64,000 nucleotides of DNA from Lachnospiraceae bacterium G41 (GTDB lineage: Bacteria; Bacillota; Clostridia; Lachnospirales; Lachnospiraceae), in contig FNEU01000010.1 in assembly GCA_900100245.1 (NCBI GenBank), forward strand, positions 1-64,000. Direction: 5' to 3'. The notes below the pieces were generated by a model. That model was given only the letters and a program-made list of their open reading frames with translations. It was not told where the DNA came from and did not search any database. Positions 1 through 64,000 of the stretch are shown here, piece after piece. The position numbers and the translations under genes are program-made. Within the stretch, counting starts at the first letter, position 1, and every line of letters begins with the position of its first letter.

Positions 1-1
1 C

Positions 2-3000
2 TTACAGACATATTATGCATATTTGTATTCAGACATACATGTAAAAGGCAATTTATATATTGGCGGAAGATCCGGAAGCCATATGAATTTATACTTGTAT
101 AACGGAAGCGTAGAAGTAGACGGAGATTTAAAAATCGACCGAAGAGAATCGTGGGCGCAGACAAGAATAAATAATGGAAACTCCGATAAAGATATACCTG
201 TAACAGTTAAAAAGAACCTGTATATAGGAGAAAACTGTTATTATGCTGTTCCTAAAGGCGTATTAACATTAGGAGGTAACTTAAGCGGCAACGGATATCT
301 TCAGTTAAGTGGAACCCATAAGACAATCCTTAACGGTACTGATCTTCAGATTATTGAATTAAACGAAAATTCTTATTTTGCATATTTGGAAATCAAAAAT
401 CCCAGCAAATCCGGTGTTTCATTTAACAGAATGATTAAGTACGATACATTGGTGAGAAACAAATCAAATGTATCGTTTGGACAGAATTCTTATCAGGAAG
501 GATTGCCACTCGCAGAGAATGAAGTTTATGATGCTAATCTTTATTTGTGGGATGGCACTCTCGATTTAAACGGAAAAACACTTACGGTCAATGGTGATTT
601 TATTGCTATGGGCGGTAAGATTGATTTTAATGGTGGAAAACTGATTGTTAACGGAGATTTTAGAGTACAATCCGTCAATTCTGAAAGCGAAGGAAATGTT
701 TCATACGGAGCAAGCTCCTGTCGTATTGAAATGGATGATTCCGAAGATTGTCTGTTAGTAAATGGTAATTTCTACTATTATCCAAAGACTTCTTCCAATA
801 ATTTCACAGACGGTACTATTGAGTTAAAGGGCAACTTCGTTCAATACGGAGGAAATGTTTTCGTTGGAAAAGGAAATAATACCTTTAAGTTTACAGGAAA
901 CGCAAAACAAACAATTACCGAAGATAATACTTCTCAGTTCTTCAATTTCATAAATGAAAATTCTGAAGAATTGGAAATGAAATCATCCATTAACGTTTTA
1001 GGCAGCTTCTCTGATGAAACAGAAAATATCAGCGGCTCGGGAACAGTTATTGTATCAAATCCAGCGAAAGTAAAAAATGGTATTTGCAGTGGGAATTTAC
1101 AGATTACAGAGGGTTCAAACCTTCAGGAAGATTTATCGGTAGAAGGAACATTAACCATTAATGGAAACATGTATGGTAACGGAAAGAATATTAATGCAGG
1201 AAATCTTGTTCTTAATGCTCCGCTTTATGTGGATAAGGCTAAGATTTATGTTTCCAATAATTTGTCAGTAGAATATTACGGTTATCTCATCATGACAGAT
1301 GAGAATGATTATGTTTTGGTAAATGGTAACTTTACATTTAACGCAATTAATGGTCATTCAGGAAAACTTACCGCAGGTGTTCTGGAATTAAGAGGTGATT
1401 TTACACAGAATTATTATCAGAACTTCATTGCTAGCGGTACACATACAACCATCTTCTCCAGAAAGAAGAGTACCACAGGACGTGAATATGTTCAAACTAT
1501 AACATTTAACGCCTATGCGGGAACAACCAGATTTAATAAGATTGTTCTTAAAAAGAAGGATAAGGAATATCATTTCATTCAGGCTATATCCAGCATATCC
1601 AATGAAGTTGAATATGCAATAGAAGATGATGAAGCACCGAGCCCTGTAGTATATATTGTGGAAACACAGATAACAGAAAAAAGCGTATCTATTAGCTTTG
1701 GCGGTTCAGAAGATAATAACGGAATTTTAGGTTACGAAGTTTACAGAGACGGAAAGCTCCTTGGGGTTACAAGTAATACCACATATGTAGATAATTCTGT
1801 TGATTCTGATATGCAGTATACCTATACGGTATTCGCATTTGATAACGAAAGAAATAAAGCATCTTCATCACCTGCGCTTAATATAAGAACAAAGAAAGAT
1901 AATGAAGCTCCAAGCATTCCGCAGAATCTTGGTCTTAAGAGTAGAACAGGATCCTCTATCACTATTGAGTGGGCTCCTTCAACAGATAATGTTAAAGTAG
2001 TCGGATACAATGTTTATGCTAACGGAGAATTACTCGCAGATAATGTAAAGGAAACAACTTATAAGGCCACAGATTTAGAGAAGACTCGGGCTTACAAGTT
2101 TACTGTCGAAGCATTTGACAAAGCAGGAAATACTTCTGAAAGAAGTGTTGTACTTGAATCAGAAGTAAAGATGCCTAAGATTCTTTCAGTTACTCCTGAT
2201 GACAACCAGAGTATTGGTGGCGAAAGTATAGTTCTTAATGTTTACTTTGAAAATAGTGGAAATAGCACAGGTAATAAAGTCGCTGTGCAGATTAAGAATG
2301 CAGAAGACGAATGGGAAACAATCGTCAACAGACTGCCTCAAAAGGTTGCATCCTATGGAAGATTATATTCAACATATACTTGGGATATAAGTGATTTAAC
2401 AGGCGAGGACAGTTACTCATTAAGATATGTCCTTACTGATGCAGACGGAAACGAAGATACAAAAGAGGTTACTTATATTATTGACAAAGAAGGTCCGGAG
2501 GCACCTGCCAATTTCAAGGCTATTGCCAATAACGGAAATGTTAATATTTCATTCGATGCATCTGTTAGTGCTGATTGTGCAGGTTATGAGATAAGAAGGG
2601 CAACATATGGAGAAGATGAACTCATTTGCACCCTTTCCGGAAGATATGAAACTCTTTATACAGATAAAGAAGTTAACATCGGCGATACATATGAATATGT
2701 AGTTTATGCATTTGATAAATTTGGTAATAAGAGTAAAGCCAGTGAAAGAGTTTCTGTTCAGATTGAAACTGACAAGGTGGCTCCTGAAATCCAGGAATTT
2801 AATCCTCGTGCAGGCAGAGTGAACGCTGAAGCTAAGTTTGAGATTACAGCAAGAGATAATAAGAGCGTAGCATCAGTCGGTATTCAGTATAAAGCTGTTG
2901 ATGCAACTGACTGGATTGATGTCGAAGAAAAGAGTGCAACTAATGGTAAAGCATCATTTACCTTTGATACCACAACTCTTGTTGATGGAGAATACTTCTT

Positions 3001-6000
3001 TAACGCATATGCAATAGATGCATCTGGCAACAAGAGTACAGAACTCTTTACAAGAAGATATACCGTAGATAATACAGGAATTGCAAAGATTAAAGTAACA
3101 AATGTAACATCGGGTTCTTCTTTCGTACGTATTGAGTGGGAAGATGTAACAGAGGAAGACTTCGGATACTTTGTAGTTGAGCAGTTAAAGAGCGGTAAAT
3201 TCGAAGAGGTAGGCAGAGAAGTAGAGAAACTGGGATATTACGTTCGTGGTCTTGAACCTGATAATGAATATACATTCAGAGTAGTAGGATATGATGATTT
3301 AGGAAACAGAGGTATTGAGTCGGAAGAGTTCTCAATTATTACCACAGAGGATACTACCAGCCCTACTATTAGTGCAGTTTATCCCGAGAGCTCCTATTAC
3401 AGTAAAGTTATCAATCTTGCGATGGACGCAAAAGATGATAACGAGTTAGCTTATGCAGTATTCAGTTACTCTACTGACGGTGAGATTTTCAATGATCTTG
3501 AAATAGTTAAGGCTGGAGAAGGAAAAAAAGAGGAACATTTCACTAAAGATTTTGATATATCTGGAATTCGTCAAGGCTCGATTTTTATTAAATTTGTAGT
3601 ATATGATAAAGCCGGAAATAAGAGTCCTCTTACTTCTGATGGAAAAGATTTAATAGTTGAATACAGAATAGATAGAACTCCACCTTCAAAGGTAAGCAAT
3701 TTACAGTGCAAAGCGAATGAAGGTTATGTTGAAATTGCATGGGAGGTTCCTTCAGATGAAACTGATGTCAAAGGTTTTGAAATCTGGAGAGCAGATAATG
3801 CTAACGGCATTTACAATCGCATCAATGATAACTGCAGTACTTTGAATTACTATGATAATTCTGTAAAAGTTCATTCAATGTATCTGTATAAGGTTGCTGC
3901 TATTGACCTTGCGGGCAACGTTGGCGATCTTTCGGATGAAATAATTGTTACGGTAAATCAGGATAACAATGTGCCTGTTATATATGGCATTTATCCGTAT
4001 ACTAACTCAAAGATTTGTGCAAATCAGACATTCTCCGTTACAGCCATGGATAATTCCGGAGTAGCAAATGTCAGACTTGAATATACACAGGAAGGTGAAC
4101 AAAATTACTGGAGACAGATAGGAAAAACTTCGGAGAATTCAAATTATGTTATTTCCAACATAACTTGGGATACTGATAAGATTGAAGAAGGCGAATATCG
4201 TGTTCGTGCTATAGCAACAGATGTTTATGGTAATGAAAGTGAAGCCTGTCTGTATACATTTATACTTGATAAGACGGCTCCTGTTATTACTGAGGTTAAG
4301 ACAGGCACCGGTCATTTTGCAATTGAAGTTAATGCAACACTGGAGGACGACAGTGATTATTCATATATGGAAATTCTCCGTCGTGAAGTCGGTGGTGCTT
4401 TTATGTCAATCGGAAAAACTCAGGAACTCTCATATGTTGATTCCGATGTAGAGGCGAATAAGAACTACTTATATAAAGTCAGAGTATACGATGAAGCCGG
4501 AAATATGAGCGAGTCTGCTGAAGCGGGCGGATATGCAGATAGTACAGATGTTGTAGCTCCCGTAGCAGTCCTTCCTGAAAACTATATTGGAATAGTCGGA
4601 ATGGAACTTGGATTAGATGGTCTGGCTTCTTATGACAATGTCAGAATCACTGATTATATATGGGATATGGGCAATGGTGTTGTAATTACAGGTGCAACGC
4701 CCAGATATACGTATAACGCACCCGGAAACTACACGATAATTCTTACCGTAAAAGATGCGGCAGGCAATCAGTCTTCTGTATCAACTACCGCACGTATTTA
4801 TGAAAATACAGGAAAAGGAAAGACTAAAGTTCAGGTAACAGATGAAAGCGGAATAGGACTTCCGTATGCATTAGTATACCTTAAATTGGACGAAGATACA
4901 GGATTATCATTAAAGGCTGACCAGTTCGGATACGTTGAAATAGTTCAGGATGTCGGAATTGCTAGAATAGCAGCTTATAAACAGGATTACTTACCTTCAG
5001 AAATGGAGATAGTAATAAGTGAATACGAAGTTAAAGAATACAAGCTTAAACTTATAAGAAACGAGCTTATAGTAGGTAAACTGACAGTTCACAGAATGTC
5101 TCTGGAAGAAATGCAGCAGGCAGGAGTTATATTTGGTGGTGCCAACAACCACACATATACATTTACTGTTGAACTTGTTTATCAGCAGGTTCCTTATGAA
5201 CTTACAATGCTTTGGGGAGGAATGCCCGGCAAACCCGGTACTGAAGGAAGTATCAACGGACCTGAATCGTCTATGGGAACTCCTTCCGGTTGGGGAGGAG
5301 GCGGAAGTACATCAGGCCAAGGCGCGGTTGTCGATGTAGTTGAAGAAAAACCCATTATTGTTACTGTAAATAAAAGAGACAGTATTTCATGGCTCAAAGA
5401 TATGTTCCAGGTTGATTTGACAGTAATCAACATGGCGGATTATCAGTTTGCTATTGAGAATTCTACAGCAACAATACATTATCCCAATGGCGTATCATTA
5501 GCTAGTTTATCAAAAGGCCAGTCCAAGACAGAGAATCTTGGTACCATTCATGGACAGGAAACCAAAACTGCTTCATGGGTACTTAGAGGTGATAAATCCG
5601 GCAGTTATGAAGTGTCTGCTGATTTCAAAGGTATTCTTATGCCCTTTGAAACTCCCGTATCGGCTCATTTTGTTGCTGAATCTGAGATTTCTGTAACAAC
5701 AGGTGAGGGTATTCATATAACAATTATGCCTGAATCAACCGTAGATTGTGGTGGAGATTTATATGTTCAATATGCGGTTGCTAACAATTCAGGAAAGCCT
5801 TTATATAATTTCCATACTACTATCGGACCATACAGAGAACCGGATTATGAGTTCTCTGTTACAGATGTAGATACTGGTCGAACTACCAGAGGAAGAGTAG
5901 ACAATAACGGAAATGTTCATTATGACCAGGATGATTTCGGTATGGCTGAAAGCAGCAATTCCGGAGGAAATCAGGGAACAACTTCCACGCCTCCTCCAAG

Positions 6001-9000
6001 CGGAGGTTCAGCTCAATTAAATAATCTTTCAACGGATTCATTTGAGGTCGAAGAAAAATCAGCAAATGTAACTGTTACAGACAGTAATACATCAACGCAG
6101 TCATTTGTATCGGTAGGTTTGATGCCGATGACTTTCGACACATTATATCCCGGACAGGTATATTACGGAACTTATGTTCATCGCATGCCTGAAGCAGTTA
6201 AAGAGTCCGAAGATGATCAAAAGGAATACTATTTCCGATTAATTGATGCGATGGCTGAATGTGTTTCCGGAGAAGATTTGGGAGTGACGCTTTCGATTTC
6301 TCCTATAGGCGGTCATTATCACAGAGAATTTTATGGATCACCGGAGAATTATTACGGAAAACCACAAACAGTAGGTGACCCTGTAGACATCACGTCAGGT
6401 TTATATCAGGACGAAGTTGCAGCGTTGACCATTGTTGGAGGTCAGGAGTTATCATATGATTTATCATACTCATCAGGCGCTGTACAAAATGCCGGTGAAA
6501 TCGGGTATGGATGGAACAGTCAGTATGAAATGCATCTTGAACAGCGTAATGGTATGGTATGGCTTTATACAAGCCCTAATGGAGTTGTATCATTCGTAAA
6601 AACAGATGCTTTGAATGGAGTATATTACGGAAAAGTCGTTAATGGAAGAATTATATTAGATACAAGCAGAGATTATTCAATTGGCGAATATACGGCTATT
6701 ACTCCCGGATTAGAGTCATTTAAACTCGTCAGAAATCAGGATTTGACTTATACATTATATTATCCCGGCGGAGTTATTAAGAACTTCTATTCAGACGGAA
6801 AGCTTTCACAGATAGTTTCTTCTGAAAAACAGACTATATCAATATCTTATAATGGCAATAATACTGTCATTAAAGAAGATATTTCAGGCAAAACCATTAC
6901 TGCTGTTCATAACGGAAGTGGTTTAGTTTCTGAATTACATGACAGCGCAGGAAGAGTTACTTTTCTTTCTTATGATGAAAACTCAAATCTCGCAGCTATA
7001 GTTCGTCCTGATAATACAACACTTAGATATGCATATGATGAAAAACACAGAATAGTCCAGGCCTCGAATGCCAACGGAGTATTTGTGACCAACGAATATG
7101 ATGATAATAATCGTGTGGTTAATCAGAAAGATGCACTTGGCTACACAATGCTCATGTCTTATGAGGACTACGGCAATTATAGCAAGAAAGTAACTGTTAT
7201 TCAGGCTAATGGTGCAAAAGAAACCGTTATGGTTAATTCCAGAAACGCTGTTACATATGAAACAAATGCTAATAATGTTTCAGCATCATATATATATGAT
7301 TTAAATGGCAATCTCCGTTTTGAGAAAGATCCTTATAACAATGTTATAGAGAGAGAATATGATCAGAATAATAATATGGTCAAAGTGACAGACAAGGGCC
7401 GTATTGTTACCACTTTATCCTATGATTCTCGCGGAAATGTTACGGGTGTATTCGGGTCGGATGGAGCGTCAGCATATTATTCGTATGATTTAAACAATCA
7501 TCTTGTATCAACTACAGATGCATCCGGATTGACTACAAGTTATACCTATAATTCAAGCGGACAAATGACATCCGAAACCAGAGGCAGTCAGGGAAGCATC
7601 AATTATTCATACACAAACGGAATGCTTACATCCATTACAGATTTAATGGGTAATGTTATTCGTATGGAATATGATGCATGCGGTAATATTGTAAAGACAA
7701 CGGATGCCAAAGGAAATTCAACAAGTTACACATATGACGCAGTAGGAAGAAAACTTAGCGAAACCGATGCATTAGGAAATACAACATATTACACATATGA
7801 TTGCAACGGTAACTGCACATCTGTAAAAGATGCGTTAGGCAATGTTACTAAATATTCATATGATGCGATGAGTCATCTTGTAAAAGAAATATATGCGGAT
7901 GGCAGTGTAGTAGAGTATTCATATGATTCAGCCGGAAACGTTATAAAGAAAACAATGCCTGGCGGAATAACAATTAGTTATTCATATGATTTGTGTGACA
8001 ACCTGCTAAAGGTATCCTCGTCTGACGGAACAAGCATTTCATACACCTATGACTCACTTGGTCAAAAGACTAGTGAAACCGATGAATTTGGCAGAACCAC
8101 CCAATATGAATACAATCCTAACGGAACTATTCACAAAACAACCTTTGCAGATGGATCATGGGTTCTTAATACGTATAGTCAGAGATGGAAATGTATCGCT
8201 AAATTATATTCAGATGGATCTTCAGAAGCGTTCTCTTATGATAAAAAAGGAAATGTAACCAGCTTTACAGATGCAGTAGGAAATACAAATTACAATGAGT
8301 ATGATTCATTTGGCAGACTGATTAAAGAAACAGATGCTAAGGGCAATGTGACCCAATATACATATGATGCTAACGGTAACTGTACATCCAAGACGGATGC
8401 TACAGGAAGAACAGCATATATGGTTTATGATGCTGTCAATCAGCTCGTAGAAGCATATATGAAAGATTCCAAGGGTGAAAAATATTCGGTTAAGTATGAA
8501 TATGATGCCTTAGGAAGAGTAATAGCAACTACTGATGAAGAAGGCTATACTACAAAGGTTACCTATGATGCACTTGGTAATGTTAAGAGCACCATTGATG
8601 CTAATGGTGTTAAAACAGATATTACGACTTACGATTCAGTAGGAAAAGTAACAACTGTTAAGGATTCAGACGGTAGTGTTACCAATTACACATATGATGC
8701 AAGAGGAAATATCCTTTCTGCAATCCAGAACCTTTCAAGTATTAATAAGTCAAGTGTTTATACATACGACGAAAAGGGCAGAGTAGTATCTGTAAAAGAA
8801 AACAATGCTCTTACAACGAAGGTTTCTTACGATGTTAAAGGAAATGTAGCGTCCGTCACAGATGCAAACGGAGGAACCACACAATATAAGTATGATAATC
8901 TTGACAGACTCACGCAGGTTATCTCTACTTTAGGAAATAAAACATCCTATGAGTATAACGGAGCAGGTCTTGTATCCAAATTGACGAATGCAAGAGGTCA

Positions 9001-11554
9001 GGAAACAACGTATACATATGATGTACTCGGAAGAGTAACATCTATGACTGATTTACTTGGCACGGTTAATTATACTTATGATAAGAATGGCAATCTTACA
9101 AAAGTTGAAGATTCAAAGGGAATCATTAAACGTGAATATGATAAGCTAAATAGAGTTACTTCATACACGGACTATAATGGCAACACTATTAAGTATGCTT
9201 ATGATGAACTCGGAAATCTTCTTTCCATCACCTATCCCGGCGGTGAAGTTGTAAGATACGAGTATTACAAGAATGGCTGGTTAAAGAAGGTTGTTGATAA
9301 TAATGGTGCGGTAACATCGTATACTTACAATGCACTGGGTAAATTATCATCCTGCACCAGACCTAATAATACTAAAGAGTATTGCGCATACGATGTAAGA
9401 ACAGGCAGACTTCTCAATCAGAGAGAAGTTAAGACCGACAGCAACGGGGCGTTCTTAGAGGAAATATCTAATTATATTTACACTTATGATGCCTCCGGAA
9501 ACGTATCGTCTGTAGAGGGATTTGATAATAAATCTAACGGATTAACATCTGCATCGTTTAAGTATGATGCTGAGAACAGACTTATTGAATATAACGGTAA
9601 GGAAGTTCGTTATGATGCTGACGGAAATATGGTATATGGTCCTGTTAACGGAGTAATGACAGATTTGTCATATGACTGCAGGAACAGACTTATTTACGCA
9701 GGCGGAGTTAGATACGAATACGATGCAGAAAATACAAGAATAGCTGAAGAGACAAGCGAGCACAGAGTAGAGTATATTACGGATGTTGTAAGCAATTCTT
9801 TAAGCAGAGTTCTTGTAAAGAAAACATATAAGAAGACCAATGGTGTTGTAGCTACAAACAGCATAGACAGACTGTATGTATACGGTAATGGATTAATTTC
9901 CGAAAAAGAAGGCGTAAGCACGCTGTATCATCACTATAACAATATCGGAAGCACAATGAAGCTTAGTGATGGTTCGGGTAATGTAATTGCCGAATATACA
10001 TATGGACCTTATGGTGAACTGTTAAGCGGTAGCAAGCAACTTACAGATTATCTTTACAATGGCCAGTATGGTGTAAGTACCGATGAAAACGGCTTATACT
10101 ATATGCGTCAGCGTTACTACAATACTGAGATAAAGAGATTTATCAATCAGGATATCTTAACAGGTGAAGTAGGTCACTCTCAGAGCATGAATAAATATGC
10201 ATATGTAGAGGGCAATCCTATAAACCTGATGGATCCGTTTGGTTTATCACCGGAAGAAGGCAGCAATGAAAACGGACACGGCTTGTTGTCTACGATTGCG
10301 CATGGAGTATTCGGAATACTTGGCTGTGTTCCCGGAGTAGTAGGTGTAGTAGCCAACTTAGCCGATTGTATACTTTACTTAAGCGAGGGCGATTACTTTA
10401 ATGCAGCCATTGCAGGACTTAGTGCTTTAACATTGGGAACTGCAACCGCAGCACTTAAATTTGCAGGAGCTACTTGCACCGGTATAAAGATAGCCAAGGG
10501 TGCTATGATGGCATATAAGGCTGTCGATTTGGTTGGAAATGGCGTTAATCTGGTTAAGAGTGGATATGAATTCGGTAAGCAGATTAATAACATAGCCACA
10601 AAGGTAGCAAACGGTGAAAAAGTCACTTTGGGTGATGTGGGCAATCTGGTATTATCAGGTGCCGGTACTGTTCTGGCGGGATTTGGAACCTATGGAGCTG
10701 CCAAAGAACTCGGTGCAGCAGTAGATGATTTCAACTATGTACTTAATAATTGTTGCTTCGTGGCAGAAACCAGAATCCAGACTTTATATGGCGAAAAGAA
10801 CATTGAGGATATAGAGGAAGGGGATTATGTATTAGCTGAAGAACCTGAAACGGGTGAACAGGAATATAAACCTGTAGTACGGACCTTTGTAAAGGAAAAG
10901 GATGAATTAGTTCATGTCTTTGTAGAAGATGAAGAAATAATAGCTACACCGGAACATCCTTTCTATGTTGTAGGAGTAGGCTTTGTACTTGCAGGAGATT
11001 TAAGAGTTGGCGATATTCTCAGATCTTCAGATAATGAAAATCTTGCTATAACAAATATTGAAAAAGAATACCTTGAAGAGCCTGTTAAGGTTTATAATTT
11101 TGAGGTAGAAGACTTCCATACATATTTTGTTTCTGAAAAAAGTATTCTTGTACATAATGATTGTAAAATAAATGTTGGTAATAATGATTTAATATACGGA
11201 CCTTCAGCGAACGGAAACGGAAGAGCTGCTTTTCAAGATAGATATGGTGGAATGCTTTTGGAAGATGTTTCTCCTAGCAAGATGGAATTTGATATGTTAC
11301 AAAATAGAAATACCGGATGGGATGAATATAGTATATTTGCTATGGAAAAAACCGTTAAAGAAGGCAATACAATTCATTTTGATTTAACATATATGGATAA
11401 TGTTGATGGAATACTTAACGGAACGGCAGGAGATTTAATGAACACGGTTACATCAAAAGAGCTGGTTTATATAAGAAACAATTGGTCTAGATTTTCGAAT
11501 AATGTGAAGTTTTACAACTTTGATATTGAGGTTATTGCACCATGGATTCGATAG
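2..11554 (+). CDS. Giant Rhs/YD-repeat polymorphic toxin with Hint domain, 5' end outside the window
   Basis: This is a secreted or surface-exposed polymorphic toxin. The frame is open to the left edge, so the TTG at 23 is not the true start; residue numbers here count from codon 23. Residues 1-510 hold repeated short motifs of the form L-x-VNGDF/NGNF, like a beta-strand stack. About 540-1510 alternate FN3 and bacterial Ig-like modules, each linked by an AP or D-x-x-AP boundary. A PKD domain (about 1512-1590) and a carboxypeptidase-regulatory-like domain (about 1596-1680) follow. A DUF6531-like segment (about 2118) leads into YD repeats (about 2300-3230) and the Rhs core ending DPFGLSP (D3404). 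After a hydrophobic linker comes a Hint/pretoxin autoprocessing domain, from Cys3578 (CFVAETRI) to His3711-Asn3712 (VHN). The last 131 residues are the toxin tip, which I do not recognise. In this family the tip is released by Hint and swapped by recombination. Confidence 0.9.
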   Translation, partial: LQTYYAYLYSDIHVKGNLYIGGRSGSHMNLYLYNGSVEVDGDLKIDRRESWAQTRINNGNSDKDIPVTVKKNLYIGENCYYAVPKGVLTLGGNLSGNGYLQLSGTHKTILNGTDLQIIELNENSYFAYLEIKNPSKSGVSFNRMIKYDTLVRNKSNVSFGQNSYQEGLPLAENEVYDANLYLWDGTLDLNGKTLTVNGDFIAMGGKIDFNGGKLIVNGDFRVQSVNSESEGNVSYGASSCRIEMDDSEDCLLVNGNFYYYPKTSSNNFTDGTIELKGNFVQYGGNVFVGKGNNTFKFTGNAKQTITEDNTSQFFNFINENSEELEMKSSINVLGSFSDETENISGSGTVIVSNPAKVKNGICSGNLQITEGSNLQEDLSVEGTLTINGNMYGNGKNINAGNLVLNAPLYVDKAKIYVSNNLSVEYYGYLIMTDENDYVLVNGNFTFNAINGHSGKLTAGVLELRGDFTQNYYQNFIASGTHTTIFSRKKSTTGREYVQTITFNAYAGTTRFNKIVLKKKDKEYHFIQAISSISNEVEYAIEDDEAPSPVVYIVETQITEKSVSISFGGSEDNNGILGYEVYRDGKLLGVTSNTTYVDNSVDSDMQYTYTVFAFDNERNKASSSPALNIRTKKDNEAPSIPQNLGLKSRTGSSITIEWAPSTDNVKVVGYNVYANGELLADNVKETTYKATDLEKTRAYKFTVEAFDKAGNTSERSVVLESEVKMPKILSVTPDDNQSIGGESIVLNVYFENSGNSTGNKVAVQIKNAEDEWETIVNRLPQKVASYGRLYSTYTWDISDLTGEDSYSLRYVLTDADGNEDTKEVTYIIDKEGPEAPANFKAIANNGNVNISFDASVSADCAGYEIRRATYGEDELICTLSGRYETLYTDKEVNIGDTYEYVVYAFDKFGNKSKASERVSVQIETDKVAPEIQEFNPRAGRVNAEAKFEITARDNKSVASVGIQYKAVDATDWIDVEEKSATNGKASFTFDTTTLVDGEYFFNAYAIDASGNKSTELFTRRYTVDNTGIAKIKVTNVTSGSSFVRIEWEDVTEEDFGYFVVEQLKSGKFEEVGREVEKLGYYVRGLEPDNEYTFRVVGYDDLGNRGIESEEFSIITTEDTTSPTISAVYPESSYYSKVINLAMDAKDDNELAYAVFSYSTDGEIFNDLEIVKAGEGKKEEHFTKDFDISGIRQGSIFIKFVVYDKAGNKSPLTSDGKDLIVEYRIDRTPPSKVSNLQCKANEGYVEIAWEVPSDETDVKGFEIWRADNANGIYNRINDNCSTLNYYDNSVKVHSMYLYKVAAIDLAGNVGDLSDEIIVTVNQDNNVPVIYGIYPYTNSKICANQTFSVTAMDNSGVANVRLEYTQEGEQNYWRQIGKTSENSNYVISNITWDTDKIEEGEYRVRAIATDVYGNESEACLYTFILDKTAPVITEVKTGTGHFAIEVNATLEDDSDYSYMEILRREVGGAFMSIGKTQELSYVDSDVEANKNYLYKVRVYDEAGNMSESAEAGGYADSTDVVAPVAVLPENYIGIVGMELGLDGLASYDNVRITDYIWDMGNGVVITGATPRYTYNAPGNYTIILTVKDAAGNQSSVSTTARIYENTGKGKTKVQVTDESGIGLPYALVYLKLDEDTGLSLKADQFGYVEIVQDVGIARIAAYKQDYLPSEMEIVISEYEVKEYKLKLIRNELIVGKLTVHRMSLEEMQQAGVIFGGANNHTYTFTVELVYQQVPYELTMLWGGMPGKPGTEGSINGPESSMGTPSGWGGGGSTSGQGAVVDVVEEKPIIVTVNKRDSISWLKDMFQVDLTVINMADYQFAIENSTATIHYPNGVSLASLSKGQSKTENLGTIHGQETKTASWVLRGDKSGSYEVSADFKGILMPFETPVSAHFVAESEISVTTGEGIHITIMPESTVDCGGDLYVQYAVANNSGKPLYNFHTTIGPYREPDYEFSVTDVDTGRTTRGRVDNNGNVHYDQDDFGMAESSNSGGNQGTTSTPPPSGGSAQLNNLSTDSFEVEEKSANVTVTDSNTSTQSFVSVGLMPMTFDTLYPGQVYYGTYVHRMPEAVKESEDDQKEYYFRLIDAMAECVSGEDLGVTLSISPIGGHYHREFYGSPENYYGKPQTVGDPVDITSGLYQDEVAALTIVGGQELSYDLSYSSGAVQNAGEIGYGWNSQYEMHLEQRNGMVWLYTSPNGVVSFVKTDALNGVYYGKVVNGRIILDTSRDYSIGEYTAITPGLESFKLVRNQDLTYTLYYPGGVIKNFYSDGKLSQIVSSEKQTISISYNGNNTVIKEDISGKTITAVHNGSGLVSELHDSAGRVTFLSYDENSNLAAIVRPDNTTLRYAYDEKHRIVQASNANGVFVTNEYDDNNRVVNQKDALGYTMLMSYEDYGNYSKKVTVIQANGAKETVMVNSRNAVTYETNANNVSASYIYDLNGNLRFEKDPYNNVIEREYDQNNNMVKVTDKGRIVTTLSYDSRGNVTGVFGSDGASAYYSYDLNNHLVSTTDASGLTTSYTYNSSGQMTSETRGSQGSINYSYTNGMLTSITDLMGNVIRMEYDACGNIVKTTDAKGNSTSYTYDAVGRKLSETDALGNTTYYTYDCNGNCTSVKDALGNVTKYSYDAMSHLVKEIYADGSVVEYSYDSAGNVIKKTMPGGITISYSYDLCDNLLKVSSSDGTSISYTYDSLGQKTSETDEFGRTTQYEYNPNGTIHKTTFADGSWVLNTYSQRWKCIAKLYSDGSSEAFSYDKKGNVTSFTDAVGNTNYNEYDSFGRLIKETDAKGNVTQYTYDANGNCTSKTDATGRTAYMVYDAVNQLVEAYMKDSKGEKYSVKYEYDALGRVIATTDEEGYTTKVTYDALGNVKSTIDANGVKTDITTYDSVGKVTTVKDSDGSVTNYTYDARGNILSAIQNLSSINKSSVYTYDEKGRVVSVKENNALTTKVSYDVKGNVASVTDANGGTTQYKYDNLDRLTQVISTLGNKTSYEYNGAGLVSKLTNARGQETTYTYDVLGRVTSMTDLLGTVNYTYDKNGNLTKVEDSKGIIKREYDKLNRVTSYTDYNGNTIKYAYDELGNLLSITYPGGEVVRYEYYKNGWLKKVVDNNGAVTSYTYNALGKLSSCTRPNNTKEYCAYDVRTGRLLNQREVKTDSNGAFLEEISNYIYTYDASGNVSSVEGFDNKSNGLTSASFKYDAENRLIEYNGKEVRYDADGNMVYGPVNGVMTDLSYDCRNRLIYAGGVRYEYDAENTRIAEETSEHRVEYITDVVSNSLSRVLVKKTYKKTNGVVATNSIDRLYVYGNGLISEKEGVSTLYHHYNNIGSTMKLSDGSGNVIAEYTYGPYGELLSGSKQLTDYLYNGQYGVSTDENGLYYMRQRYYNTEIKRFINQDILTGEVGHSQSMNKYAYVEGNPINLMDPFGLSPEEGSNENGHGLLSTIAHGVFGILGCVPGVVGVVANLADCILYLSEGDYFNAAIAGLSALTLGTATAALKFAGATCTGIKIAKGAMMAYKAVDLVGNGVNLVKSGYEFGKQINNIATKVANGEKVTLGDVGNLVLSGAGTVLAGFGTYGAAKELGAAVDDFNYVLNNCCFVAETRIQTLYGEKNIEDIEEGDYVLAEEPETGEQEYKPVVRTFVKEKDELVHVFVEDEEIIATPEHPFYVVGVGFVLAGDLRVGDILRSSDNENLAITNIEKEYLEEPVKVYNFEVEDFHTYFVSEKSILVHNDCKINVGNNDLIYGPSANGNGRAAFQDRYGGMLLEDVSPSKMEFDMLQNRNTGWDEYSIFAMEKTVKEGNTIHFDLTYMDNVDGILNGTAGDLMNTVTSKELVYIRNNWSRFSNNVKFYNFDIEVIAPWIR

Positions 11555-11925
11555 AATTAATAAATTACAATACAGGAATCAAAATAATTATTAAAGAAAA
11601 ATGGTGTAATTTGTTTTTTGTTCATAATGAAGAGATAAGATTGTTGGGGTCGAATACAGTTAAAAAAGTCCTTAAGCCTTTGATGTTATCTTTTCTGCCT
11701 GCAAAAAACAGAAAAACTTATGGTATTTCAGGGAAAGAATTATTTGAGATTATGTATCTATCAGAACCGCATTCTATTATCTTGGGCGAAAAAAAAGATA
11801 ATAATATGAATATGTATCAAATAGATGCTAATGGTGAATTAAATTTTTTGTTATCAATAAATGAGGAAACCCAAAATAATTGGGCAAAAATAATAAATGA
11901 TTATTCACCACTCAAAGAATTTTGA
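11542..11925 (+). CDS. Putative immunity protein for the upstream Rhs toxin tip
   Basis: This 127-residue protein has no signal peptide, no membrane segment and no family I recognise. Its ATG lies inside the last codons of the Rhs gene (13-nt overlap), with a GAGGT ribosome-binding site at 11528-11532, so translation is probably coupled. A small cytosolic protein placed directly after a polymorphic-toxin C-terminus is normally the cognate immunity protein; that role is inferred from position only. The gene and the toxin tip are visibly more AT-rich than the Rhs core, which fits replacement of the tip and immunity gene as one cassette. A shared terminator follows 37 nt downstream. Confidence 0.7.
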   Translation: MDSIELINYNTGIKIIIKEKWCNLFFVHNEEIRLLGSNTVKKVLKPLMLSFLPAKNRKTYGISGKELFEIMYLSEPHSIILGEKKDNNMNMYQIDANGELNFLLSINEETQNNWAKIINDYSPLKEF

Positions 11926-11962
11926 AAAACTGATGAAGAAATAATTAGGTATAAAAAGTGAA

Positions 11963-12006
11963 AAAAATGGATGCTTTCTCTTATTTACAGGAAAGCATCC
12001 ATTTTT
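11963..12006. terminator. Bidirectional intrinsic terminator
   Basis: A perfect 16-bp inverted repeat (arms 11963-11978 and 11991-12006) with a 12-nt loop is bounded by A5 on one side and T5 on the other. It can end both the Rhs/immunity transcript and the convergent DUF6320 operon. Confidence 0.9.
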
Positions 12007-12062
12007 GTTCAAACTTAATCATAATTATGTGCCTAGATTTACAAGAAATAAAACATTAGTTT

Positions 12063-12749
12063 TTATAAATGAAACCTCTTCTTAAACTCCGCCAGTACAG
12101 TCCTTCCTTTAAACACGATCAAACCGAAGAAGGCCAGAACATTTATTACAAGGCAGATAGACCATGTAAGAGGGGGCTTGTCGCGGTAGAAGATAAGAAG
12201 TGCTATCCACGGCGCTACGCCCACCAGAATGTTTAAAAACATGTATATTAACGAGTAGTCGGTAAAATGCTTGTCTATAAATGAAAGAATGAAATTAGCC
12301 ACTAAATTTCCGCTGCAGAGGATGGGTACGATGTATCCGGCGGTGATGCCAAGATACGGCAGATCCCAGGCAAGTGTGATGAAGGCTTCGGAGAAGAAGC
12401 TTAGAACCACTATCGCAATCATCGTAAAGAACATCGCTTTTAGGAGGTTGTAATGCTTCCTGATGATAAATTCGATGATCCAGCCGATTACCAAAAGCCA
12501 TGCGACAACCAGAGGGCTCCACGATGGATGCTCTGTTTCTATGAAAAGGAAATCCAGCGCAAGGTTAATGATAATTAAAGCGAAGAAGACAAACATGACT
12601 ATCTTAAAAGCCTTGCGTCTTAACCTTGTTTTTATCTCGATTTTAGGGATATAATCCCTTTCGCCCTCGCCGGTTAAAAGATTCTGGCAGAGAGGACATT
12701 TCTCAAGATTTCCACCGATATTTATTTTGCAGTGCGGACACATTTTCAT
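12063..12749 (-). CDS. DUF6320-type zinc-ribbon membrane protein
   Basis: This 228-residue protein begins with a four-cysteine zinc ribbon (CPHC at about 4-7 and CPLC at about 18-21). A charged linker and about six hydrophobic membrane segments (about 47-215) follow, and the C-terminus is basic. The layout matches the DUF6320 family, which has no assigned biochemical role. It is the last gene of a minus-strand operon after the acyltransferase (81-nt gap), esterase and TetR regulator. I therefore infer a membrane function tied to acylated products of that operon, without evidence for a specific reaction. An alternative ATG lies two codons downstream. Transcription ends at the shared terminator 11963-12006. 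Confidence 0.75.
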   Translation of the reverse strand: MKMCPHCKINIGGNLEKCPLCQNLLTGEGERDYIPKIEIKTRLRRKAFKIVMFVFFALIIINLALDFLFIETEHPSWSPLVVAWLLVIGWIIEFIIRKHYNLLKAMFFTMIAIVVLSFFSEAFITLAWDLPYLGITAGYIVPILCSGNLVANFILSFIDKHFTDYSLIYMFLNILVGVAPWIALLIFYRDKPPLTWSICLVINVLAFFGLIVFKGRTVLAEFKKRFHL

Positions 12750-12830
12750 ATTAGTAAAACCTTTATCAAAGATGATTCAATAATCATTCTTTTCAGCACC
12801 TATATAATTTATGGGTACTTCTTTTATAAT

Positions 12831-14087
12831 CTAATCAACAACCTCATTCGAATACAGAGTCATTTCAATACCTTCGTCGGAAAGACTCTTAATAAAATCC
12901 CTGATAACCTGAGTGCTCTTGTATGCGCTGCTGATGCCGAGCACGAAATCATCTTTGTAGGTCGAGCAGACCACGAACATTGTGCTTGTGGAGCAGTAGG
13001 CATTGTAGGAAAGAATATAATCCGAAAGTTCTTCGGGAACTTTTAAAATACCAAGGTTTGAAACCACGGCCGTAACCTTTTTGGCCTTTTGGTGTGTACC
13101 GATTTTAACCACCGGGTTTTTAAGGAAAAGAGGAGCCAGTCTTATAAAAAGAATTTTCTCCAGCTTTTCGTAATCATACATTCGGGCTTCAACCATTTCG
13201 GGAGTCAGTTCATTTTTAAGATCAGCGTTAAACTGTTCGGCCACACTTTCAAAGGTATCCGTGCTCTTAAAAAGATGGCTTACATTAACCGAATTGAAGA
13301 AGTTTCTCGATGTATCCGAAGGATAGTAATTCCTCAGATTAACAGGCATACTGATTGTGACAGGCTGGATTCTGTTTAGAACCGGCATATCTTTGTAGAT
13401 GCTCATCATAAGCTTCGTGGCAATGTAGGATGTCAGGGAAACATGATTTTCCTTGGCTTTTTTAATAACATCGCCCACATTCATATGAACTTCCATAAAA
13501 CGAAGCTGATTGTAAGGGAGCTTCTGACCTTTTATATGATAAGCGTTTCTGAATTTTTTCTTTTTTACGTTCTTGTTTTTCTTCGCATAATAATGTCTGA
13601 AGCTGTCCTGCGATAGAGCGGCCTCCGAAGCGCCCGATGTCATGGGAATATCGGGAATTTCGTTCGGATGTTTTAACTTAAGATAGTGATAAACAATCAG
13701 ATTTAAGAACTCAATCGCGCCGTTTCCGTCGGCGATGGCGTGGAAGAAATCAAGATTGATTCTGTTGTAATGATATGTTACATGGTAGTGAAGCTTGCCG
13801 AAGGTTTTCTGGTCGTAAAGCATAGGGCAGGGTCTCTCGTTTTCGATAGTTACGACAGGCTCGTCGTCCGTCGGCTCCATGTAATGCCAAAAGAGACCGC
13901 GAAGAATCGTCACCTGATACTGGGGGCGTTCCTTGGCGGCATTCTTTACTGCAGCGCCTAATATATCTTCTTCAATGTCTTCGTTTAAAGTACAGGTAAT
14001 GCGAAAAGATCTGGTGTCGCGATCGTTCGCTGCCGCCAGAAAGACTTTTGCCACATTATCCATTCTGTACCATGTTTCGTGAGCCAT
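12831..14087 (-). CDS. HxxxD acyltransferase (alcohol acetyltransferase/condensation-domain superfamily)
   Basis: This 418-residue cytosolic protein belongs to the CoA/carrier-dependent acyltransferase superfamily (alcohol acetyltransferase, PapA5, NRPS condensation domains). The diagnostic HxxxDG motif is at His116-Asp120 (HAIADG), and the length is typical. The family transfers an acyl group from a CoA or carrier-protein thioester to a hydroxyl or amine. The actual donor and acceptor cannot be read from the sequence. A strong AAAGGAGAG ribosome-binding site precedes the ATG. It lies 27 nt after the esterase gene in the tetR operon and divergent from an ACP/ketosynthase operon, which suggests it could offload or decorate the product of that system. 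Confidence 0.8.
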   Translation of the reverse strand: MAHETWYRMDNVAKVFLAAANDRDTRSFRITCTLNEDIEEDILGAAVKNAAKERPQYQVTILRGLFWHYMEPTDDEPVVTIENERPCPMLYDQKTFGKLHYHVTYHYNRINLDFFHAIADGNGAIEFLNLIVYHYLKLKHPNEIPDIPMTSGASEAALSQDSFRHYYAKKNKNVKKKKFRNAYHIKGQKLPYNQLRFMEVHMNVGDVIKKAKENHVSLTSYIATKLMMSIYKDMPVLNRIQPVTISMPVNLRNYYPSDTSRNFFNSVNVSHLFKSTDTFESVAEQFNADLKNELTPEMVEARMYDYEKLEKILFIRLAPLFLKNPVVKIGTHQKAKKVTAVVSNLGILKVPEELSDYILSYNAYCSTSTMFVVCSTYKDDFVLGISSAYKSTQVIRDFIKSLSDEGIEMTLYSNEVVD

Positions 14088-14114
14088 TTTGGGTGGACTC
14101 TCCTTTAAACTTAG

Positions 14115-15104
14115 TTAGTATAATTCTTCAATAAATTTGCTGATTGATTCCATCGCACGAAGGGCCTTTTTAAAAGGCATCATCTGGAATACATGCCATG
14201 CGTCCTCGTACTCTTCGAGAGTAACGGTTACGGTGTCTTTTATGAGCTTTTCGTACAGATTGTATGCATCGGATTTTAAGATTTCGTTTGAGCCGACCTG
14301 GATTAAGAAAGGCGGGAAGCCTTCAAAATCCGCGAAGAGAGGGCTGTATTTGGGATCTGCATAGTTAAAGCCGTAATCCTCTATCTTAAAATCTTTGATA
14401 TTTTCGTTGAATTTATCGTTCAAACCTACGAAGGAAAAACGCGAAGTCTGGATGTATTCCTTGGTAAGTATCGGATCCTGATCCTTACATGTTTTATAGG
14501 ATTCGCCGGACATGGTCATATCTGTCCAGGGACTCATCAAAACAATGCCTTTGGGAAGAAGCCTTCCCTGAGCTTTTAATTTGAGTGCAAGTTCGAGTGC
14601 GAGGTTTCCGCCTGCCGAATCGCCGATTAGTACGACTTCTCTGGCACCGAAACCAAGCTGCATGAGATAGTTCCAAATTGTCAGAGCATCTTCGATGGCT
14701 GCCGGATAGGGGTTTTCGGGAGCGAGACGGTATTCGAATGACATTACTTCCATACCCGTGTTTAAGGCAAGTTTTGCGGCCAGAACTCTTGCATACTTTA
14801 AGCTGCCGCAGGTGTAACCGCCGCCGTGACAATACATAATGATATGTCTTTTATCATGTTTGTATTCGGGTCTGACCCATTCGCAGGGGATGCCCTTCAC
14901 CGTAAAATCATCGGTTTCAATGTTGTTTGAAAGGGTGGATAATGTCGCAAACAAATCCTGACCGGCACGCTGTTTTTTGATGTCGTCGAGCGAAATTGAA
15001 TCACCTGACGAAGATACGGAGTGAATGGATTTTACCGCCTTCATCAAAGGCGACATCTGATTGTCATCGTTATCCTGTTTTACAAATCTGATAAGTCTGC
15101 TCAT
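14115..15104 (-). CDS. Alpha/beta hydrolase, hormone-sensitive-lipase family esterase
   Basis: This 329-residue protein has the HSL-family features in order: the HGGG oxyanion-hole motif at 93-96, the nucleophile elbow GDSAGG with Ser163, and the catalytic histidine in DAWHVF (His304). At the usual acid position the sequence reads GSNEIL, so Glu274 stands where Asp is common; Asp279 is an alternative. There is no signal peptide, so the protein is likely cytosolic. The family hydrolyses short to medium acyl esters. It lies 27 nt before the acyltransferase and 48 nt after the TetR gene, forming a regulator-esterase-acyltransferase-membrane protein operon. Confidence 0.88.
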   Translation of the reverse strand: MSRLIRFVKQDNDDNQMSPLMKAVKSIHSVSSSGDSISLDDIKKQRAGQDLFATLSTLSNNIETDDFTVKGIPCEWVRPEYKHDKRHIIMYCHGGGYTCGSLKYARVLAAKLALNTGMEVMSFEYRLAPENPYPAAIEDALTIWNYLMQLGFGAREVVLIGDSAGGNLALELALKLKAQGRLLPKGIVLMSPWTDMTMSGESYKTCKDQDPILTKEYIQTSRFSFVGLNDKFNENIKDFKIEDYGFNYADPKYSPLFADFEGFPPFLIQVGSNEILKSDAYNLYEKLIKDTVTVTLEEYEDAWHVFQMMPFKKALRAMESISKFIEELY

Positions 15105-15152
15105 TTATATCCCTCATAAAATACACAACACTTAATTATATCACTTTTAAAC

Positions 15153-15731
15153 CTATTTTGCCACATTGGTAAGCATGAGCTCTACCACGCCGTCGAGCAT
15201 TTCGATACCGTGCTCGAGAGTGTCCACGGGGTCGTCGCTTGATTTGCCCCTTATCCACTCAACCGTGGTTTCCGCGAATATTTTTGAAAAGAAATATGCG
15301 AGTCTCTTTTTTTCTTTTTCGCTGACCTTTTTGCCGGTAGGCACAATCTTTGTCTCATAAAGATTGTCTATATTCTGATAAGCCATTTTCGATACGACAT
15401 CCACGATATAATCGCCGAACGCGTCACGTCCCATTGAATTAAAAAGATTTCTTATAAATATTTCGTTCTTTCGTGCATAGGCTCCGACGATACGAAGATT
15501 TGATTTCCAGGACTCGGGAGATGAAAAATCCATGTTGACGAAAAGCTTTGCAGCCTTGGCGTAAATGATTTCCTCCTTTAATGCGTAGAGGTCCTGATAA
15601 TAGTAATAAAACGTATTTCTGTTAATCCCGCAGTTGTCGCAAACCTGCTTTATGGTGATTTTATCCATGGGAATACTTTGGGCAAGTTCGACAAAGCTGT
15701 CCATTATGGCTTTTTTAGTAAAATTTGACAT
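15153..15731 (-). CDS. TetR/AcrR-family transcriptional regulator
   Basis: This 192-residue protein has an N-terminal TetR helix-turn-helix (about residues 10-55, with the motif ITIKQVCDNCGINRNTFYYYY). The helical C-terminal ligand domain resembles the DhaS-like TetR_C group. An AAAGGAAG ribosome-binding site precedes the ATG. It is the first gene of the esterase/acyltransferase operon and is divergent from the flavoprotein-ACP-ketosynthase operon. By the usual logic of divergent TetR genes it probably represses itself and possibly one or both operons from the shared 219-bp region. The ligand is unknown; an acyl-CoA or the pathway product is a reasonable guess only. Confidence 0.9.
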   Translation of the reverse strand: MSNFTKKAIMDSFVELAQSIPMDKITIKQVCDNCGINRNTFYYYYQDLYALKEEIIYAKAAKLFVNMDFSSPESWKSNLRIVGAYARKNEIFIRNLFNSMGRDAFGDYIVDVVSKMAYQNIDNLYETKIVPTGKKVSEKEKKRLAYFFSKIFAETTVEWIRGKSSDDPVDTLEHGIEMLDGVVELMLTNVAK

Positions 15732-15950
15732 ATTTTCTTCCTTTCAATCCTCATAAAAGATTCGCCGCGCCTTTTATTTTAGGCAAATCCGACGTTTTTA
15801 GGACAAAAAATAAAAAGTTAATATTAAGTTAATATTTCATTTAGGCATTCAGGGGGTGTTTGTCTGAATTTCATACATATAATACCAAATGTTTATTGAA
15901 AATGGAATCATTTTACGAAAAAATAATCACGATAATAGGGAGATAGTGTT
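15732..15950. promoter_or_regulatory. Divergent regulatory region with candidate operators
   Basis: This 219-bp AT-rich region separates the tetR and flavoprotein operons. On the plus strand a TATAAT is visible at 15878-15883, without a clear -35. Two candidate protein-binding sites are present: a direct repeat of TTAATATT around 15816-15838, and an inverted repeat ATTCAG-N11-CTGAAT around 15847-15869, just upstream of the TATAAT. Either could bind the TetR protein. This is inferred from position and symmetry. Confidence 0.5.
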
Positions 15951-16703
15951 ATGAAGGTTTTACTCATAAACGGAAGCATGAGAGGAAATCAAAGTTCGTC
16001 CCTCAAGGTGGCCGAAGCTTTCGTTCGCGGAATGGTATCGGAAAACGGCGAAGAGAATACCGAAGTCGTTAAGATCAATTTACGCGAGAAGAATATCGAG
16101 CATTGCTACGGCTGCTTTTGCTGTTGGAAGTTAAATAAGGGCGAATGCATCATAAGAGACGATATGGACGAGATCAGAAAGCTCGTACTTGAGTCGGATG
16201 TGATTATTGAAAGTTTTCCTCTTTATTTTTTTGGGCTTCCGTCTAAAATGAAAGCCTTTATGGACAGAATGATTAATTTCGTGTCGGAATACAGAGCCGT
16301 TAACGGGGATGAGGCTACGGGAAGATTTTTACACGAGATGAGATATCCGGAATTAATGAATAAAAAACTTGTTCTTGTTTCCGCGTGCGGATATGAGGAA
16401 ACCGTGGACTGTTACGATGCGGTAATCGACCAGTTCGACAAGATCTGCGGTCACGACAATTACACGAGAATATTCGTACCCCAGGGCGGTATGCTCGCGG
16501 AGAAGACATTCGAGAACAAAATTGCAAGGTACATGATTAAATTTGAGGAAGCCGGAAAGGAATTCGTAAAGTGCAAAAAACTTTCGAAGGAGACGGAAGA
16601 GAAGTTGAGCGTTCCGATGTTGGGACACAATACTTTTGCACAGGCCATAAATCTTAACTGGGATGAACCCGGTGTAGGCCCTTACGGAAAGGTTGTTAAG
16701 TGA
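15951..16703 (+). CDS. Flavodoxin-fold NAD(P)H-dependent oxidoreductase
   Basis: This 250-residue protein starts with the flavodoxin-like FMN-binding pattern MKVLLINGSMRGNQSSS. A cysteine-rich stretch (CYGCFCCW...GECIIRDD, about residues 45-65) and the motif SFPLYFFGLPSKMKAFMDR follow. This is the NADPH-dependent FMN reductase / iron-sulfur flavoprotein-like family. The cysteine spacing resembles, but does not prove, an Fe-S site. It is the first gene of the plus-strand operon and overlaps the next gene by one base (TGATG). A redox step linked to the ACP/ketosynthase genes is plausible. The family is broad, so the substrate cannot be assigned. Confidence 0.8.
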   Translation: MKVLLINGSMRGNQSSSLKVAEAFVRGMVSENGEENTEVVKINLREKNIEHCYGCFCCWKLNKGECIIRDDMDEIRKLVLESDVIIESFPLYFFGLPSKMKAFMDRMINFVSEYRAVNGDEATGRFLHEMRYPELMNKKLVLVSACGYEETVDCYDAVIDQFDKICGHDNYTRIFVPQGGMLAEKTFENKIARYMIKFEEAGKEFVKCKKLSKETEEKLSVPMLGHNTFAQAINLNWDEPGVGPYGKVVK

Positions 16704-17419
16704 TGTTAAAAAAATTAAATTGGGCATTCGAGGCCGTAATAATATTCTTTCTATATGTAGGAACGTGGCCCGTGCTTCGAATACTTTATCCGAGAAGAAT
16801 CATCTGGGAAGATAAAAAAGCATCAACGGCAGTAATGAAAAAACCCTGCGTAATATATTCAAACCATACGGGTTATTCAGACGGTTTGTTCGCATTTGAT
16901 ATTTTACGAAAGTTTTATCCTTACACATTCATCGGCAAAGACTGGTACGAAAAGAACAAACTTTTCCACAGACTGCTAATGCACAGAAGATATATTCCTC
17001 TCGACAGAGAACAAATGGATACATCGTGGCTGATGAAGGGAAAGAAAGTAATAGATGACGGATACGGCATTTTCTTCTTCCCCGAAGGACATACCTCAAA
17101 GGACGGTTTGTTACTTGAATTCCAGCCGGGATTTTTGATGCTCGCAAAACAGAGCAACATTCCGCTTGTTCCGATTTGCCTTGACAGAAAGGTAGATTTC
17201 TTCAAGCCCGTCAGAGTAATCATCGGAAAGCCTATTTATATCGACTTTAAAAAAGAACCCGGCAGACCTTCGGTGGTTCTTAAAAAATATGCCGAGGTTT
17301 GCAAAGATGCAATCATCGACCTAAAAGACAGATACGGCAATCCTAAATTTGTAACCGACGATGTAATCAAATACAGAGAAAAGGTAGCCGAAAAAGAGAA
17401 CAGCGAGACTGCTGTATAA
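16703..17419 (+). CDS. PlsC-like lysophospholipid/glycerol acyltransferase
   Basis: This protein of about 238 residues belongs to the LPLAT/PlsC family, which acylates a glycerophosphate or other hydroxyl from acyl-ACP or acyl-CoA. The catalytic NHxxxxD motif reads NHTGYSDG (about residues 51-58), and the block-III-like motif FFPEGHTSKDG is at about 123-133. A hydrophobic N-terminal segment (about 8-28) suggests membrane association. The ATG at 16703 shares its A with the upstream TGA, which is preferable to the GTG at 16700. Because an ACP gene follows 86 nt later, the donor may be the acyl-ACP made by this operon. Ordinary phosphatidic-acid synthesis is the alternative. Confidence 0.85.
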   Translation: MLKKLNWAFEAVIIFFLYVGTWPVLRILYPRRIIWEDKKASTAVMKKPCVIYSNHTGYSDGLFAFDILRKFYPYTFIGKDWYEKNKLFHRLLMHRRYIPLDREQMDTSWLMKGKKVIDDGYGIFFFPEGHTSKDGLLLEFQPGFLMLAKQSNIPLVPICLDRKVDFFKPVRVIIGKPIYIDFKKEPGRPSVVLKKYAEVCKDAIIDLKDRYGNPKFVTDDVIKYREKVAEKENSETAV

Positions 17420-17505
17420 GTAAGTTTATTAACCGAGGGGAACTCCGGAGGTTTATAAAATAAATAAAAAACAAATTATATTTTTTATTCAAAAGGAGAG
17501 TAAAA

Positions 17506-17754
17506 ATGAACGAGAAAGAACTCGCAATTGCTGCAAGAATCAAAGAGATGTTGTCAGAGAATTTAAGAATTCCCGCAGAAGAACTTGATTACGAAATCCC
17601 TCTTTTCGGTGACGGAATCGGTCTTGATTCAGTTGATTCACTCGAAATCATCGCTTGCATCGACTCTGAATACGGTGTAGCTATGACAGGTGTTGCAAAA
17701 GAGAACTTCTACAACATTACCAGCTTAACCAAATACGTAGTAGCTAACATGTAA
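17506..17754 (+). CDS. Acyl carrier protein
   Basis: This 82-residue acidic helical protein has the phosphopantetheine attachment motif GLDSVDSLEI; the serine (about residue 46) carries the 4'-phosphopantetheine arm. The motif departs from the near-universal DSLD of primary fatty-acid ACPs and resembles carriers of specialised systems, although that distinction is weak alone. A strong AAAGGAGAG ribosome-binding site and an AT-rich leader precede it. It lies directly upstream of the fused ketosynthase and is separated from it by a stable hairpin. It is expected to shuttle the growing chain between the KS-CLF, FabG and FabZ proteins. Confidence 0.93.
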   Translation: MNEKELAIAARIKEMLSENLRIPAEELDYEIPLFGDGIGLDSVDSLEIIACIDSEYGVAMTGVAKENFYNITSLTKYVVANM

Positions 17755-17762
17755 TTATTTTA

Positions 17763-17790
17763 TGATGCCTTCCCTTTTGGGAGGGCATCA
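17763..17790 (+). promoter_or_regulatory. Stable intercistronic hairpin between ACP and ketosynthase genes
   Basis: A 12-bp stem (17763-17774 with 17779-17790, one G-U pair) closes a TTTT loop. No T-tract follows, so it is unlikely to be a full terminator. It may protect the ACP transcript end or lower read-through, giving more ACP than downstream enzyme. Confidence 0.75.
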
Positions 17791-17817
17791 ACTAAAGCGG
17801 TAAAGGAGATTATCCAA

Positions 17818-20199
17818 ATGAGTAAGAACATCAATGCCAGATGCGTTGTTACAGGCTTAGGAATGATCAATGCCATCGGTAAAAATGTTGAAGAATGCTG
17901 GGAGAATGCCCTTAAAGGTACACCCGGAATAGATAAAACCAGAAGCGTAAATTCAGACGACTGTTACGCACATCTCGGAGCTGAAGTAAAAGATTCGGAC
18001 ATCGAGATGAACGATAAGGTAGACAGAGTTTCAATGCTTTGCCTTCAGGCTTCAAAGGAAGCACTTAATGATGCAGGTATTACAGATGCAAACGTAGATG
18101 CAGCACGTTTCGGCGTTATTATGGGAAGCTGTGTCGGCGGCGTCGTAAGTATTGAAAACTACATCGAAAAAGGCGAAAAGACAGAAGATATTAATAAGAT
18201 GACAATCGCATCCATCGCAAACCACGTTGCAAACATGGCAGGCGCAAAGGGTGTCGTTACTAATATAGGCAATGCGTGCGCAGCCAGTACAATGAGCGTT
18301 GCATATGCATGCGAACTGATTAGAGCAGGTGTCGGCGATGTATTTATCGCCGGCGGTGCAGATGCTTTTGCAAGCGTTCCTTTCGCAGGATTTACCGCAC
18401 TTCATGCTCTTTCAGAAAACCCCTGCTCACCTTTTAACCATTCAAACGGTATTACATTAGGTGAAGGTGCAGGCGCAATCATCGTTGAATCTTATGAGCA
18501 TGCTAAGGCCAGAGGCGCAAAGATTTACTGCGATGTTTTATCAGCAGGTATTTCATCCGATGCTCATCACATCACAGCTCCCAGACCTGACGGAATCGGC
18601 CAGATGTATGCAATCAGAAGAGCACTTGATAAATCAGGTGTTGATAAGAAAGACCTTGATTACATCAATGCACACGGAACAGGAACAGCCAAGAACGACG
18701 AAGCAGAGTTCCTTTCAATTCATACAATCTTTGATGATGCAAACGATCACTTAAGCGTTTCATCCACTAAGGCAATGGTTGGTCACTGCCTCGGTGCAGC
18801 AGGCGCAATCGAAGCAGTTTATGCAATAAGAGCATTAACGGATAACAAGGTTCCGCCCACAATCGGTTACACGGAAGAAGATCTTGAAGCCTTAAAAGAG
18901 AAGGCAGGCAAGATTGACTTTATGCCCAACGAAATGAAGGCTAAAGAACTCAACTATGTAATGAGCAACTCCTTCGCATTCGGCGGAAGCAATGCAAGTA
19001 TCATCTTCGCAAAGAATGAAGGCAAGATGTCTGAGACAGAGAACAACGAGGACATCTACATTACAGGTATGGGTATTGTTTCTCCCATCGGTAACGGCAT
19101 CGAAAACTATATTGAAAAAGTTAAAGCCGGCGAGACAATTACTTCCAACAATCTTTCTTCAGAACTTGGCAAAGAAGATTTTGACAAATATGATATCAAA
19201 CTTGCTTTCTACAGAAAACTCGACAAGCTTTCAACAATGCAGGTTGTATCGGGTATCGAGGCAATCAACAATGCAGGCTTTACATTCAACGATGAAAACG
19301 CCGAAGACTTCGGTATGATAATCGGTACAGGCGACGGCCCTCTGACAACCGTTTACGAGTTCCAGGATCATATTTCCAAGGAAGGCACACAGAACGGTTC
19401 GGCATTCAACTTCCCGAACACCGTTTACAATGCAGCAGGCGGATATCTTTCAATCAAGACCGGAATGAGAGGCTACAATGTTACAATCACAAACGGCAGC
19501 CAGTCAGGTCTTTCATCAATCTGCTATGCAGCTAACGAAATCAGACAGAACAGAACAGTTGCAATGCTTGCTTCGGGTACTGACGAAAACAGCGCTGTAA
19601 TGAACAAGCTTTATACACAGTTAGGATTTGTCTCTGATGCAAAGACAGATATTTACGGAAATGCAAATGCAATGAATCTTTCCGACGGTTCCGTAACAAT
19701 CGCACTTGAAAGCGCATCACAGGCAGCATCACATTCTGCCAAGAAGTATGCTAAGGTTGCCGGCTTCGCACAGACACACGAAGGTGTTGAATACGGTACT
19801 CTTGCAGGCTCCGACGAAGGTCTTGCAAACGCCATAAAAGAAGCGTGCGCTGATGCGGGAATCAGTGTAGATAAGATTGATGCGGTATTCGGTTTCGGCA
19901 ACGGTATAAACGAAGTAGATACACTTGAGAAGAATGTATATTCAAATGTATTCGGCAAAGAAATCGCAGTTATCAACGTAAAAGATTATGTAGGTGAAGC
20001 AAGAGCGGCAGCAGCTACACTTGCGGCAGCACATGCAGCATTGACCCTGTCAGGCGAACTCGGCGATTCACAGGATGCATACTTCATCGGTGGCGGTAAT
20101 GTTCGTAAGGACAAAGTCGATACCAAGAACTTTGAATATGTTATTGCCACATCATACGGCGTAGGCGGATCCTACAGCGCAGTAGTACTTCAGAAATAA
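17818..20199 (+). CDS. Fused beta-ketoacyl-ACP synthase: active KS plus catalytically dead KS (CLF-like)
   Basis: This 793-residue protein contains two thiolase-fold ketosynthase units in tandem. The first (about 1-405) is FabF-like with the full Cys-His-His triad: Cys154 in NACAAS, His286 in NAHGTGT and His323 in VGHCLGAAG. The second (about 413-793) begins again with the family start ITGMGIVSPIG, but every catalytic position is changed. Cys becomes Ser561 (NGSQSG), the first His becomes Phe693 (FGFGNG) and the second becomes Glu727 (VGEARA). This is the arrangement of a ketosynthase and its chain-length factor, normally two subunits of type II polyketide and aryl-polyene systems, here on one chain. 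It sits between ACP and FabG in a co-directional operon. It should extend acyl-ACP with malonyl-ACP; product length and saturation are not known. Confidence 0.92.
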   Translation: MSKNINARCVVTGLGMINAIGKNVEECWENALKGTPGIDKTRSVNSDDCYAHLGAEVKDSDIEMNDKVDRVSMLCLQASKEALNDAGITDANVDAARFGVIMGSCVGGVVSIENYIEKGEKTEDINKMTIASIANHVANMAGAKGVVTNIGNACAASTMSVAYACELIRAGVGDVFIAGGADAFASVPFAGFTALHALSENPCSPFNHSNGITLGEGAGAIIVESYEHAKARGAKIYCDVLSAGISSDAHHITAPRPDGIGQMYAIRRALDKSGVDKKDLDYINAHGTGTAKNDEAEFLSIHTIFDDANDHLSVSSTKAMVGHCLGAAGAIEAVYAIRALTDNKVPPTIGYTEEDLEALKEKAGKIDFMPNEMKAKELNYVMSNSFAFGGSNASIIFAKNEGKMSETENNEDIYITGMGIVSPIGNGIENYIEKVKAGETITSNNLSSELGKEDFDKYDIKLAFYRKLDKLSTMQVVSGIEAINNAGFTFNDENAEDFGMIIGTGDGPLTTVYEFQDHISKEGTQNGSAFNFPNTVYNAAGGYLSIKTGMRGYNVTITNGSQSGLSSICYAANEIRQNRTVAMLASGTDENSAVMNKLYTQLGFVSDAKTDIYGNANAMNLSDGSVTIALESASQAASHSAKKYAKVAGFAQTHEGVEYGTLAGSDEGLANAIKEACADAGISVDKIDAVFGFGNGINEVDTLEKNVYSNVFGKEIAVINVKDYVGEARAAAATLAAAHAALTLSGELGDSQDAYFIGGGNVRKDKVDTKNFEYVIATSYGVGGSYSAVVLQK

Positions 20200-20211
20200 A
20201 GGGGAAATACC

Positions 20212-20955
20212 ATGGATAACGAAAAGAAAATTGCTCTTGTAACCGGCGCAAGCCGCGGTATCGGAAGGGCATGTGCCATAGCACTCGGAAAGAAAGGCTA
20301 TACGGTAATCATCAACTACAATTCAAACGAAGATGCGGCTAACGAAGTTAAAAGCATCATCGAAGGTTTTGGCAGCGAAGCCGACACATATAAGGCGAAC
20401 GTTGCAAACCTTGATGAAGTAAAGCCCATGTTTCGTGAGATTACCAAAAAGTACGGCAAGATTGACGTGCTTGTAAACAACGCAGGCATCGTAAAAGACG
20501 AATACGTACTTATGATGACACCCGATACGATTGATAAGTGTCTCGACCTTAACATCAAGGGTTATATGTACTGCTCACAGCAGGCAGCCCTTAAGATGTT
20601 CTCAAAGAAAAAAGGCTGCATCATCAATGTATCTTCGGTAAGCTCCAAGCTTGCCGTAGCAGGCCAGAGCGTATACTCGGCTACAAAGGGTGCCGTTAAC
20701 TCAATGACAGCTACAATGGCCAAGGAACTTGCTCCTTACGGCATCAGAGTAAATGCGGTAGCTCCCGGATTTATCGGAACGGATATGGTTGAAAAGCTTC
20801 CCGAAGAGAAGAAGACAGAGTACCTTGATACAATTCCGATGAAGAGATTCGGTACACCCGAAGAAGTCGGCGAAGTTGTTGCAATGCTTGCAAGCGACGA
20901 AGCCGCATACATCACAGGCCAGGTGCTTGTAATCGACGGCGGATTAAGCCTGTAA
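20212..20955 (+). CDS. fabG: 3-oxoacyl-ACP reductase
   Basis: This 247-residue short-chain dehydrogenase/reductase reduces 3-oxoacyl-ACP to 3-hydroxyacyl-ACP with NADPH. The nucleotide-binding glycine motif GASRGIG is at about 13-19 and NNAGI at about 88-92. The catalytic Ser142, Tyr155 and Lys159 (YSATK) are all present, and the length is standard for FabG. The gene starts 12 nt after the ketosynthase fusion, so co-translation is likely. In this cluster it provides the keto-reduction step after each condensation. Confidence 0.93.
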   Translation: MDNEKKIALVTGASRGIGRACAIALGKKGYTVIINYNSNEDAANEVKSIIEGFGSEADTYKANVANLDEVKPMFREITKKYGKIDVLVNNAGIVKDEYVLMMTPDTIDKCLDLNIKGYMYCSQQAALKMFSKKKGCIINVSSVSSKLAVAGQSVYSATKGAVNSMTATMAKELAPYGIRVNAVAPGFIGTDMVEKLPEEKKTEYLDTIPMKRFGTPEEVGEVVAMLASDEAAYITGQVLVIDGGLSL

Positions 20956-20985
20956 AGAAAGAAAATTCCGGAGGTTTCTTTTATG

Positions 20986-21426
20986 ATGAATATCAACGAA
21001 GTTCAGAAAAGAATTAAACAGCGTCCTCCTTTTCAGATGATTGAAAAGGTTGTTGAAATAAGAGGCGGCGAATATGCTAAGGGAATCAAGAATGTTTCAA
21101 TTAATGAGCCTTATTTTATGGGCCATTTTCCCGATGCTCCGATAATGCCGGGCGTACTTATCGTTGAGGCATGTGCACAGCTTTGTTCTGTAACAATCGA
21201 GAGCGACGGAACGGACGACAGCAAGATTTATGTGCTTCTTAAATGTGACGAGTTTAAGTTCGTAAAACCTGTTCTTCCCGGAGATACACTTACGATAGAA
21301 GTTACAAAAGACGGCGGCGGAGCGGGACTTGTAAAATTTGACTGCAAGGCATTTGTTGACGGCGAGATTAGAGCTAAAGGAAAGCTCGCATTCTGTGCCG
21401 TTGATAAGGCTAATATATACGGATAA
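20986..21426 (+). CDS. fabZ: 3-hydroxyacyl-ACP dehydratase, FabZ type
   Basis: This 146-residue hot-dog-fold dehydratase converts 3-hydroxyacyl-ACP to trans-2-enoyl-ACP. The active-site pair is intact: His in GHFPDAPIMPG (about residue 47) and Glu in VEACAQ (about 61). Two consecutive ATGs (20983, 20986) follow a GGAGG site; the second is best spaced. It lies 30 nt after fabG. With no enoyl reductase in the cluster, the enoyl product would either go to a reductase encoded elsewhere or remain unsaturated. Confidence 0.93.
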   Translation: MNINEVQKRIKQRPPFQMIEKVVEIRGGEYAKGIKNVSINEPYFMGHFPDAPIMPGVLIVEACAQLCSVTIESDGTDDSKIYVLLKCDEFKFVKPVLPGDTLTIEVTKDGGGAGLVKFDCKAFVDGEIRAKGKLAFCAVDKANIYG

Positions 21427-21482
21427 GTTAGGAATAAAGCTTAAATCATTTTACTAGTTTTTTATACGAGAGGAGATTAAAG

Positions 21483-22439
21483 ATGAGCAAACGAGTATTT
21501 ATGTTTCCCGGACAGGGATCGCAGTACATCGGAATGGGAAAGGAAATCTACGAGACTTTTCCCAAAGCAAAGGAAGTTTTTGACAAAGCTTCCGCAATCA
21601 CAGGGCTTGACGTAGCCGGAATGTGTTTTGAAGAAAACGAAAAAATTAATATTACAGAGTATACGCAGATTTGTATGCTGACAGTCGAAGCGGCAATTTT
21701 CGCAGTACTTGAAGAAAAGGGCATTACATACGATCTGACTGCAGGATTATCCTTAGGCGAATATGGTGCGCTTATTGCATCGGGTGCAATGAGTATGGAA
21801 GATGCTTTTGCAATCGTTCGTAAAAGAGGTATCTATATGCAGAACGCAGTTCCCGAAGGTGGCGGAATGAGCGCAGTTATCGGACTTGATGCTTCCGTAA
21901 TAGAGGATGCTTGTGCTGAGGTAATGGCAAATAAGGATATGTACGATAAGGGGGACAGCTCTTTACCTTTTACAGTATCCGTAGCGAACTACAACAACCC
22001 CAAGCAGTCCGTTATCACAGGAAGAAAAGATGCGGTTCAGGCAGCAGGAAAGATTCTTGAAGAAAAGGGCGCATTAAAAGTTGTTGAACTTAATGTATCA
22101 GGACCTTTCCATTCAGCTCTTTTAGAAGGTGCCGGAGAGCAGCTCGCAGAGGCCTTAAAAGATATTGAATTAAGTGATATCAAAGTTCCTTACATCGCAA
22201 ACGTAACCGCAGAATATGTAACCGATAAAGGCGATATCAAAGAGCTTTTAAAGAAGCAGGTATCCTCATCGGTTAAATGGCAGCAGTCACTCGAACTTAT
22301 GATAAAAGACGGTGTGGACGAATTCATCGAAATCGGTCCCGGACACACACTTACAGGCTTCGTAAAGAAGATTGACCGCGGACTTAAGACAGTGAATATA
22401 GATACACTCGAAGATTTAAACAAGTTTATTGAAGCGTAA
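21483..22439 (+). CDS. fabD: Malonyl-CoA:ACP transacylase
   Basis: This 318-residue acyltransferase loads malonyl groups from CoA onto ACP. It has the N-terminal GQGSQ motif, the nucleophile elbow GLSLGEYGAL with Ser90, and the catalytic histidine in GPFHSALL (about His210). Length and architecture are those of FabD. The gene follows fabZ by 56 nt with a GAGGAG ribosome-binding site. It supplies extender units to the ACP and KS-CLF system. Confidence 0.94.
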   Translation: MSKRVFMFPGQGSQYIGMGKEIYETFPKAKEVFDKASAITGLDVAGMCFEENEKINITEYTQICMLTVEAAIFAVLEEKGITYDLTAGLSLGEYGALIASGAMSMEDAFAIVRKRGIYMQNAVPEGGGMSAVIGLDASVIEDACAEVMANKDMYDKGDSSLPFTVSVANYNNPKQSVITGRKDAVQAAGKILEEKGALKVVELNVSGPFHSALLEGAGEQLAEALKDIELSDIKVPYIANVTAEYVTDKGDIKELLKKQVSSSVKWQQSLELMIKDGVDEFIEIGPGHTLTGFVKKIDRGLKTVNIDTLEDLNKFIEA

Positions 22440-22513
22440 TTTTATATAATTCTACTTTTATTTTGACTGAAATTATGAGACTAGAAGATTAGAAAATTAA
22501 AGGGGATTATCAT

Positions 22514-24211
22514 ATGGGTTTATTTGATTTTAACAAAAAAGCAACCGCTAAAAAAGCAGACATAGTTGTTTCTCCGGAATCAATTATATGTCCTGTATGT
22601 AAAAAAGAAATATTTAAAGAAGAAGCCAAGCGCATGAAGTATGTCTGCCCTGAATGTAATTACTACTTCAGAGTAAGAGCCAACAACCGTATCCGTATGG
22701 TTGTTGATGACGGTTCATTCGAAGCATGGTTTGATGATATTCGTACCGAAAATCCGCTCAATTTTCCTGATTACGAAGGAAAGATTGAAGACACCATGGA
22801 AAAGACCAAGCTTTCCGAAGGTGTTACAGTCGGAAGCGCGACTCTTCGCGGTGAAAGAATTGTCATCGGTGTAATTGACTCGAGATTCCTCATGGGAAGT
22901 ATGGGTCATGTTGTGGGCGAGAGAATTACTCTTGCGGTTGAAAAAGCAACGGAAGAAAAATTACCTGTTATTCTTTTCTGCTGTTCGGGCGGTGCGAGAA
23001 TGCAGGAAGGTATCGTATCCTTAATGCAGATGGCCAAAACAAGTGCCGCACTTAAGAAACATTCGGATGCGGGTCTTTTATACATTTCCGTTTTAACAGA
23101 TCCGACCACAGGAGGTGTTACCGCATCGTTTGCAATGCTCGGAGACATTATCCTCGCAGAGCCCAAAGCCCTCATTGGATTTGCCGGTCCCAGAGTAATC
23201 GAGCAGACCATCGGAGAGAAACTTCCCGAAGGTTTCCAGAGATCGGAATTTCAGCTTGAGCACGGGTTTGTTGATGCGATAGTCGAGAGAGATAATTTAA
23301 GAAATGTGCTTGCCAATCTGGTTAAGATGCACATTCGCAAAGAAGGCTACGCAAACTTCGATCCGCAGTTTGACAATGTAAGATACGACGCAACCGAACT
23401 CATGAAAGAGAGAGCTGCGAAGAGCAAACCTTTAGGAGTATGGGATAAGGTTTGTGCTGCAAGACAGCTTTTCAGACTTCAGTCCGAAGATTATATAAAT
23501 ACGATATTTGATGAGTTTATAGAACTTCACGGTGACAGATATTTCAGGGACGATCCCGCAATAATGGGTGGTATCGGATATCTTGACGGCCAGGCAGTAA
23601 CCGTAATCGGTGTCAACAAGGGTAAGAGCCTTGAAGACTGCAAGAAACACAATTACGGCATGCCTTCACCCGAAGGATACAGAAAAGCTCTGCGTCTGAT
23701 GAAGCAGGCAGAAAAATTCCACAGACCGGTTATTACTTTTGTAAATACATCAGGTGCATATCCCGGACTTAAAGCCGAAGAAAACGGACAGGGCGAAGCA
23801 ATCGCAAGAAACCTCTTTGAAATGGCAGGTTTGAAAACTCCGATTCTTACCATTATGATTGGAGAAGGCGGAAGCGGCGGTGCACTTGCACTTGCGGTAG
23901 GCAACGAAGTGTGGATGGAAGAGAATGCAACTTATTCGATTCTTTCACCCGAAGGCTTTGCATCCATTCTCTGGAAGGATTCGAGCCGTTCCACGGAAGC
24001 TGCGGAAGTCATGAGAATCACTGCTCACGATATGAAGGAATTAAAAGTAATCGAGGACATTATTCCTGAATACGGAATGGCCGATGAAGATGCGCTTACA
24101 TCCATTTCATCTTACATGAAAGGTCATATGAAAGAATTCCTTAAAAAGATGAATGAAAAGAGTATCGATCAAATAGTTGAGGAAAGATATACAAGATTCA
24201 GAAAATTCTGA
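22514..24211 (+). CDS. accDA: Fused acetyl-CoA carboxylase carboxyltransferase, beta-alpha (AccD-AccA)
   Basis: This 565-residue protein joins the two carboxyltransferase subunits that are separate in most bacteria. The AccD half (about 1-290) begins with its zinc ribbon (Cys26, Cys29, Cys45, Cys48) and continues with the crotonase-fold motifs [10 protein letters not shown] and TDPTTGG. The AccA half (about 295-565) contains [20 protein letters not shown] and [12 protein letters not shown]. It transfers the carboxyl group from carboxybiotin to acetyl-CoA, giving malonyl-CoA. Biotin carboxylase and BCCP are not in the window and must be encoded elsewhere. It is the last gene of the operon, 74 nt after fabD and before an intrinsic terminator. 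Confidence 0.93.
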
Positions 24212-24219
24212 TATAATAC

Positions 24220-24250
24220 AAAGTGTCTGATGTTTCAGGCACTTTTATTT
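24220..24250 (+). terminator. Intrinsic terminator after accDA
   Basis: An 11-bp stem with one G-U pair (24220-24230 with 24235-24245) and a four-base TGTT loop is followed by a T-rich tail. It closes the ACP/ketosynthase operon. Confidence 0.8.
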
Positions 24251-24254
24251 TTCG

Positions 24255-24283
24255 GTGCCCGGCTCACGAAGTGTGCCTGGCTC
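24255..24283. repeat. Dispersed GTGCCYGGCTC tandem motif, copy A
   Basis: Two near-identical 11-mers (GTGCCCGGCTC and GTGCCTGGCTC) are separated by 7 nt, directly after the accDA terminator. Related copies lie at 37129-37197, 55210-55238 and 62342-62370. Confidence 0.7.
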
Positions 24284-24309
24284 TGATTGATGTTAGAAGA
24301 GGTGCGGAT

Positions 24310-25482
24310 ATGAAAAAAGGAATGATTTATGTACTTGCGGCTTTAAGTTCTTTTATGCTTGCAAGCTGTACGTTAACAGGTACAGATGAGGTTGTAACTC
24401 TTGAGCCTGCGACAACTGTAGCAGACCCCGTAAAACCTTCAAATGACGGGGATACGAATGTTTCAAAACCTGAAACGGATATTGATGTAACAAATCCCGG
24501 CGATGATACAACCGGAGAGACTGATATTAAAACTAATAATGTTTTACCTGTAAGCTTTGTGATAGAAAGAGAAAATACCGAAAACGCAAGCTTTTATGAG
24601 CATTTAAAAGCTTTGGACGAAAAAGGAAATGTTATATGGCAGTTTGATACCGATGAAATAATGGTCGGCCAGTATGAAAGCACCGTTAATGTGGGTCTTA
24701 AGGATAACGGTTATTATTATATCGCAGACTATGTACTTTATCTGTTAGATCCTTATACAGGTGAAATAATCTGGCAAACAGATTGCGGAACAGGCGCATA
24801 TGATTTCGACGAAGAAGGAAATTTCTATTCAACGGGAAATGAAGGACCTTCTCTCAGAGTAATCGATCCCAACGGTAAAACGCTTCATAAATACGGTTTA
24901 AAAGATACCGATGGCGATTTAAGTTTGTTTTACTGGCCATATGACCTTGATTATGAAGACGGACTGGTTTATATCACTTGTGAGAGTATGCCCAAACTCC
25001 TTGTAGTAGATCCCGAAACAGGTGATGCATGGGCTGAAAAATTTGACGGTAATGCGGACTGGAGCGATCTTTATAATATTGACTGGCAGATGACAGCATG
25101 GGAATGCAGCGACGGCAGAAGCAACCAGACGGATGGCGGAACTTTTGAAATCGAATTTATGGAGGGCAATTATGTATCCATAAAATATACCGATTCCGAC
25201 GGAAATGTTCAGGATTTTGATTATATGTCGATTATTTTCAGACCAATCGACCTTTATGACGGTGTAAGAGATGATTATTACGGAATGTGGACCGGAGAAT
25301 GCGCAGAATGGAATGATCCCTATAATTCTTTCGCTTTCCAGATGACCGAACCCGATACTCTTGAATTAATCTGGTTTAACTATGACGATGAAGGAAATCC
25401 GGGAGATTATTACACGATAGTAAAATTTTTCAATGCAGAACTCTTAAAATACTATCAGGATAAGTTGAATTCAAACAAATAA
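24310..25482 (+). CDS. Lipoprotein with PQQ-like beta-propeller segment
   Basis: This 390-residue protein starts at the ATG at 24310, where a lipoprotein signal peptide begins (MKKGMIYVLAALSS, lipobox LASC). The longer frame from 24223 would bury this signal. After a Thr/Asp-rich linker come repeats in which a hydrophobic strand ends in a phrase such as GNVIWQFDTD or GEIIWQTDCG. These are typical of PQQ-type beta-propeller blades. The C-terminal 140 residues are Trp/Tyr/Asp-rich with no recognised domain. It is probably anchored on the outer face of the membrane. A binding or scaffold role is a guess; no enzyme motif is visible. Confidence 0.8.
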   Translation: MKKGMIYVLAALSSFMLASCTLTGTDEVVTLEPATTVADPVKPSNDGDTNVSKPETDIDVTNPGDDTTGETDIKTNNVLPVSFVIERENTENASFYEHLKALDEKGNVIWQFDTDEIMVGQYESTVNVGLKDNGYYYIADYVLYLLDPYTGEIIWQTDCGTGAYDFDEEGNFYSTGNEGPSLRVIDPNGKTLHKYGLKDTDGDLSLFYWPYDLDYEDGLVYITCESMPKLLVVDPETGDAWAEKFDGNADWSDLYNIDWQMTAWECSDGRSNQTDGGTFEIEFMEGNYVSIKYTDSDGNVQDFDYMSIIFRPIDLYDGVRDDYYGMWTGECAEWNDPYNSFAFQMTEPDTLELIWFNYDDEGNPGDYYTIVKFFNAELLKYYQDKLNSNK

Positions 25483-25524
25483 GAAAAAATGAAATGTTTA
25501 ATTCTTTGGGGCTAAGCTCATAAA

Positions 25525-26097
25525 ATGGGGAAAATCAGAATAAAAAAAATAATATCTATGGTTTTTCTTTCCGTGACATGTTTCTTAGCAATGTCATTTT
25601 ATGGATGTCAGAAAAATGAATATCCGTTCGAATTATCGGAGGATGCTCAGATATATACTTTTGACAGTAATAATTTGATGAAGTTGTCTGAAATAATTGT
25701 AGAGCAGGATAGATTAATCTATAAATTCGATAAAAGAAACCAAGCAGGTTTTACTCCTGATAAAATATTAGATTTAATCGATGAAAAGGATTGTAAAATA
25801 TGTATGGTTGGTGAGAATCTGGGGTTCTATGAAAGTTTTGAGAAAACTGAAGTAATCAAGAGTGGTCAATATTTTTATTTGGTTTTATATTTTGATCTCA
25901 CCAAATACAGTGATGCAAAATTATCCGGGTTTCAGTTAGATGGTAAAGATTTTGAAGACAGTTTCATAATAGAGTATTATGATTTTCCATATTTAAGTTA
26001 TAATTCATACAATGATGAAATTGAATATATTCAGAAATATGATAATGAAACATGGGCTCCAATTTCATATATATCACATCAAACCGGAGTTAATTAA
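25525..26097 (+). CDS. Small lipoprotein of unknown function
   Basis: This 190-residue protein has a basic N-terminus, a hydrophobic signal segment (about 9-27) and a lipobox ending SFYGC, so it is predicted to be a lipoprotein. The mature part is rich in Asp, Tyr and Lys and shows no motif I recognise. The DNA is clearly more AT-rich than that of the flanking lipoprotein and the fatty-acid genes, which may indicate recent acquisition. An intrinsic terminator follows 47 nt downstream. Confidence 0.65.
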   Translation: MGKIRIKKIISMVFLSVTCFLAMSFYGCQKNEYPFELSEDAQIYTFDSNNLMKLSEIIVEQDRLIYKFDKRNQAGFTPDKILDLIDEKDCKICMVGENLGFYESFEKTEVIKSGQYFYLVLYFDLTKYSDAKLSGFQLDGKDFEDSFIIEYYDFPYLSYNSYNDEIEYIQKYDNETWAPISYISHQTGVN

Positions 26098-26144
26098 AAT
26101 ATGAACAATTATGGTAGTCTTATAGTTGTTTTGAAAAGAATGAT

Positions 26145-26174
26145 AAAGAAGGGCGTGATAGCCCTTCTTTATTT
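26145..26174 (+). terminator. Intrinsic terminator after the small lipoprotein
   Basis: A perfect 10-bp stem (26145-26154 with 26161-26170) has a six-base loop and an AT-rich tail. Confidence 0.85.
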
Positions 26175-26373
26175 ATGCAATTCATAGATTGATATGTAGG
26201 AAACCAAAGTAAAAATAATATTTGTGTATTCTAGTTGGTTATATTATTGTTAGAAACTCTTTATATACAATATGTCCCGTAAAAGTCATATTTTTTCCCA
26301 TATTTAGTCGAAGTTTGTCCACTTGTTCATAATTTGTTCATATTTTGATAACAATTTGTTAACTTCATTAACA

Positions 26374-26513
26374 TTGTTTGTTAAACTACATCTCATATAA
26401 TTAATATCGTAGAAAGCAGATAATCATGCAGAGATTACACTAAATAATACTTATGTCACAGTTTTTCAGATCTAATGCCCGAATACGAAAGTGTTCGGGC
26501 ATCCTCCTTTTTT
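26374..26513 (+). ncRNA. Candidate small RNA of about 105 nt, or leader, in a 478-bp gene-free region
   Basis: The region 26098-26575 has no convincing gene. Within it, TTGTTT (26374-26379) and a consensus TATAAT (26396-26401, 16-bp spacer) form a promoter. About 80 nt of non-coding sequence follow, then a strong terminator hairpin (26475-26486 with 26491-26502, GAAA loop, T-rich tail to 26513). Promoter plus terminator without a frame suggests a short RNA beginning near 26408. The next gene starts at 26576, so a terminator-type leader controlling it is the alternative. The 150 bp upstream are very AT-rich, with repeated TTGTTCATA and TTGTTAAC words that may be operator sites. No known RNA family is recognised. 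Confidence 0.4.
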
Positions 26514-26575
26514 AGGGTTCTTTTTATTTTCCGTTATGTTATACTTTAATTGTTGTTAATTTAAGGAGAAGTAAT

Positions 26576-27061
26576 ATGGGTACTGTCTCTTTTATGGGGA
26601 TTATTTTAAAAATTTTTTTTATTGCACTTATAGTTATTTCGATTATTGCGATTATAAAAAATAAGGATATGAAGAAAATAGTTGTTCTTCCTTTGATTCT
26701 GGAAGCACTTTCTGTTTTTGGATTAGCATTTGCCGATGTAGCTGAGTATATTATTTCTTTACCTGATCTGCATATTTTATCTAAGCTGTCGGAATGGACT
26801 TTTATCGCCTATTTTGCAATCGGACCGGTATTTGCCCTGGCAGGAATAATTATTTCAGTATATAACCGATTAGCCAATCTGGATAAGGATCACAGGGCTT
26901 TGTGGCTTATCGGATTGATTGGGAATATAGTATCGTTTATAATATCAGTTTTAATGATTTTATTTATAGTGTTTATAATCGTATATGTTGCTCCTGTGGC
27001 GGAACATATGATTGAAGAATTTTTTCATGTATTACGTAATATGGCCGGATACCCGGATTAA
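26576..27061 (+). CDS. Small integral membrane protein of unknown function
   Basis: This 161-residue protein has about four hydrophobic membrane segments (about 7-27, 34-54, 75-98 and 115-145) and short polar loops, with no signature residues or known family. TAAGGAGAAG upstream of the ATG is a good ribosome-binding site, and TATACT at 26540-26545 may be its -10. It is the first gene of a co-directional run that leads through an EamA transporter to HydE. Its role is unknown. Confidence 0.6.
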   Translation: MGTVSFMGIILKIFFIALIVISIIAIIKNKDMKKIVVLPLILEALSVFGLAFADVAEYIISLPDLHILSKLSEWTFIAYFAIGPVFALAGIIISVYNRLANLDKDHRALWLIGLIGNIVSFIISVLMILFIVFIIVYVAPVAEHMIEEFFHVLRNMAGYPD

Positions 27062-27078
27062 AGGATAAGAATAAAGCT

Positions 27079-27993
27079 GTGAACAAAGATAAAAAGAAAT
27101 TTAATTACGGACCGATACTTATTATTCTGGCTGCGTGTTTCTGGGGAAGCATGGGTATATTTGTAAGAAAGCTTACAACCTATGGCTTTACTTCAATTCA
27201 GATTGTTGCGATTCGTGTGACACTGGCGGCTTTGATTTTTTCACTGATTCTGTTCATAAAAGATCGTAAAGGTTTTAAGATATCGCCCAAAGACATACCG
27301 CTCTTTTTGGGGCTCGGACTTGGAAGTATTCTTTTCTTTACAATATGTTACTTTGCAGCGATTACAATTATGCCCTTATCTACCGCTGCGATTCTTTTAT
27401 ACACATCGCCGTTCTGGATTATGTTTATGTCGGTATTGTTTTTCCACGAAAAGATGAATGCCGTCAAGATAATTGCACTTATTATGGCATTCGGAGGATG
27501 CGTGCTGGTTTCCGGAATTTCCGGTGAAAGAATAACTGTTGTAGGTCTGCTGCTGGGACTCGGCTCGGGCGTGGGATATGGATTATACAGCATTCTCGGA
27601 ACGATTGCTCTTAAAAAATATTCGCCGTACACGGTTACTGCATACACATTTATTTTTGCAGCTGTCGGCTCATGGTTTATATGTCGTCCGAAAGATATGT
27701 TTGCGAAATTTGCTTCGGCCGATAATCTTTTATGGCTGATAGTTTTCTGCTTCCTGACAGCGCTTATAACGGCTGTAATTCCATTTCTTTTATACACTTT
27801 GGGACTTCATATGGTTGAAGCCGGTAAAGCGGGAATTCTGGCGACTGTGGAGCCTATGGTGGCAACGATTATCGGTATCGTATTCTTTTCAGAACAGCTT
27901 ACGATTTTTTCAGGTCTCGGAATACTTTTGATACTGGTTGCGGTTATAATTCTTAATCTGAAAAAGAAAGATTCGAAATATGGAAAAAACTAA
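27079..27993 (+). CDS. EamA/DMT-superfamily transporter
   Basis: This 304-residue integral membrane protein has ten predicted hydrophobic segments in two EamA repeats (about 12-145 and 158-298). Each repeat has the typical features, for example AACFWGSMGIFVRKL and the GSGVGYGLYSILG start of the second repeat. The family exports or imports small metabolites such as amino acids or nucleobases; the substrate cannot be read from sequence. The start is a GTG with an AAGGA site 13 nt upstream. Its 3' end overlaps the next gene by 14 nt. Confidence 0.88.
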   Translation: MNKDKKKFNYGPILIILAACFWGSMGIFVRKLTTYGFTSIQIVAIRVTLAALIFSLILFIKDRKGFKISPKDIPLFLGLGLGSILFFTICYFAAITIMPLSTAAILLYTSPFWIMFMSVLFFHEKMNAVKIIALIMAFGGCVLVSGISGERITVVGLLLGLGSGVGYGLYSILGTIALKKYSPYTVTAYTFIFAAVGSWFICRPKDMFAKFASADNLLWLIVFCFLTALITAVIPFLLYTLGLHMVEAGKAGILATVEPMVATIIGIVFFSEQLTIFSGLGILLILVAVIILNLKKKDSKYGKN

Positions 27994-28747
27994 AGGAAAA
28001 AATAATAAAACAGCTGCCATTATTTTTCTGATTCTGATGATTGCAGCCTTAGTGGGAACCGTTTCAACACTTACAAGCGGTGTTGTTGTAACGGGACTTA
28101 CTGTTTACGGATTTAAGAGTGCAAAAAAGATGCTCAACAATTTTAATCAGCCTGCAGTATCGGCCCCCCAGCCCGCAGGTGATAAAGTGGCATTTAAGAA
28201 TGACAGACTTGATTTGGGATTAAGAAGCGACGGGTGTTATTATTCGATTATCCGAATGGTTGACGGTACGGGTTATCCTATGGATGACGGGGAATTTGTT
28301 GTTCTTAAAAAATCAGGCACGAATCCTGTGGTTCAATATTATTCGTATAATGCGGAAGCCGGTCAAAGAAGTGCATATCTTATAAGTTACGGTTTATATA
28401 CGGATGATTTTTCGGATATGATAGATATAGTTACGGTTGCGAATCATCCTGAGATTTTTCAGGACAAAACGAATCTGGAATTTAAAATCATTGATCTGGA
28501 TAACGATATCATAAAAACGCCGCTTGATTATCAAAATGAGAAGGATGCAGCTCTTGGTGATGTGTTTGTCCGTATTCTTGGTTACATCATTGTCCTTATT
28601 GTCTGCATTCTGGGCGCAATCCTCGCGGGTATTCAGTTCTTGACTGCGCTGCCTGTGTTTGCTGCATTTATGGTTTTTCTGATTTTGTTTCTTGTGTTTT
28701 TATCCAAAGCAAGAAAAGATAGTCTTCCCGAAAAAGTCTGGGATTAG
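27980..28747 (+). CDS. Membrane protein of unknown function
   Basis: This 255-residue protein has one N-terminal hydrophobic segment (about 10-40), a soluble Asp/Tyr-rich middle region (about 60-180) and two closely spaced C-terminal membrane segments (about 193-240). I recognise no domain. The ATG lies inside the EamA gene (14-nt overlap), so translational coupling is likely and the two proteins may be functionally linked. The reaction or partner is unknown. Confidence 0.6.
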   Translation: MEKTKGKNNKTAAIIFLILMIAALVGTVSTLTSGVVVTGLTVYGFKSAKKMLNNFNQPAVSAPQPAGDKVAFKNDRLDLGLRSDGCYYSIIRMVDGTGYPMDDGEFVVLKKSGTNPVVQYYSYNAEAGQRSAYLISYGLYTDDFSDMIDIVTVANHPEIFQDKTNLEFKIIDLDNDIIKTPLDYQNEKDAALGDVFVRILGYIIVLIVCILGAILAGIQFLTALPVFAAFMVFLILFLVFLSKARKDSLPEKVWD

Positions 28748-28820
28748 GAAAGATATATTCTGGTCGGATATTTAAAACGAAACGAAATCAGATTTATTAA
28801 GAAAATAATCAGAGAATTCA

Positions 28821-29924
28821 ATGAGTGATGAAAGTAAAAGGCCGCTCGTACATTTTTCTCCTGCAAAAGGATGGATGAACGATCCGAACGGACCGGTATT
28901 TTATAAAGGTGAATATCATTTGTTTTTCCAGCATAATCCCGATAATGTTTATTGGGACAATATGCACTGGGGACACGCTGTTTCAAAAGATCTTATGCAC
29001 TGGGAAGAGCTTCCGATTGCACTTTTCCCCGATGAGCAGGGAATGATTTTTTCGGGCAGCGCGTTTGTGGATAAAAGAAATGATTCAGGCCTTGGAAAAG
29101 AGGATTCACCCGCGCTTCTTTTGTTTTATACATCGCACGATCATAAAACAATGCGTGAGATGCAGTGTCTGGCATATACGACGGACGGAAAAGAATTTAT
29201 CAAGTATGATAAAAATCCTCTGATAGGCGGGAAAGAGCATACACCCGCGAGAGATCCGCATGTTTTTGAAAACAAAATAATCGGCGGATATTCGATGTGT
29301 TTTACTACAGAAAAAGCGGTTGTTTTTTATCATTCGACCAATCTTTTATCGTGGGAAAAGACAGGAGAATTCTTCCTTCCCGAATATGCATTACAAGGCA
29401 TGATTGAATGCCCGTGCATGATCGAATTTGAAAAGTATGTACTTATGATGAGCATGGATGTGCCTGAGACAGAGTTTAATAAACTCCCTAAAGAGGCTAA
29501 TGCGCATTCGCGAACCATGCAGTATTTTGTCGGAGATTTTAACGGTCTTACATTTACGGCGGATAAAGAACAAAACGAAGTCCTGCTCGTGGACTACGGT
29601 AATGATTTTTATGCGGGAACGGTTTTTTCAAACGTAAAAGAAAAAATCCTGATTGCGTGGATGGGTGATTTTTCCGACGAGGCAAAAGCTGTAAATACCG
29701 AAGCGGAAGGGTTTAAAGGTACGTTAAGTTTCCCGAGAAAACTGGATTTGTGTAAGACCGGCAAGGGCTACAGACTGCATCATGAATTTTATCCCTGTCC
29801 TAAGGGAGAAGATGGGATTGAATTTGTATCAAACGAAGAAGGTAAATTTTTATCCGACAGAATAATTTCTGAGAGCATAAAAGAAAACGGATTTTTACCC
29901 GCAACGAATTACAGGGTAAACTGA
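28821..29924 (+). CDS. Glycoside hydrolase family 32 (beta-fructosidase), short form
   Basis: This 367-residue GH32 enzyme is of the sucrose-6-phosphate hydrolase / beta-fructofuranosidase / levanase type. The three active-site acids are present: the nucleophile Asp21 in WMNDPNG, the transition-state stabiliser Asp145 in RDPHVF, and the acid/base Glu196 in ECPCMIEF. There is no signal peptide, so it is probably cytosolic and acts on imported fructosides. Typical GH32 proteins have a five-blade propeller of about 320 residues plus a beta-sandwich of about 150. Here the propeller is complete but most of the sandwich is missing, and the next gene begins 18 nt later. The ribosome-binding site is weak. 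Confidence 0.88.
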   Translation: MSDESKRPLVHFSPAKGWMNDPNGPVFYKGEYHLFFQHNPDNVYWDNMHWGHAVSKDLMHWEELPIALFPDEQGMIFSGSAFVDKRNDSGLGKEDSPALLLFYTSHDHKTMREMQCLAYTTDGKEFIKYDKNPLIGGKEHTPARDPHVFENKIIGGYSMCFTTEKAVVFYHSTNLLSWEKTGEFFLPEYALQGMIECPCMIEFEKYVLMMSMDVPETEFNKLPKEANAHSRTMQYFVGDFNGLTFTADKEQNEVLLVDYGNDFYAGTVFSNVKEKILIAWMGDFSDEAKAVNTEAEGFKGTLSFPRKLDLCKTGKGYRLHHEFYPCPKGEDGIEFVSNEEGKFLSDRIISESIKENGFLPATNYRVN

Positions 29925-29942
29925 TTTTATGGGGGAGCGAAT

Positions 29943-30581
29943 ATGAAATACGGAGAGAGCAGTTTTGATATCATTTATCTGATTTTTGCGATTACGGCAG
30001 GAATAATTATTCTTGCAAAACGAAAAGATTCAATCGGCAGACTGATGGGCAGCGCAGCGCTTATTTTAGGAATCGGTGATGCTTTTCATCTGGTACCGAG
30101 AGTTTTAAATTATTTCGTTGAAGGCGATTTTAATTTCTGGCTCGGCTTCGGCAAACTGGTCACATCCATAACGATGACGATATTTTATGTTTTGGTGTAT
30201 CGTCTCTGGGTTAAAGCCTATAATGTCAAAGAATCAAAACCTTTTGCGATTTCTTTTTATATTTTTGTATTCTTAAGAATCGCTTTGTGTCTCTTCCCTC
30301 AAAACCGCTGGTTTACAAACAACTCGCCTCTTTTATGGGGAATACTGAGAAATATTCCTTTTGTGGTTGTCGGAGTGATGATTGTGGTTATATATTTTAT
30401 GAAGCGTAAAGAAGATAAGGCTTTTAAACTTATCTGGCTTCTTGTGCTTCTTTCGTTTGCATTCTACATTCCGGTAACGGTCGGAGCTTCTTTTGTTCCG
30501 ATACTCGGAGCACTGATGCTTCCGAAGACAATCTGCTATATGCTTATGATGATCTGCTTTTTAAGGAAGGCTAAAGAATAG
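29943..30581 (+). CDS. Seven-helix membrane protein of unknown function
   Basis: This 212-residue, very hydrophobic protein has about seven membrane segments starting at residues 10, 36, 66, 98, 130, 155 and 180. It contains conserved-looking motifs such as GDAFHLVPR and LPKTICYML. I do not recognise the family. The GGGGGAG ribosome-binding site and its position 18 nt after the GH32 gene suggest co-transcription. Confidence 0.65.
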   Translation: MKYGESSFDIIYLIFAITAGIIILAKRKDSIGRLMGSAALILGIGDAFHLVPRVLNYFVEGDFNFWLGFGKLVTSITMTIFYVLVYRLWVKAYNVKESKPFAISFYIFVFLRIALCLFPQNRWFTNNSPLLWGILRNIPFVVVGVMIVVIYFMKRKEDKAFKLIWLLVLLSFAFYIPVTVGASFVPILGALMLPKTICYMLMMICFLRKAKE

Positions 30582-30601
30582 GTGAAAATAAGGAATGGCG
30601 A

Positions 30602-31390
30602 ATGGGTAATAAAGAAAAGAAAATTGCAGAACTTAAATCAAAGAAAAAAGGTGATATTATTGTCGCTGCGGTTTTTCAGTTATTTCCGCTTTTAAGTATA
30701 TTTTTTATAGCTGCCGGTGTCATTAACAGGGGCGATACCGTCAATACAATTATCTGCCTGGTATTGGGCTTTCTGCCCGCCGAAGTGATTGCGCTTCTGC
30801 TTATTTTAGATGCAAAGAAGTGCAGTAGACTGATTGCTGAGGAAGAGGCCAGACCTTACGAGCCGCCGGCAGAATATGCGAAAACTCTGTATAATAACGA
30901 CGGATATACATATAATACCGCACGCGATTTTTACCTCGCTCAGACCGGCAGGAATCCCAAGAAACTTACGCGCGAGGATGAAAACGCAGTCTGGGAATAT
31001 GCATATGATGATTTTGCGTATCTTTTAATGTGGATAATTGAAAATGATTTCTACCAGACCTCGAAAGATAATGATGAGGACACCGCGGCGGAGATAAAAG
31101 AATTTATCGCCCGGGTTAAGAAGCGTGAAGTAAAACCGACGGACTATCTTACAGGAAACAACTGGTTTATGGAAGATGAGGTTAAGAAAAAGGCACGCGG
31201 ATTTGTGACTGAATATTTTAAAGGCGCATATATGGATGATGTCAGAGCATTTGCGAAGGAGCATCTTAATGCCGAGCTTTACGGCTTTCCGTTCCGCTTT
31301 GAGGATTATGATGCTTTTAAGGTTCGAATAGATGAGGCATATGCAAAATACAAAGAAGAAAATGAAAAGCCGAAGAAGGAAAATGAATGA
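30602..31390 (+). CDS. Membrane-anchored protein of unknown function
   Basis: This 262-residue protein has two adjacent hydrophobic segments near the N-terminus (about 20-45 and 50-70) and a charged, helix-rich cytosolic part of about 190 residues that ends in a Lys/Glu tail. No enzyme motif is visible. It follows the previous membrane protein by 20 nt and overlaps the HydE gene by 4 nt (ATGA), so it is translated with HydE. Any functional link to HydE is an inference from position. Confidence 0.6.
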   Translation: MGNKEKKIAELKSKKKGDIIVAAVFQLFPLLSIFFIAAGVINRGDTVNTIICLVLGFLPAEVIALLLILDAKKCSRLIAEEEARPYEPPAEYAKTLYNNDGYTYNTARDFYLAQTGRNPKKLTREDENAVWEYAYDDFAYLLMWIIENDFYQTSKDNDEDTAAEIKEFIARVKKREVKPTDYLTGNNWFMEDEVKKKARGFVTEYFKGAYMDDVRAFAKEHLNAELYGFPFRFEDYDAFKVRIDEAYAKYKEENEKPKKENE

Positions 31391-32430
31391 AAAGCATAAT
31401 TGACAAGCTTGTAAAAACGAGAGATTTAACTGACGAAGAATTCGAACAATTAATTCTCTGCGAAGATAAGGAAACAATAGAATATCTGGCGGCAAAGGCA
31501 AGAGAAGTAAGAGAGAAAATTTACGGCAAAGATGTTTATCTTCGCGGACTGATTGAATTTACGAATTACTGCAAGAACGACTGTCTCTACTGCGGCATCA
31601 GAAGAAGCAATAAAAATGCCGAGAGATACAGATTAACCGAAGAGCAGATTTTAAACTGCTGCGAAGTCGGATATAAATTAGGCTTCAGGACATTCGTACT
31701 GCAGGGTGGGGAAGATGCTTATTTTAGTGATGAAGTTTTAATTCCGCTCATAAAAGAAATCAAAGAAAAATATCCTGACTGCGCGCTCACACTCTCTGTG
31801 GGCGAGAGAGAAAAAGACAGTTACCAAAAGCTTTTTGATGCGGGTGCCGACAGATATCTTTTACGACATGAAACCGCAGACAAAGAGCATTATGAGTCGC
31901 TTCATCCTGCAGAGCTTTCATTTGATCACAGAATGCAGTGTCTTTGGAATTTAAAGGAAATTGGTTTCCAGGTCGGTTGCGGAATGATGATAGGCTCTCC
32001 CTATCAGACCGTAAAACACTTAATAAAAGACTTAAGATTCTTACAGGATTTTAAACCGGAAATGGTTGGAATAGGACCGTTCATCCCTCATCACGACACG
32101 CCTTTTGCGGACCGTGAAACAGGAAGCGTAGACATCACGTTAAAACTTTTATCAATCATAAGAATCATGCTTCCCGAAGTTCTTCTTCCCGCGACAACCG
32201 CGCTCGGAACAGCAGACGGCCTCGGAAGGGAGAAAGGCATTCTGGCAGGTGCTAATGTTGTAATGCCCAATCTTTCTCCGACTGATGTCAGGGGCAAATA
32301 TCTTTTATACGACAATAAGATCTGTACGGGTGATGAGGCTGCGGAATGCATCCGCTGTATGACTTTAAGGGTTCAAAAGGTTGGATATGAAGTGGTACAA
32401 AAGCGTGGCGACCACATAAGGTTTATATGA
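31387..32430 (+). CDS. hydE: Radical SAM protein, [FeFe]-hydrogenase maturase HydE type
   Basis: This 347-residue radical SAM enzyme has the cluster motif CxxxCxxC at Cys62, Cys66 and Cys69, in the HydE/BioB-like context LRGLIEFTNYCKNDCLYCG. The closing part has the HydE-like phrases IGIGPFIPH-type (seen as VGIGPFIPHHDTPF) and LPATTALGT. In the [FeFe]-hydrogenase system HydE, with HydG and HydF, builds the diiron subcluster of the H-cluster. The other maturases and the hydrogenase are not in the window, so they should be elsewhere. Otherwise this is one of the HydE-like paralogues of unknown role. It overlaps the upstream gene by 4 nt and precedes a DUF1858 gene. Confidence 0.85.
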   Translation: MKSIIDKLVKTRDLTDEEFEQLILCEDKETIEYLAAKAREVREKIYGKDVYLRGLIEFTNYCKNDCLYCGIRRSNKNAERYRLTEEQILNCCEVGYKLGFRTFVLQGGEDAYFSDEVLIPLIKEIKEKYPDCALTLSVGEREKDSYQKLFDAGADRYLLRHETADKEHYESLHPAELSFDHRMQCLWNLKEIGFQVGCGMMIGSPYQTVKHLIKDLRFLQDFKPEMVGIGPFIPHHDTPFADRETGSVDITLKLLSIIRIMLPEVLLPATTALGTADGLGREKGILAGANVVMPNLSPTDVRGKYLLYDNKICTGDEAAECIRCMTLRVQKVGYEVVQKRGDHIRFI

Positions 32431-32496
32431 CCTGATTGACCGAGGAATAAAAAAGTGTTATTCTTTCAGAGGATTATGAATACGGAGGTAATAAAA

Positions 32497-32691
32497 ATGG
32501 CAGAAATTACAAAAGACATGACTATCGGTGAAATCATAAATGCCAATCCTGATGCAGTTCCCGTACTTATGGGCGCAGGAATGCACTGTATCGGCTGCCC
32601 CGCAGCTCAGGGCGAAACACTTGAGGAAGCAAGCATGGTTCACGGAATCGACGTGGATGCACTTGTATTTGCACTCAACCAGAAAAACTAA
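32497..32691 (+). CDS. DUF1858 redox-disulfide protein
   Basis: This 64-residue protein is of the DUF1858 / hybrid-cluster-protein-associated redox disulfide type. It has the opening [10 protein letters not shown], a helical middle and a CIGC motif (CxxC, about residues 28-31) that can form a disulfide or bind metal. The start at 32497 is chosen because GGAGG lies 8-12 nt before it; the longer frame from 32455 has no ribosome-binding site. It lies 66 nt after hydE and ends at a strong terminator, so a role in anaerobic redox metabolism is plausible. Confidence 0.85.
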
Positions 32692-32710
32692 TTGCTAAAG
32701 CATATTAATA

Positions 32711-32745
32711 ACGACTTTCCGCGAAAACGGAAGGTCGTTTTTTTT
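32711..32745 (+). terminator. Intrinsic terminator after the DUF1858 gene
   Basis: An 11-bp stem with one G-U pair (32711-32721 with 32728-32738) is followed by a run of T. Confidence 0.9.
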
Positions 32746-32757
32746 ATGATTTTATAG

Positions 32758-32763
32758 TATAAT
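32758..32763 (+). promoter_or_regulatory. Probable -10 element of the moxR operon
   Basis: A consensus TATAAT lies 36 nt before the moxR ATG and after the terminator. The -35 is not clear. Confidence 0.45.
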
Positions 32764-32799
32764 TATCTGGGAGAAATAACGGACTAAAAAGGAGAAGGC

Positions 32800-33720
32800 A
32801 TGAGCGAAAAACTATCTGATTACATTAACAAATATTTTATTGGACATGAGGATGTTACAGAGAATGTAATCATCTGTCTTTTGTCGGGCGGACATGTACT
32901 ATTGGAGGATGTTCCGGGTGTCGGAAAAACCACGCTTGCGAAGACACTTGCACGCGCCGTTGATTTAAGCTTCGGACGTATTCAGTTTACACCGGATACG
33001 CTTCCTTCGGATGTGCTCGGCGTGCAGATTCTCAACATGAAGACAGGTGAATTTGAATACAAAGAGGGTGTTGTGATGCATCAGCTTATTCTTGCTGATG
33101 AGATTAACCGTACTTCGCCCAAAACACAGGCGAGTCTTCTTGAAGCAATGGCGGAAGGGTGTGTTACGATTGACAAAAAGCGCATCAAACTTCCCGATCC
33201 TTTTATGGTAATTGCCACTCAGAACCCTATAGAATTTGTCGGAACATATCCGCTTCCCGAAGCGCAGATGGACCGTTTTATGATGAAGCTTTCCGTAGGA
33301 TATCCCTCTCAGGAAAACGAAATCATTATGACCAAGAATTTCCTCGCTGATAAAAGAGACGAGGAAGGCGAGGCGGTTCTTAATGCCGAGAAGATAATCG
33401 AAATGAAAAAAGAAGTCGAGAAAGTAAAAGTTGTCGACGATGTCATAAAATACGCCAACGATATCATCAATATGACCAGAAGTGAATCAAGCTTTGTAAT
33501 GGGAGCATCACCCAGAGCAATGCTTCACTTAATTCGCGCCGCTCAGGCCAAGGCATATTTATCGGATCGTGATTTCGTCAAGCCCGATGATATCAAGGCT
33601 GTGGCAATCAATGTCCTTCACCACAGAATTTCTCTCACATACGAAGCAAAAATAGCCAAGGAAGATGTGGATAAAGTATTAAAATCCATCATTCTGAAAG
33701 CAAAGGTACCTATGGTTTAG
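32800..33720 (+). CDS. MoxR-family AAA+ ATPase
   Basis: This 306-residue AAA+ ATPase has a Walker A motif with Lys43 (GVGKTT), a Walker B motif with Asp100-Glu101 (LADEINR) and the MoxR signature ATQNPIEFVGTYPLPEAQMDRF (in two parts, about 143-164). MoxR proteins act as chaperones that activate or assemble partner complexes, commonly ones encoded next to them. Here the next two genes are a DUF58 protein and a transglutaminase-like membrane protein, the standard MoxR-DUF58-TgpA trio. An AAAGGAGAAGG site precedes the ATG. The substrate of the trio is not known. Confidence 0.93.
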   Translation: MSEKLSDYINKYFIGHEDVTENVIICLLSGGHVLLEDVPGVGKTTLAKTLARAVDLSFGRIQFTPDTLPSDVLGVQILNMKTGEFEYKEGVVMHQLILADEINRTSPKTQASLLEAMAEGCVTIDKKRIKLPDPFMVIATQNPIEFVGTYPLPEAQMDRFMMKLSVGYPSQENEIIMTKNFLADKRDEEGEAVLNAEKIIEMKKEVEKVKVVDDVIKYANDIINMTRSESSFVMGASPRAMLHLIRAAQAKAYLSDRDFVKPDDIKAVAINVLHHRISLTYEAKIAKEDVDKVLKSIILKAKVPMV

Positions 33721-33739
33721 TTACTTACGGCGGTGTGAA

Positions 33740-34897
33740 ATGCTTAGGAACAGACTGATTGCAATTGCTCTCTTAATTCTCTCTATCGTTGCAATATCGT
33801 TTTACGGCGGACCCGTTACTTACGGGTTCTTCTTTCTTTGCGTTTTAGTTCCTGCCGTTTCAGCCGGATACTGCTTCTTAGTGTATCTTCGCTACAGAAT
33901 CTATCAGGTTATCGTAACTAAAAATGTAGTGGTCGGTTCACCGACAGACTATTATTTCACTTTGCAAAATGAAGACTTTTATTCTTTCTCAGGAATAAAG
34001 GTTGAATTTTTTTCGGATTTTTCTATCATCAGTGAACTTGACGAAAACAATGAATATGAACTCCCGCCGCATTCGGGCCTTAAAAAAGAAACAGTGCTTG
34101 TCTGCAAATACCGCGGAGAATACGATGTCGGAGTAAAAAACATAATCGTTCAGGATTATCTTCGTCTTTTTTCCTTTAATTTCAAAAACAAAGAAAACTT
34201 AAGAGCAATCGTAATGCCGCGTCTTGAAATTCTTGAAACACTAAGGCACCCTTATTCGCCCGATGTTTACAAGGATTCACGTATTAATCCGACCGAACAG
34301 GATGTGCTGGTAAGAGAATATATCCCGGGTGATGACATAAGAAACATCAACTGGAAAATTTCCGCGCATATGGGAAAGCCCTATGTCAGAACCAAAACGG
34401 GGTTAGAGAATCCGAGTATTGCAATCATAATGGATTCATGCCGTTTCGGCAAAGACATGGAAGATTTTCTTCCGCTTGAAAACAAGGTTTTGGAGACGAC
34501 AATTGCGGTAGTTTATTACTATCTTTCAAAAGGAATAAACGCATCGGTATTTACATACGAGGGCGCTCCTAAAAAATATTCTTTGCAGGGCATGGCTTCA
34601 TTTGAGGACTTTTATGCTGCAATGGGAGCGTTTGCTTTTAAGGAAGAAAATACATCCGACAAGCTTTTTAAATCCGTATGGGGTGCAAATATCACCTCCT
34701 GCAGTATGGCTTATATGATTATTCACGAGCTTGACGAGAAGGCTCTGGTACAGATTGAAGAGCTTAACAAAAACGGACTTCCTGTGACCGTATATCACAT
34801 CAGTGATGATGAGAAGAAATTAAAGGATGCGGATTTCGGCAAGAATACGGAATATACACATATCGGTTATGAAGACAAATTAAAGGAGGTGCTTTGA
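33740..34897 (+). CDS. DUF58 domain protein
   Basis: This 385-residue protein has two N-terminal membrane segments (about 5-50), a beta-rich middle and the DUF58 signature REYIPGDDIRNINWKISAH (about 193-211), followed by a region resembling a von Willebrand A fold (IAIIMDSC). DUF58 proteins almost always accompany MoxR ATPases and are thought to be their membrane partners. It lies 19 nt after moxR, and its TGA shares a base with the ATG of the next gene, so the three are co-translated. Confidence 0.9.
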   Translation: MLRNRLIAIALLILSIVAISFYGGPVTYGFFFLCVLVPAVSAGYCFLVYLRYRIYQVIVTKNVVVGSPTDYYFTLQNEDFYSFSGIKVEFFSDFSIISELDENNEYELPPHSGLKKETVLVCKYRGEYDVGVKNIIVQDYLRLFSFNFKNKENLRAIVMPRLEILETLRHPYSPDVYKDSRINPTEQDVLVREYIPGDDIRNINWKISAHMGKPYVRTKTGLENPSIAIIMDSCRFGKDMEDFLPLENKVLETTIAVVYYYLSKGINASVFTYEGAPKKYSLQGMASFEDFYAAMGAFAFKEENTSDKLFKSVWGANITSCSMAYMIIHELDEKALVQIEELNKNGLPVTVYHISDDEKKLKDADFGKNTEYTHIGYEDKLKEVL

Positions 34898-37125
34898 TGG
34901 TCACTTTCTTTTATGAGTGTTTATATGTCTTAACAATTGCATCGGGTATTCTTGCAATCGCCGCAGGCCCTGTGGGTGTCGGAAAAGTGGGCATTCTTTT
35001 GTTCCTCGGACAGATTGCGATAACGAGTCTTTTTGTGATATTTAAAAACGGAAAAACTACAGGAAGATTTATTTCCATCGGTATACTTTCTGCTTTTACG
35101 ATTTTTATCATCATACTTTCAAGGTACGATAAATTTCTTGGAATGGCAGTTGAAAACGTAAGACTTTTGTGGCTCGTTGCATTCGCGCTTGCAGCGTTTA
35201 TTTTAGGAGAACTTGCAGCCTATGTAAAAGTCGTTGGAATCATAATTTCCGCGCTTTCTTTTGCATCGCTGATTCCGATTGTGATTTTTAAATACGGCGT
35301 CAGCAAACTTTATGTGGCAGCAGTATTTTTGCTTGTGCTTTTAACACTGGTTTCTCTATTCCAAAAAAGGTGGCAAAAATCCGGCGATAAAGATATCAAA
35401 AAGCATATGGTCTTCACATCGCCGTTTATTCTTTTAATCATAATTGTGATTTTGATTCTGCCGTATTCGCCAAAGCCATACAACTGGACCATCGTAAAAA
35501 ATATTTACCAAACCATAACAGAAACTGTTAGGGATATACGAATCAGGGCATCAATTCGAAAGAGCGAAGACTATGCGGAAGGAATGATAGGCTTTTCGGA
35601 CAGAGGAAATATTAACGGTGAAATAAAGTCAAACGAAGAGACGGTTCTTTCGGTAGCGGGTATTCCGAATGAAATGAATAATCTAAAGTTGAAGGGAAAG
35701 AATTTCTCCACATTCACGGGACAGGAATGGATAGACGAAGATACATCAGATTCACCCGATTCAATGTTTGATACCATCGGTATTGTTGCATCCCTCGGAG
35801 ATTATGACGACAGCATAAGAAACTATGTTAAATGGGAAAAGATGCGAATCGAATATATTCAGATGAACACCTCGTATATATTCGCGCCTGAAAAAGTTGC
35901 GATAAGAAAGAGTAATCTGCCTGTTTACAGTTTCGATATCATTAACACCGGTTCTGATATTTTATGGCCGAAGAGCAAGAGTTACAAGACCGCATATAAC
36001 CTGATTTATCTTTTGGTTAATACCGAAAACGAAGACTTTGCAAAATTCCTGGTTAACGGAAAAACACCTACGGAAAAAACCTACAATGTAGTACTTAAAC
36101 AGCAGTTCGGACTGGAAAACGATACGGAATATACGTACAAGAAATTCATCGATCATCAGCAGTATATCCACGAGTTTTATGGAAAAGAAGTTGTTCTCTC
36201 GGATGAATTAAAAGCATATACGGATAAACTTTACGAAGGCTGCGAAAATGACGTTGAAAAGCTTCAGAGAATCGAAGCACTTCTTAAGTCTTTTGAATAC
36301 ACGGAAACACCCGGAAAGATTCCCGAATACATAGACAATGAGACCGAGTTTCTTGACTATTTTATACTGGAATCAAGAAAGGGTTATTGCAGTTATTTTG
36401 CTACGGCATTTACACTTCTTGCAAGGGCCGAAGGAATGCCTGCAAGATATGTGCAGGGATATAACATCAACAACGGTTCAAAATCCTCCGTGTATGTTTC
36501 GTCAAATATGGCGCATGCATGGTGCGAGGTATACTTTGACGGCGCAGGCTGGGTATCGTTTGACGGCACACCCGGCTTTGGCGGAGGCACATACTGGGAG
36601 AGAGTGGCAAAGCCTTCAGAACTTCCGCCCATCGGAACATATGAGAGAAAAGAAACACCTGTTGATGAATCCACACTTCCGGAACTTCCCGAAGAAGAAG
36701 CAGAAGACGAAGGAATCATTATTGAGTGGTACATGGTTGCAATTCCCGTTGCGGCAGGCTTGGCCGTAATAGCATTGTTCTTCCTGATATTTAAAATAAG
36801 CGCGGCAATCCGCTTAAACAAAATGGATTATGACAGGAAATTCGTAGTGCTTTGCAAACAGATTTTAACCGTGCTCAAACTCCTCGGAAAACCAATGGGA
36901 GAGGCAGAGACAATATACGAATATAAGGTCAGACTTTCAAAAGATTATGAAGATAATTTATTAACCTTTACGGATGATCTGGAAAACTATCTTTACAATC
37001 CTGCAGGACGCGAAGAGGGCTATAAGGATGCCTGCGAGAAGGCTTTCAAGATAAGGGATACATTGCTTGAGGATTTGAAGAAGAGAAGTATTATAAGATT
37101 TATAAGATATCATCTCGTTAATTAA
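34897..37125 (+). CDS. Transglutaminase-like membrane protein (TgpA type)
   Basis: This 742-residue protein has about seven membrane segments in the first 200 residues, a large extracytoplasmic domain, and one further membrane segment near 610-635 before a cytosolic DUF4129-like tail. The transglutaminase-like core carries the full triad: Cys498 (KGYCSYFATA), His540 (MAHAWCEVY) and Asp556 (WVSFDGTPG). Such proteins act as proteases or cross-linkers at the cell surface; the substrate is unknown. The ATG at 34897, behind AAAGGAGG, is preferred to the TTG at 34894. A repeat-based hairpin region follows. Confidence 0.9.
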   Translation: MVTFFYECLYVLTIASGILAIAAGPVGVGKVGILLFLGQIAITSLFVIFKNGKTTGRFISIGILSAFTIFIIILSRYDKFLGMAVENVRLLWLVAFALAAFILGELAAYVKVVGIIISALSFASLIPIVIFKYGVSKLYVAAVFLLVLLTLVSLFQKRWQKSGDKDIKKHMVFTSPFILLIIIVILILPYSPKPYNWTIVKNIYQTITETVRDIRIRASIRKSEDYAEGMIGFSDRGNINGEIKSNEETVLSVAGIPNEMNNLKLKGKNFSTFTGQEWIDEDTSDSPDSMFDTIGIVASLGDYDDSIRNYVKWEKMRIEYIQMNTSYIFAPEKVAIRKSNLPVYSFDIINTGSDILWPKSKSYKTAYNLIYLLVNTENEDFAKFLVNGKTPTEKTYNVVLKQQFGLENDTEYTYKKFIDHQQYIHEFYGKEVVLSDELKAYTDKLYEGCENDVEKLQRIEALLKSFEYTETPGKIPEYIDNETEFLDYFILESRKGYCSYFATAFTLLARAEGMPARYVQGYNINNGSKSSVYVSSNMAHAWCEVYFDGAGWVSFDGTPGFGGGTYWERVAKPSELPPIGTYERKETPVDESTLPELPEEEAEDEGIIIEWYMVAIPVAAGLAVIALFFLIFKISAAIRLNKMDYDRKFVVLCKQILTVLKLLGKPMGEAETIYEYKVRLSKDYEDNLLTFTDDLENYLYNPAGREEGYKDACEKAFKIRDTLLEDLKKRSIIRFIRYHLVN

Positions 37126-37128
37126 AAG

Positions 37129-37199
37129 GTAGCCAGACGCGCAAGCGAGTCAGGCACCCACAAAAAAGGAGCCTGGCTCACAAAGTGTGCCTGGCTCCT
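37129..37199. repeat. GTGCCYGGCTC motif, copy B: inverted pair between convergent genes
   Basis: A forward unit (37171-37197, GCCTGGCTC twice) is preceded by a diverged unit in reverse orientation (37129-37158). The two arms can fold into a long imperfect hairpin. It lies between two convergent operons and may terminate both. Confidence 0.6.
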
Positions 37200-37217
37200 T
37201 AATTCTTTTAGTATAAA

Positions 37218-37742
37218 TTACATCTTCTCGGGTTCGGGATAATCTACTCCGAAAGTTTCAACCGTTACAGTCTGCATTACCTGAGGCTTTAAAGGTCTGT
37301 CGTTGAAAGGATTGGTATCGCACTCTGCGATTTTGTTTACAACATCCATTCCTTCAATTACTTTGCCGAATGCAGCGTACTGTCCGTCAAGATGAGGAGA
37401 AGTCTTGTGCATAATGAAGAACTGACTTCCGCCTGAGTTGGGGTCGTATGCTCTGGCCATTGAAAGAACACCTTCTGTATGCTTTAAGTTGTTCTCAAAA
37501 CCGTTGATTGCAAATTCGCCCTTAATGCTGTATCCGGGACCGCCCATTCCGTTGCCGTCGGGACATCCGCCCTGAATCATAAATCCGTTGATTACACGAT
37601 GGAAGATAAGTCCGTTGTAAAATCCCTTGTTAATTAGTGAAATAAAATTGTTTACGGACTGGGGAGCGATTTCGGGATATAATTCCGCTTTAATCACATC
37701 GCCATTCTCCATCGTAATGGTTACTATAGGTTTTTCTGCCAT
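37218..37742 (-). CDS. Cyclophilin-type peptidyl-prolyl isomerase
   Basis: This 174-residue single-domain cyclophilin catalyses cis-trans isomerisation of prolyl bonds. Family motifs are present in order: FHRVINGFMIQGG (about 48-60), GSQFFI (about 103-108) and LDGQYAAFGKVIEG (about 117-130). There is no signal peptide, so it is a cytosolic folding helper. The common active-site Trp position reads Tyr in LDGQYAAFG, which also occurs in other bacterial cyclophilins. It lies 18 nt after the mecA-like gene and shares its promoter. Confidence 0.93.
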   Translation of the reverse strand: MAEKPIVTITMENGDVIKAELYPEIAPQSVNNFISLINKGFYNGLIFHRVINGFMIQGGCPDGNGMGGPGYSIKGEFAINGFENNLKHTEGVLSMARAYDPNSGGSQFFIMHKTSPHLDGQYAAFGKVIEGMDVVNKIAECDTNPFNDRPLKPQVMQTVTVETFGVDYPEPEKM

Positions 37743-37760
37743 ATTTTATAAAGTCCTTTC

Positions 37761-38474
37761 TTATCCGAGTCTTTGTACTGCGTCTTTTTCTGCCAGAACC
37801 TTCGCGTGCTCTGCAAGATAGCTGTCAAAGAATTTGTCGCTTGGAACATTGTTGCCGTACTCGAGAAGACTGATACAGTTCTGTCTGAAGTTTGCGTCCG
37901 GCTCGCCGTCAGTAAACATCTTCAGGAAGTAAATCTTCTTTGATTCGTCAAAGTAGAGTGAACTAGAGTGGTCGTATGTTGCTTTGACTGCCTTGCAGGC
38001 ATCTATTACATCACCGACCTTGTCAAATGCAAATACGATTGTACTGTCCTTTGAAAAATCAGTGCGGTTGTCATTCTCGTTGTCAATTATACCTTCCTCT
38101 GTAGGGAAGAGGGCATTTATCAGGTTTTTGAAGCTTTCCGAAAGATCCGAATTTTCTTCCTTTCCGGGATTTTTCATCTTCTCGTATACTGCGGGAGAGA
38201 AATGCGAATATGAAGGATTCAGTTCTTCGGGCTCTTCGACCTTTGTGATAAACAGTACGGCGGAGGTACGAAGCGGAATAACGTCTATCTTAAGCGGAAC
38301 GTTATTTGCATCGAAACCGAAGTTCTTGTAAGCATAACGAATAACCTCCGCAAAGAGATTGCGAATCTCTGCAGAATTATAAGACATCTCGCGAAGATTA
38401 AGATTTCTCTCCGCCAGATCTTTCTCGGTAAGTATGCACTTTATTTGATTGTCATTAATTTTGTCAATTCTCAT
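37761..38474 (-). CDS. MecA-family adaptor protein
   Basis: This 237-residue protein matches MecA in its start (MRIDKINDNQIKCILTEKDL) and in its two-domain layout: an N-terminal substrate-binding part (about 1-85), an acidic linker and a C-terminal part (about 135-237). MecA delivers proteins to the ClpC-ClpP protease and controls its assembly. In bacteria without competence it is a general proteolysis adaptor. The sequence is diverged, so the family call is firmer than any specific target. A near-consensus promoter lies at 38513-38541 on this strand. Confidence 0.8.
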   Translation of the reverse strand: MRIDKINDNQIKCILTEKDLAERNLNLREMSYNSAEIRNLFAEVIRYAYKNFGFDANNVPLKIDVIPLRTSAVLFITKVEEPEELNPSYSHFSPAVYEKMKNPGKEENSDLSESFKNLINALFPTEEGIIDNENDNRTDFSKDSTIVFAFDKVGDVIDACKAVKATYDHSSSLYFDESKKIYFLKMFTDGEPDANFRQNCISLLEYGNNVPSDKFFDSYLAEHAKVLAEKDAVQRLG

Positions 38475-38512
38475 ATCCTATGACCTCATCGTGCATTTTT
38501 TCTGCATCTTTT

Positions 38513-38541
38513 CTTATATGTATTTTAACATATATCGTCAA
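38513..38541 (-). promoter_or_regulatory. Promoter of the mecA-cyclophilin operon
   Basis: On the minus strand, TTGACG (38541-38536) and TATAAG (38518-38513) are separated by exactly 17 bp, ending 39 nt before the mecA ATG. Confidence 0.8.
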
Positions 38542-38602
38542 AAAATGCAAAATTTATAATATGGTGAAATTGTATATTATCACTAAAAGATTATAAAAAG
38601 TA

Positions 38603-38631
38603 TTGTCAAAATATACAAAAAGATATATAAT
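38603..38631 (+). promoter_or_regulatory. Strong sigma-A promoter in an intergenic region
   Basis: TTGTCA (38603-38608), a 17-bp spacer and TATAAT (38626-38631). It points toward about 300 nt of sequence without a convincing gene. Confidence 0.8.
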
Positions 38632-38637
38632 CATTTC

Positions 38638-38925
38638 AAGGTGAAAGGGAAAAATGTACGGAAAGGAGGGTGGTTACTCTTATCTTTGCTCCGTGCGTCT
38701 TTCACGGAGTGTCTTCATTAAAACGATGTGTTACTCACGCATTCGTTTCCCCATATCAAGTTATACACACAATAATACAAGCACTGTACTCCCGCACCGA
38801 GAATAAAATGTGGCATTATCTTTTCAGATTATTTCATCACGTCTTTTTGGTCAGAAATCTATGTTTACGGACAAATCCCTCGAGCCGACTGATTTCGCTT
38901 TAAACGAATGCCAAATGAGAAAAGG
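38638..38925 (+). ncRNA. Candidate structured RNA or long leader upstream of the GH18 gene
   Basis: The 509-bp space 38475-38983 holds the mecA promoter, a strong plus-strand promoter at 38603-38631, and this segment. It can form a local hairpin (CTCCGTG 38689-38695 with CACGGAG 38703-38709) and a long-range 10-bp perfect pairing (38739-38748 with 38902-38911) that would enclose most of it. The GH18 gene has its own promoter downstream, so this looks like an independent RNA. Two small frames exist: one of about 50 codons from the ATG at 38654, and a 77-codon GTG frame at 38670. Both give Arg/Cys/His-rich, non-protein-like translations. No known RNA family is recognised. Confidence 0.4.
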
Positions 38926-38928
38926 TAA

Positions 38929-38956
38929 TGACTACATTTTATTTTTTTGATATAAT
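38929..38956 (+). promoter_or_regulatory. Promoter of the GH18-tsaC operon
   Basis: TGACTA (38929-38934), a 16-bp spacer and TATAAT (38951-38956), 28 nt before the GH18 ATG, with AAAGGAGG between them. Confidence 0.65.
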
Positions 38957-38983
38957 GAGGGTTGACTTAAAGGAGGACTTGAA

Positions 38984-40834
38984 ATGAGACCTGAACCAGG
39001 CAGAAGAAATACCACAAGAAGTGGAAGCCATTCTGCAAATACCCGAAATTCAAGAAGACCACAGCCGTCGAGAAGAAGAGTGAGAAGACGCCCCAATGAG
39101 GTTGCAAAGCGCAGAAGAAAGAGAAAGTTTTTCGATGCTCTCGGCAGGTTTATTCCCGTATTTCTCGCCATAGCAGCCATCGTAGCTATCGTTGCCATCT
39201 TTTATGGTAACAAAATCCTCGACAGATACAGATATTCCGGCAAACATGCCGATCTGAAAGAGTATTACGGAGTTTTTTATGATTATCAGGTAGCAATGGT
39301 AATCAACAACGCAAAAGTCGAAGAAAAGGGCGTTTATTACAAAAACTCTTATTACATTTCGCACGAAGACGTCAAAAAATATTTCACTAATCATTTTTAT
39401 ATTAACCTGGATGAGCAGCTCTGCCTTTATACTACGCAGGATGAAATCATAAAAGCAGATATCAATCAGACGGGCAATTACTGCTATTACAAGGGTGATG
39501 AAAAGAGAGATTTGGACTGCGCTCCCGTTATCACAAACGACGGAAAGACCTATTTCTCATTCAATTACCTTTCTCTTTTCACGGAGTTTGATATCAACAA
39601 ATACGACGATCCCAAGAGAATGGTCATCTACACGGAAGATACGCATTTAAACAAAGCGACCATCAACAAGGATACCCAGATCAGATACCGCGGTGGTGTT
39701 AAAAGCGACATCCTAAAAGATGTAAAAGAAGGCGATACAGTATACATCCTTGAGGAGATGGAAGATTGGGCCAAGGTTATGACCAGGGACGGTATTATCG
39801 GTTATGTGGAAATCAAAAGATACGATAAATCCGGCTCAGACAATATAGTAATCGATAAGTGCGAGATCCCGCTTGAATATACATCAATCACGAGTGATTC
39901 AAAGATTAATATGGCATTCCACCAGCTCTTTGATATCAATGCCAGCGATTTTTCGGATGTTCCCACCGATGCGGGAATTAATGTCGTTGCGCCCACGGTA
40001 TTCAGAATAACCGATAACGAAGGCACGATTAAAAATACGGTTAATGCAAACTATGTTGCAAACGCACACAATGCAGGCGTGAAAATTTGGGGCGTATGGA
40101 CCGATGTCGACAATGAAGTCGATTTGTCCGAGATCCTTCACAAATACAGTTTAAGACAGCAGTTCATCGGCAATATGATTTCGATGACCAAGGAAGCAGG
40201 CTTGGACGGTATCAATCTCGACTTTGAAAAGATTCCTTCCGATTCGGGCAGCGACTGGGCCGAATTCTTAAGAGAACTCTCTGTTGCCACACACAAAGAA
40301 GGCATCGTTCTTTCGGTAGACAACTATGCACCCACAGCCTCCACGATTCATTACAACAGAGGAGTACAGGGCAATGTCTGCGATTACGTTATCGTAATGG
40401 GTTACGACGAGCACTGGGCTTCGGGCGGAGTAGCAGGAAGCGTTGCATCGATTGGATTCGTTGAAAACGGTATTACCAATACAATAGACAGCGGAGTACC
40501 CGCAGAAAAGATTATAAATGCAGTTCCTTTCTACACACGTGTCTGGAAGACAAAAGATGCCACAGTTACCGCGGATACCATGGGAATGGCATCTACTGCC
40601 GCATGGTGCGAGGAGTATGGCGTAGAGCTTAACTGGAATGACGAGACCTGCCAGAAATACGGCGAAAAGGAAATGAACGGAACCCTTTACCAGGTATGGC
40701 TCGAGGACGCAGAGTCACTTGAAGCGAAGCTCTCCGTCATGGATGCACACGGATGTGCGGGCGTAGCCGAATGGAAACTTGGATTTGATACAAGAGAAGC
40801 CTGGGATGTAATTGGAGAGTATCTGTCCAGATAG
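38984..40834 (+). CDS. Membrane-anchored GH18 glycosidase with SH3-like domain
   Basis: This 616-residue type II membrane protein has an unusually basic cytosolic tail (about 1-48, nearly half Arg/Lys), one membrane segment (about 52-72) and an extracellular part. The latter holds a copper-amine-oxidase-N-like region (about 95-215), an SH3-like domain (about 225-290) and a GH18 barrel (about 325-616). The catalytic motif reads DGINLDFE, with Asp408, Asp413 and the acid Glu415; Asn411 replaces the first inner Asp of DxxDxDxE. Relatives such as YaaH/SleL cleave N-acetylglucosamine bonds in peptidoglycan, so a cell-wall role is likely. The next gene starts 6 nt later. Confidence 0.88.
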   Translation: MRPEPGRRNTTRSGSHSANTRNSRRPQPSRRRVRRRPNEVAKRRRKRKFFDALGRFIPVFLAIAAIVAIVAIFYGNKILDRYRYSGKHADLKEYYGVFYDYQVAMVINNAKVEEKGVYYKNSYYISHEDVKKYFTNHFYINLDEQLCLYTTQDEIIKADINQTGNYCYYKGDEKRDLDCAPVITNDGKTYFSFNYLSLFTEFDINKYDDPKRMVIYTEDTHLNKATINKDTQIRYRGGVKSDILKDVKEGDTVYILEEMEDWAKVMTRDGIIGYVEIKRYDKSGSDNIVIDKCEIPLEYTSITSDSKINMAFHQLFDINASDFSDVPTDAGINVVAPTVFRITDNEGTIKNTVNANYVANAHNAGVKIWGVWTDVDNEVDLSEILHKYSLRQQFIGNMISMTKEAGLDGINLDFEKIPSDSGSDWAEFLRELSVATHKEGIVLSVDNYAPTASTIHYNRGVQGNVCDYVIVMGYDEHWASGGVAGSVASIGFVENGITNTIDSGVPAEKIINAVPFYTRVWKTKDATVTADTMGMASTAAWCEEYGVELNWNDETCQKYGEKEMNGTLYQVWLEDAESLEAKLSVMDAHGCAGVAEWKLGFDTREAWDVIGEYLSR

Positions 40835-40840
40835 AGAAAA

Positions 40841-41875
40841 ATGATTACCAAAACAGTTAAGATAGATGAAAACAATATAGATGATTCGCTCATAAAAGAA
40901 GCAGGCGAAATCATAAAAAAGGGCGGATTGGTTGCATTCCCGACGGAGACCGTATACGGGCTCGGAGGCGATGCGTTAAATCCCGAATCCTCAAAGAAAA
41001 TCTACGCGGCAAAGGGAAGGCCTTCGGACAATCCCCTGATAGTGCATATTTACAGGATTGAAGATCTTTATGAGATAGTCGAAGAGGTATCTAAAGATGC
41101 GAAGAAGGTAATGGACGCATTCTGGCCCGGACCGCTTACAATGATTTTTAAGAAAAAAGACAAGGTACCTTTTGAGACGACGGGAGGGCTTGATACCGTT
41201 GCGGTACGTTTCCCTATTCATCCTACCGCAATGGCGTTTATTGAAGCCGCGGGCGGATTTGTTGCGGCACCGAGTGCGAATATATCGGGACGTCCTTCAC
41301 CCACACTTGCAAAGTATGTCTGCGAAGATTTAGACGGCAGAGTCGATATGATAATAGACGGCGGAAATATCCCTATCGGACTTGAATCCACCATCGTTGA
41401 TATGACGGGTGATGTGCCCATGATTCTTCGTCCCGGATTTGTTTCAAAGGAAATGCTTGAAGAAGTTTTAGGCGAAGTAAAAGTAGACCCCACGATACTT
41501 GATGCGAACTCTACCGAAAGACCCAAGGCTCCCGGCATGAGATACAGACATTATGCGCCCAAGGCCGACATGATAATTGTCAGGGGCGATACATTCGGAG
41601 TTGTTGCCAAAATAAAAGAAATGGGGCAAAATAAAGAGTGCACTGTTTTATGCGTAAGCGAACATGTATCTGAGTTCGCGGGCATGAAAGTAAAGGATGT
41701 AGGAAGCGAAAACGATTACAACGAAATCGCCGCTAACCTTTACAGAGTTCTTCGCGAGTGCGATGACGAAAATACCACGCTTATTTTATCCGAGAGTTTT
41801 TCGGACAAAGGAATCGGCGCTGCGGTTATGAACAGGCTCATAAAAGCGGCCGGACATAAAATAATAGATGTTTGA
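40841..41875 (+). CDS. tsaC: L-threonylcarbamoyladenylate synthase (Sua5 type)
   Basis: This 344-residue enzyme makes threonylcarbamoyl-AMP from threonine, bicarbonate and ATP, the first step of the tRNA t6A37 modification. The YrdC core (about 10-205) has the motifs FPTETVYGLGGDA, KGRPSDNPLIVHI and APSANISGRPSPT. The C-terminal extension (about 235-344), beginning PGMRYRHYAPKA, is the Sua5 domain. It starts 6 nt after the GH18 gene. The order tsaC-rpiB-upp ahead of the atp operon resembles the ywlC region of Bacillus. Confidence 0.94.
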   Translation: MITKTVKIDENNIDDSLIKEAGEIIKKGGLVAFPTETVYGLGGDALNPESSKKIYAAKGRPSDNPLIVHIYRIEDLYEIVEEVSKDAKKVMDAFWPGPLTMIFKKKDKVPFETTGGLDTVAVRFPIHPTAMAFIEAAGGFVAAPSANISGRPSPTLAKYVCEDLDGRVDMIIDGGNIPIGLESTIVDMTGDVPMILRPGFVSKEMLEEVLGEVKVDPTILDANSTERPKAPGMRYRHYAPKADMIIVRGDTFGVVAKIKEMGQNKECTVLCVSEHVSEFAGMKVKDVGSENDYNEIAANLYRVLRECDDENTTLILSESFSDKGIGAAVMNRLIKAAGHKIIDV

Positions 41876-41889
41876 TACGGAGGAATGAC

Positions 41890-42330
41890 ATGAAAATTTC
41901 GATAGCCAGCGATCATGGCGGATATGTTTTAAAAGAAGCGGTTAAGAAGCACTTAATCGAAAAAGGAATAGAGGTAGTGGATTTCGGAACAGACTCACTT
42001 GCATCCTGTGATTATCCCGATTTCGGAAAGCCCGCTGCAGAAGCAGTAGCAGAAGGAAAAGTTGACAAGGGTATCCTTATCTGCACCACAGGTATTGGAA
42101 TGAGCATGCTTGCAAACAAGATTAAAGGTATCAGAGCAGCGCTTTGTGCAGATACCGTTTCCGCAAGATTAACCAGAGAACACAATGATGCAAACATCCT
42201 TGTAATGGGTGCGGGAATCGTGGGAGAAATCCTTGCAATGTCAATCGTCGACACATTCCTTAATACCGAGTTTTCCAACGAGGAAAAGCACATCAGAAGA
42301 ATTAATAAAATTGCAAAAGCAGAAGAATAA
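41890..42330 (+). CDS. rpiB: Ribose-5-phosphate isomerase B
   Basis: This 146-residue RpiB/LacAB-family enzyme interconverts ribose-5-phosphate and ribulose-5-phosphate. It shows the start ISASDHGG-like pattern (ISIASDHGGYVLKEAV), the catalytic-cysteine segment ICTTGIGMSMLANK (about 64-77) and the phosphate-binding arginines near the C-terminus. The ATG at 41890 follows a GGAGG site; the TTG at 41872 would overlap tsaC without a ribosome-binding site. Close spacing on both sides supports one operon with tsaC and upp. Confidence 0.94.
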   Translation: MKISIASDHGGYVLKEAVKKHLIEKGIEVVDFGTDSLASCDYPDFGKPAAEAVAEGKVDKGILICTTGIGMSMLANKIKGIRAALCADTVSARLTREHNDANILVMGAGIVGEILAMSIVDTFLNTEFSNEEKHIRRINKIAKAEE

Positions 42331-42355
42331 AAAATAAAATAGCGGAGGTAGCAAA

Positions 42356-42985
42356 ATGGGCAAAATTGTGATTATGGATCATCCTTTGATTCAACACAAA
42401 ATCGGTTACATCAGAAGAAAGGATACGGGTACTAAGGATTTTCGTCAGACCATCAGCGAGATAGCAATGCTTATCTGCTATGAGGCTACAAGAGATTTAA
42501 AGCTCGAGAACGTTGATATCGAAACTCCCATCTGCCCTACAACGGTTAAAGAACTTAAAGGTAAGAAAATGGCAATAGTTCCGATTCTTCGTGCAGGACT
42601 CGGAATGGTAGACGGTATGCTTACACTTATCCCTGCAGCAAAGGTCGGACACATCGGTCTTTACAGAGACCCTGCAACACACGAACCTGTAGAGTATTAC
42701 TGCAAGCTTCCCGAAGACTGCTCACAGAGAGAAATCTTCGTAGTAGACCCCATGCTTGCAACAGGCGGCAGTGCATCCGCAGCCATTACAATGCTCAAGG
42801 CTAAGGGCTGCAAGAACATTCACTTTATGTGTATCATCGCAGCACCCGAAGGTATTGAAAGACTTACCAAGGATCATCCCGATATCGACATCTACATCGG
42901 TGCCAAGGATGAGAAATTAAACGAAAACGCTTACATCGTTCCGGGTCTCGGAGATGCAGGCGACAGAATTTTCGGAACCAAGTAA
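42356..42985 (+). CDS. upp: Uracil phosphoribosyltransferase
   Basis: This 209-residue enzyme salvages uracil with PRPP to UMP. It contains the UPRT motifs [13 protein letters not shown] (about 76-88), the PRPP-binding loop [15 protein letters not shown] (about 129-143) and the C-terminal uracil-binding [14 protein letters not shown]. Length is standard. It follows rpiB by 25 nt with a GGAGG site and precedes a deoxycytidylate deaminase, forming a pyrimidine-salvage pair. Confidence 0.96.
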
Positions 42986-43002
42986 AATTATCGGAGACGG
43001 AT

Positions 43003-43485
43003 ATGGATAAAAGACAGGACTATATTTCATGGGATGAATATTTTACGGGAATCGCCATTCTTTCGGGAATGCGTTCAAAAGACCCCAACACTCAGGTCGG
43101 CGCGTGTATAGTTGATAAAAACAACAGAATTTTATCGGTAGGCTATAACGGATTTCCCAACGGCTGCAGTGATGATCTTTTCCCCTGGGCAAGAGAAGGC
43201 GAAGTACTTAACACCAAGTATGCTTTCGTTGCTCACAGCGAACTTAATGCAATCTTAAACTACAGAGGCGGCAATCTCGAAGGCGCCAAGATTTACGTTT
43301 CGTTATTCCCCTGCAACGAATGTGCAAAGGCCATTATTCAGGCGGGAATAAAGGAAGTTATCTACGATTCCGATAAATATAACAACACACCCACGAATAT
43401 TGCGGCAAAGAAAATGTTCGAGGCAGCCGGAGTAAAATGTACCCAGTACACGAAGACCGGCAGAAAGATCGTAATCGAAGTTTAA
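43003..43485 (+). CDS. Deoxycytidylate deaminase (ComEB family)
   Basis: This 160-residue zinc-dependent deaminase converts dCMP to dUMP. The zinc and catalytic motifs are HSELNAI (HxE, about 77-83) and FPCNECAKAI (PCxxC, about 105-114), with a QVGACIVD substrate segment near the start. It follows upp by 17 nt. It may instead be called ComEB; the chemistry is the same. Confidence 0.92.
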   Translation: MDKRQDYISWDEYFTGIAILSGMRSKDPNTQVGACIVDKNNRILSVGYNGFPNGCSDDLFPWAREGEVLNTKYAFVAHSELNAILNYRGGNLEGAKIYVSLFPCNECAKAIIQAGIKEVIYDSDKYNNTPTNIAAKKMFEAAGVKCTQYTKTGRKIVIEV

Positions 43486-43498
43486 ACTGATTTAATCT

Positions 43499-44704
43499 AT
43501 GAAGAAAGCATTTACGGTTTTCGTTTCTTTGCTTGCCACAGTCAGTTTGTTTTTTGATATGTCACCTCTTTTGGTACATGCTACGCCGAGTTCACTGCTT
43601 CAGCAGATAGATCAGGCGGAAAAGCAAAAACAGGCGATAGAAGAAGAAAAACAGGCTGCTCAGGGCGAGAAGGACGAAAAGAAAAACGAATTAAATCAAT
43701 TGCAGTACCAACAAGGCGCACTAAAAGCCCAGTTGGATTCTTTTAATGCGAATCTTGCTGAAGAAAACCGCAAATACGAGGAAATCTGCAATAAGATTGA
43801 TGTTAAAAAAGAAGAGATAGAAGTCAAAAAGCAGGAACTGGCTGATGCAAAGGCTACTGAAGAAGAGCAGTACGAAACCATGAAGAAGCGTCTTCAGTAC
43901 ATCTACGAACAGCCTGACGATATGTATCTTGACATGATTTTATCGAGTAAGGATTTTGCAACATTTCTAAATATCGCTGATTATATTTTTATGATTTCGG
44001 AATATGACAACGATATGCTCGCGGATTACAAGCAGACCACATTGGATGTGGCGGCAATGGAAGCCGAACTTGAAGAAGAGCTTGCAGGGCTTGAAACTCT
44101 TGAAGAGCAAAGCAGGGAAGAGCAGGGCAGAATCACAGATCTTATCAATACAACCAATGATTTCGTGAACCAGTATTCGGCGCAGATAAGCGATACGAAT
44201 AACGAGCTCGCGGAGATTGAAAGAGAGATAGCCGAAAAGGAAGCGCAGATAAAAGCTCAGGAAGAAGATATTGAGGCTTTAAAGAAGCAGTATGAGGAAG
44301 AATTAAGACTCTCGCAGCTTGCAGCTCAGTCTGCTAAAAGAGATATTTCCGAAGTATCCTTCGCTGATAACGACAGATATCTTCTGGCAAACCTCATTTA
44401 CTGTGAGGCCGGCGGTGAACCGTACGAAGGGCAGCTCGCCGTAGGTGCCGTAGTACTTAACCGAGTAATGTCAAGCCGCTATCCCGACACGGTGTATGGT
44501 GTTATCTATCAAAAGAGTCAGTTCTCACCCGCATCAAGCGGAAGACTTGACCTTGCGCTGGCACAGAATCTTGCCACGCCATCCTGCTATCAGGCAGCGG
44601 ACGAGGCAATGGCGGGAAATACCAATGTCGGCAACTGCGTATACTTCAGAACACCGGTACCCGGACTAAACGGTACACAGATTGGGAATCACATATTTTA
44701 CTAA
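43499..44704 (+). CDS. Secreted coiled-coil protein with SleB-type cell-wall hydrolase domain
   Basis: This 401-residue protein has an N-terminal signal peptide (about 1-28) and a long Glu/Gln/Lys coiled coil in two blocks (about 32-125 and 175-275), as in PcsB/EnvC-like proteins. A C-terminal SleB/Hydrolase_2 domain (about 290-401) begins [16 protein letters not shown]; its catalytic Glu lies in YCEAGGE. SleB domains are lytic transglycosylases acting on peptidoglycan. Here the coiled coil suggests regulated use at the septum, rather than a spore-germination role. It is the last gene before a terminator. Confidence 0.88.
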
Positions 44705-44731
44705 AAAAGGAAGCTGGTAGCTTCCTTTTTT
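44703..44731. terminator. Bidirectional intrinsic terminator
   Basis: A 13-bp perfect stem (44703-44715 with 44719-44731) carries A6 and T6 ends and a 3-nt loop. It lies between the convergent sleB-like and DUF402 genes and overlaps their ends. Confidence 0.85.
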
Positions 44732-45213
44732 CATTCGTCGATATATGAATCAAGCATTTCTGTGTATTTTTTGAAACTACCTGAATATGCGGCCTTTAGG
44801 AGCTTGTCCGCCCGAATAAGTGCTTTATGCAACAGTTCGTCGTCTATAAGACCTTTCTCATGAGCTTCTGCAAGCTCGTCCATATCTAAAAGATGTATCT
44901 CGCCGTCCGCGTTCACCGTGATGTCCAACAGCAAATCAAGCGTAGTAACGGAGTTTTCTTCCTTGTCAAAATAAAACTCAACGATGTCGCAGTACCATTT
45001 GTGCAACGAACCGTCTTTCTTTAAAAATTTGCTGATTTTGAAGCCTTCATCGGGAAGATACAGCGAATAGCCGTGATCGATGTCTTTTCGGGGATTGATT
45101 GTATTCCATTTTGTGACCATGACGTGTTCATCCGCAAAAAGCACCGTATCCCCTTTCAAAGGGATATTTTCAAACGGAATAAGCCTTTTACGATAGAAAA
45201 CCAGGTCTGGCAT
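44731..45213 (-). CDS. DUF402 family protein
   Basis: This protein of about 160 residues has a DUF402 core (about 20-120) with the motifs KWNTINPR, GYSLYLPDEGF and DLLLDITVNADGEIHLLDMDEL. Characterised DUF402 members are nucleoside tri-/diphosphate phosphatases that use acidic residues of this kind, but many relatives are untested. The ATG at 45213, behind GGGGGAAA, is chosen over the upstream in-frame ATG at 45249. It is a single gene, convergent with the sleB-like gene and divergent from the ATP synthase operon. Confidence 0.8.
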   Translation of the reverse strand: MPDLVFYRKRLIPFENIPLKGDTVLFADEHVMVTKWNTINPRKDIDHGYSLYLPDEGFKISKFLKKDGSLHKWYCDIVEFYFDKEENSVTTLDLLLDITVNADGEIHLLDMDELAEAHEKGLIDDELLHKALIRADKLLKAAYSGSFKKYTEMLDSYIDE

Positions 45214-45367
45214 ACGTTTTCCCCCATATATTGTGAATCTTAGAAACAAACAATACTATATCTTTAGATATTACACATAAAAATATGAAAAGTCAATTGC
45301 AAACACGAAATCTTGAAAAAGTAGTAAAAAAGTCTTAAAAACCCTTATTTTTTAAACGATTTTTTTA

Positions 45368-45396
45368 TAGACAAAGACTTAAAAAAATAATATAAT
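45368..45396 (+). promoter_or_regulatory. Promoter of the ATP synthase operon
   Basis: TAGACA (45368-45373), a 17-bp spacer and TATAAT (45391-45396), 39 nt before the first GTG start. Confidence 0.85.
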
Positions 45397-45435
45397 TTTG
45401 GTATGTGTGCGATAGAAGTTTAAAGAGGTATAGCT

Positions 45436-45648
45436 GTGCCAAAGATTGTTAAAATACTCTCTTTTATTTCCCAGTTTACGCTGATTATGCTTATACCTAC
45501 TATAGGCTGCTTTTTTCTGGGTTATTATCTGGATAAGAAATTCGGTACATCATTCCTTGTAATAATATTCTTTTTCTTGGGAGCTGCCGGCGGAATGACC
45601 GGTGTTTACAAGCTCGTCAAGAATACATTTAAGGATAACGACGAATGA
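45436..45648 (+). CDS. AtpZ/AtpI-family small membrane protein
   Basis: This 70-residue protein starts with GTG behind AAAGAGG. It has two membrane segments (about 10-30 and 38-60) around the motif GYYLDKKFGT, typical of the AtpZ family that precedes AtpI in atp operons. These proteins are linked to Mg2+ supply or Fo assembly. Its stop overlaps the next start (ATGA). Confidence 0.85.
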   Translation: MPKIVKILSFISQFTLIMLIPTIGCFFLGYYLDKKFGTSFLVIIFFFLGAAGGMTGVYKLVKNTFKDNDE

Positions 45649-46103
45649 ATTATTTCAAACAGACGTTAAGGGAACTTCAGATTGGCGTTATTATTCTCGG
45701 CATCCTGAATATTTTAATCGGTATGTGGTTTCCTAAAAATATGCTTGCCTATGTGCTGGGCGGACTTCTCGGAACGGTAACAGCGTTAGTTATGACCGAC
45801 AATATGGCCAGAGCTATTGCAAGGGCGGTATCCGATGAGAAAAGAGCTTCGGCACGCATCAGACTGGCATTTTTCCTAAGATATGCGATAGCAGTCGTTG
45901 TTATGATTGTTGCGTGCGTATCTCCCTACACCAATCCGATTGCGACTTTTATCGGAATATTCTCAATAAAATTTGCGACGTATTTAACGCCGCTTATCCA
46001 TAAAATCAATCTTAAAATAAATCCGAATTCTCTGGAGACAGACGGCTCCGAGGAGGCGGAGGAGGAAAATAATGACTCCGAATCTGTTGTTGGCGGGCGC
46101 TGA
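45645..46103 (+). CDS. atpI: ATP synthase subunit I-like protein
   Basis: This 152-residue protein has four membrane segments (about 12-28, 32-52, 75-100 and 102-122) and a charged, acidic C-terminus, in the position and layout of AtpI, the chaperone that helps assemble the c-ring. Sequence conservation in this family is low, so the call leans on context. It overlaps the upstream gene by 4 nt and atpB by 32 nt. Confidence 0.8.
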   Translation: MNYFKQTLRELQIGVIILGILNILIGMWFPKNMLAYVLGGLLGTVTALVMTDNMARAIARAVSDEKRASARIRLAFFLRYAIAVVVMIVACVSPYTNPIATFIGIFSIKFATYLTPLIHKINLKINPNSLETDGSEEAEEENNDSESVVGGR

Positions 46104-46869
46104 CGGCGTCGATTTTATGATCCATGGTGTATTTAAATACAACTTCCTGGGTCATGAGGTATGGATTACAACTTCACATGTTTGCTTACTCATTGTAGTG
46201 GTTTGCCTGTTAATTTTCTTTTTTATAGGCGGACAGGTGTTTAAACACGCCAAGGCCATTCCCGGAACTTTCCAGTGCATACTTGAGTTTGTCGTAGAAT
46301 TTTTGGACGGCATTACGGAAGGTGCGATGGGCAAAAAGGGCAGGGGCTTTAGAAACTACATCGGTACTTTATTCCTGTTTATTCTTTTTTCCAATATATC
46401 GGGACTTTTGGGATTAAGACCTCCCACAGCCGACTACGGCGTCACACTTCCTTTGGGTCTTATCACATTCACACTTGTCAGAATAAACGAAGTCAGATTT
46501 AACAGCCTATGGGCTATTTGGAAAGACAAATGTTCACCGCTTCCCTGGTGGTTCCCTCTGTGGCTTCCAATTAACGTAATCGGTGACGTAGCGGTTCCTA
46601 TTTCGCTTTCGCTTCGTCTTTTCGCAAATATCCTTTCAGGTACCGTTATGATGGCACTTGTATACGGACTTTTATCAAAGTTTGCATACGGCTGGCCCGC
46701 AGCACTTCATGTATACTTCGATCTTTTCTCGGGTGCTATCCAGACATACGTATTCTGTATGCTGACGGTAACATATATAGGCAGTGCAATCGGCGATGCC
46801 GAAGAGCCGTTGCTTAAAAAGGTTTTAAAAAAGGTTTTCACAAAACAGGAAACAACTCAAACGAACTAA
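46072..46869 (+). CDS. atpB: ATP synthase Fo subunit a
   Basis: This 265-residue integral membrane protein has about six segments. It forms the ion half-channels against the c-ring. The essential arginine is Arg182 in SLRLFANILSG. The start overlaps atpI by 32 nt, behind GGAGGCGGAGG, which points to translational coupling. Since the c subunit carries a Na+-type site, this channel probably conducts Na+. Confidence 0.95.
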   Translation: MTPNLLLAGADGVDFMIHGVFKYNFLGHEVWITTSHVCLLIVVVCLLIFFFIGGQVFKHAKAIPGTFQCILEFVVEFLDGITEGAMGKKGRGFRNYIGTLFLFILFSNISGLLGLRPPTADYGVTLPLGLITFTLVRINEVRFNSLWAIWKDKCSPLPWWFPLWLPINVIGDVAVPISLSLRLFANILSGTVMMALVYGLLSKFAYGWPAALHVYFDLFSGAIQTYVFCMLTVTYIGSAIGDAEEPLLKKVLKKVFTKQETTQTN

Positions 46870-47166
<297 letters not shown>

Positions 47167-47205
47167 TTAATCGTAAAAGAAATTTAAAGGAGGCAGGGCT
47201 TAATT

Positions 47206-47727
47206 ATGAGCAGACTATTCAACCTGGATTTTCAGCTTCTGCATGATTCCCTCCTGACGCTTATCGCCGTATTTGTTCTTTTCCTCGGCGGTTCGTTCTT
47301 CTTTTTCAATCCTGCGAGAAAATTCCTTGAAAAGAGAAAACAGGGAATTGCGGATGATATTGAAGCGGCCAAAAAAGAAAAAGAAGAGGCAGAGCGTCTC
47401 AAGACTGAATATGAAGATAAACTGAAAAACGTTGATGCCGAAGTCGAAGGCATTCTCTCCGATGCGAGACAGAGAGCCTTGGCTAATGAGAACAGAATAG
47501 TTGCCGATGCACGTGAAGAAGCGGGCAAGATTATCGACAATGCCCATCGTGAAGCAAACCTTGAGAAACTTAAAGTGGCTGACGAAGTCAAGGAAGAAGT
47601 TATTAATGTTGCCGGCGCAATGGCCGGAAAGATTGTTGCTTCTACCATGAGTGAAGCCGAACAGAGACGTTTACTCGATGAAACCTTAAAGGGAATAGGT
47701 GAGGATACATGGCTAAATCAGCAGTAA
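47206..47727 (+). CDS. atpF: ATP synthase Fo subunit b
   Basis: This 173-residue protein has one N-terminal membrane segment (about 15-35) and then a long charged coiled coil (about 45-140), the stator stalk. The AAAGGAGG site upstream supports the ATG. Its 3' end overlaps atpH by 19 nt. Confidence 0.93.
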   Translation: MSRLFNLDFQLLHDSLLTLIAVFVLFLGGSFFFFNPARKFLEKRKQGIADDIEAAKKEKEEAERLKTEYEDKLKNVDAEVEGILSDARQRALANENRIVADAREEAGKIIDNAHREANLEKLKVADEVKEEVINVAGAMAGKIVASTMSEAEQRRLLDETLKGIGEDTWLNQQ

Positions 47728-48254
47728 CAACTTACGGCGATGCTTTATTTCAGATTGCATGCGAATCCTCTTCGTGCATTGAAATGCTTGAGGAAGTTAA
47801 GGAACTGAAGAATGTTGTTGATGCCAACCCCGAGTTAAAGGATTTGATGTTAAATCCCAGATTTTCCAAGGAAGAACATCTGGAAATTCTCGGCAAAGTA
47901 TTCAAAGGCAAAATCGACGAAAGACTTTATTCGTTTCTTGAACTTATCACGATTAAAGGCAGATACGGATATCTTGACGAAATACTTGATTATTTTATTC
48001 TTCGCGTCAAGGAACATCTGCATATCGGACAGGCAAAGGTAACAAGCGCGATCGCAATCGACAACGAGATGAAGGAGCGCATAAAAGATAAACTTTTATC
48101 AACCACAGATTACAAGGAGATTGAAATCGAATACGAAACAGATCCTTTGTTAATCGGCGGAATGGTAATCAGAATAAAAGACAGAATTGTGGATAATTCC
48201 GTAAAAACGAAGCTTGAAAACATTACCAGGGATTTACACAAAATTCAAATCTAA
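47709..48254 (+). CDS. atpH: ATP synthase F1 subunit delta
   Basis: This 181-residue OSCP/delta subunit links the b-stalk to the top of F1. The N-terminal helical domain (YGDALFQIACES) and the C-terminal signature (about 145-178, LIGGMVIRIKDRIVDNSVKTKL) are both present. It begins inside atpF (19-nt overlap). Confidence 0.93.
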   Translation: MAKSAVTTYGDALFQIACESSSCIEMLEEVKELKNVVDANPELKDLMLNPRFSKEEHLEILGKVFKGKIDERLYSFLELITIKGRYGYLDEILDYFILRVKEHLHIGQAKVTSAIAIDNEMKERIKDKLLSTTDYKEIEIEYETDPLLIGGMVIRIKDRIVDNSVKTKLENITRDLHKIQI

Positions 48255-48273
48255 AGAAAGGGATTGAAGATCC

Positions 48274-49779
48274 ATGAATTTAAAACCGGAAGAAATAAGT
48301 TCTGTGATTAAGGATCAGATTAAAAGATACTCTGACCGAATGGAAGTATCCAATGTCGGAACGGTAATTCAGGTTGCGGACGGTATCGCACGTATTCACG
48401 GTCTTGAAACCGCCATGCAGGGCGAACTTCTTGAATTCCCCGGCGAAGTATACGGCATGGTAATGAACCTCGAAGAGGATAATGTAGGTGCCGTTCTTTT
48501 AGGAAACCAGAAGAATATCAACGAAGGCGACATTGTAAAGACCACCGGACGAGTAGTAGAAGTTCCCGTAGGCGATGCGTTGACCGGCAGAGTCGTTAAT
48601 GCTCTCGGACAGCCTATCGACGGCAAAGGACCCATCAATACGGATAAGTATCGTCAGATCGAAAGAGTTGCCAGCGGCGTTATCACAAGAAAATCCGTTG
48701 ATACACCCCTTCAGACCGGTATCAAGGCTATCGACTCGATGGTACCCATCGGAAGAGGACAGCGTGAACTTATTATCGGCGACCGTCAGACAGGTAAGAC
48801 TGCGATTGCCATAGATACGATTATCAATCAGAAGGGACAGGGCGTTAAATGTATTTACGTTGCCATCGGTCAGAAAGCTTCTACCGTTGCCAACATTGTT
48901 AAGACGCTCGAAGAGTTTGGCGCAATGGCATATACAACCGTTGTTGCATCAACTGCATCCGAACTTGCTCCCTTACAGTATATAGCTCCGTACGCAGGAT
49001 GTGCCATCGGAGAAGAATGGATGGAAAAAGGAGAAGACGTTCTCGTTATCTATGATGACTTAAGTAAGCATGCTACAGCATACCGTACACTCTCCTTACT
49101 TCTTCGTAGACCGCCCGGAAGAGAAGCGTACCCCGGCGACGTATTCTACTTACACTCAAGACTTCTTGAAAGAGCAGCCAGAATGAGCGAAGAATACGGC
49201 GGAGGTTCCCTCACGGCACTTCCCATTATCGAGACACAGGCAGGCGACGTTTCGGCATACATTCCGACCAACGTTATTTCAATTACCGACGGTCAGATTT
49301 ATCTTGAAACCGAAATGTTCAACGCAGGTTTCCGTCCCGCAGTTAATGCAGGTCTTTCGGTATCCCGTGTCGGCGGTGCGGCTCAGATTAAAGCTATGAA
49401 AAAGATTGCGGCTCCTATCCGTGTGGAATTAGCACAGTACAGAGAGCTTGCTGCATTTGCACAGTTCGGTTCCGAACTTGATGCGGATACAAAAGAAAAA
49501 CTTGCTCAGGGTGAAAGAATCAAAGAGATCTTAAAGCAGCCTCAGTACAAGCCCATGCCTGTTGAATATCAGGTAATCATTATTTATGCGGCTACAAAGA
49601 AACTGCTTCTTGATGTTGCTGTATCTGACATCACAAGATTTGAAGACGAACTCTTTGAATTCATCAAGACAAAATATCCCGAAGTTCCCGAAAGCATCAA
49701 AGAAGCCAAGGAAATTACGGAAGAAAACGAACAGAAGCTCCTTAAGGCTATTGAGGACTTCAAAGCTGATTTTAAATAA
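48274..49779 (+). CDS. atpA: ATP synthase F1 subunit alpha
   Basis: This 501-residue protein is the non-catalytic nucleotide-binding subunit of the F1 hexamer. The P-loop GDRQTGKT is at 169-176. The signature [17 protein letters not shown] (about 351-367) and the arginine finger region are intact. Length is standard. It is co-transcribed with atpG, atpD and atpC. Confidence 0.97.
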
Positions 49780-49805
49780 ACCTTATTAGGTAAAGGAAGA
49801 CGCAT

Positions 49806-50678
49806 ATGGCTTCAATGAGAGACATAAAGCGCAGAAGAGAGAGTGTTACAAGCACTCAGCAGATTACCAAGGCTATGAAACTTGTATCCACGGTAAAACT
49901 TCAGCGTGCAAAGGGCAGAGCCATTAAATCCAAATATTATTTCAGAGCCATGTACAATACCGTTACCGAGCTCTTATCCGATTCGGCCAATGTCGACACA
50001 CCTTACGTAAAGGTAAGCGAATGTGACAGAAAGGCAGTACTGGTAATCACCTCCAACAGAGGTCTTGCCGGCGGATACAACTCGAACATTGTCAAGCTCA
50101 TTACAAACGGTGATTTTGACAAGGATAAAACGGATATTTACATCATCGGCCGAAAGGGCAGAGAACTTCTTGAGAGAAAAGGATACTATATCAGGAAGGA
50201 TTATTCCGAGCTCGCCGAAGGTTTTGAATATGCCGATGCCATCAAAGTCTGCAACAAGCTCTTAAAAGAATTTGATGAAAAGAAAATCGGTGAGATTTAT
50301 CTGGCATATACCAATTTCAAAAATACGGTAAGCCACGAGCCTACGCTTTTAAAACTGCTTCCGATTATTCCGGGAGAGATTTACGGTTCCGATGAAGAAG
50401 ACGATCCTAACGACAAGCTTCTTTTAATGAACTTCGAAATCCCCGATGAAGAAGCACTCAAATACATCGTACCCAAGTATCTTACTTCACTTATTCACGG
50501 CGCACTGATTGAGGCCGTAGCCAGTGAAAACGGTGCGAGAATGCAGGCAATGGACAATGCCACAAACAATGCGGAAGAGATGATAGACAAACTTACTCTT
50601 CAGTACAACCGTGCAAGACAGGGAAGCATCACTCAGGAGCTGACCGAGATTATTGCCGGTGCGGAAGCTATTTCATAA
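49806..50678 (+). CDS. atpG: ATP synthase F1 subunit gamma
   Basis: This 290-residue protein is the central rotating shaft. It has the N-terminal coiled coil (MRDIKRRRESVTSTQQITKAMKLV), the Rossmann-like middle (SNRGLAGGYNSN) and the conserved C-terminal helix with the ITQELTEIIAGAEA motif. It lies 26 nt after atpA. Confidence 0.96.
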   Translation: MASMRDIKRRRESVTSTQQITKAMKLVSTVKLQRAKGRAIKSKYYFRAMYNTVTELLSDSANVDTPYVKVSECDRKAVLVITSNRGLAGGYNSNIVKLITNGDFDKDKTDIYIIGRKGRELLERKGYYIRKDYSELAEGFEYADAIKVCNKLLKEFDEKKIGEIYLAYTNFKNTVSHEPTLLKLLPIIPGEIYGSDEEDDPNDKLLLMNFEIPDEEALKYIVPKYLTSLIHGALIEAVASENGARMQAMDNATNNAEEMIDKLTLQYNRARQGSITQELTEIIAGAEAIS

Positions 50679-50687
50679 AACAATTAA

Positions 50688-52094
<1,407 letters not shown>

Positions 52095-52110
52095 ACGGAG
52101 TTTTTTATAG

Positions 52111-52518
52111 ATGGAAGATTCAAATCTTTTCGATGTTAAAATAATAACCCCGGAGAGACTGTTTTATGAGGGAAAAGCATCAATGCTTGAATTCAATACC
52201 ACCGAAGGAGAAATCGGCGTATTGAAAAATCACATTCCGATGACCGTCATCATAGAACCGGGCATACTTACGATTACGGAAGAAGAACATCCGAAGAATG
52301 CTGCTTTGCATGCAGGATTTGCGGTTATCAATCCCGATTCGGTTATTATCCTTGCGGAAATAATCGAGTGGCCTTCCGAAATAGATGAAAACCGTGCGCA
52401 GGAAGCTTTCAAGAGAGCGCAGGAAAGACTGGCGGCAAAGGATCCCGACACGGATCTCGATAGGGCTGCTGTTGCGTTAAAGAAAGCGATATGCAGGATT
52501 AATTCAGTTAAGGAATAA
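52111..52518 (+). CDS. atpC: ATP synthase F1 subunit epsilon
   Basis: This 135-residue protein has the N-terminal beta-sandwich (about 5-85, with EFNTTEGEIGVLKNHIP) and the C-terminal helical hairpin rich in Ala/Glu/Arg (about 92-135), which can inhibit ATP hydrolysis. It is the last atp gene, 16 nt after atpD. No strong terminator follows, so some read-through into the next gene is possible. Confidence 0.93.
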   Translation: MEDSNLFDVKIITPERLFYEGKASMLEFNTTEGEIGVLKNHIPMTVIIEPGILTITEEEHPKNAALHAGFAVINPDSVIILAEIIEWPSEIDENRAQEAFKRAQERLAAKDPDTDLDRAAVALKKAICRINSVKE

Positions 52519-52573
52519 TTATTATTTGGGTCTGTGACGAAAGTTGCAGACCTTTCGCATATAACGGGTATTG

Positions 52574-55198
52574 ATGAGAAGAAAGAAAGACAGGGCAAAC
52601 GAATTTAATAGTATTAAACACGTTGACCTCCAGGAAAACGGCTCAAGAGATAATCCCATAAAAAGATTTCTTTTGACAAAGATGTGGAAATACGTGATTA
52701 TTGCTGCGTGGTTTGTAGCTTCGCTGTTCTTTTTCGGATATCTTCTAAACCGCGGAAATACCGACCTTACCAAGGAAATGGCACCCGCGACTTTGCCTGT
52801 TATCTGCGTAAGACAAAACGGTCATGATTTTAACAGAATGTTCGGATATACCACGGAAATGGATTATTCCGTTATCCGTGACGGCATAACTCCTTTGGAA
52901 AGCGGCAGAAAACTGAATGTACGTGTATATAAAATGGGAGAGAAGATAAACAATATCTCCTATGAACTTAGAAGCATTGACAAGGAAAGATTTGTTGAAG
53001 AGGGCGATGCAACAACTTACACGCAGACTTCGGAATATATGGATCTTTCTTTTACGTTCAAAGACATTATCTCCGAAAAAACGGATTATTCGCTTAAGAT
53101 AATCCTTACTCTGGAAAACGACAGAAAAGCATATTATTATGCGAGAATATTTGAGGATGACAGTTTAAACTTCTCCGAGAAACTCGATTACGTTTATTAT
53201 TTCAACGACTGCACGTTTGACAAGGAAACCGCACAGGATGAAATCGGCAAGTACATGGAAAGCAATTCCTCGGGAGACAATACCAATTTCTCACATGTGG
53301 ATATCCACAGTTCTATGGATCAGGTTACCTGGGGAAATCTTGATGTTAAAAGAGTCGATGAGCCTGTCTGCACGGTCGGAGAAATAGATTCTAAAAACGC
53401 ACTTATGAAACTTGAATATACGGTTTCTGCGTTAACGGGCGAAGAGGAAAGACTTTATGCTGTTACCGAATATTACAGATTTATCAAAGGGTCTGACAGA
53501 ATGTATCTTTTATCCTTTGACAGATACATGAATACGATTCTTTTTGCCGACAAGGGTGTAGTATATAACGACACTTTAATGCTTGGAATCATGCCTGACG
53601 AATTTGAGCATGCAGAAAGCGAGGACGGCAATACATATGCATTTGTAAACAACAAATCGCTCTTTGTCGTTAACTCCGCACAGAATACTTTCGGTACGGC
53701 ATATTCTTTTTATGACAAGGATAACTGTGACGCCAGATGCATCAATCCCGAGCATGACATAAAGATTCTTCGTATCGATGAATCGGGCAACGTATATTTC
53801 TATGTGTACGGATATTTTAACCGTGGAGATTACGAAGGCAAATGCGGCATTCATCTCTTTGAATACAACTCCAAAACAAATGTGGTTGAAGAGAAGATTT
53901 TTATCGAATGCGACAAGCCTTACGAAATACTCAAAAACGAAATAGGAAAACTCGCATATGCGAATAATATGAACGAGTTTTATTTCTTTTATGATCAGAA
54001 AATCCACAAGGTAAATATCGAAGAACAGACTGAGGAGATAATCGTAAAAGATTTGAAAAACGAATATTTATTCGTGTCACCCTCGTGCAAAAACTGTGCA
54101 TGGATTTCAAAAGAAGATGCGATAGGAATCGATCAGATAACCTTCCTTGATATGGAACGTTCCAAGACCTATGATATTAAAGCAAAGGCCGGAGAACATA
54201 TAAAGCCGATGGGATTTATGGGCGAGGATTTGATATACGGCGATGCAAAAAATGCCGATATCACAGAGAACGTCTTCAGGGAAAAGATTGTTCCTATGTA
54301 TAAGCTTAATATCATCAACAGATACAGCGAGATTTTAAAAACTTATTCATATCCGGACATATATGTCTTAGGTTGCAAGATTAACGACAATCTTATCACG
54401 CTTACAAGAAACGAAAGAAACGAAGACGGAGAGCTTGTCAGTGCGCCACCCGACAGTATCGTTAATACTTTGATGGAAAAGACATATAAAAACAATTCCG
54501 AAGTCGTAATAACAGAAAATCTTAAAAAGATTGTCCAGGTTACTCTTAAAAAAGAGATGGATAATAAGAAGATTAAGTTTAAAACTCCGAAGACCGAAAT
54601 GTATGAGGGTCGAAGAGAACTCATTTTAACAGGCGATTCAACGGGTATTTATTATGTAATGAATTCTGATGAATGCGCAGGCATATTTACAGACATAAGT
54701 AATGCTGTAAAGTGCGCAAATGAGGGGTTTGGATGCGTTATTGACTCAAACGGTCATTATCTCTGGAAGAAGGAAGCATACAGCAAAACCAACCAGATTA
54801 TGAGAATAGACGGCATGACTGTCGCAGATGAGGAATCATCCTCGATGGAAGCCTGCCTTGAAAAGATTCTCGACTTTGAAGGTTTCTCTTTGGATGTCAA
54901 AAGCGATTTAAGAAGTAAGACCTACGAAGAAATAATTGAGAAAAATGTTCCGAACGCGAAGGGTATTGAACTTGTAAATTGTTCGCCGGAACTTATAAAA
55001 TATTATTTGAACAAAGATATTCCCGTTATCGCCGAAGCGGATAACAACACGGTGCTTATAATCGGTTACAGCGATTCGGTTTATGTCTGGGTAAATCCCG
55101 GCTCGGGAAATCTCATGAAGGTCGGCAGGGACGAAGCCGAGAACTTTTATGAGAATAACGGCAATGTATTCGTTACATATGTCAAATGGGACTCGTAA
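52574..55198 (+). CDS. Large single-pass membrane protein with degenerate C39-like domain
   Basis: This 874-residue protein has a basic cytosolic tail, one membrane segment (about 36-58) and an extracellular region of about 810 residues. Most of it is beta-rich and unrecognised, with a possible propeller in about 330-560. The last 130 residues resemble a C39-like papain-fold peptidase domain, ending in IIGYSDSVYVWVNPGSGN. The expected catalytic Cys aligns with Ser757 and the His with Asn825/Thr826, so activity is unlikely; this alignment is by eye. The ATG at 52574 is preferred to the TTG one codon before. No clear ribosome-binding site is visible. It may partly depend on read-through from atpC. 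Confidence 0.75.
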   Translation: MRRKKDRANEFNSIKHVDLQENGSRDNPIKRFLLTKMWKYVIIAAWFVASLFFFGYLLNRGNTDLTKEMAPATLPVICVRQNGHDFNRMFGYTTEMDYSVIRDGITPLESGRKLNVRVYKMGEKINNISYELRSIDKERFVEEGDATTYTQTSEYMDLSFTFKDIISEKTDYSLKIILTLENDRKAYYYARIFEDDSLNFSEKLDYVYYFNDCTFDKETAQDEIGKYMESNSSGDNTNFSHVDIHSSMDQVTWGNLDVKRVDEPVCTVGEIDSKNALMKLEYTVSALTGEEERLYAVTEYYRFIKGSDRMYLLSFDRYMNTILFADKGVVYNDTLMLGIMPDEFEHAESEDGNTYAFVNNKSLFVVNSAQNTFGTAYSFYDKDNCDARCINPEHDIKILRIDESGNVYFYVYGYFNRGDYEGKCGIHLFEYNSKTNVVEEKIFIECDKPYEILKNEIGKLAYANNMNEFYFFYDQKIHKVNIEEQTEEIIVKDLKNEYLFVSPSCKNCAWISKEDAIGIDQITFLDMERSKTYDIKAKAGEHIKPMGFMGEDLIYGDAKNADITENVFREKIVPMYKLNIINRYSEILKTYSYPDIYVLGCKINDNLITLTRNERNEDGELVSAPPDSIVNTLMEKTYKNNSEVVITENLKKIVQVTLKKEMDNKKIKFKTPKTEMYEGRRELILTGDSTGIYYVMNSDECAGIFTDISNAVKCANEGFGCVIDSNGHYLWKKEAYSKTNQIMRIDGMTVADEESSSMEACLEKILDFEGFSLDVKSDLRSKTYEEIIEKNVPNAKGIELVNCSPELIKYYLNKDIPVIAEADNNTVLIIGYSDSVYVWVNPGSGNLMKVGRDEAENFYENNGNVFVTYVKWDS

Positions 55199-55209
55199 AT
55201 AAAAACACC

Positions 55210-55238
55210 GGTGCCCGGCTCCGAAGGATGCCCGGCTC
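55210..55238. repeat. GTGCCYGGCTC motif, copy C
   Basis: GTGCCCGGCTCC and ATGCCCGGCTCC stand in tandem just after the preceding stop codon. They share the 11-mer with copies A, B and D. Confidence 0.65.
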
Positions 55239-55269
55239 CGAAATAAAATAATAAACGGAGAAAAAGAAA

Positions 55270-56463
55270 ATGATCAGACAGGATTACAAAGAAATGCTTA
55301 ATGCAAAATCGGTAATCAGGGAAATGTTTACCTATGCTACCGAAAAAGGAAAAGAGATAGGATACGAGAACGTATTCGATTACAGTCTCGGCAACCCTTC
55401 GGTTCCCGCTCCCAAGGAATTTACCGATACCATGATTAAACTCTTACAGGAATCGGACCCTGTTAAACTGCACGGCTACAGCCCTTCACCCGGAATCCCT
55501 TCGGTAAGAGCAGCAATAGCAGAGTCTTTAAACAAGAGATTTGGTATGAACTATACCGCCAATCATATTTTCATGGCTACAGGTGCCGCAGGCGCAGTTG
55601 CTCACGCCGTAAGATGCGTGACAAATACAAACGACAAGGTACTTACCTTTGCGCCTTTCTTCCCCGAGTATATGCATTATATCAATGATACCGGAGCAGT
55701 GCTTAAGGTGGTTCCGCCCAACCTTGAAAACTTCCAGATTAATTTTGATGCTTTTGAAGAGATGTTAACTTGCGATGTTCAGGCACTATTGATCAACACA
55801 CCCAACAACCCTTCGGGTGCAGCATGTTCATCGGATACCTTAAAGAAGCTCGCTGATATTCTTTATAAGAAGCAGGAAGAGTACGGGCACGATATCTTTA
55901 TTATTTCCGACGAACCCTACAGAGAGATAGTTTTCGACGGCGCAGATGCACCTTATGTATCAAAGTTTTATGACAATACATTAAGCTGCTATTCATATTC
56001 CAAATCACTTTCACTTCCCGGCGAACGTATCGGATATGTGGCTGTAAATCCTAAGTGTACGGATGCAGAATACATTGTCGGAATGTGCACACAGATTTCA
56101 AGAGGCACAGGACATAACTGCCCTCCTTCAATCATCCAGCTTGCTGTTGCTGAGTGTCTTGATCTGACAAGTGACTTAAAGGTTTATGAAACAAACATGA
56201 ACCTTATATATAACGAACTCGTGCGTCTTGGCTTCGAAGTTGTAAAACCTTCGGGAACATTTTATATCTTCCCCAAGGCACTCGAAGAAGATGCAAAAGT
56301 ATTCTGTGAAAAGGCTAAGAAGTACAATTTGATTTTAGTTCCTTCCGATTCGTTCGGTTGTCCCGGATATTTTAGAATGTCCTACTGCATCGAAACAGAA
56401 AAGGTTGAAAGATCGCTTGTAGCGCTTAGAGAATTCGTCAAAGCAGAGTACGGAAGAGAGTAA
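55270..56463 (+). CDS. PLP-dependent aminotransferase, class I/II
   Basis: This 397-residue fold-type I aminotransferase has the cofactor lysine at Lys245 (SYSKSLSLPGERIGY). Substrate and PLP contacts include NTPNNPSGA (about 175-183), SDEPYREI (about 214-221) and a C-terminal arginine in YFRMSYC. The early motif DYSLGNPSVPAP is typical of aspartate/aromatic aminotransferase-like enzymes of Firmicutes. The exact amino acid cannot be assigned. It has an ACGGAG site and stands apart from the flanking genes by clear intergenic regions. Confidence 0.9.
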   Translation: MIRQDYKEMLNAKSVIREMFTYATEKGKEIGYENVFDYSLGNPSVPAPKEFTDTMIKLLQESDPVKLHGYSPSPGIPSVRAAIAESLNKRFGMNYTANHIFMATGAAGAVAHAVRCVTNTNDKVLTFAPFFPEYMHYINDTGAVLKVVPPNLENFQINFDAFEEMLTCDVQALLINTPNNPSGAACSSDTLKKLADILYKKQEEYGHDIFIISDEPYREIVFDGADAPYVSKFYDNTLSCYSYSKSLSLPGERIGYVAVNPKCTDAEYIVGMCTQISRGTGHNCPPSIIQLAVAECLDLTSDLKVYETNMNLIYNELVRLGFEVVKPSGTFYIFPKALEEDAKVFCEKAKKYNLILVPSDSFGCPGYFRMSYCIETEKVERSLVALREFVKAEYGRE

Positions 56464-56547
56464 TTTAACGTATTTGTGAAAAATTTACAAAAAACGCACG
56501 ATATTTTCTCTAAAAATATCCAAATGACAGAAATTACAATCGAACAT

Positions 56548-56576
56548 TTGACAAAAAAAACACGATATATTAAACT
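56548..56576 (+). promoter_or_regulatory. Promoter of the PAKK-repeat gene
   Basis: A consensus TTGACA (56548-56553) and TAAACT (56571-56576) have a 17-bp spacer, followed by an AT-rich leader of about 85 nt. A CACGATAT word occurs twice nearby. Confidence 0.6.
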
Positions 56577-56663
56577 TCGTTTATATAAAGCAATTTTTAT
56601 GTAAATTTGTTAAAAATTTGGTTAAATTTGTACACCTCACGGGGTGTGGAAGGAGAATTTATT

Positions 56664-57284
56664 ATGGCAGAGATCAAAAAGACAACAGTTACTGTTAAGC
56701 CTATCGCTAAGGCAGCAGCTGCAAAAGCTGAAGAAAAGAAAGCTGAAGCAGCTCCCGTTGTAGCAGCTAAGGTTGAAGAGAAGAAGGAAGCAGCTCCTGC
56801 AAAGAAGGCAGCTCCCGCAAAGAAAGCAGCTCCCGCTAAGAAGGCAGCTCCCGCTAAGAAGGCAGCTCCTGCAAAGAAGGCAGCTCCCGCTAAGAAGGCA
56901 GAACCTGCAAAGAAGGCAGCTCCCGCTAAGAAGGCAGAACCCGCTAAGAAGGAAGCAGCTCCTGCAAAGAAGGCAGCTCCCGCTAAGAAGGCAGCTCCCG
57001 CAAAGAAAGCAGCTCCTGCAAAGAAAGCAGCTCCTGCAAAGAAGGCAGCTCCCGCTAAGAAGGCAGCTCCTAAGGCAGCAGCTTCTAAGATTGCAGTTTA
57101 CGTACAGTTTGGCGAGAAGTCATACAGCTATGAAGATCTTGTAAAGATCGCTAAGGACGTATGGGTATATGACCTTGGAAAGAAAGCAGCTGACTTCAAG
57201 AGCGCTGACATCTATGTAAAGCCTGAAGAGAGCACAGCTTACTATGTAATCAATGGTAATGTTGAAGGAAAGTTTGGCATCTAA
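56664..57284 (+). CDS. Lysine/alanine-rich PAKK-repeat protein with DUF6465-like C-terminus
   Basis: This 206-residue protein starts at the ATG at 56664, behind GGAAGGAG; the longer frame from 56607 has no such site. Residues about 43-133 are 15 units of the type AAPAKK or AEPAKK, giving a strongly basic, disordered, histone H1-like tail. The last 65 residues form a compact domain (KIAVYVQFGEKSYSYEDL ... YVINGNVEGKFGI) that I associate with DUF6465. H1-like tails in bacteria bind DNA or other polyanions, so a nucleoid-associated role is an inference. It has its own promoter and terminator. Confidence 0.82.
   Translation: MAEIKKTTVTVKPIAKAAAAKAEEKKAEAAPVVAAKVEEKKEAAPAKKAAPAKKAAPAKKAAPAKKAAPAKKAAPAKKAEPAKKAAPAKKAEPAKKEAAPAKKAAPAKKAAPAKKAAPAKKAAPAKKAAPAKKAAPKAAASKIAVYVQFGEKSYSYEDLVKIAKDVWVYDLGKKAADFKSADIYVKPEESTAYYVINGNVEGKFGI
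56790..57062 (+). repeat. In-frame 18-bp tandem repeats encoding PAKK units
   Basis: Fifteen units of about 18 bp encode (A/E)PAKK-A. Codon variants (CCT GCA versus CCC GCT, AAG AAG versus AAG AAA) recur in blocks, which is a sign of recent unit duplication; the array may vary in length between strains. Confidence 0.9.
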
Positions 57285-57305
57285 TCATAATTAAAGTAAT
57301 AAAGG

Positions 57306-57338
57306 AAAAGGATTCGGTTCGCCGGATCCTTTTTTTTC
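57306..57338 (+). terminator. Intrinsic terminator after the PAKK-repeat gene
   Basis: A 12-bp stem with one G-U pair (57306-57317 with 57322-57333) and a TTCG tetraloop is followed by a T-tract. Confidence 0.9.
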
Positions 57339-57357
57339 TTTTATTTGGAAAAAGATG

Positions 57358-57386
57358 TTGACATTCAAACACAGAGGTTGTATAGT
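57358..57386 (+). promoter_or_regulatory. Promoter of the hrcA-grpE-dnaK-dnaJ operon
   Basis: Consensus TTGACA (57358-57363), a 17-bp spacer and TATAGT (57381-57386), immediately upstream of CIRCE. Confidence 0.9.
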
Positions 57387-57400
57387 ATGAAATGTGGATA

Positions 57401-57427
57401 TTAGCACTCGACCTAAATGAGTGCTAA
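57401..57427 (+). promoter_or_regulatory. CIRCE operator (HrcA binding site)
   Basis: A perfect TTAGCACTC-N9-GAGTGCTAA inverted repeat lies just after the -10 and 24 nt before hrcA. HrcA binding here blocks transcription until heat shock. Confidence 0.98.
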
Positions 57428-57451
57428 CGGCGAAGAAGAAAAGGTAAATAT

Positions 57452-58483
57452 ATGGAATTAGATGAAAGAAAAACCAAAATACTTCAGGCCATAATCAAGA
57501 ATTATCTTGAGACAGGAGAGCCCGTAGGTTCAAGAACGATTTCAAAGTATACGGACCTTAACCTATCAAGCGCAACCATCCGCAATGAGATGGCAGACCT
57601 CGAGGAACTCGGATTTATAATCCAGCCGCATACATCCGCAGGACGAATTCCTTCGGACAAAGGCTATCGTTTCTATGTAGATGCGATGATGCTTGAGCAC
57701 GAAAAAGAAGTGGAGCAGTTAAAGGATGTTCTTCTTGAAAAGGAAGAAAAGCTTGATCATATGCTTAAGCAGGCTGCAAAGCTGATGGCTGTAAATACCA
57801 ATTACGCCACCATGGTAACGGCTCCGAGAAGTTCAAGAAATGTGCTTAAATTCCTTCAGCTTTCCAGAATGGATGCCTCACATATTCTTGCCGTTATCGT
57901 TATAGAAGGAAACGTCATTAAGAATACGGTAATCGAAGTTGCCGAATCGCTTAACGACGAGACAATGCTTAAATTAAACATTCTTCTTAATACACATTTA
58001 AACGGCCTTTCGGCTGAAGAAATAAATCTTGGACTTATCACATCCCTTAAGCAGCAGGCAGGTATGTACGGTCCTATCATCGAGGAAGTAATCGATGCTG
58101 TAGCAGAGACCATAAAAGAAGATGAAGACCTTGAGATTTACACATCAGGCGCAAACAACATCTTCAAATATCCGGAACTTTCCGACAATCAGAAAGCCAG
58201 CGATTTAATCAATGCCTTTGAAGAGAAACAGCTGTTAACGCAGCTTATTGATGATACGGACTCGGAAGGCAGGAACGAAATAAAAGTTTACATCGGAGAA
58301 GAGTCACCGATCCAGACCATGAAGGACTGCAGTATCGTAACAGCCAATTACGAATTCGGCGACGGCATGAGAGGTATGATTGGTATCATCGGTCCCAAGC
58401 GTATGGACTACGACAAGGTTGTGGGAACGATTAAGACCATAAAATCACAGCTCGATACGATGTATAAAAAAGACGACAATTAG
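57452..58483 (+). CDS. hrcA: Heat-inducible transcription repressor HrcA
   Basis: This 343-residue repressor of class I heat-shock genes has an N-terminal winged helix (about 1-75, with GEPVGSRTISKY and SSATIRNEMADLEELGF) and a GAF-like C-terminal part (SIVTANYEFGDGMRGMIGIIGPKRMDY, about 290-316). HrcA needs GroEL to fold, which couples repression to free chaperone. It is the first gene of the operon and its own target through the CIRCE site. Confidence 0.97.
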   Translation: MELDERKTKILQAIIKNYLETGEPVGSRTISKYTDLNLSSATIRNEMADLEELGFIIQPHTSAGRIPSDKGYRFYVDAMMLEHEKEVEQLKDVLLEKEEKLDHMLKQAAKLMAVNTNYATMVTAPRSSRNVLKFLQLSRMDASHILAVIVIEGNVIKNTVIEVAESLNDETMLKLNILLNTHLNGLSAEEINLGLITSLKQQAGMYGPIIEEVIDAVAETIKEDEDLEIYTSGANNIFKYPELSDNQKASDLINAFEEKQLLTQLIDDTDSEGRNEIKVYIGEESPIQTMKDCSIVTANYEFGDGMRGMIGIIGPKRMDYDKVVGTIKTIKSQLDTMYKKDDN

Positions 58484-58507
58484 AAAAAATTTTCGGAGGA
58501 AAAGAAA

Positions 58508-59140
58508 GTGGCCAGCAAGAAAAAGAACGGCAAATCCAAAGCGGATTCAAAGAAGCCCAATGAAGAGATTCTTAACGAAACCGTAAAAGAAGAAGCTGAA
58601 GAAAAGAAAGAAGAAGCCGTGACCGAAGAAGTTTCAGAAAACGCAGAAAACACCGAAAACGTTGAAGCAACTGAAACAGAAGAAGGCGGCAGCGAAAAGA
58701 AAACAAAAGAACAGGAAAGAATAGAGGAACTTGAAGACAGAGTAAAACGTCAGCTCGCAGAGTTTGAAAACTTCAGAAAAAGAACTGATAAAGAAAAAGA
58801 GCAGATGTTTGAAACCGGTGCAAAGAGCGTACTCGAAAAGATACTTCCGGTGGTTGATAATTTTGAAAGAGGTCTTTCAAACATCAAACCCGAAGAAGAA
58901 GGCGATCCCCATGTGGAAGGTATGAGAATGATTTACAAGCAGCTGATGGGTGAACTTGAAAAGCTTGAAGTAAAGCCCATCGAAGCGGTAGGATGCGAAT
59001 TTAATCCGGATTTCCACAATGCAATAATGCAGGTTGCAAGCGACGAGTATGAATCAGGCTTTGTGGCACAGGAACTTCAAAAAGGCTACATGTACAGGGA
59101 TTCGGTTTTAAGACACAGTATGGTAGCGGTTGTACCCTAG
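58508..59140 (+). CDS. grpE: Nucleotide exchange factor GrpE
   Basis: This 210-residue protein starts with GTG behind CGGAGGA. A long acidic, probably disordered N-terminal region (about 1-75, rich in Glu and Lys) precedes the coiled coil (about 78-130). The head domain follows, with the signature FNPDFHNAIMQVAS and the C-terminal DSVLRHSMVAVV. GrpE releases ADP from DnaK. It lies 24 nt after hrcA. Confidence 0.95.
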   Translation: MASKKKNGKSKADSKKPNEEILNETVKEEAEEKKEEAVTEEVSENAENTENVEATETEEGGSEKKTKEQERIEELEDRVKRQLAEFENFRKRTDKEKEQMFETGAKSVLEKILPVVDNFERGLSNIKPEEEGDPHVEGMRMIYKQLMGELEKLEVKPIEAVGCEFNPDFHNAIMQVASDEYESGFVAQELQKGYMYRDSVLRHSMVAVVP

Positions 59141-59198
59141 GACGGAAGTTACGAAGAACACTTCGATTAAATAATTAGAAAATTAAGGATTTTTTTAG

Positions 59199-61091
<1,893 letters not shown>

Positions 61092-61119
61092 TAATACTTT
61101 AAAACATAAGCAATAAAAG

Positions 61120-61146
61120 TGTGTCGGGGTTTAATGCCCCGACACA
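61120..61146 (+). promoter_or_regulatory. Hairpin between dnaK and dnaJ
   Basis: A perfect 10-bp GC-rich stem (61120-61129 with 61137-61146) and a 7-nt loop have no following T-tract. It is likely an mRNA-stabilising or processing structure that keeps dnaK above dnaJ. Confidence 0.7.
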
Positions 61147-61171
61147 TATTTACGAAAAAAGGTAAAAAGAT

Positions 61172-62338
61172 ATGGCAGATGCAAAAAGAGACTACTACGA
61201 GGTCCTCGGAGTAGATAAAAATGCAGACGAAGCAGAGATAAAAAAAGCATACAGAGCTCTGGCTAAGAAATACCATCCGGATATGAATCCCGACGATCCC
61301 AATGCCGAAGCAAAATTCAAGGAAGCATCGGAAGCGTATGCGGTTCTTTCTGATGCCGACAAGAGACGTCAGTACGATCAGTTCGGCCATGCGGCATTTG
61401 ACGGTGCAGCAGGTGGCGGAGCAGGCGGATTTGATTTTAACAGCGCTGATTTCAGTGATATATTCAGTGATTTATTCGGTTTCGGTGATTTCTTCGGCGG
61501 CGGAAGAAGAGCGCAGAGAAACGGTCCCAAGCGCGGTCAGGATATAGTACAGAGAGTAAGAATTTCCTTTGAAGAGGCTATTTTTGGCTGCGAAAAAGAA
61601 ATAGAAGTAAACGTAAAAGAAGAATGTAAGACCTGTAAAGGCAGTGGTGCAAAGCCCGGTACATCTCCCGAGACCTGTCCTACATGTAAAGGTAAGGGCC
61701 AGGTAGTGGTTACCAGCAATTCGCTCTTCGGTCAGATTCAGACTGTTCAGACATGTCGTGAATGTGGCGGAAAAGGAAAGATAATCAGAGAAAAATGTGT
61801 TGAATGCCGTGGTACGGGTTATACAACCATCAAGAAAAAATATGCGGTTAAATTCCCCGCAGGTATCGATAACGGACAGCTTGCTTGCAGAATACCCGGC
61901 AGAGGCGAGCCCGGTTCAAACGGAGGCCCGAGAGGTGATATTTTAGTTGGCGCAGTTGTAGGTACACATTCTACATTTACAAGAGACGGAATGAATATTT
62001 ATTCAACAGTTTCACTTCCTTTCTCTGTAGCTGCACTCGGCGGTGAAATCTTTATTGATACCGTGGACGGCAAAGTGGTATATGATATTAAGGCAGGTAC
62101 TCCTACCGATACAACGCTTAGACTACGCGGTAAAGGCGCTCCGAATGTAAAGAACAAAGACAGCAGGGGCGACCACTATGTCAAGCTTGTAGTCAAAGTT
62201 CCCGAGCATTTGTCTGCAGAAGCAAAAGAAGCATTAAAGGCATTCGATGCTGCGAGCGGAGATTATTTAAATGCCACAAAGAATGCTTCAAAGGACGGTA
62301 TTCCCAAAGAAAAGAAGAAAAAAGGTATATTCAAATAA
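61172..62338 (+). CDS. dnaJ: Chaperone DnaJ (Hsp40)
   Basis: This 388-residue type I Hsp40 has the J domain (about 5-70) with HPD in KKYHPDMNP and a Gly/Phe-rich linker (about 78-110). The zinc domain has four CxxCxGxG motifs (starting about 151, 168, 194 and 208), and the C-terminal substrate-binding domain follows. It stimulates DnaK ATPase and delivers substrates. It is the last gene of the CIRCE operon and ends at a bidirectional terminator built from the GTGCC motif. Confidence 0.97.
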
Positions 62339-62376
62339 AAAGTGCCCGGCTCGCAACTGCGTGCCCGGCACTTTCT
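62339..62376. terminator. Bidirectional terminator containing GTGCCYGGC motif, copy D
   Basis: The arms AAAGTGCC (62339-62346) and GGCACTTT (62367-62374) enclose two copies of GTGCCCGGC. A-rich and T-rich flanks lie on either side. It separates convergent dnaJ and the TIR gene, and shows the dispersed motif used as a terminator. Confidence 0.65.
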
Positions 62377-62396
62377 TTGTGTCAATCTAAAATTTT

Positions 62397-64000
62397 TTAA
62401 TCATCTAAAAATGCTCTTATAATCTTGTCGCCTATAGTTCCATCTTCGATATGATCGTATTCATGAATGGATTTTTCAATTGCTCTTTTTCGTGCTGCTT
62501 TCTTTTGCAAAATCTCTTCGTTTAAATCAACATACTCTTCCGAAATAATGTATTTCTGACGTAGCGTTTTATTCTCTTCGATATACTGATTTCTTAACTC
62601 TTTCATTTTTCCCGAAGCATTGTCGAGTTCTACGAGATTAGAAATATTATGGTCCGCACAGAATTTTCTGTATTCGGAGATACATCTTGAAGAAAGACTG
62701 GCGAGAATTGTTCTGTAAATTGAATCCAGTTCGGCAACCTTTTTTGATATCTCCTGCAATAATTTTGAGCCGCTGAATTTTGAAAGAACCGCATTGTCAT
62801 AATCTCTTTTAAGAGAATGGAGTTCTTTTATGATTTCATCTTTTTTCGCATAGGTTTTACTTGATAATACGGTTTGTCTGAATTCATCCGCAGCAACATC
62901 CAACTGTACATCGAATTCTTTCTGAAGATTTATATTTTCAAGACACTGATCTTTAATCTTTTCGTATTTTTCTTTTAAAGCATCACCTGCAAATGTAATT
63001 GCTTTTTCGTAGTTTTCATCGGTCGTCAAATCTGCTTTTGCATAGATGATATTATCTTCATTGTGACGCACGTTTGCAAGCAATCTTATCCAGTATGCTT
63101 CGGCCATGGTAGGAGCTATTTCAAGCAGATCGCTTATGTTGGAATAAACTGCCGCATAGTTTTTATTATTTAAGTTATTTGTTGCTTTTAACAGCATTCC
63201 TTCGGGAGAACTTAAGTTAACAGGTTTTTTGTCGGGAAGTCCGTTCTTTCCTGCTTTAAGAATATTGTTAAGATAATTGATTATGTTTTTGGCGAGTACT
63301 TCCATTGCATTGGGATTGGAAAGAAGCTGTGCCTGCTTTAAACTGAATGCTCTGGGGAGTTCTTCGGGATCGTCGCATGCAAAGAATATCTGCTTGGTTT
63401 GATCCTTTTCCATCAGTTTAAGGAAACGGCTCCATTCGTTCTTAACCCAGGTAGCGGTAAAGTATTCGGACTTGCTTCCGATAACCGCCATTACCTTTGA
63501 ACTTTTAAGTGCAGCGAAAATATAAGGCTCATAATCAACGCTTAATTTATTCTGAAGTGTTTCTCTTGCAAAGAATACTTTATATCCGCTCTTGGTGAGG
63601 ATTTCATAAAGACGTGAGCAGTATGCAACATCCTCTGTAGTCGTCTTTGTATCTTCGTCAGTCTCTTTGTAGCAGATAAATACATCGTAAGGAGCCTCGT
63701 TTTTGGCGATTTCCAGATATTCAGTCTGTATTCTGTTTATCTCAACTGCTTCTTTTTCGAGGATTGCTTTCTGCTCGTCATCGCACAATTTAAGCGCATC
63801 GAGATAAGAATAGTAGTTAAGAATACTTTCGTCTTTTACTCTGTGAAGAGTAGGAAAGTATTTGCTGCTGATAGGATCCGGAACATATTCGATGCCGTAT
63901 TCGCAGAGGGTTCTTAACCATAAAATATCGGCTGAAGGAATATTCTCCGATAAAATATTGTCATAAATACGAATAGCATTGTCGTATTCTTTCTGCTGAC
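62397..64000 (-). CDS. TIR-domain protein, 5' end outside the window
   Basis: The frame is open from the right edge to the stop at 62397 (about 530 visible residues); the TTG at 63788 is not a credible start. Visible order: a TPR-like helical segment at the edge (QQKEYDNAIRIYD), a linker, then a TIR domain beginning YDVFICYKETDED (about 30 residues after codon 63788) and ending near WVKNEWSRFLKLM. About 300 residues of helical, coiled-coil-like sequence follow. TIR domains in bacteria are often NADases or signalling modules. The Glu in DYEPYI is a candidate catalytic residue, not proven. Whether this is a defence protein or a housekeeping scaffold cannot be decided; it stands alone beside dnaJ. 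Confidence 0.82.
   Translation of the reverse strand, partial: QQKEYDNAIRIYDNILSENIPSADILWLRTLCEYGIEYVPDPISSKYFPTLHRVKDESILNYYSYLDALKLCDDEQKAILEKEAVEINRIQTEYLEIAKNEAPYDVFICYKETDEDTKTTTEDVAYCSRLYEILTKSGYKVFFARETLQNKLSVDYEPYIFAALKSSKVMAVIGSKSEYFTATWVKNEWSRFLKLMEKDQTKQIFFACDDPEELPRAFSLKQAQLLSNPNAMEVLAKNIINYLNNILKAGKNGLPDKKPVNLSSPEGMLLKATNNLNNKNYAAVYSNISDLLEIAPTMAEAYWIRLLANVRHNEDNIIYAKADLTTDENYEKAITFAGDALKEKYEKIKDQCLENINLQKEFDVQLDVAADEFRQTVLSSKTYAKKDEIIKELHSLKRDYDNAVLSKFSGSKLLQEISKKVAELDSIYRTILASLSSRCISEYRKFCADHNISNLVELDNASGKMKELRNQYIEENKTLRQKYIISEEYVDLNEEILQKKAARKRAIEKSIHEYDHIEDGTIGDKIIRAFLDD

Follow-up and report, generated by a model that had tools for sequence, protein, structure and literature searches.

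We found that a single gene of Lachnospiraceae bacterium G41 encodes, in one chain, a ketosynthase (KS) and a chain-length-factor-like (CLF) partner, and that this single-chain KS-CLF stands in a dissociated, type II-like operon. The window analysed here is a 64,000-nucleotide stretch (contig FNEU01000010.1, positions 1 to 64,000 of the forward strand), in which the gene occupies positions 17818-20199. An active KS fused to an inactive CLF-like partner had been proposed in the initial annotation, and this is borne out by the catalytic triad conserved in one half and by the match of the predicted fold to a KS-CLF didomain. With moderate confidence, we consider the protein to be the core of a dissociated (type II-like) reducing synthase, the product of which would be a lipid-destined and probably unsaturated acyl chain.

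The open reading frame starts with ATG and encodes 793 amino acids in one uninterrupted frame. Residues 1-404 (17818-19029) form the KS half and residues 405-793 (19030-20199) the CLF-like half, both on the forward strand, and each half matched ketoacyl synthase Pfam domains. The full Cys-His-His triad ascribed to the first half is indeed present, that is, residues 154, 286 and 323 read C, H and H (codons at 18277-18279, 18673-18675 and 18784-18786). In a 54-row MAFFT alignment, which contains 24 halves from 12 single-chain proteins and 30 single ketosynthase-type proteins, the corresponding columns of the second half are occupied by S561, F693 and E727 (19498-19500, 19894-19896 and 19996-19998), and HMMER alignments to FabF chains in the PDB gave the same placement. 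This is the triad loss originally described; an intact triad in the second half had been named as the result that would speak against it, and the alignment shows Ser, Phe and Glu instead. In a 17-row alignment of the window protein and 16 of the 20 fetched loci, C154, H286, H323, F693 and E727 do not vary. Position 561 differs among the relatives, being S, A or N in these rows and, in the 54-row alignment, A in Lachnospira eligens and M in genome G343. V106 of the first half aligns with the Ile of the GSGIGG motif in the E. coli FabF row, the known gate residue, and the gate column of the second half is acidic in the seven Lachnospiraceae rows (Glu in L. eligens, otherwise Asp).

The 20 fetched loci are all from Lachnospiraceae, with full-length identities of 67-98% to the window protein. 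Nearly all of them are metagenome-assembled, many derived from samples of the rumen or of other animal guts, the lone isolate being Eubacterium sp. MSJ-21 (L016). Since the frame is covered from residue 1 or 4 to residue 791 or 793 in 18 of the 20 loci, it is the result of neither chance nor assembly error; the partial copies are L020, which ends at residue 374 at a contig end, and L025, which comprises 40 residues. The second half is less conserved than the first, the identities of 16 relatives to the window protein being 59-97% and 75-99.8%, respectively.

The AlphaFold model, built from 17 sequences, is of moderate quality (mean pLDDT 74, pTM 0.81), with two of the five models near 51 and 124 residues under pLDDT 50, including 106-128, 186-214 and 512-538. 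Its best PDB match is 6RIW, the KS-CLF of PfaC, which spans both halves (E 3.5e-44, TMq 0.77, rmsd 7.9 A, 18% identity), and the FabF entries among the PDB matches listed cover one half each (TMq 0.41-0.43). The structure prediction, suggested earlier as a check, thus points to a KS-CLF didomain fold across the whole chain.

In the tree of the 54 rows, which is free of aromatic KS-alpha/CLF, Iga-type and PfaC sequences, the first halves of the 12 single-chain proteins form one clade together with ApeO (99/97), away from FabF, and the second halves form another (99/99); the tree has one long terminal branch, 14 rows flagged for unusual composition and several weakly supported deep forks. Grouping with FabF was rejected by the AU test both for the Lachnospiraceae first halves (p-AU 0.0008) and for the second halves (p-AU 0.0004); these FabF groupings alone were named beforehand, and the other topologies were chosen after the tree was seen. 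The NCBIfam scores are 479 bits for the whole protein, 365 for the first half and 126.7 for the second, versus a fabF cut-off of 493.75 bits. By these comparisons, neither half is a primary FabF; a grouping of both halves within primary FabF had been named earlier as a result that would speak against the proposal. As to the suggested kinship with aryl polyene synthases, ApeO groups with the first halves, but ApeC forms a long branch of its own, apart from the second halves. A single clade of all 12 first halves was not rejected (p 0.13), which makes one old fusion behind all 12 single-chain proteins possible.

The KS-CLF gene belongs to an operon that runs away from a divergent TetR-type regulator gene (15153-15731, reverse strand, PF14278). 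In order, and all on the forward strand, the operon encodes a flavodoxin-fold FMN oxidoreductase (15951-16703, PF02525/PF03358), a PlsC-like acyltransferase (16700-17419, PF01553), an 82-aa acyl carrier protein (ACP; 17506-17754, PP-binding PF00550), the KS-CLF, a FabG-like ketoreductase (20212-20955, below the FabG equivalog cut-offs), a FabZ-like dehydratase (20983-21426, NF000582 over cut-off), the malonyl-CoA:ACP transacylase FabD (21483-22439, TIGR00128 over cut-off) and a fused AccD-AccA acetyl-CoA carboxyltransferase (AccDA; 22514-24211, Pfam/NCBIfam). The operon functions are malonyl supply, loading, condensation, ketoreduction, dehydration and acyl transfer, and its core is kept in the related loci and in L. 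eligens. According to blast labels, the PlsC-like gene is present in each of the 17 related loci that include the upstream stretch and the flavodoxin gene in 16 of them, being missing in L023 and split over two frames in L011. An ACP is labelled beside the KS-CLF in most related loci, L016 excepted; FabD and AccDA do not follow FabZ in L015 and L016, and FabZ, FabD and AccDA are not labelled in L023. Possible accessory genes on the reverse strand encode an alpha/beta hydrolase of the HSL family (14115-15104, PF07859), an AATase-like acyltransferase (12831-14087, PF07247, E 1.3e-7) and a DUF6320 protein (12063-12749, PF19845). The hydrolase is labelled in the closest loci, with a 28% identical frame in L. 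eligens, and the AATase-like gene in the closest loci only.

The spacer between the TetR gene and the operon contains an operator-like block (15814-15884; AAAGTTAAYATTAAGTTAA and a TTTAGGCATT half-site), which is kept among 10 aligned close loci. In a scan of 23 loci, the motif was present in the window and L045 and absent from L033, L035, L043, L046, L014-L016, L019, L022-L024, L026 and L097; since it is missing from the distant carriers scanned, it is restricted to close relatives. An operator shared with the FabK operon of the same genome (L029, see below) was considered and dropped, because the motif was not found there. A palindrome, ATTAACCGTTCGGTTAAT, was noticed by eye upstream of the ACP gene of that FabK operon, and it is unlike the motif of the KS-CLF operon. 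The promoter and terminator scan gave results no better than shuffles.

Elsewhere the window is ordinary chromosome, the 30 proteins scanned including ATP synthase, HrcA/HSP70/DnaJ and others, of which several matched no Pfam family. No secondary-metabolite genes were seen among the 27 window proteins scanned downstream of 25525, which are housekeeping or have no assigned family. Upstream, a 3843-aa frame (23-11554) contains RHS repeats, fn3/PKD and pretoxin-HINT (PT-HINT) domains, by which it looks like a polymorphic-toxin-type surface protein; the RHS repeats and the PT-HINT domain led us to drop it as a candidate NRPS/PKS partner.

In the mechanism that we propose for the reducing synthase, malonyl-CoA would be made by AccDA, and FabD would load the operon's ACP with malonyl. 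The KS half would catalyse the decarboxylative condensation, and the dead half may pack against it in the way a second monomer does in the usual KS dimer, completing the acyl tunnel. FabG would then reduce and FabZ dehydrate the beta-carbon. Since no enoyl reductase was recognised in the operon by Pfam/NCBIfam matches of its proteins, the chain should keep its double bonds, as a polyene or unsaturated acyl, and it would be handed to a lipid by the PlsC-like acyltransferase (PlsX stands beside the L. eligens operon). Likewise, no frame in the KS-CLF loci carries a FabK blast label. The conserved flavodoxin-fold protein could be a candidate for an enoyl reductase.

The fused protein was found in 14 of the 19 genomes of the genus, the own genome included. 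Their completeness is 69-100% (99.7% for the own genome), and since many of them are incomplete, single absences weigh little, the weight being carried by the pattern and by the 100% complete genomes G004 and G014. Among 392 sampled genomes of the order, at least five full-length single chains occur among the matches listed, namely those of G000 (the own genome), G014, G343 (58%), G026 (33%) and G115 (31%), a lower bound, with two candidates scored per genome. In the own genome, the one FabD match and the one true copy of AccA/AccD are both within the KS-CLF operon. FabD is on the KS-CLF contig in 12 of the 14 carriers of the genus, cut by the contig end in G013; in the remaining two, G007 and G015, a contig break falls at this place, and the pieces are compatible with each other. 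Strong AccA matches number one per carrier, except for two in G016. In G343, which is 99% complete, the fused protein is the only ketosynthase detected; the third match of the KS search there (25 bits over 40 positions, in a 392-aa frame) was taken for a thiolase. Because no FabD or AccDA was detected elsewhere in the genome, and no other ketosynthase in G343, the KS-CLF operon seems tied into the core malonyl and acyl supply. The statement in the initial annotation that such fusions are 'not part of ordinary fatty-acid synthesis' is, as worded, not supported by these two observations.

It is conceivable, though we put it on the less probable side, that the operon is an aryl-polyene-like or other highly reducing type II polyketide cluster, the polyene of which would be a specialised envelope lipid apart from the membrane lipid supply. 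This estimate refers to the specialised role, the chemistry overlapping that of the reducing synthase. The grouping of ApeO with the first halves fits such a cluster, and the E. coli aryl polyene cluster likewise has KS, CLF, ACPs, FabG, a dehydratase and a lysophospholipid acyltransferase. However, ApeC is a half-size CLF of 240 aa that is not found with the second halves, the only FabD and AccDA detected are in the KS-CLF operon, and no aryl starter ligase, methyltransferase, glycosyltransferase or MMPL exporter was found among the Pfam-scanned window proteins (12063-25482 and most of the larger frames elsewhere). A stand-alone aryl polyene cluster was dropped, since neither starter nor export genes occur among the window proteins scanned.

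We find it rather unlikely that the operon is the ordinary fatty acid synthase of this organism or its relatives, in which the KS-CLF replaces FabF and FabH, priming would proceed through malonyl-ACP decarboxylation and an enoyl reductase, e.g., the flavodoxin-fold protein, has escaped recognition. The sole detected FabD and AccDA in the operon are in line with this, as are the PlsC-like gene (PlsX in L. eligens) that accompanies it, the ordinary chromosome in the remainder of the window and the absence of any FabH match in the own genome; FabH-type matches were found in 4 of the 14 carriers (G004, G009, G014 and G016). So is the lack of any other detected ketosynthase in G343 and likewise in G115 (91% complete), as well as in four of the 14 genus carriers (G002, G008, G015 and G017, 76-89% complete). 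On the other hand, no enoyl reductase was recognised in the operon, and the own genome retains another operon, ACP-FabK-FabG-FabF-FabZ-AMP ligase, which has neither FabD nor carboxylase genes (contig C9, locus L029, 7827-13160). The best NCBIfam match of its AMP ligase is MbcS, below cut-off, and this MbcS-like ligase, together with the absence of FabH from the matches in the genome and of FabD/Acc beside the operon, suggests that the FabK operon is primed by activated short branched acids. FabK exceeds 400 bits in 9 of the 14 carriers and was not found in G002, G004, G008, G014 and G017. Moreover, neither KS nor FabD was matched in the genus members G011 and G012, where the AccA-like matches were all weak, and at least 12 genomes of the family, 98-100% complete, gave no match to the KS-CLF query at 1e-30 (two candidates scored per genome), a threshold at which this query normally also detects FabF. 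Therefore, lack of fatty acid synthesis seems to be tolerated in this group, and many members of the family may be fatty acid auxotrophs.

Separately, KS, FabH-like and AMP-ligase-like genes lie together in G004, G009 and G014 (L053, L054 and L056), as judged for G004 and G009 by blast labels and frame order only; the G014 cluster adds epimerase-family and metallo-beta-lactamase-fold proteins. The cluster of these three genomes was considered as a hidden fatty acid synthase and rejected, being in G014 of a FabH/KS/AMP-ligase/epimerase type with no enoyl reductase recognised among the seven proteins scanned.

The carriers appear to keep AccDA without a biotin carboxylase, which poses a clear and testable question on the malonyl-CoA supply of these anaerobes. 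AccC exceeds the cut-off in three of the 19 genus genomes (G001, G005 and G018), which have a FabK-FabD-FabG-FabF-FabZ-AccC-AccDA type set and no KS-CLF; it was found in none of the 14 KS-CLF carriers of the genus, in which ATP-grasp-type matches reach 60 bits at most. The own genome has one clear biotin carrier, a second match being weak (22.5 bits). The carrier is encoded in a decarboxylase/transcarboxylase operon (contig C18, locus L067, 5397-10718), together with a 12S-like carboxyltransferase, a lipoprotein-like frame, an OadB-type sodium-pump subunit and an OadA/5S-like subunit, and we infer that carboxybiotin may reach AccDA from this carrier. It is unlikely, in our opinion, that in this lineage the single-chain KS-CLF has become the core of lipid acyl synthesis, replacing FabF/FabH with priming by malonyl-ACP decarboxylation, and that its malonyl-CoA comes from oxaloacetate-to-acetyl-CoA transcarboxylation, in which the carboxyl group would pass without an ATP-dependent biotin carboxylase to AccDA from the carrier encoded in the oxaloacetate/methylmalonyl-CoA decarboxylase operon. 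In G343 the place of AccDA is taken by a 513-aa PF01039 carboxyltransferase, and in G115 frames for a biotin carrier, a biotin carboxylase and AccDA-like proteins lie downstream of the KS-CLF. Since G115 has a biotin carboxylase, the missing AccC characterises this genus and not the single-chain KS-CLF in general.

Finally, a tandem FabF duplication with a decaying second copy is very improbable and was dropped: fabF is still the best NCBIfam match of the second half (126.7 bits against the cut-off of 493.75), but both halves are open in frame in the 18 covering loci, F693 and E727 are invariant, and first and second halves as one clade, that is, duplication within the lineage, are rejected (p-AU 0.0001).

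The single-chain KS-CLF, which we favour as the core of a reducing synthase, is a natural one-gene version of what are two proteins in type II systems, so that the pairing is fixed, and CLF function can be probed by exchanging or mutating only its dead half. With such a protein, the distinction between polyketide-type synthesis and housekeeping lipid synthesis becomes less sharp in bacteria of the rumen and gut, among them L. eligens. No description of a stand-alone single-chain KS-CLF was recognised among the top-ranked open-access literature matches, and a KS-CLF catalogue of 2023, in the part of its text available, paired KS and CLF ORFs within 2 kb (PMC10132072).

The KS-CLF fusion itself is not new, being already known from PfaC of PUFA synthases, which an available excerpt describes as a KS-CLF didomain in a multidomain synthase (PMC12895367). 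PfaC (6RIW) resembles the window protein in having KS and CLF in one chain and is the best structural match across both halves; however, here the chain ends after the CLF (residue 793), and the other functions belong to separate single-function proteins. KS-alpha/KS-beta pairs are two subunits, whereas the window has one 793-aa frame. In highly reducing type II polyketide synthases, separate KS-CLF, KR and DH proteins make polyenes, according to the accessible section of one report (PMC10698177). The KS-CLF, KR and DH set of the ishigamide system (Iga11-Iga12), with an ACP, also occurs in the window operon; Iga11-Iga12 is a two-protein heterodimer, whereas the window has one chain and an operon that includes FabD and AccDA. 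The PDB entry 6KXD is presumably that of Iga11-Iga12. The aryl polyene pair ApeO-ApeC is similar in that ApeO falls in the first-half clade and a PlsC-type gene is present in the E. coli cluster, but ApeC is encoded by a separate half-size gene, and genes for starter activation and export were not seen among the window proteins scanned.

The same fusion is found in proteins of Priestia megaterium pBM500 and Streptomyces plasmids, the C halves of which fall in the clade of the window's second half, but these are 32-33% identical and belong to different clusters. A glycine-cleavage-T-like gene adjoins the distant single-chain KS-CLF in P. megaterium (L027, 10919-14442) and in G115 (L098, 5243-8727), a neighbourhood that is apparently another cluster type. 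On the Streptomyces plasmids (L028, 11929-18412; L099, 11322-17446), the single-chain KS-CLF is accompanied by a KSIII gene and two more KS-type genes, one of them without the active Cys. This combination may serve the use of a special starter unit. The operon of L. eligens ATCC 27750, whose KS-CLF (WP_041688922) is on a 627-kb replicon, encodes ACP, KS-CLF, FabG, FabZ, FabD, AccD, a frame labelled AccA, flavodoxin and PlsX. It differs from the window operon in that PlsX lies downstream, no PlsC-like gene is labelled and AccD and AccA are separate, and it shares with it the same operon core and a KS-CLF of 55% identity over the whole chain.
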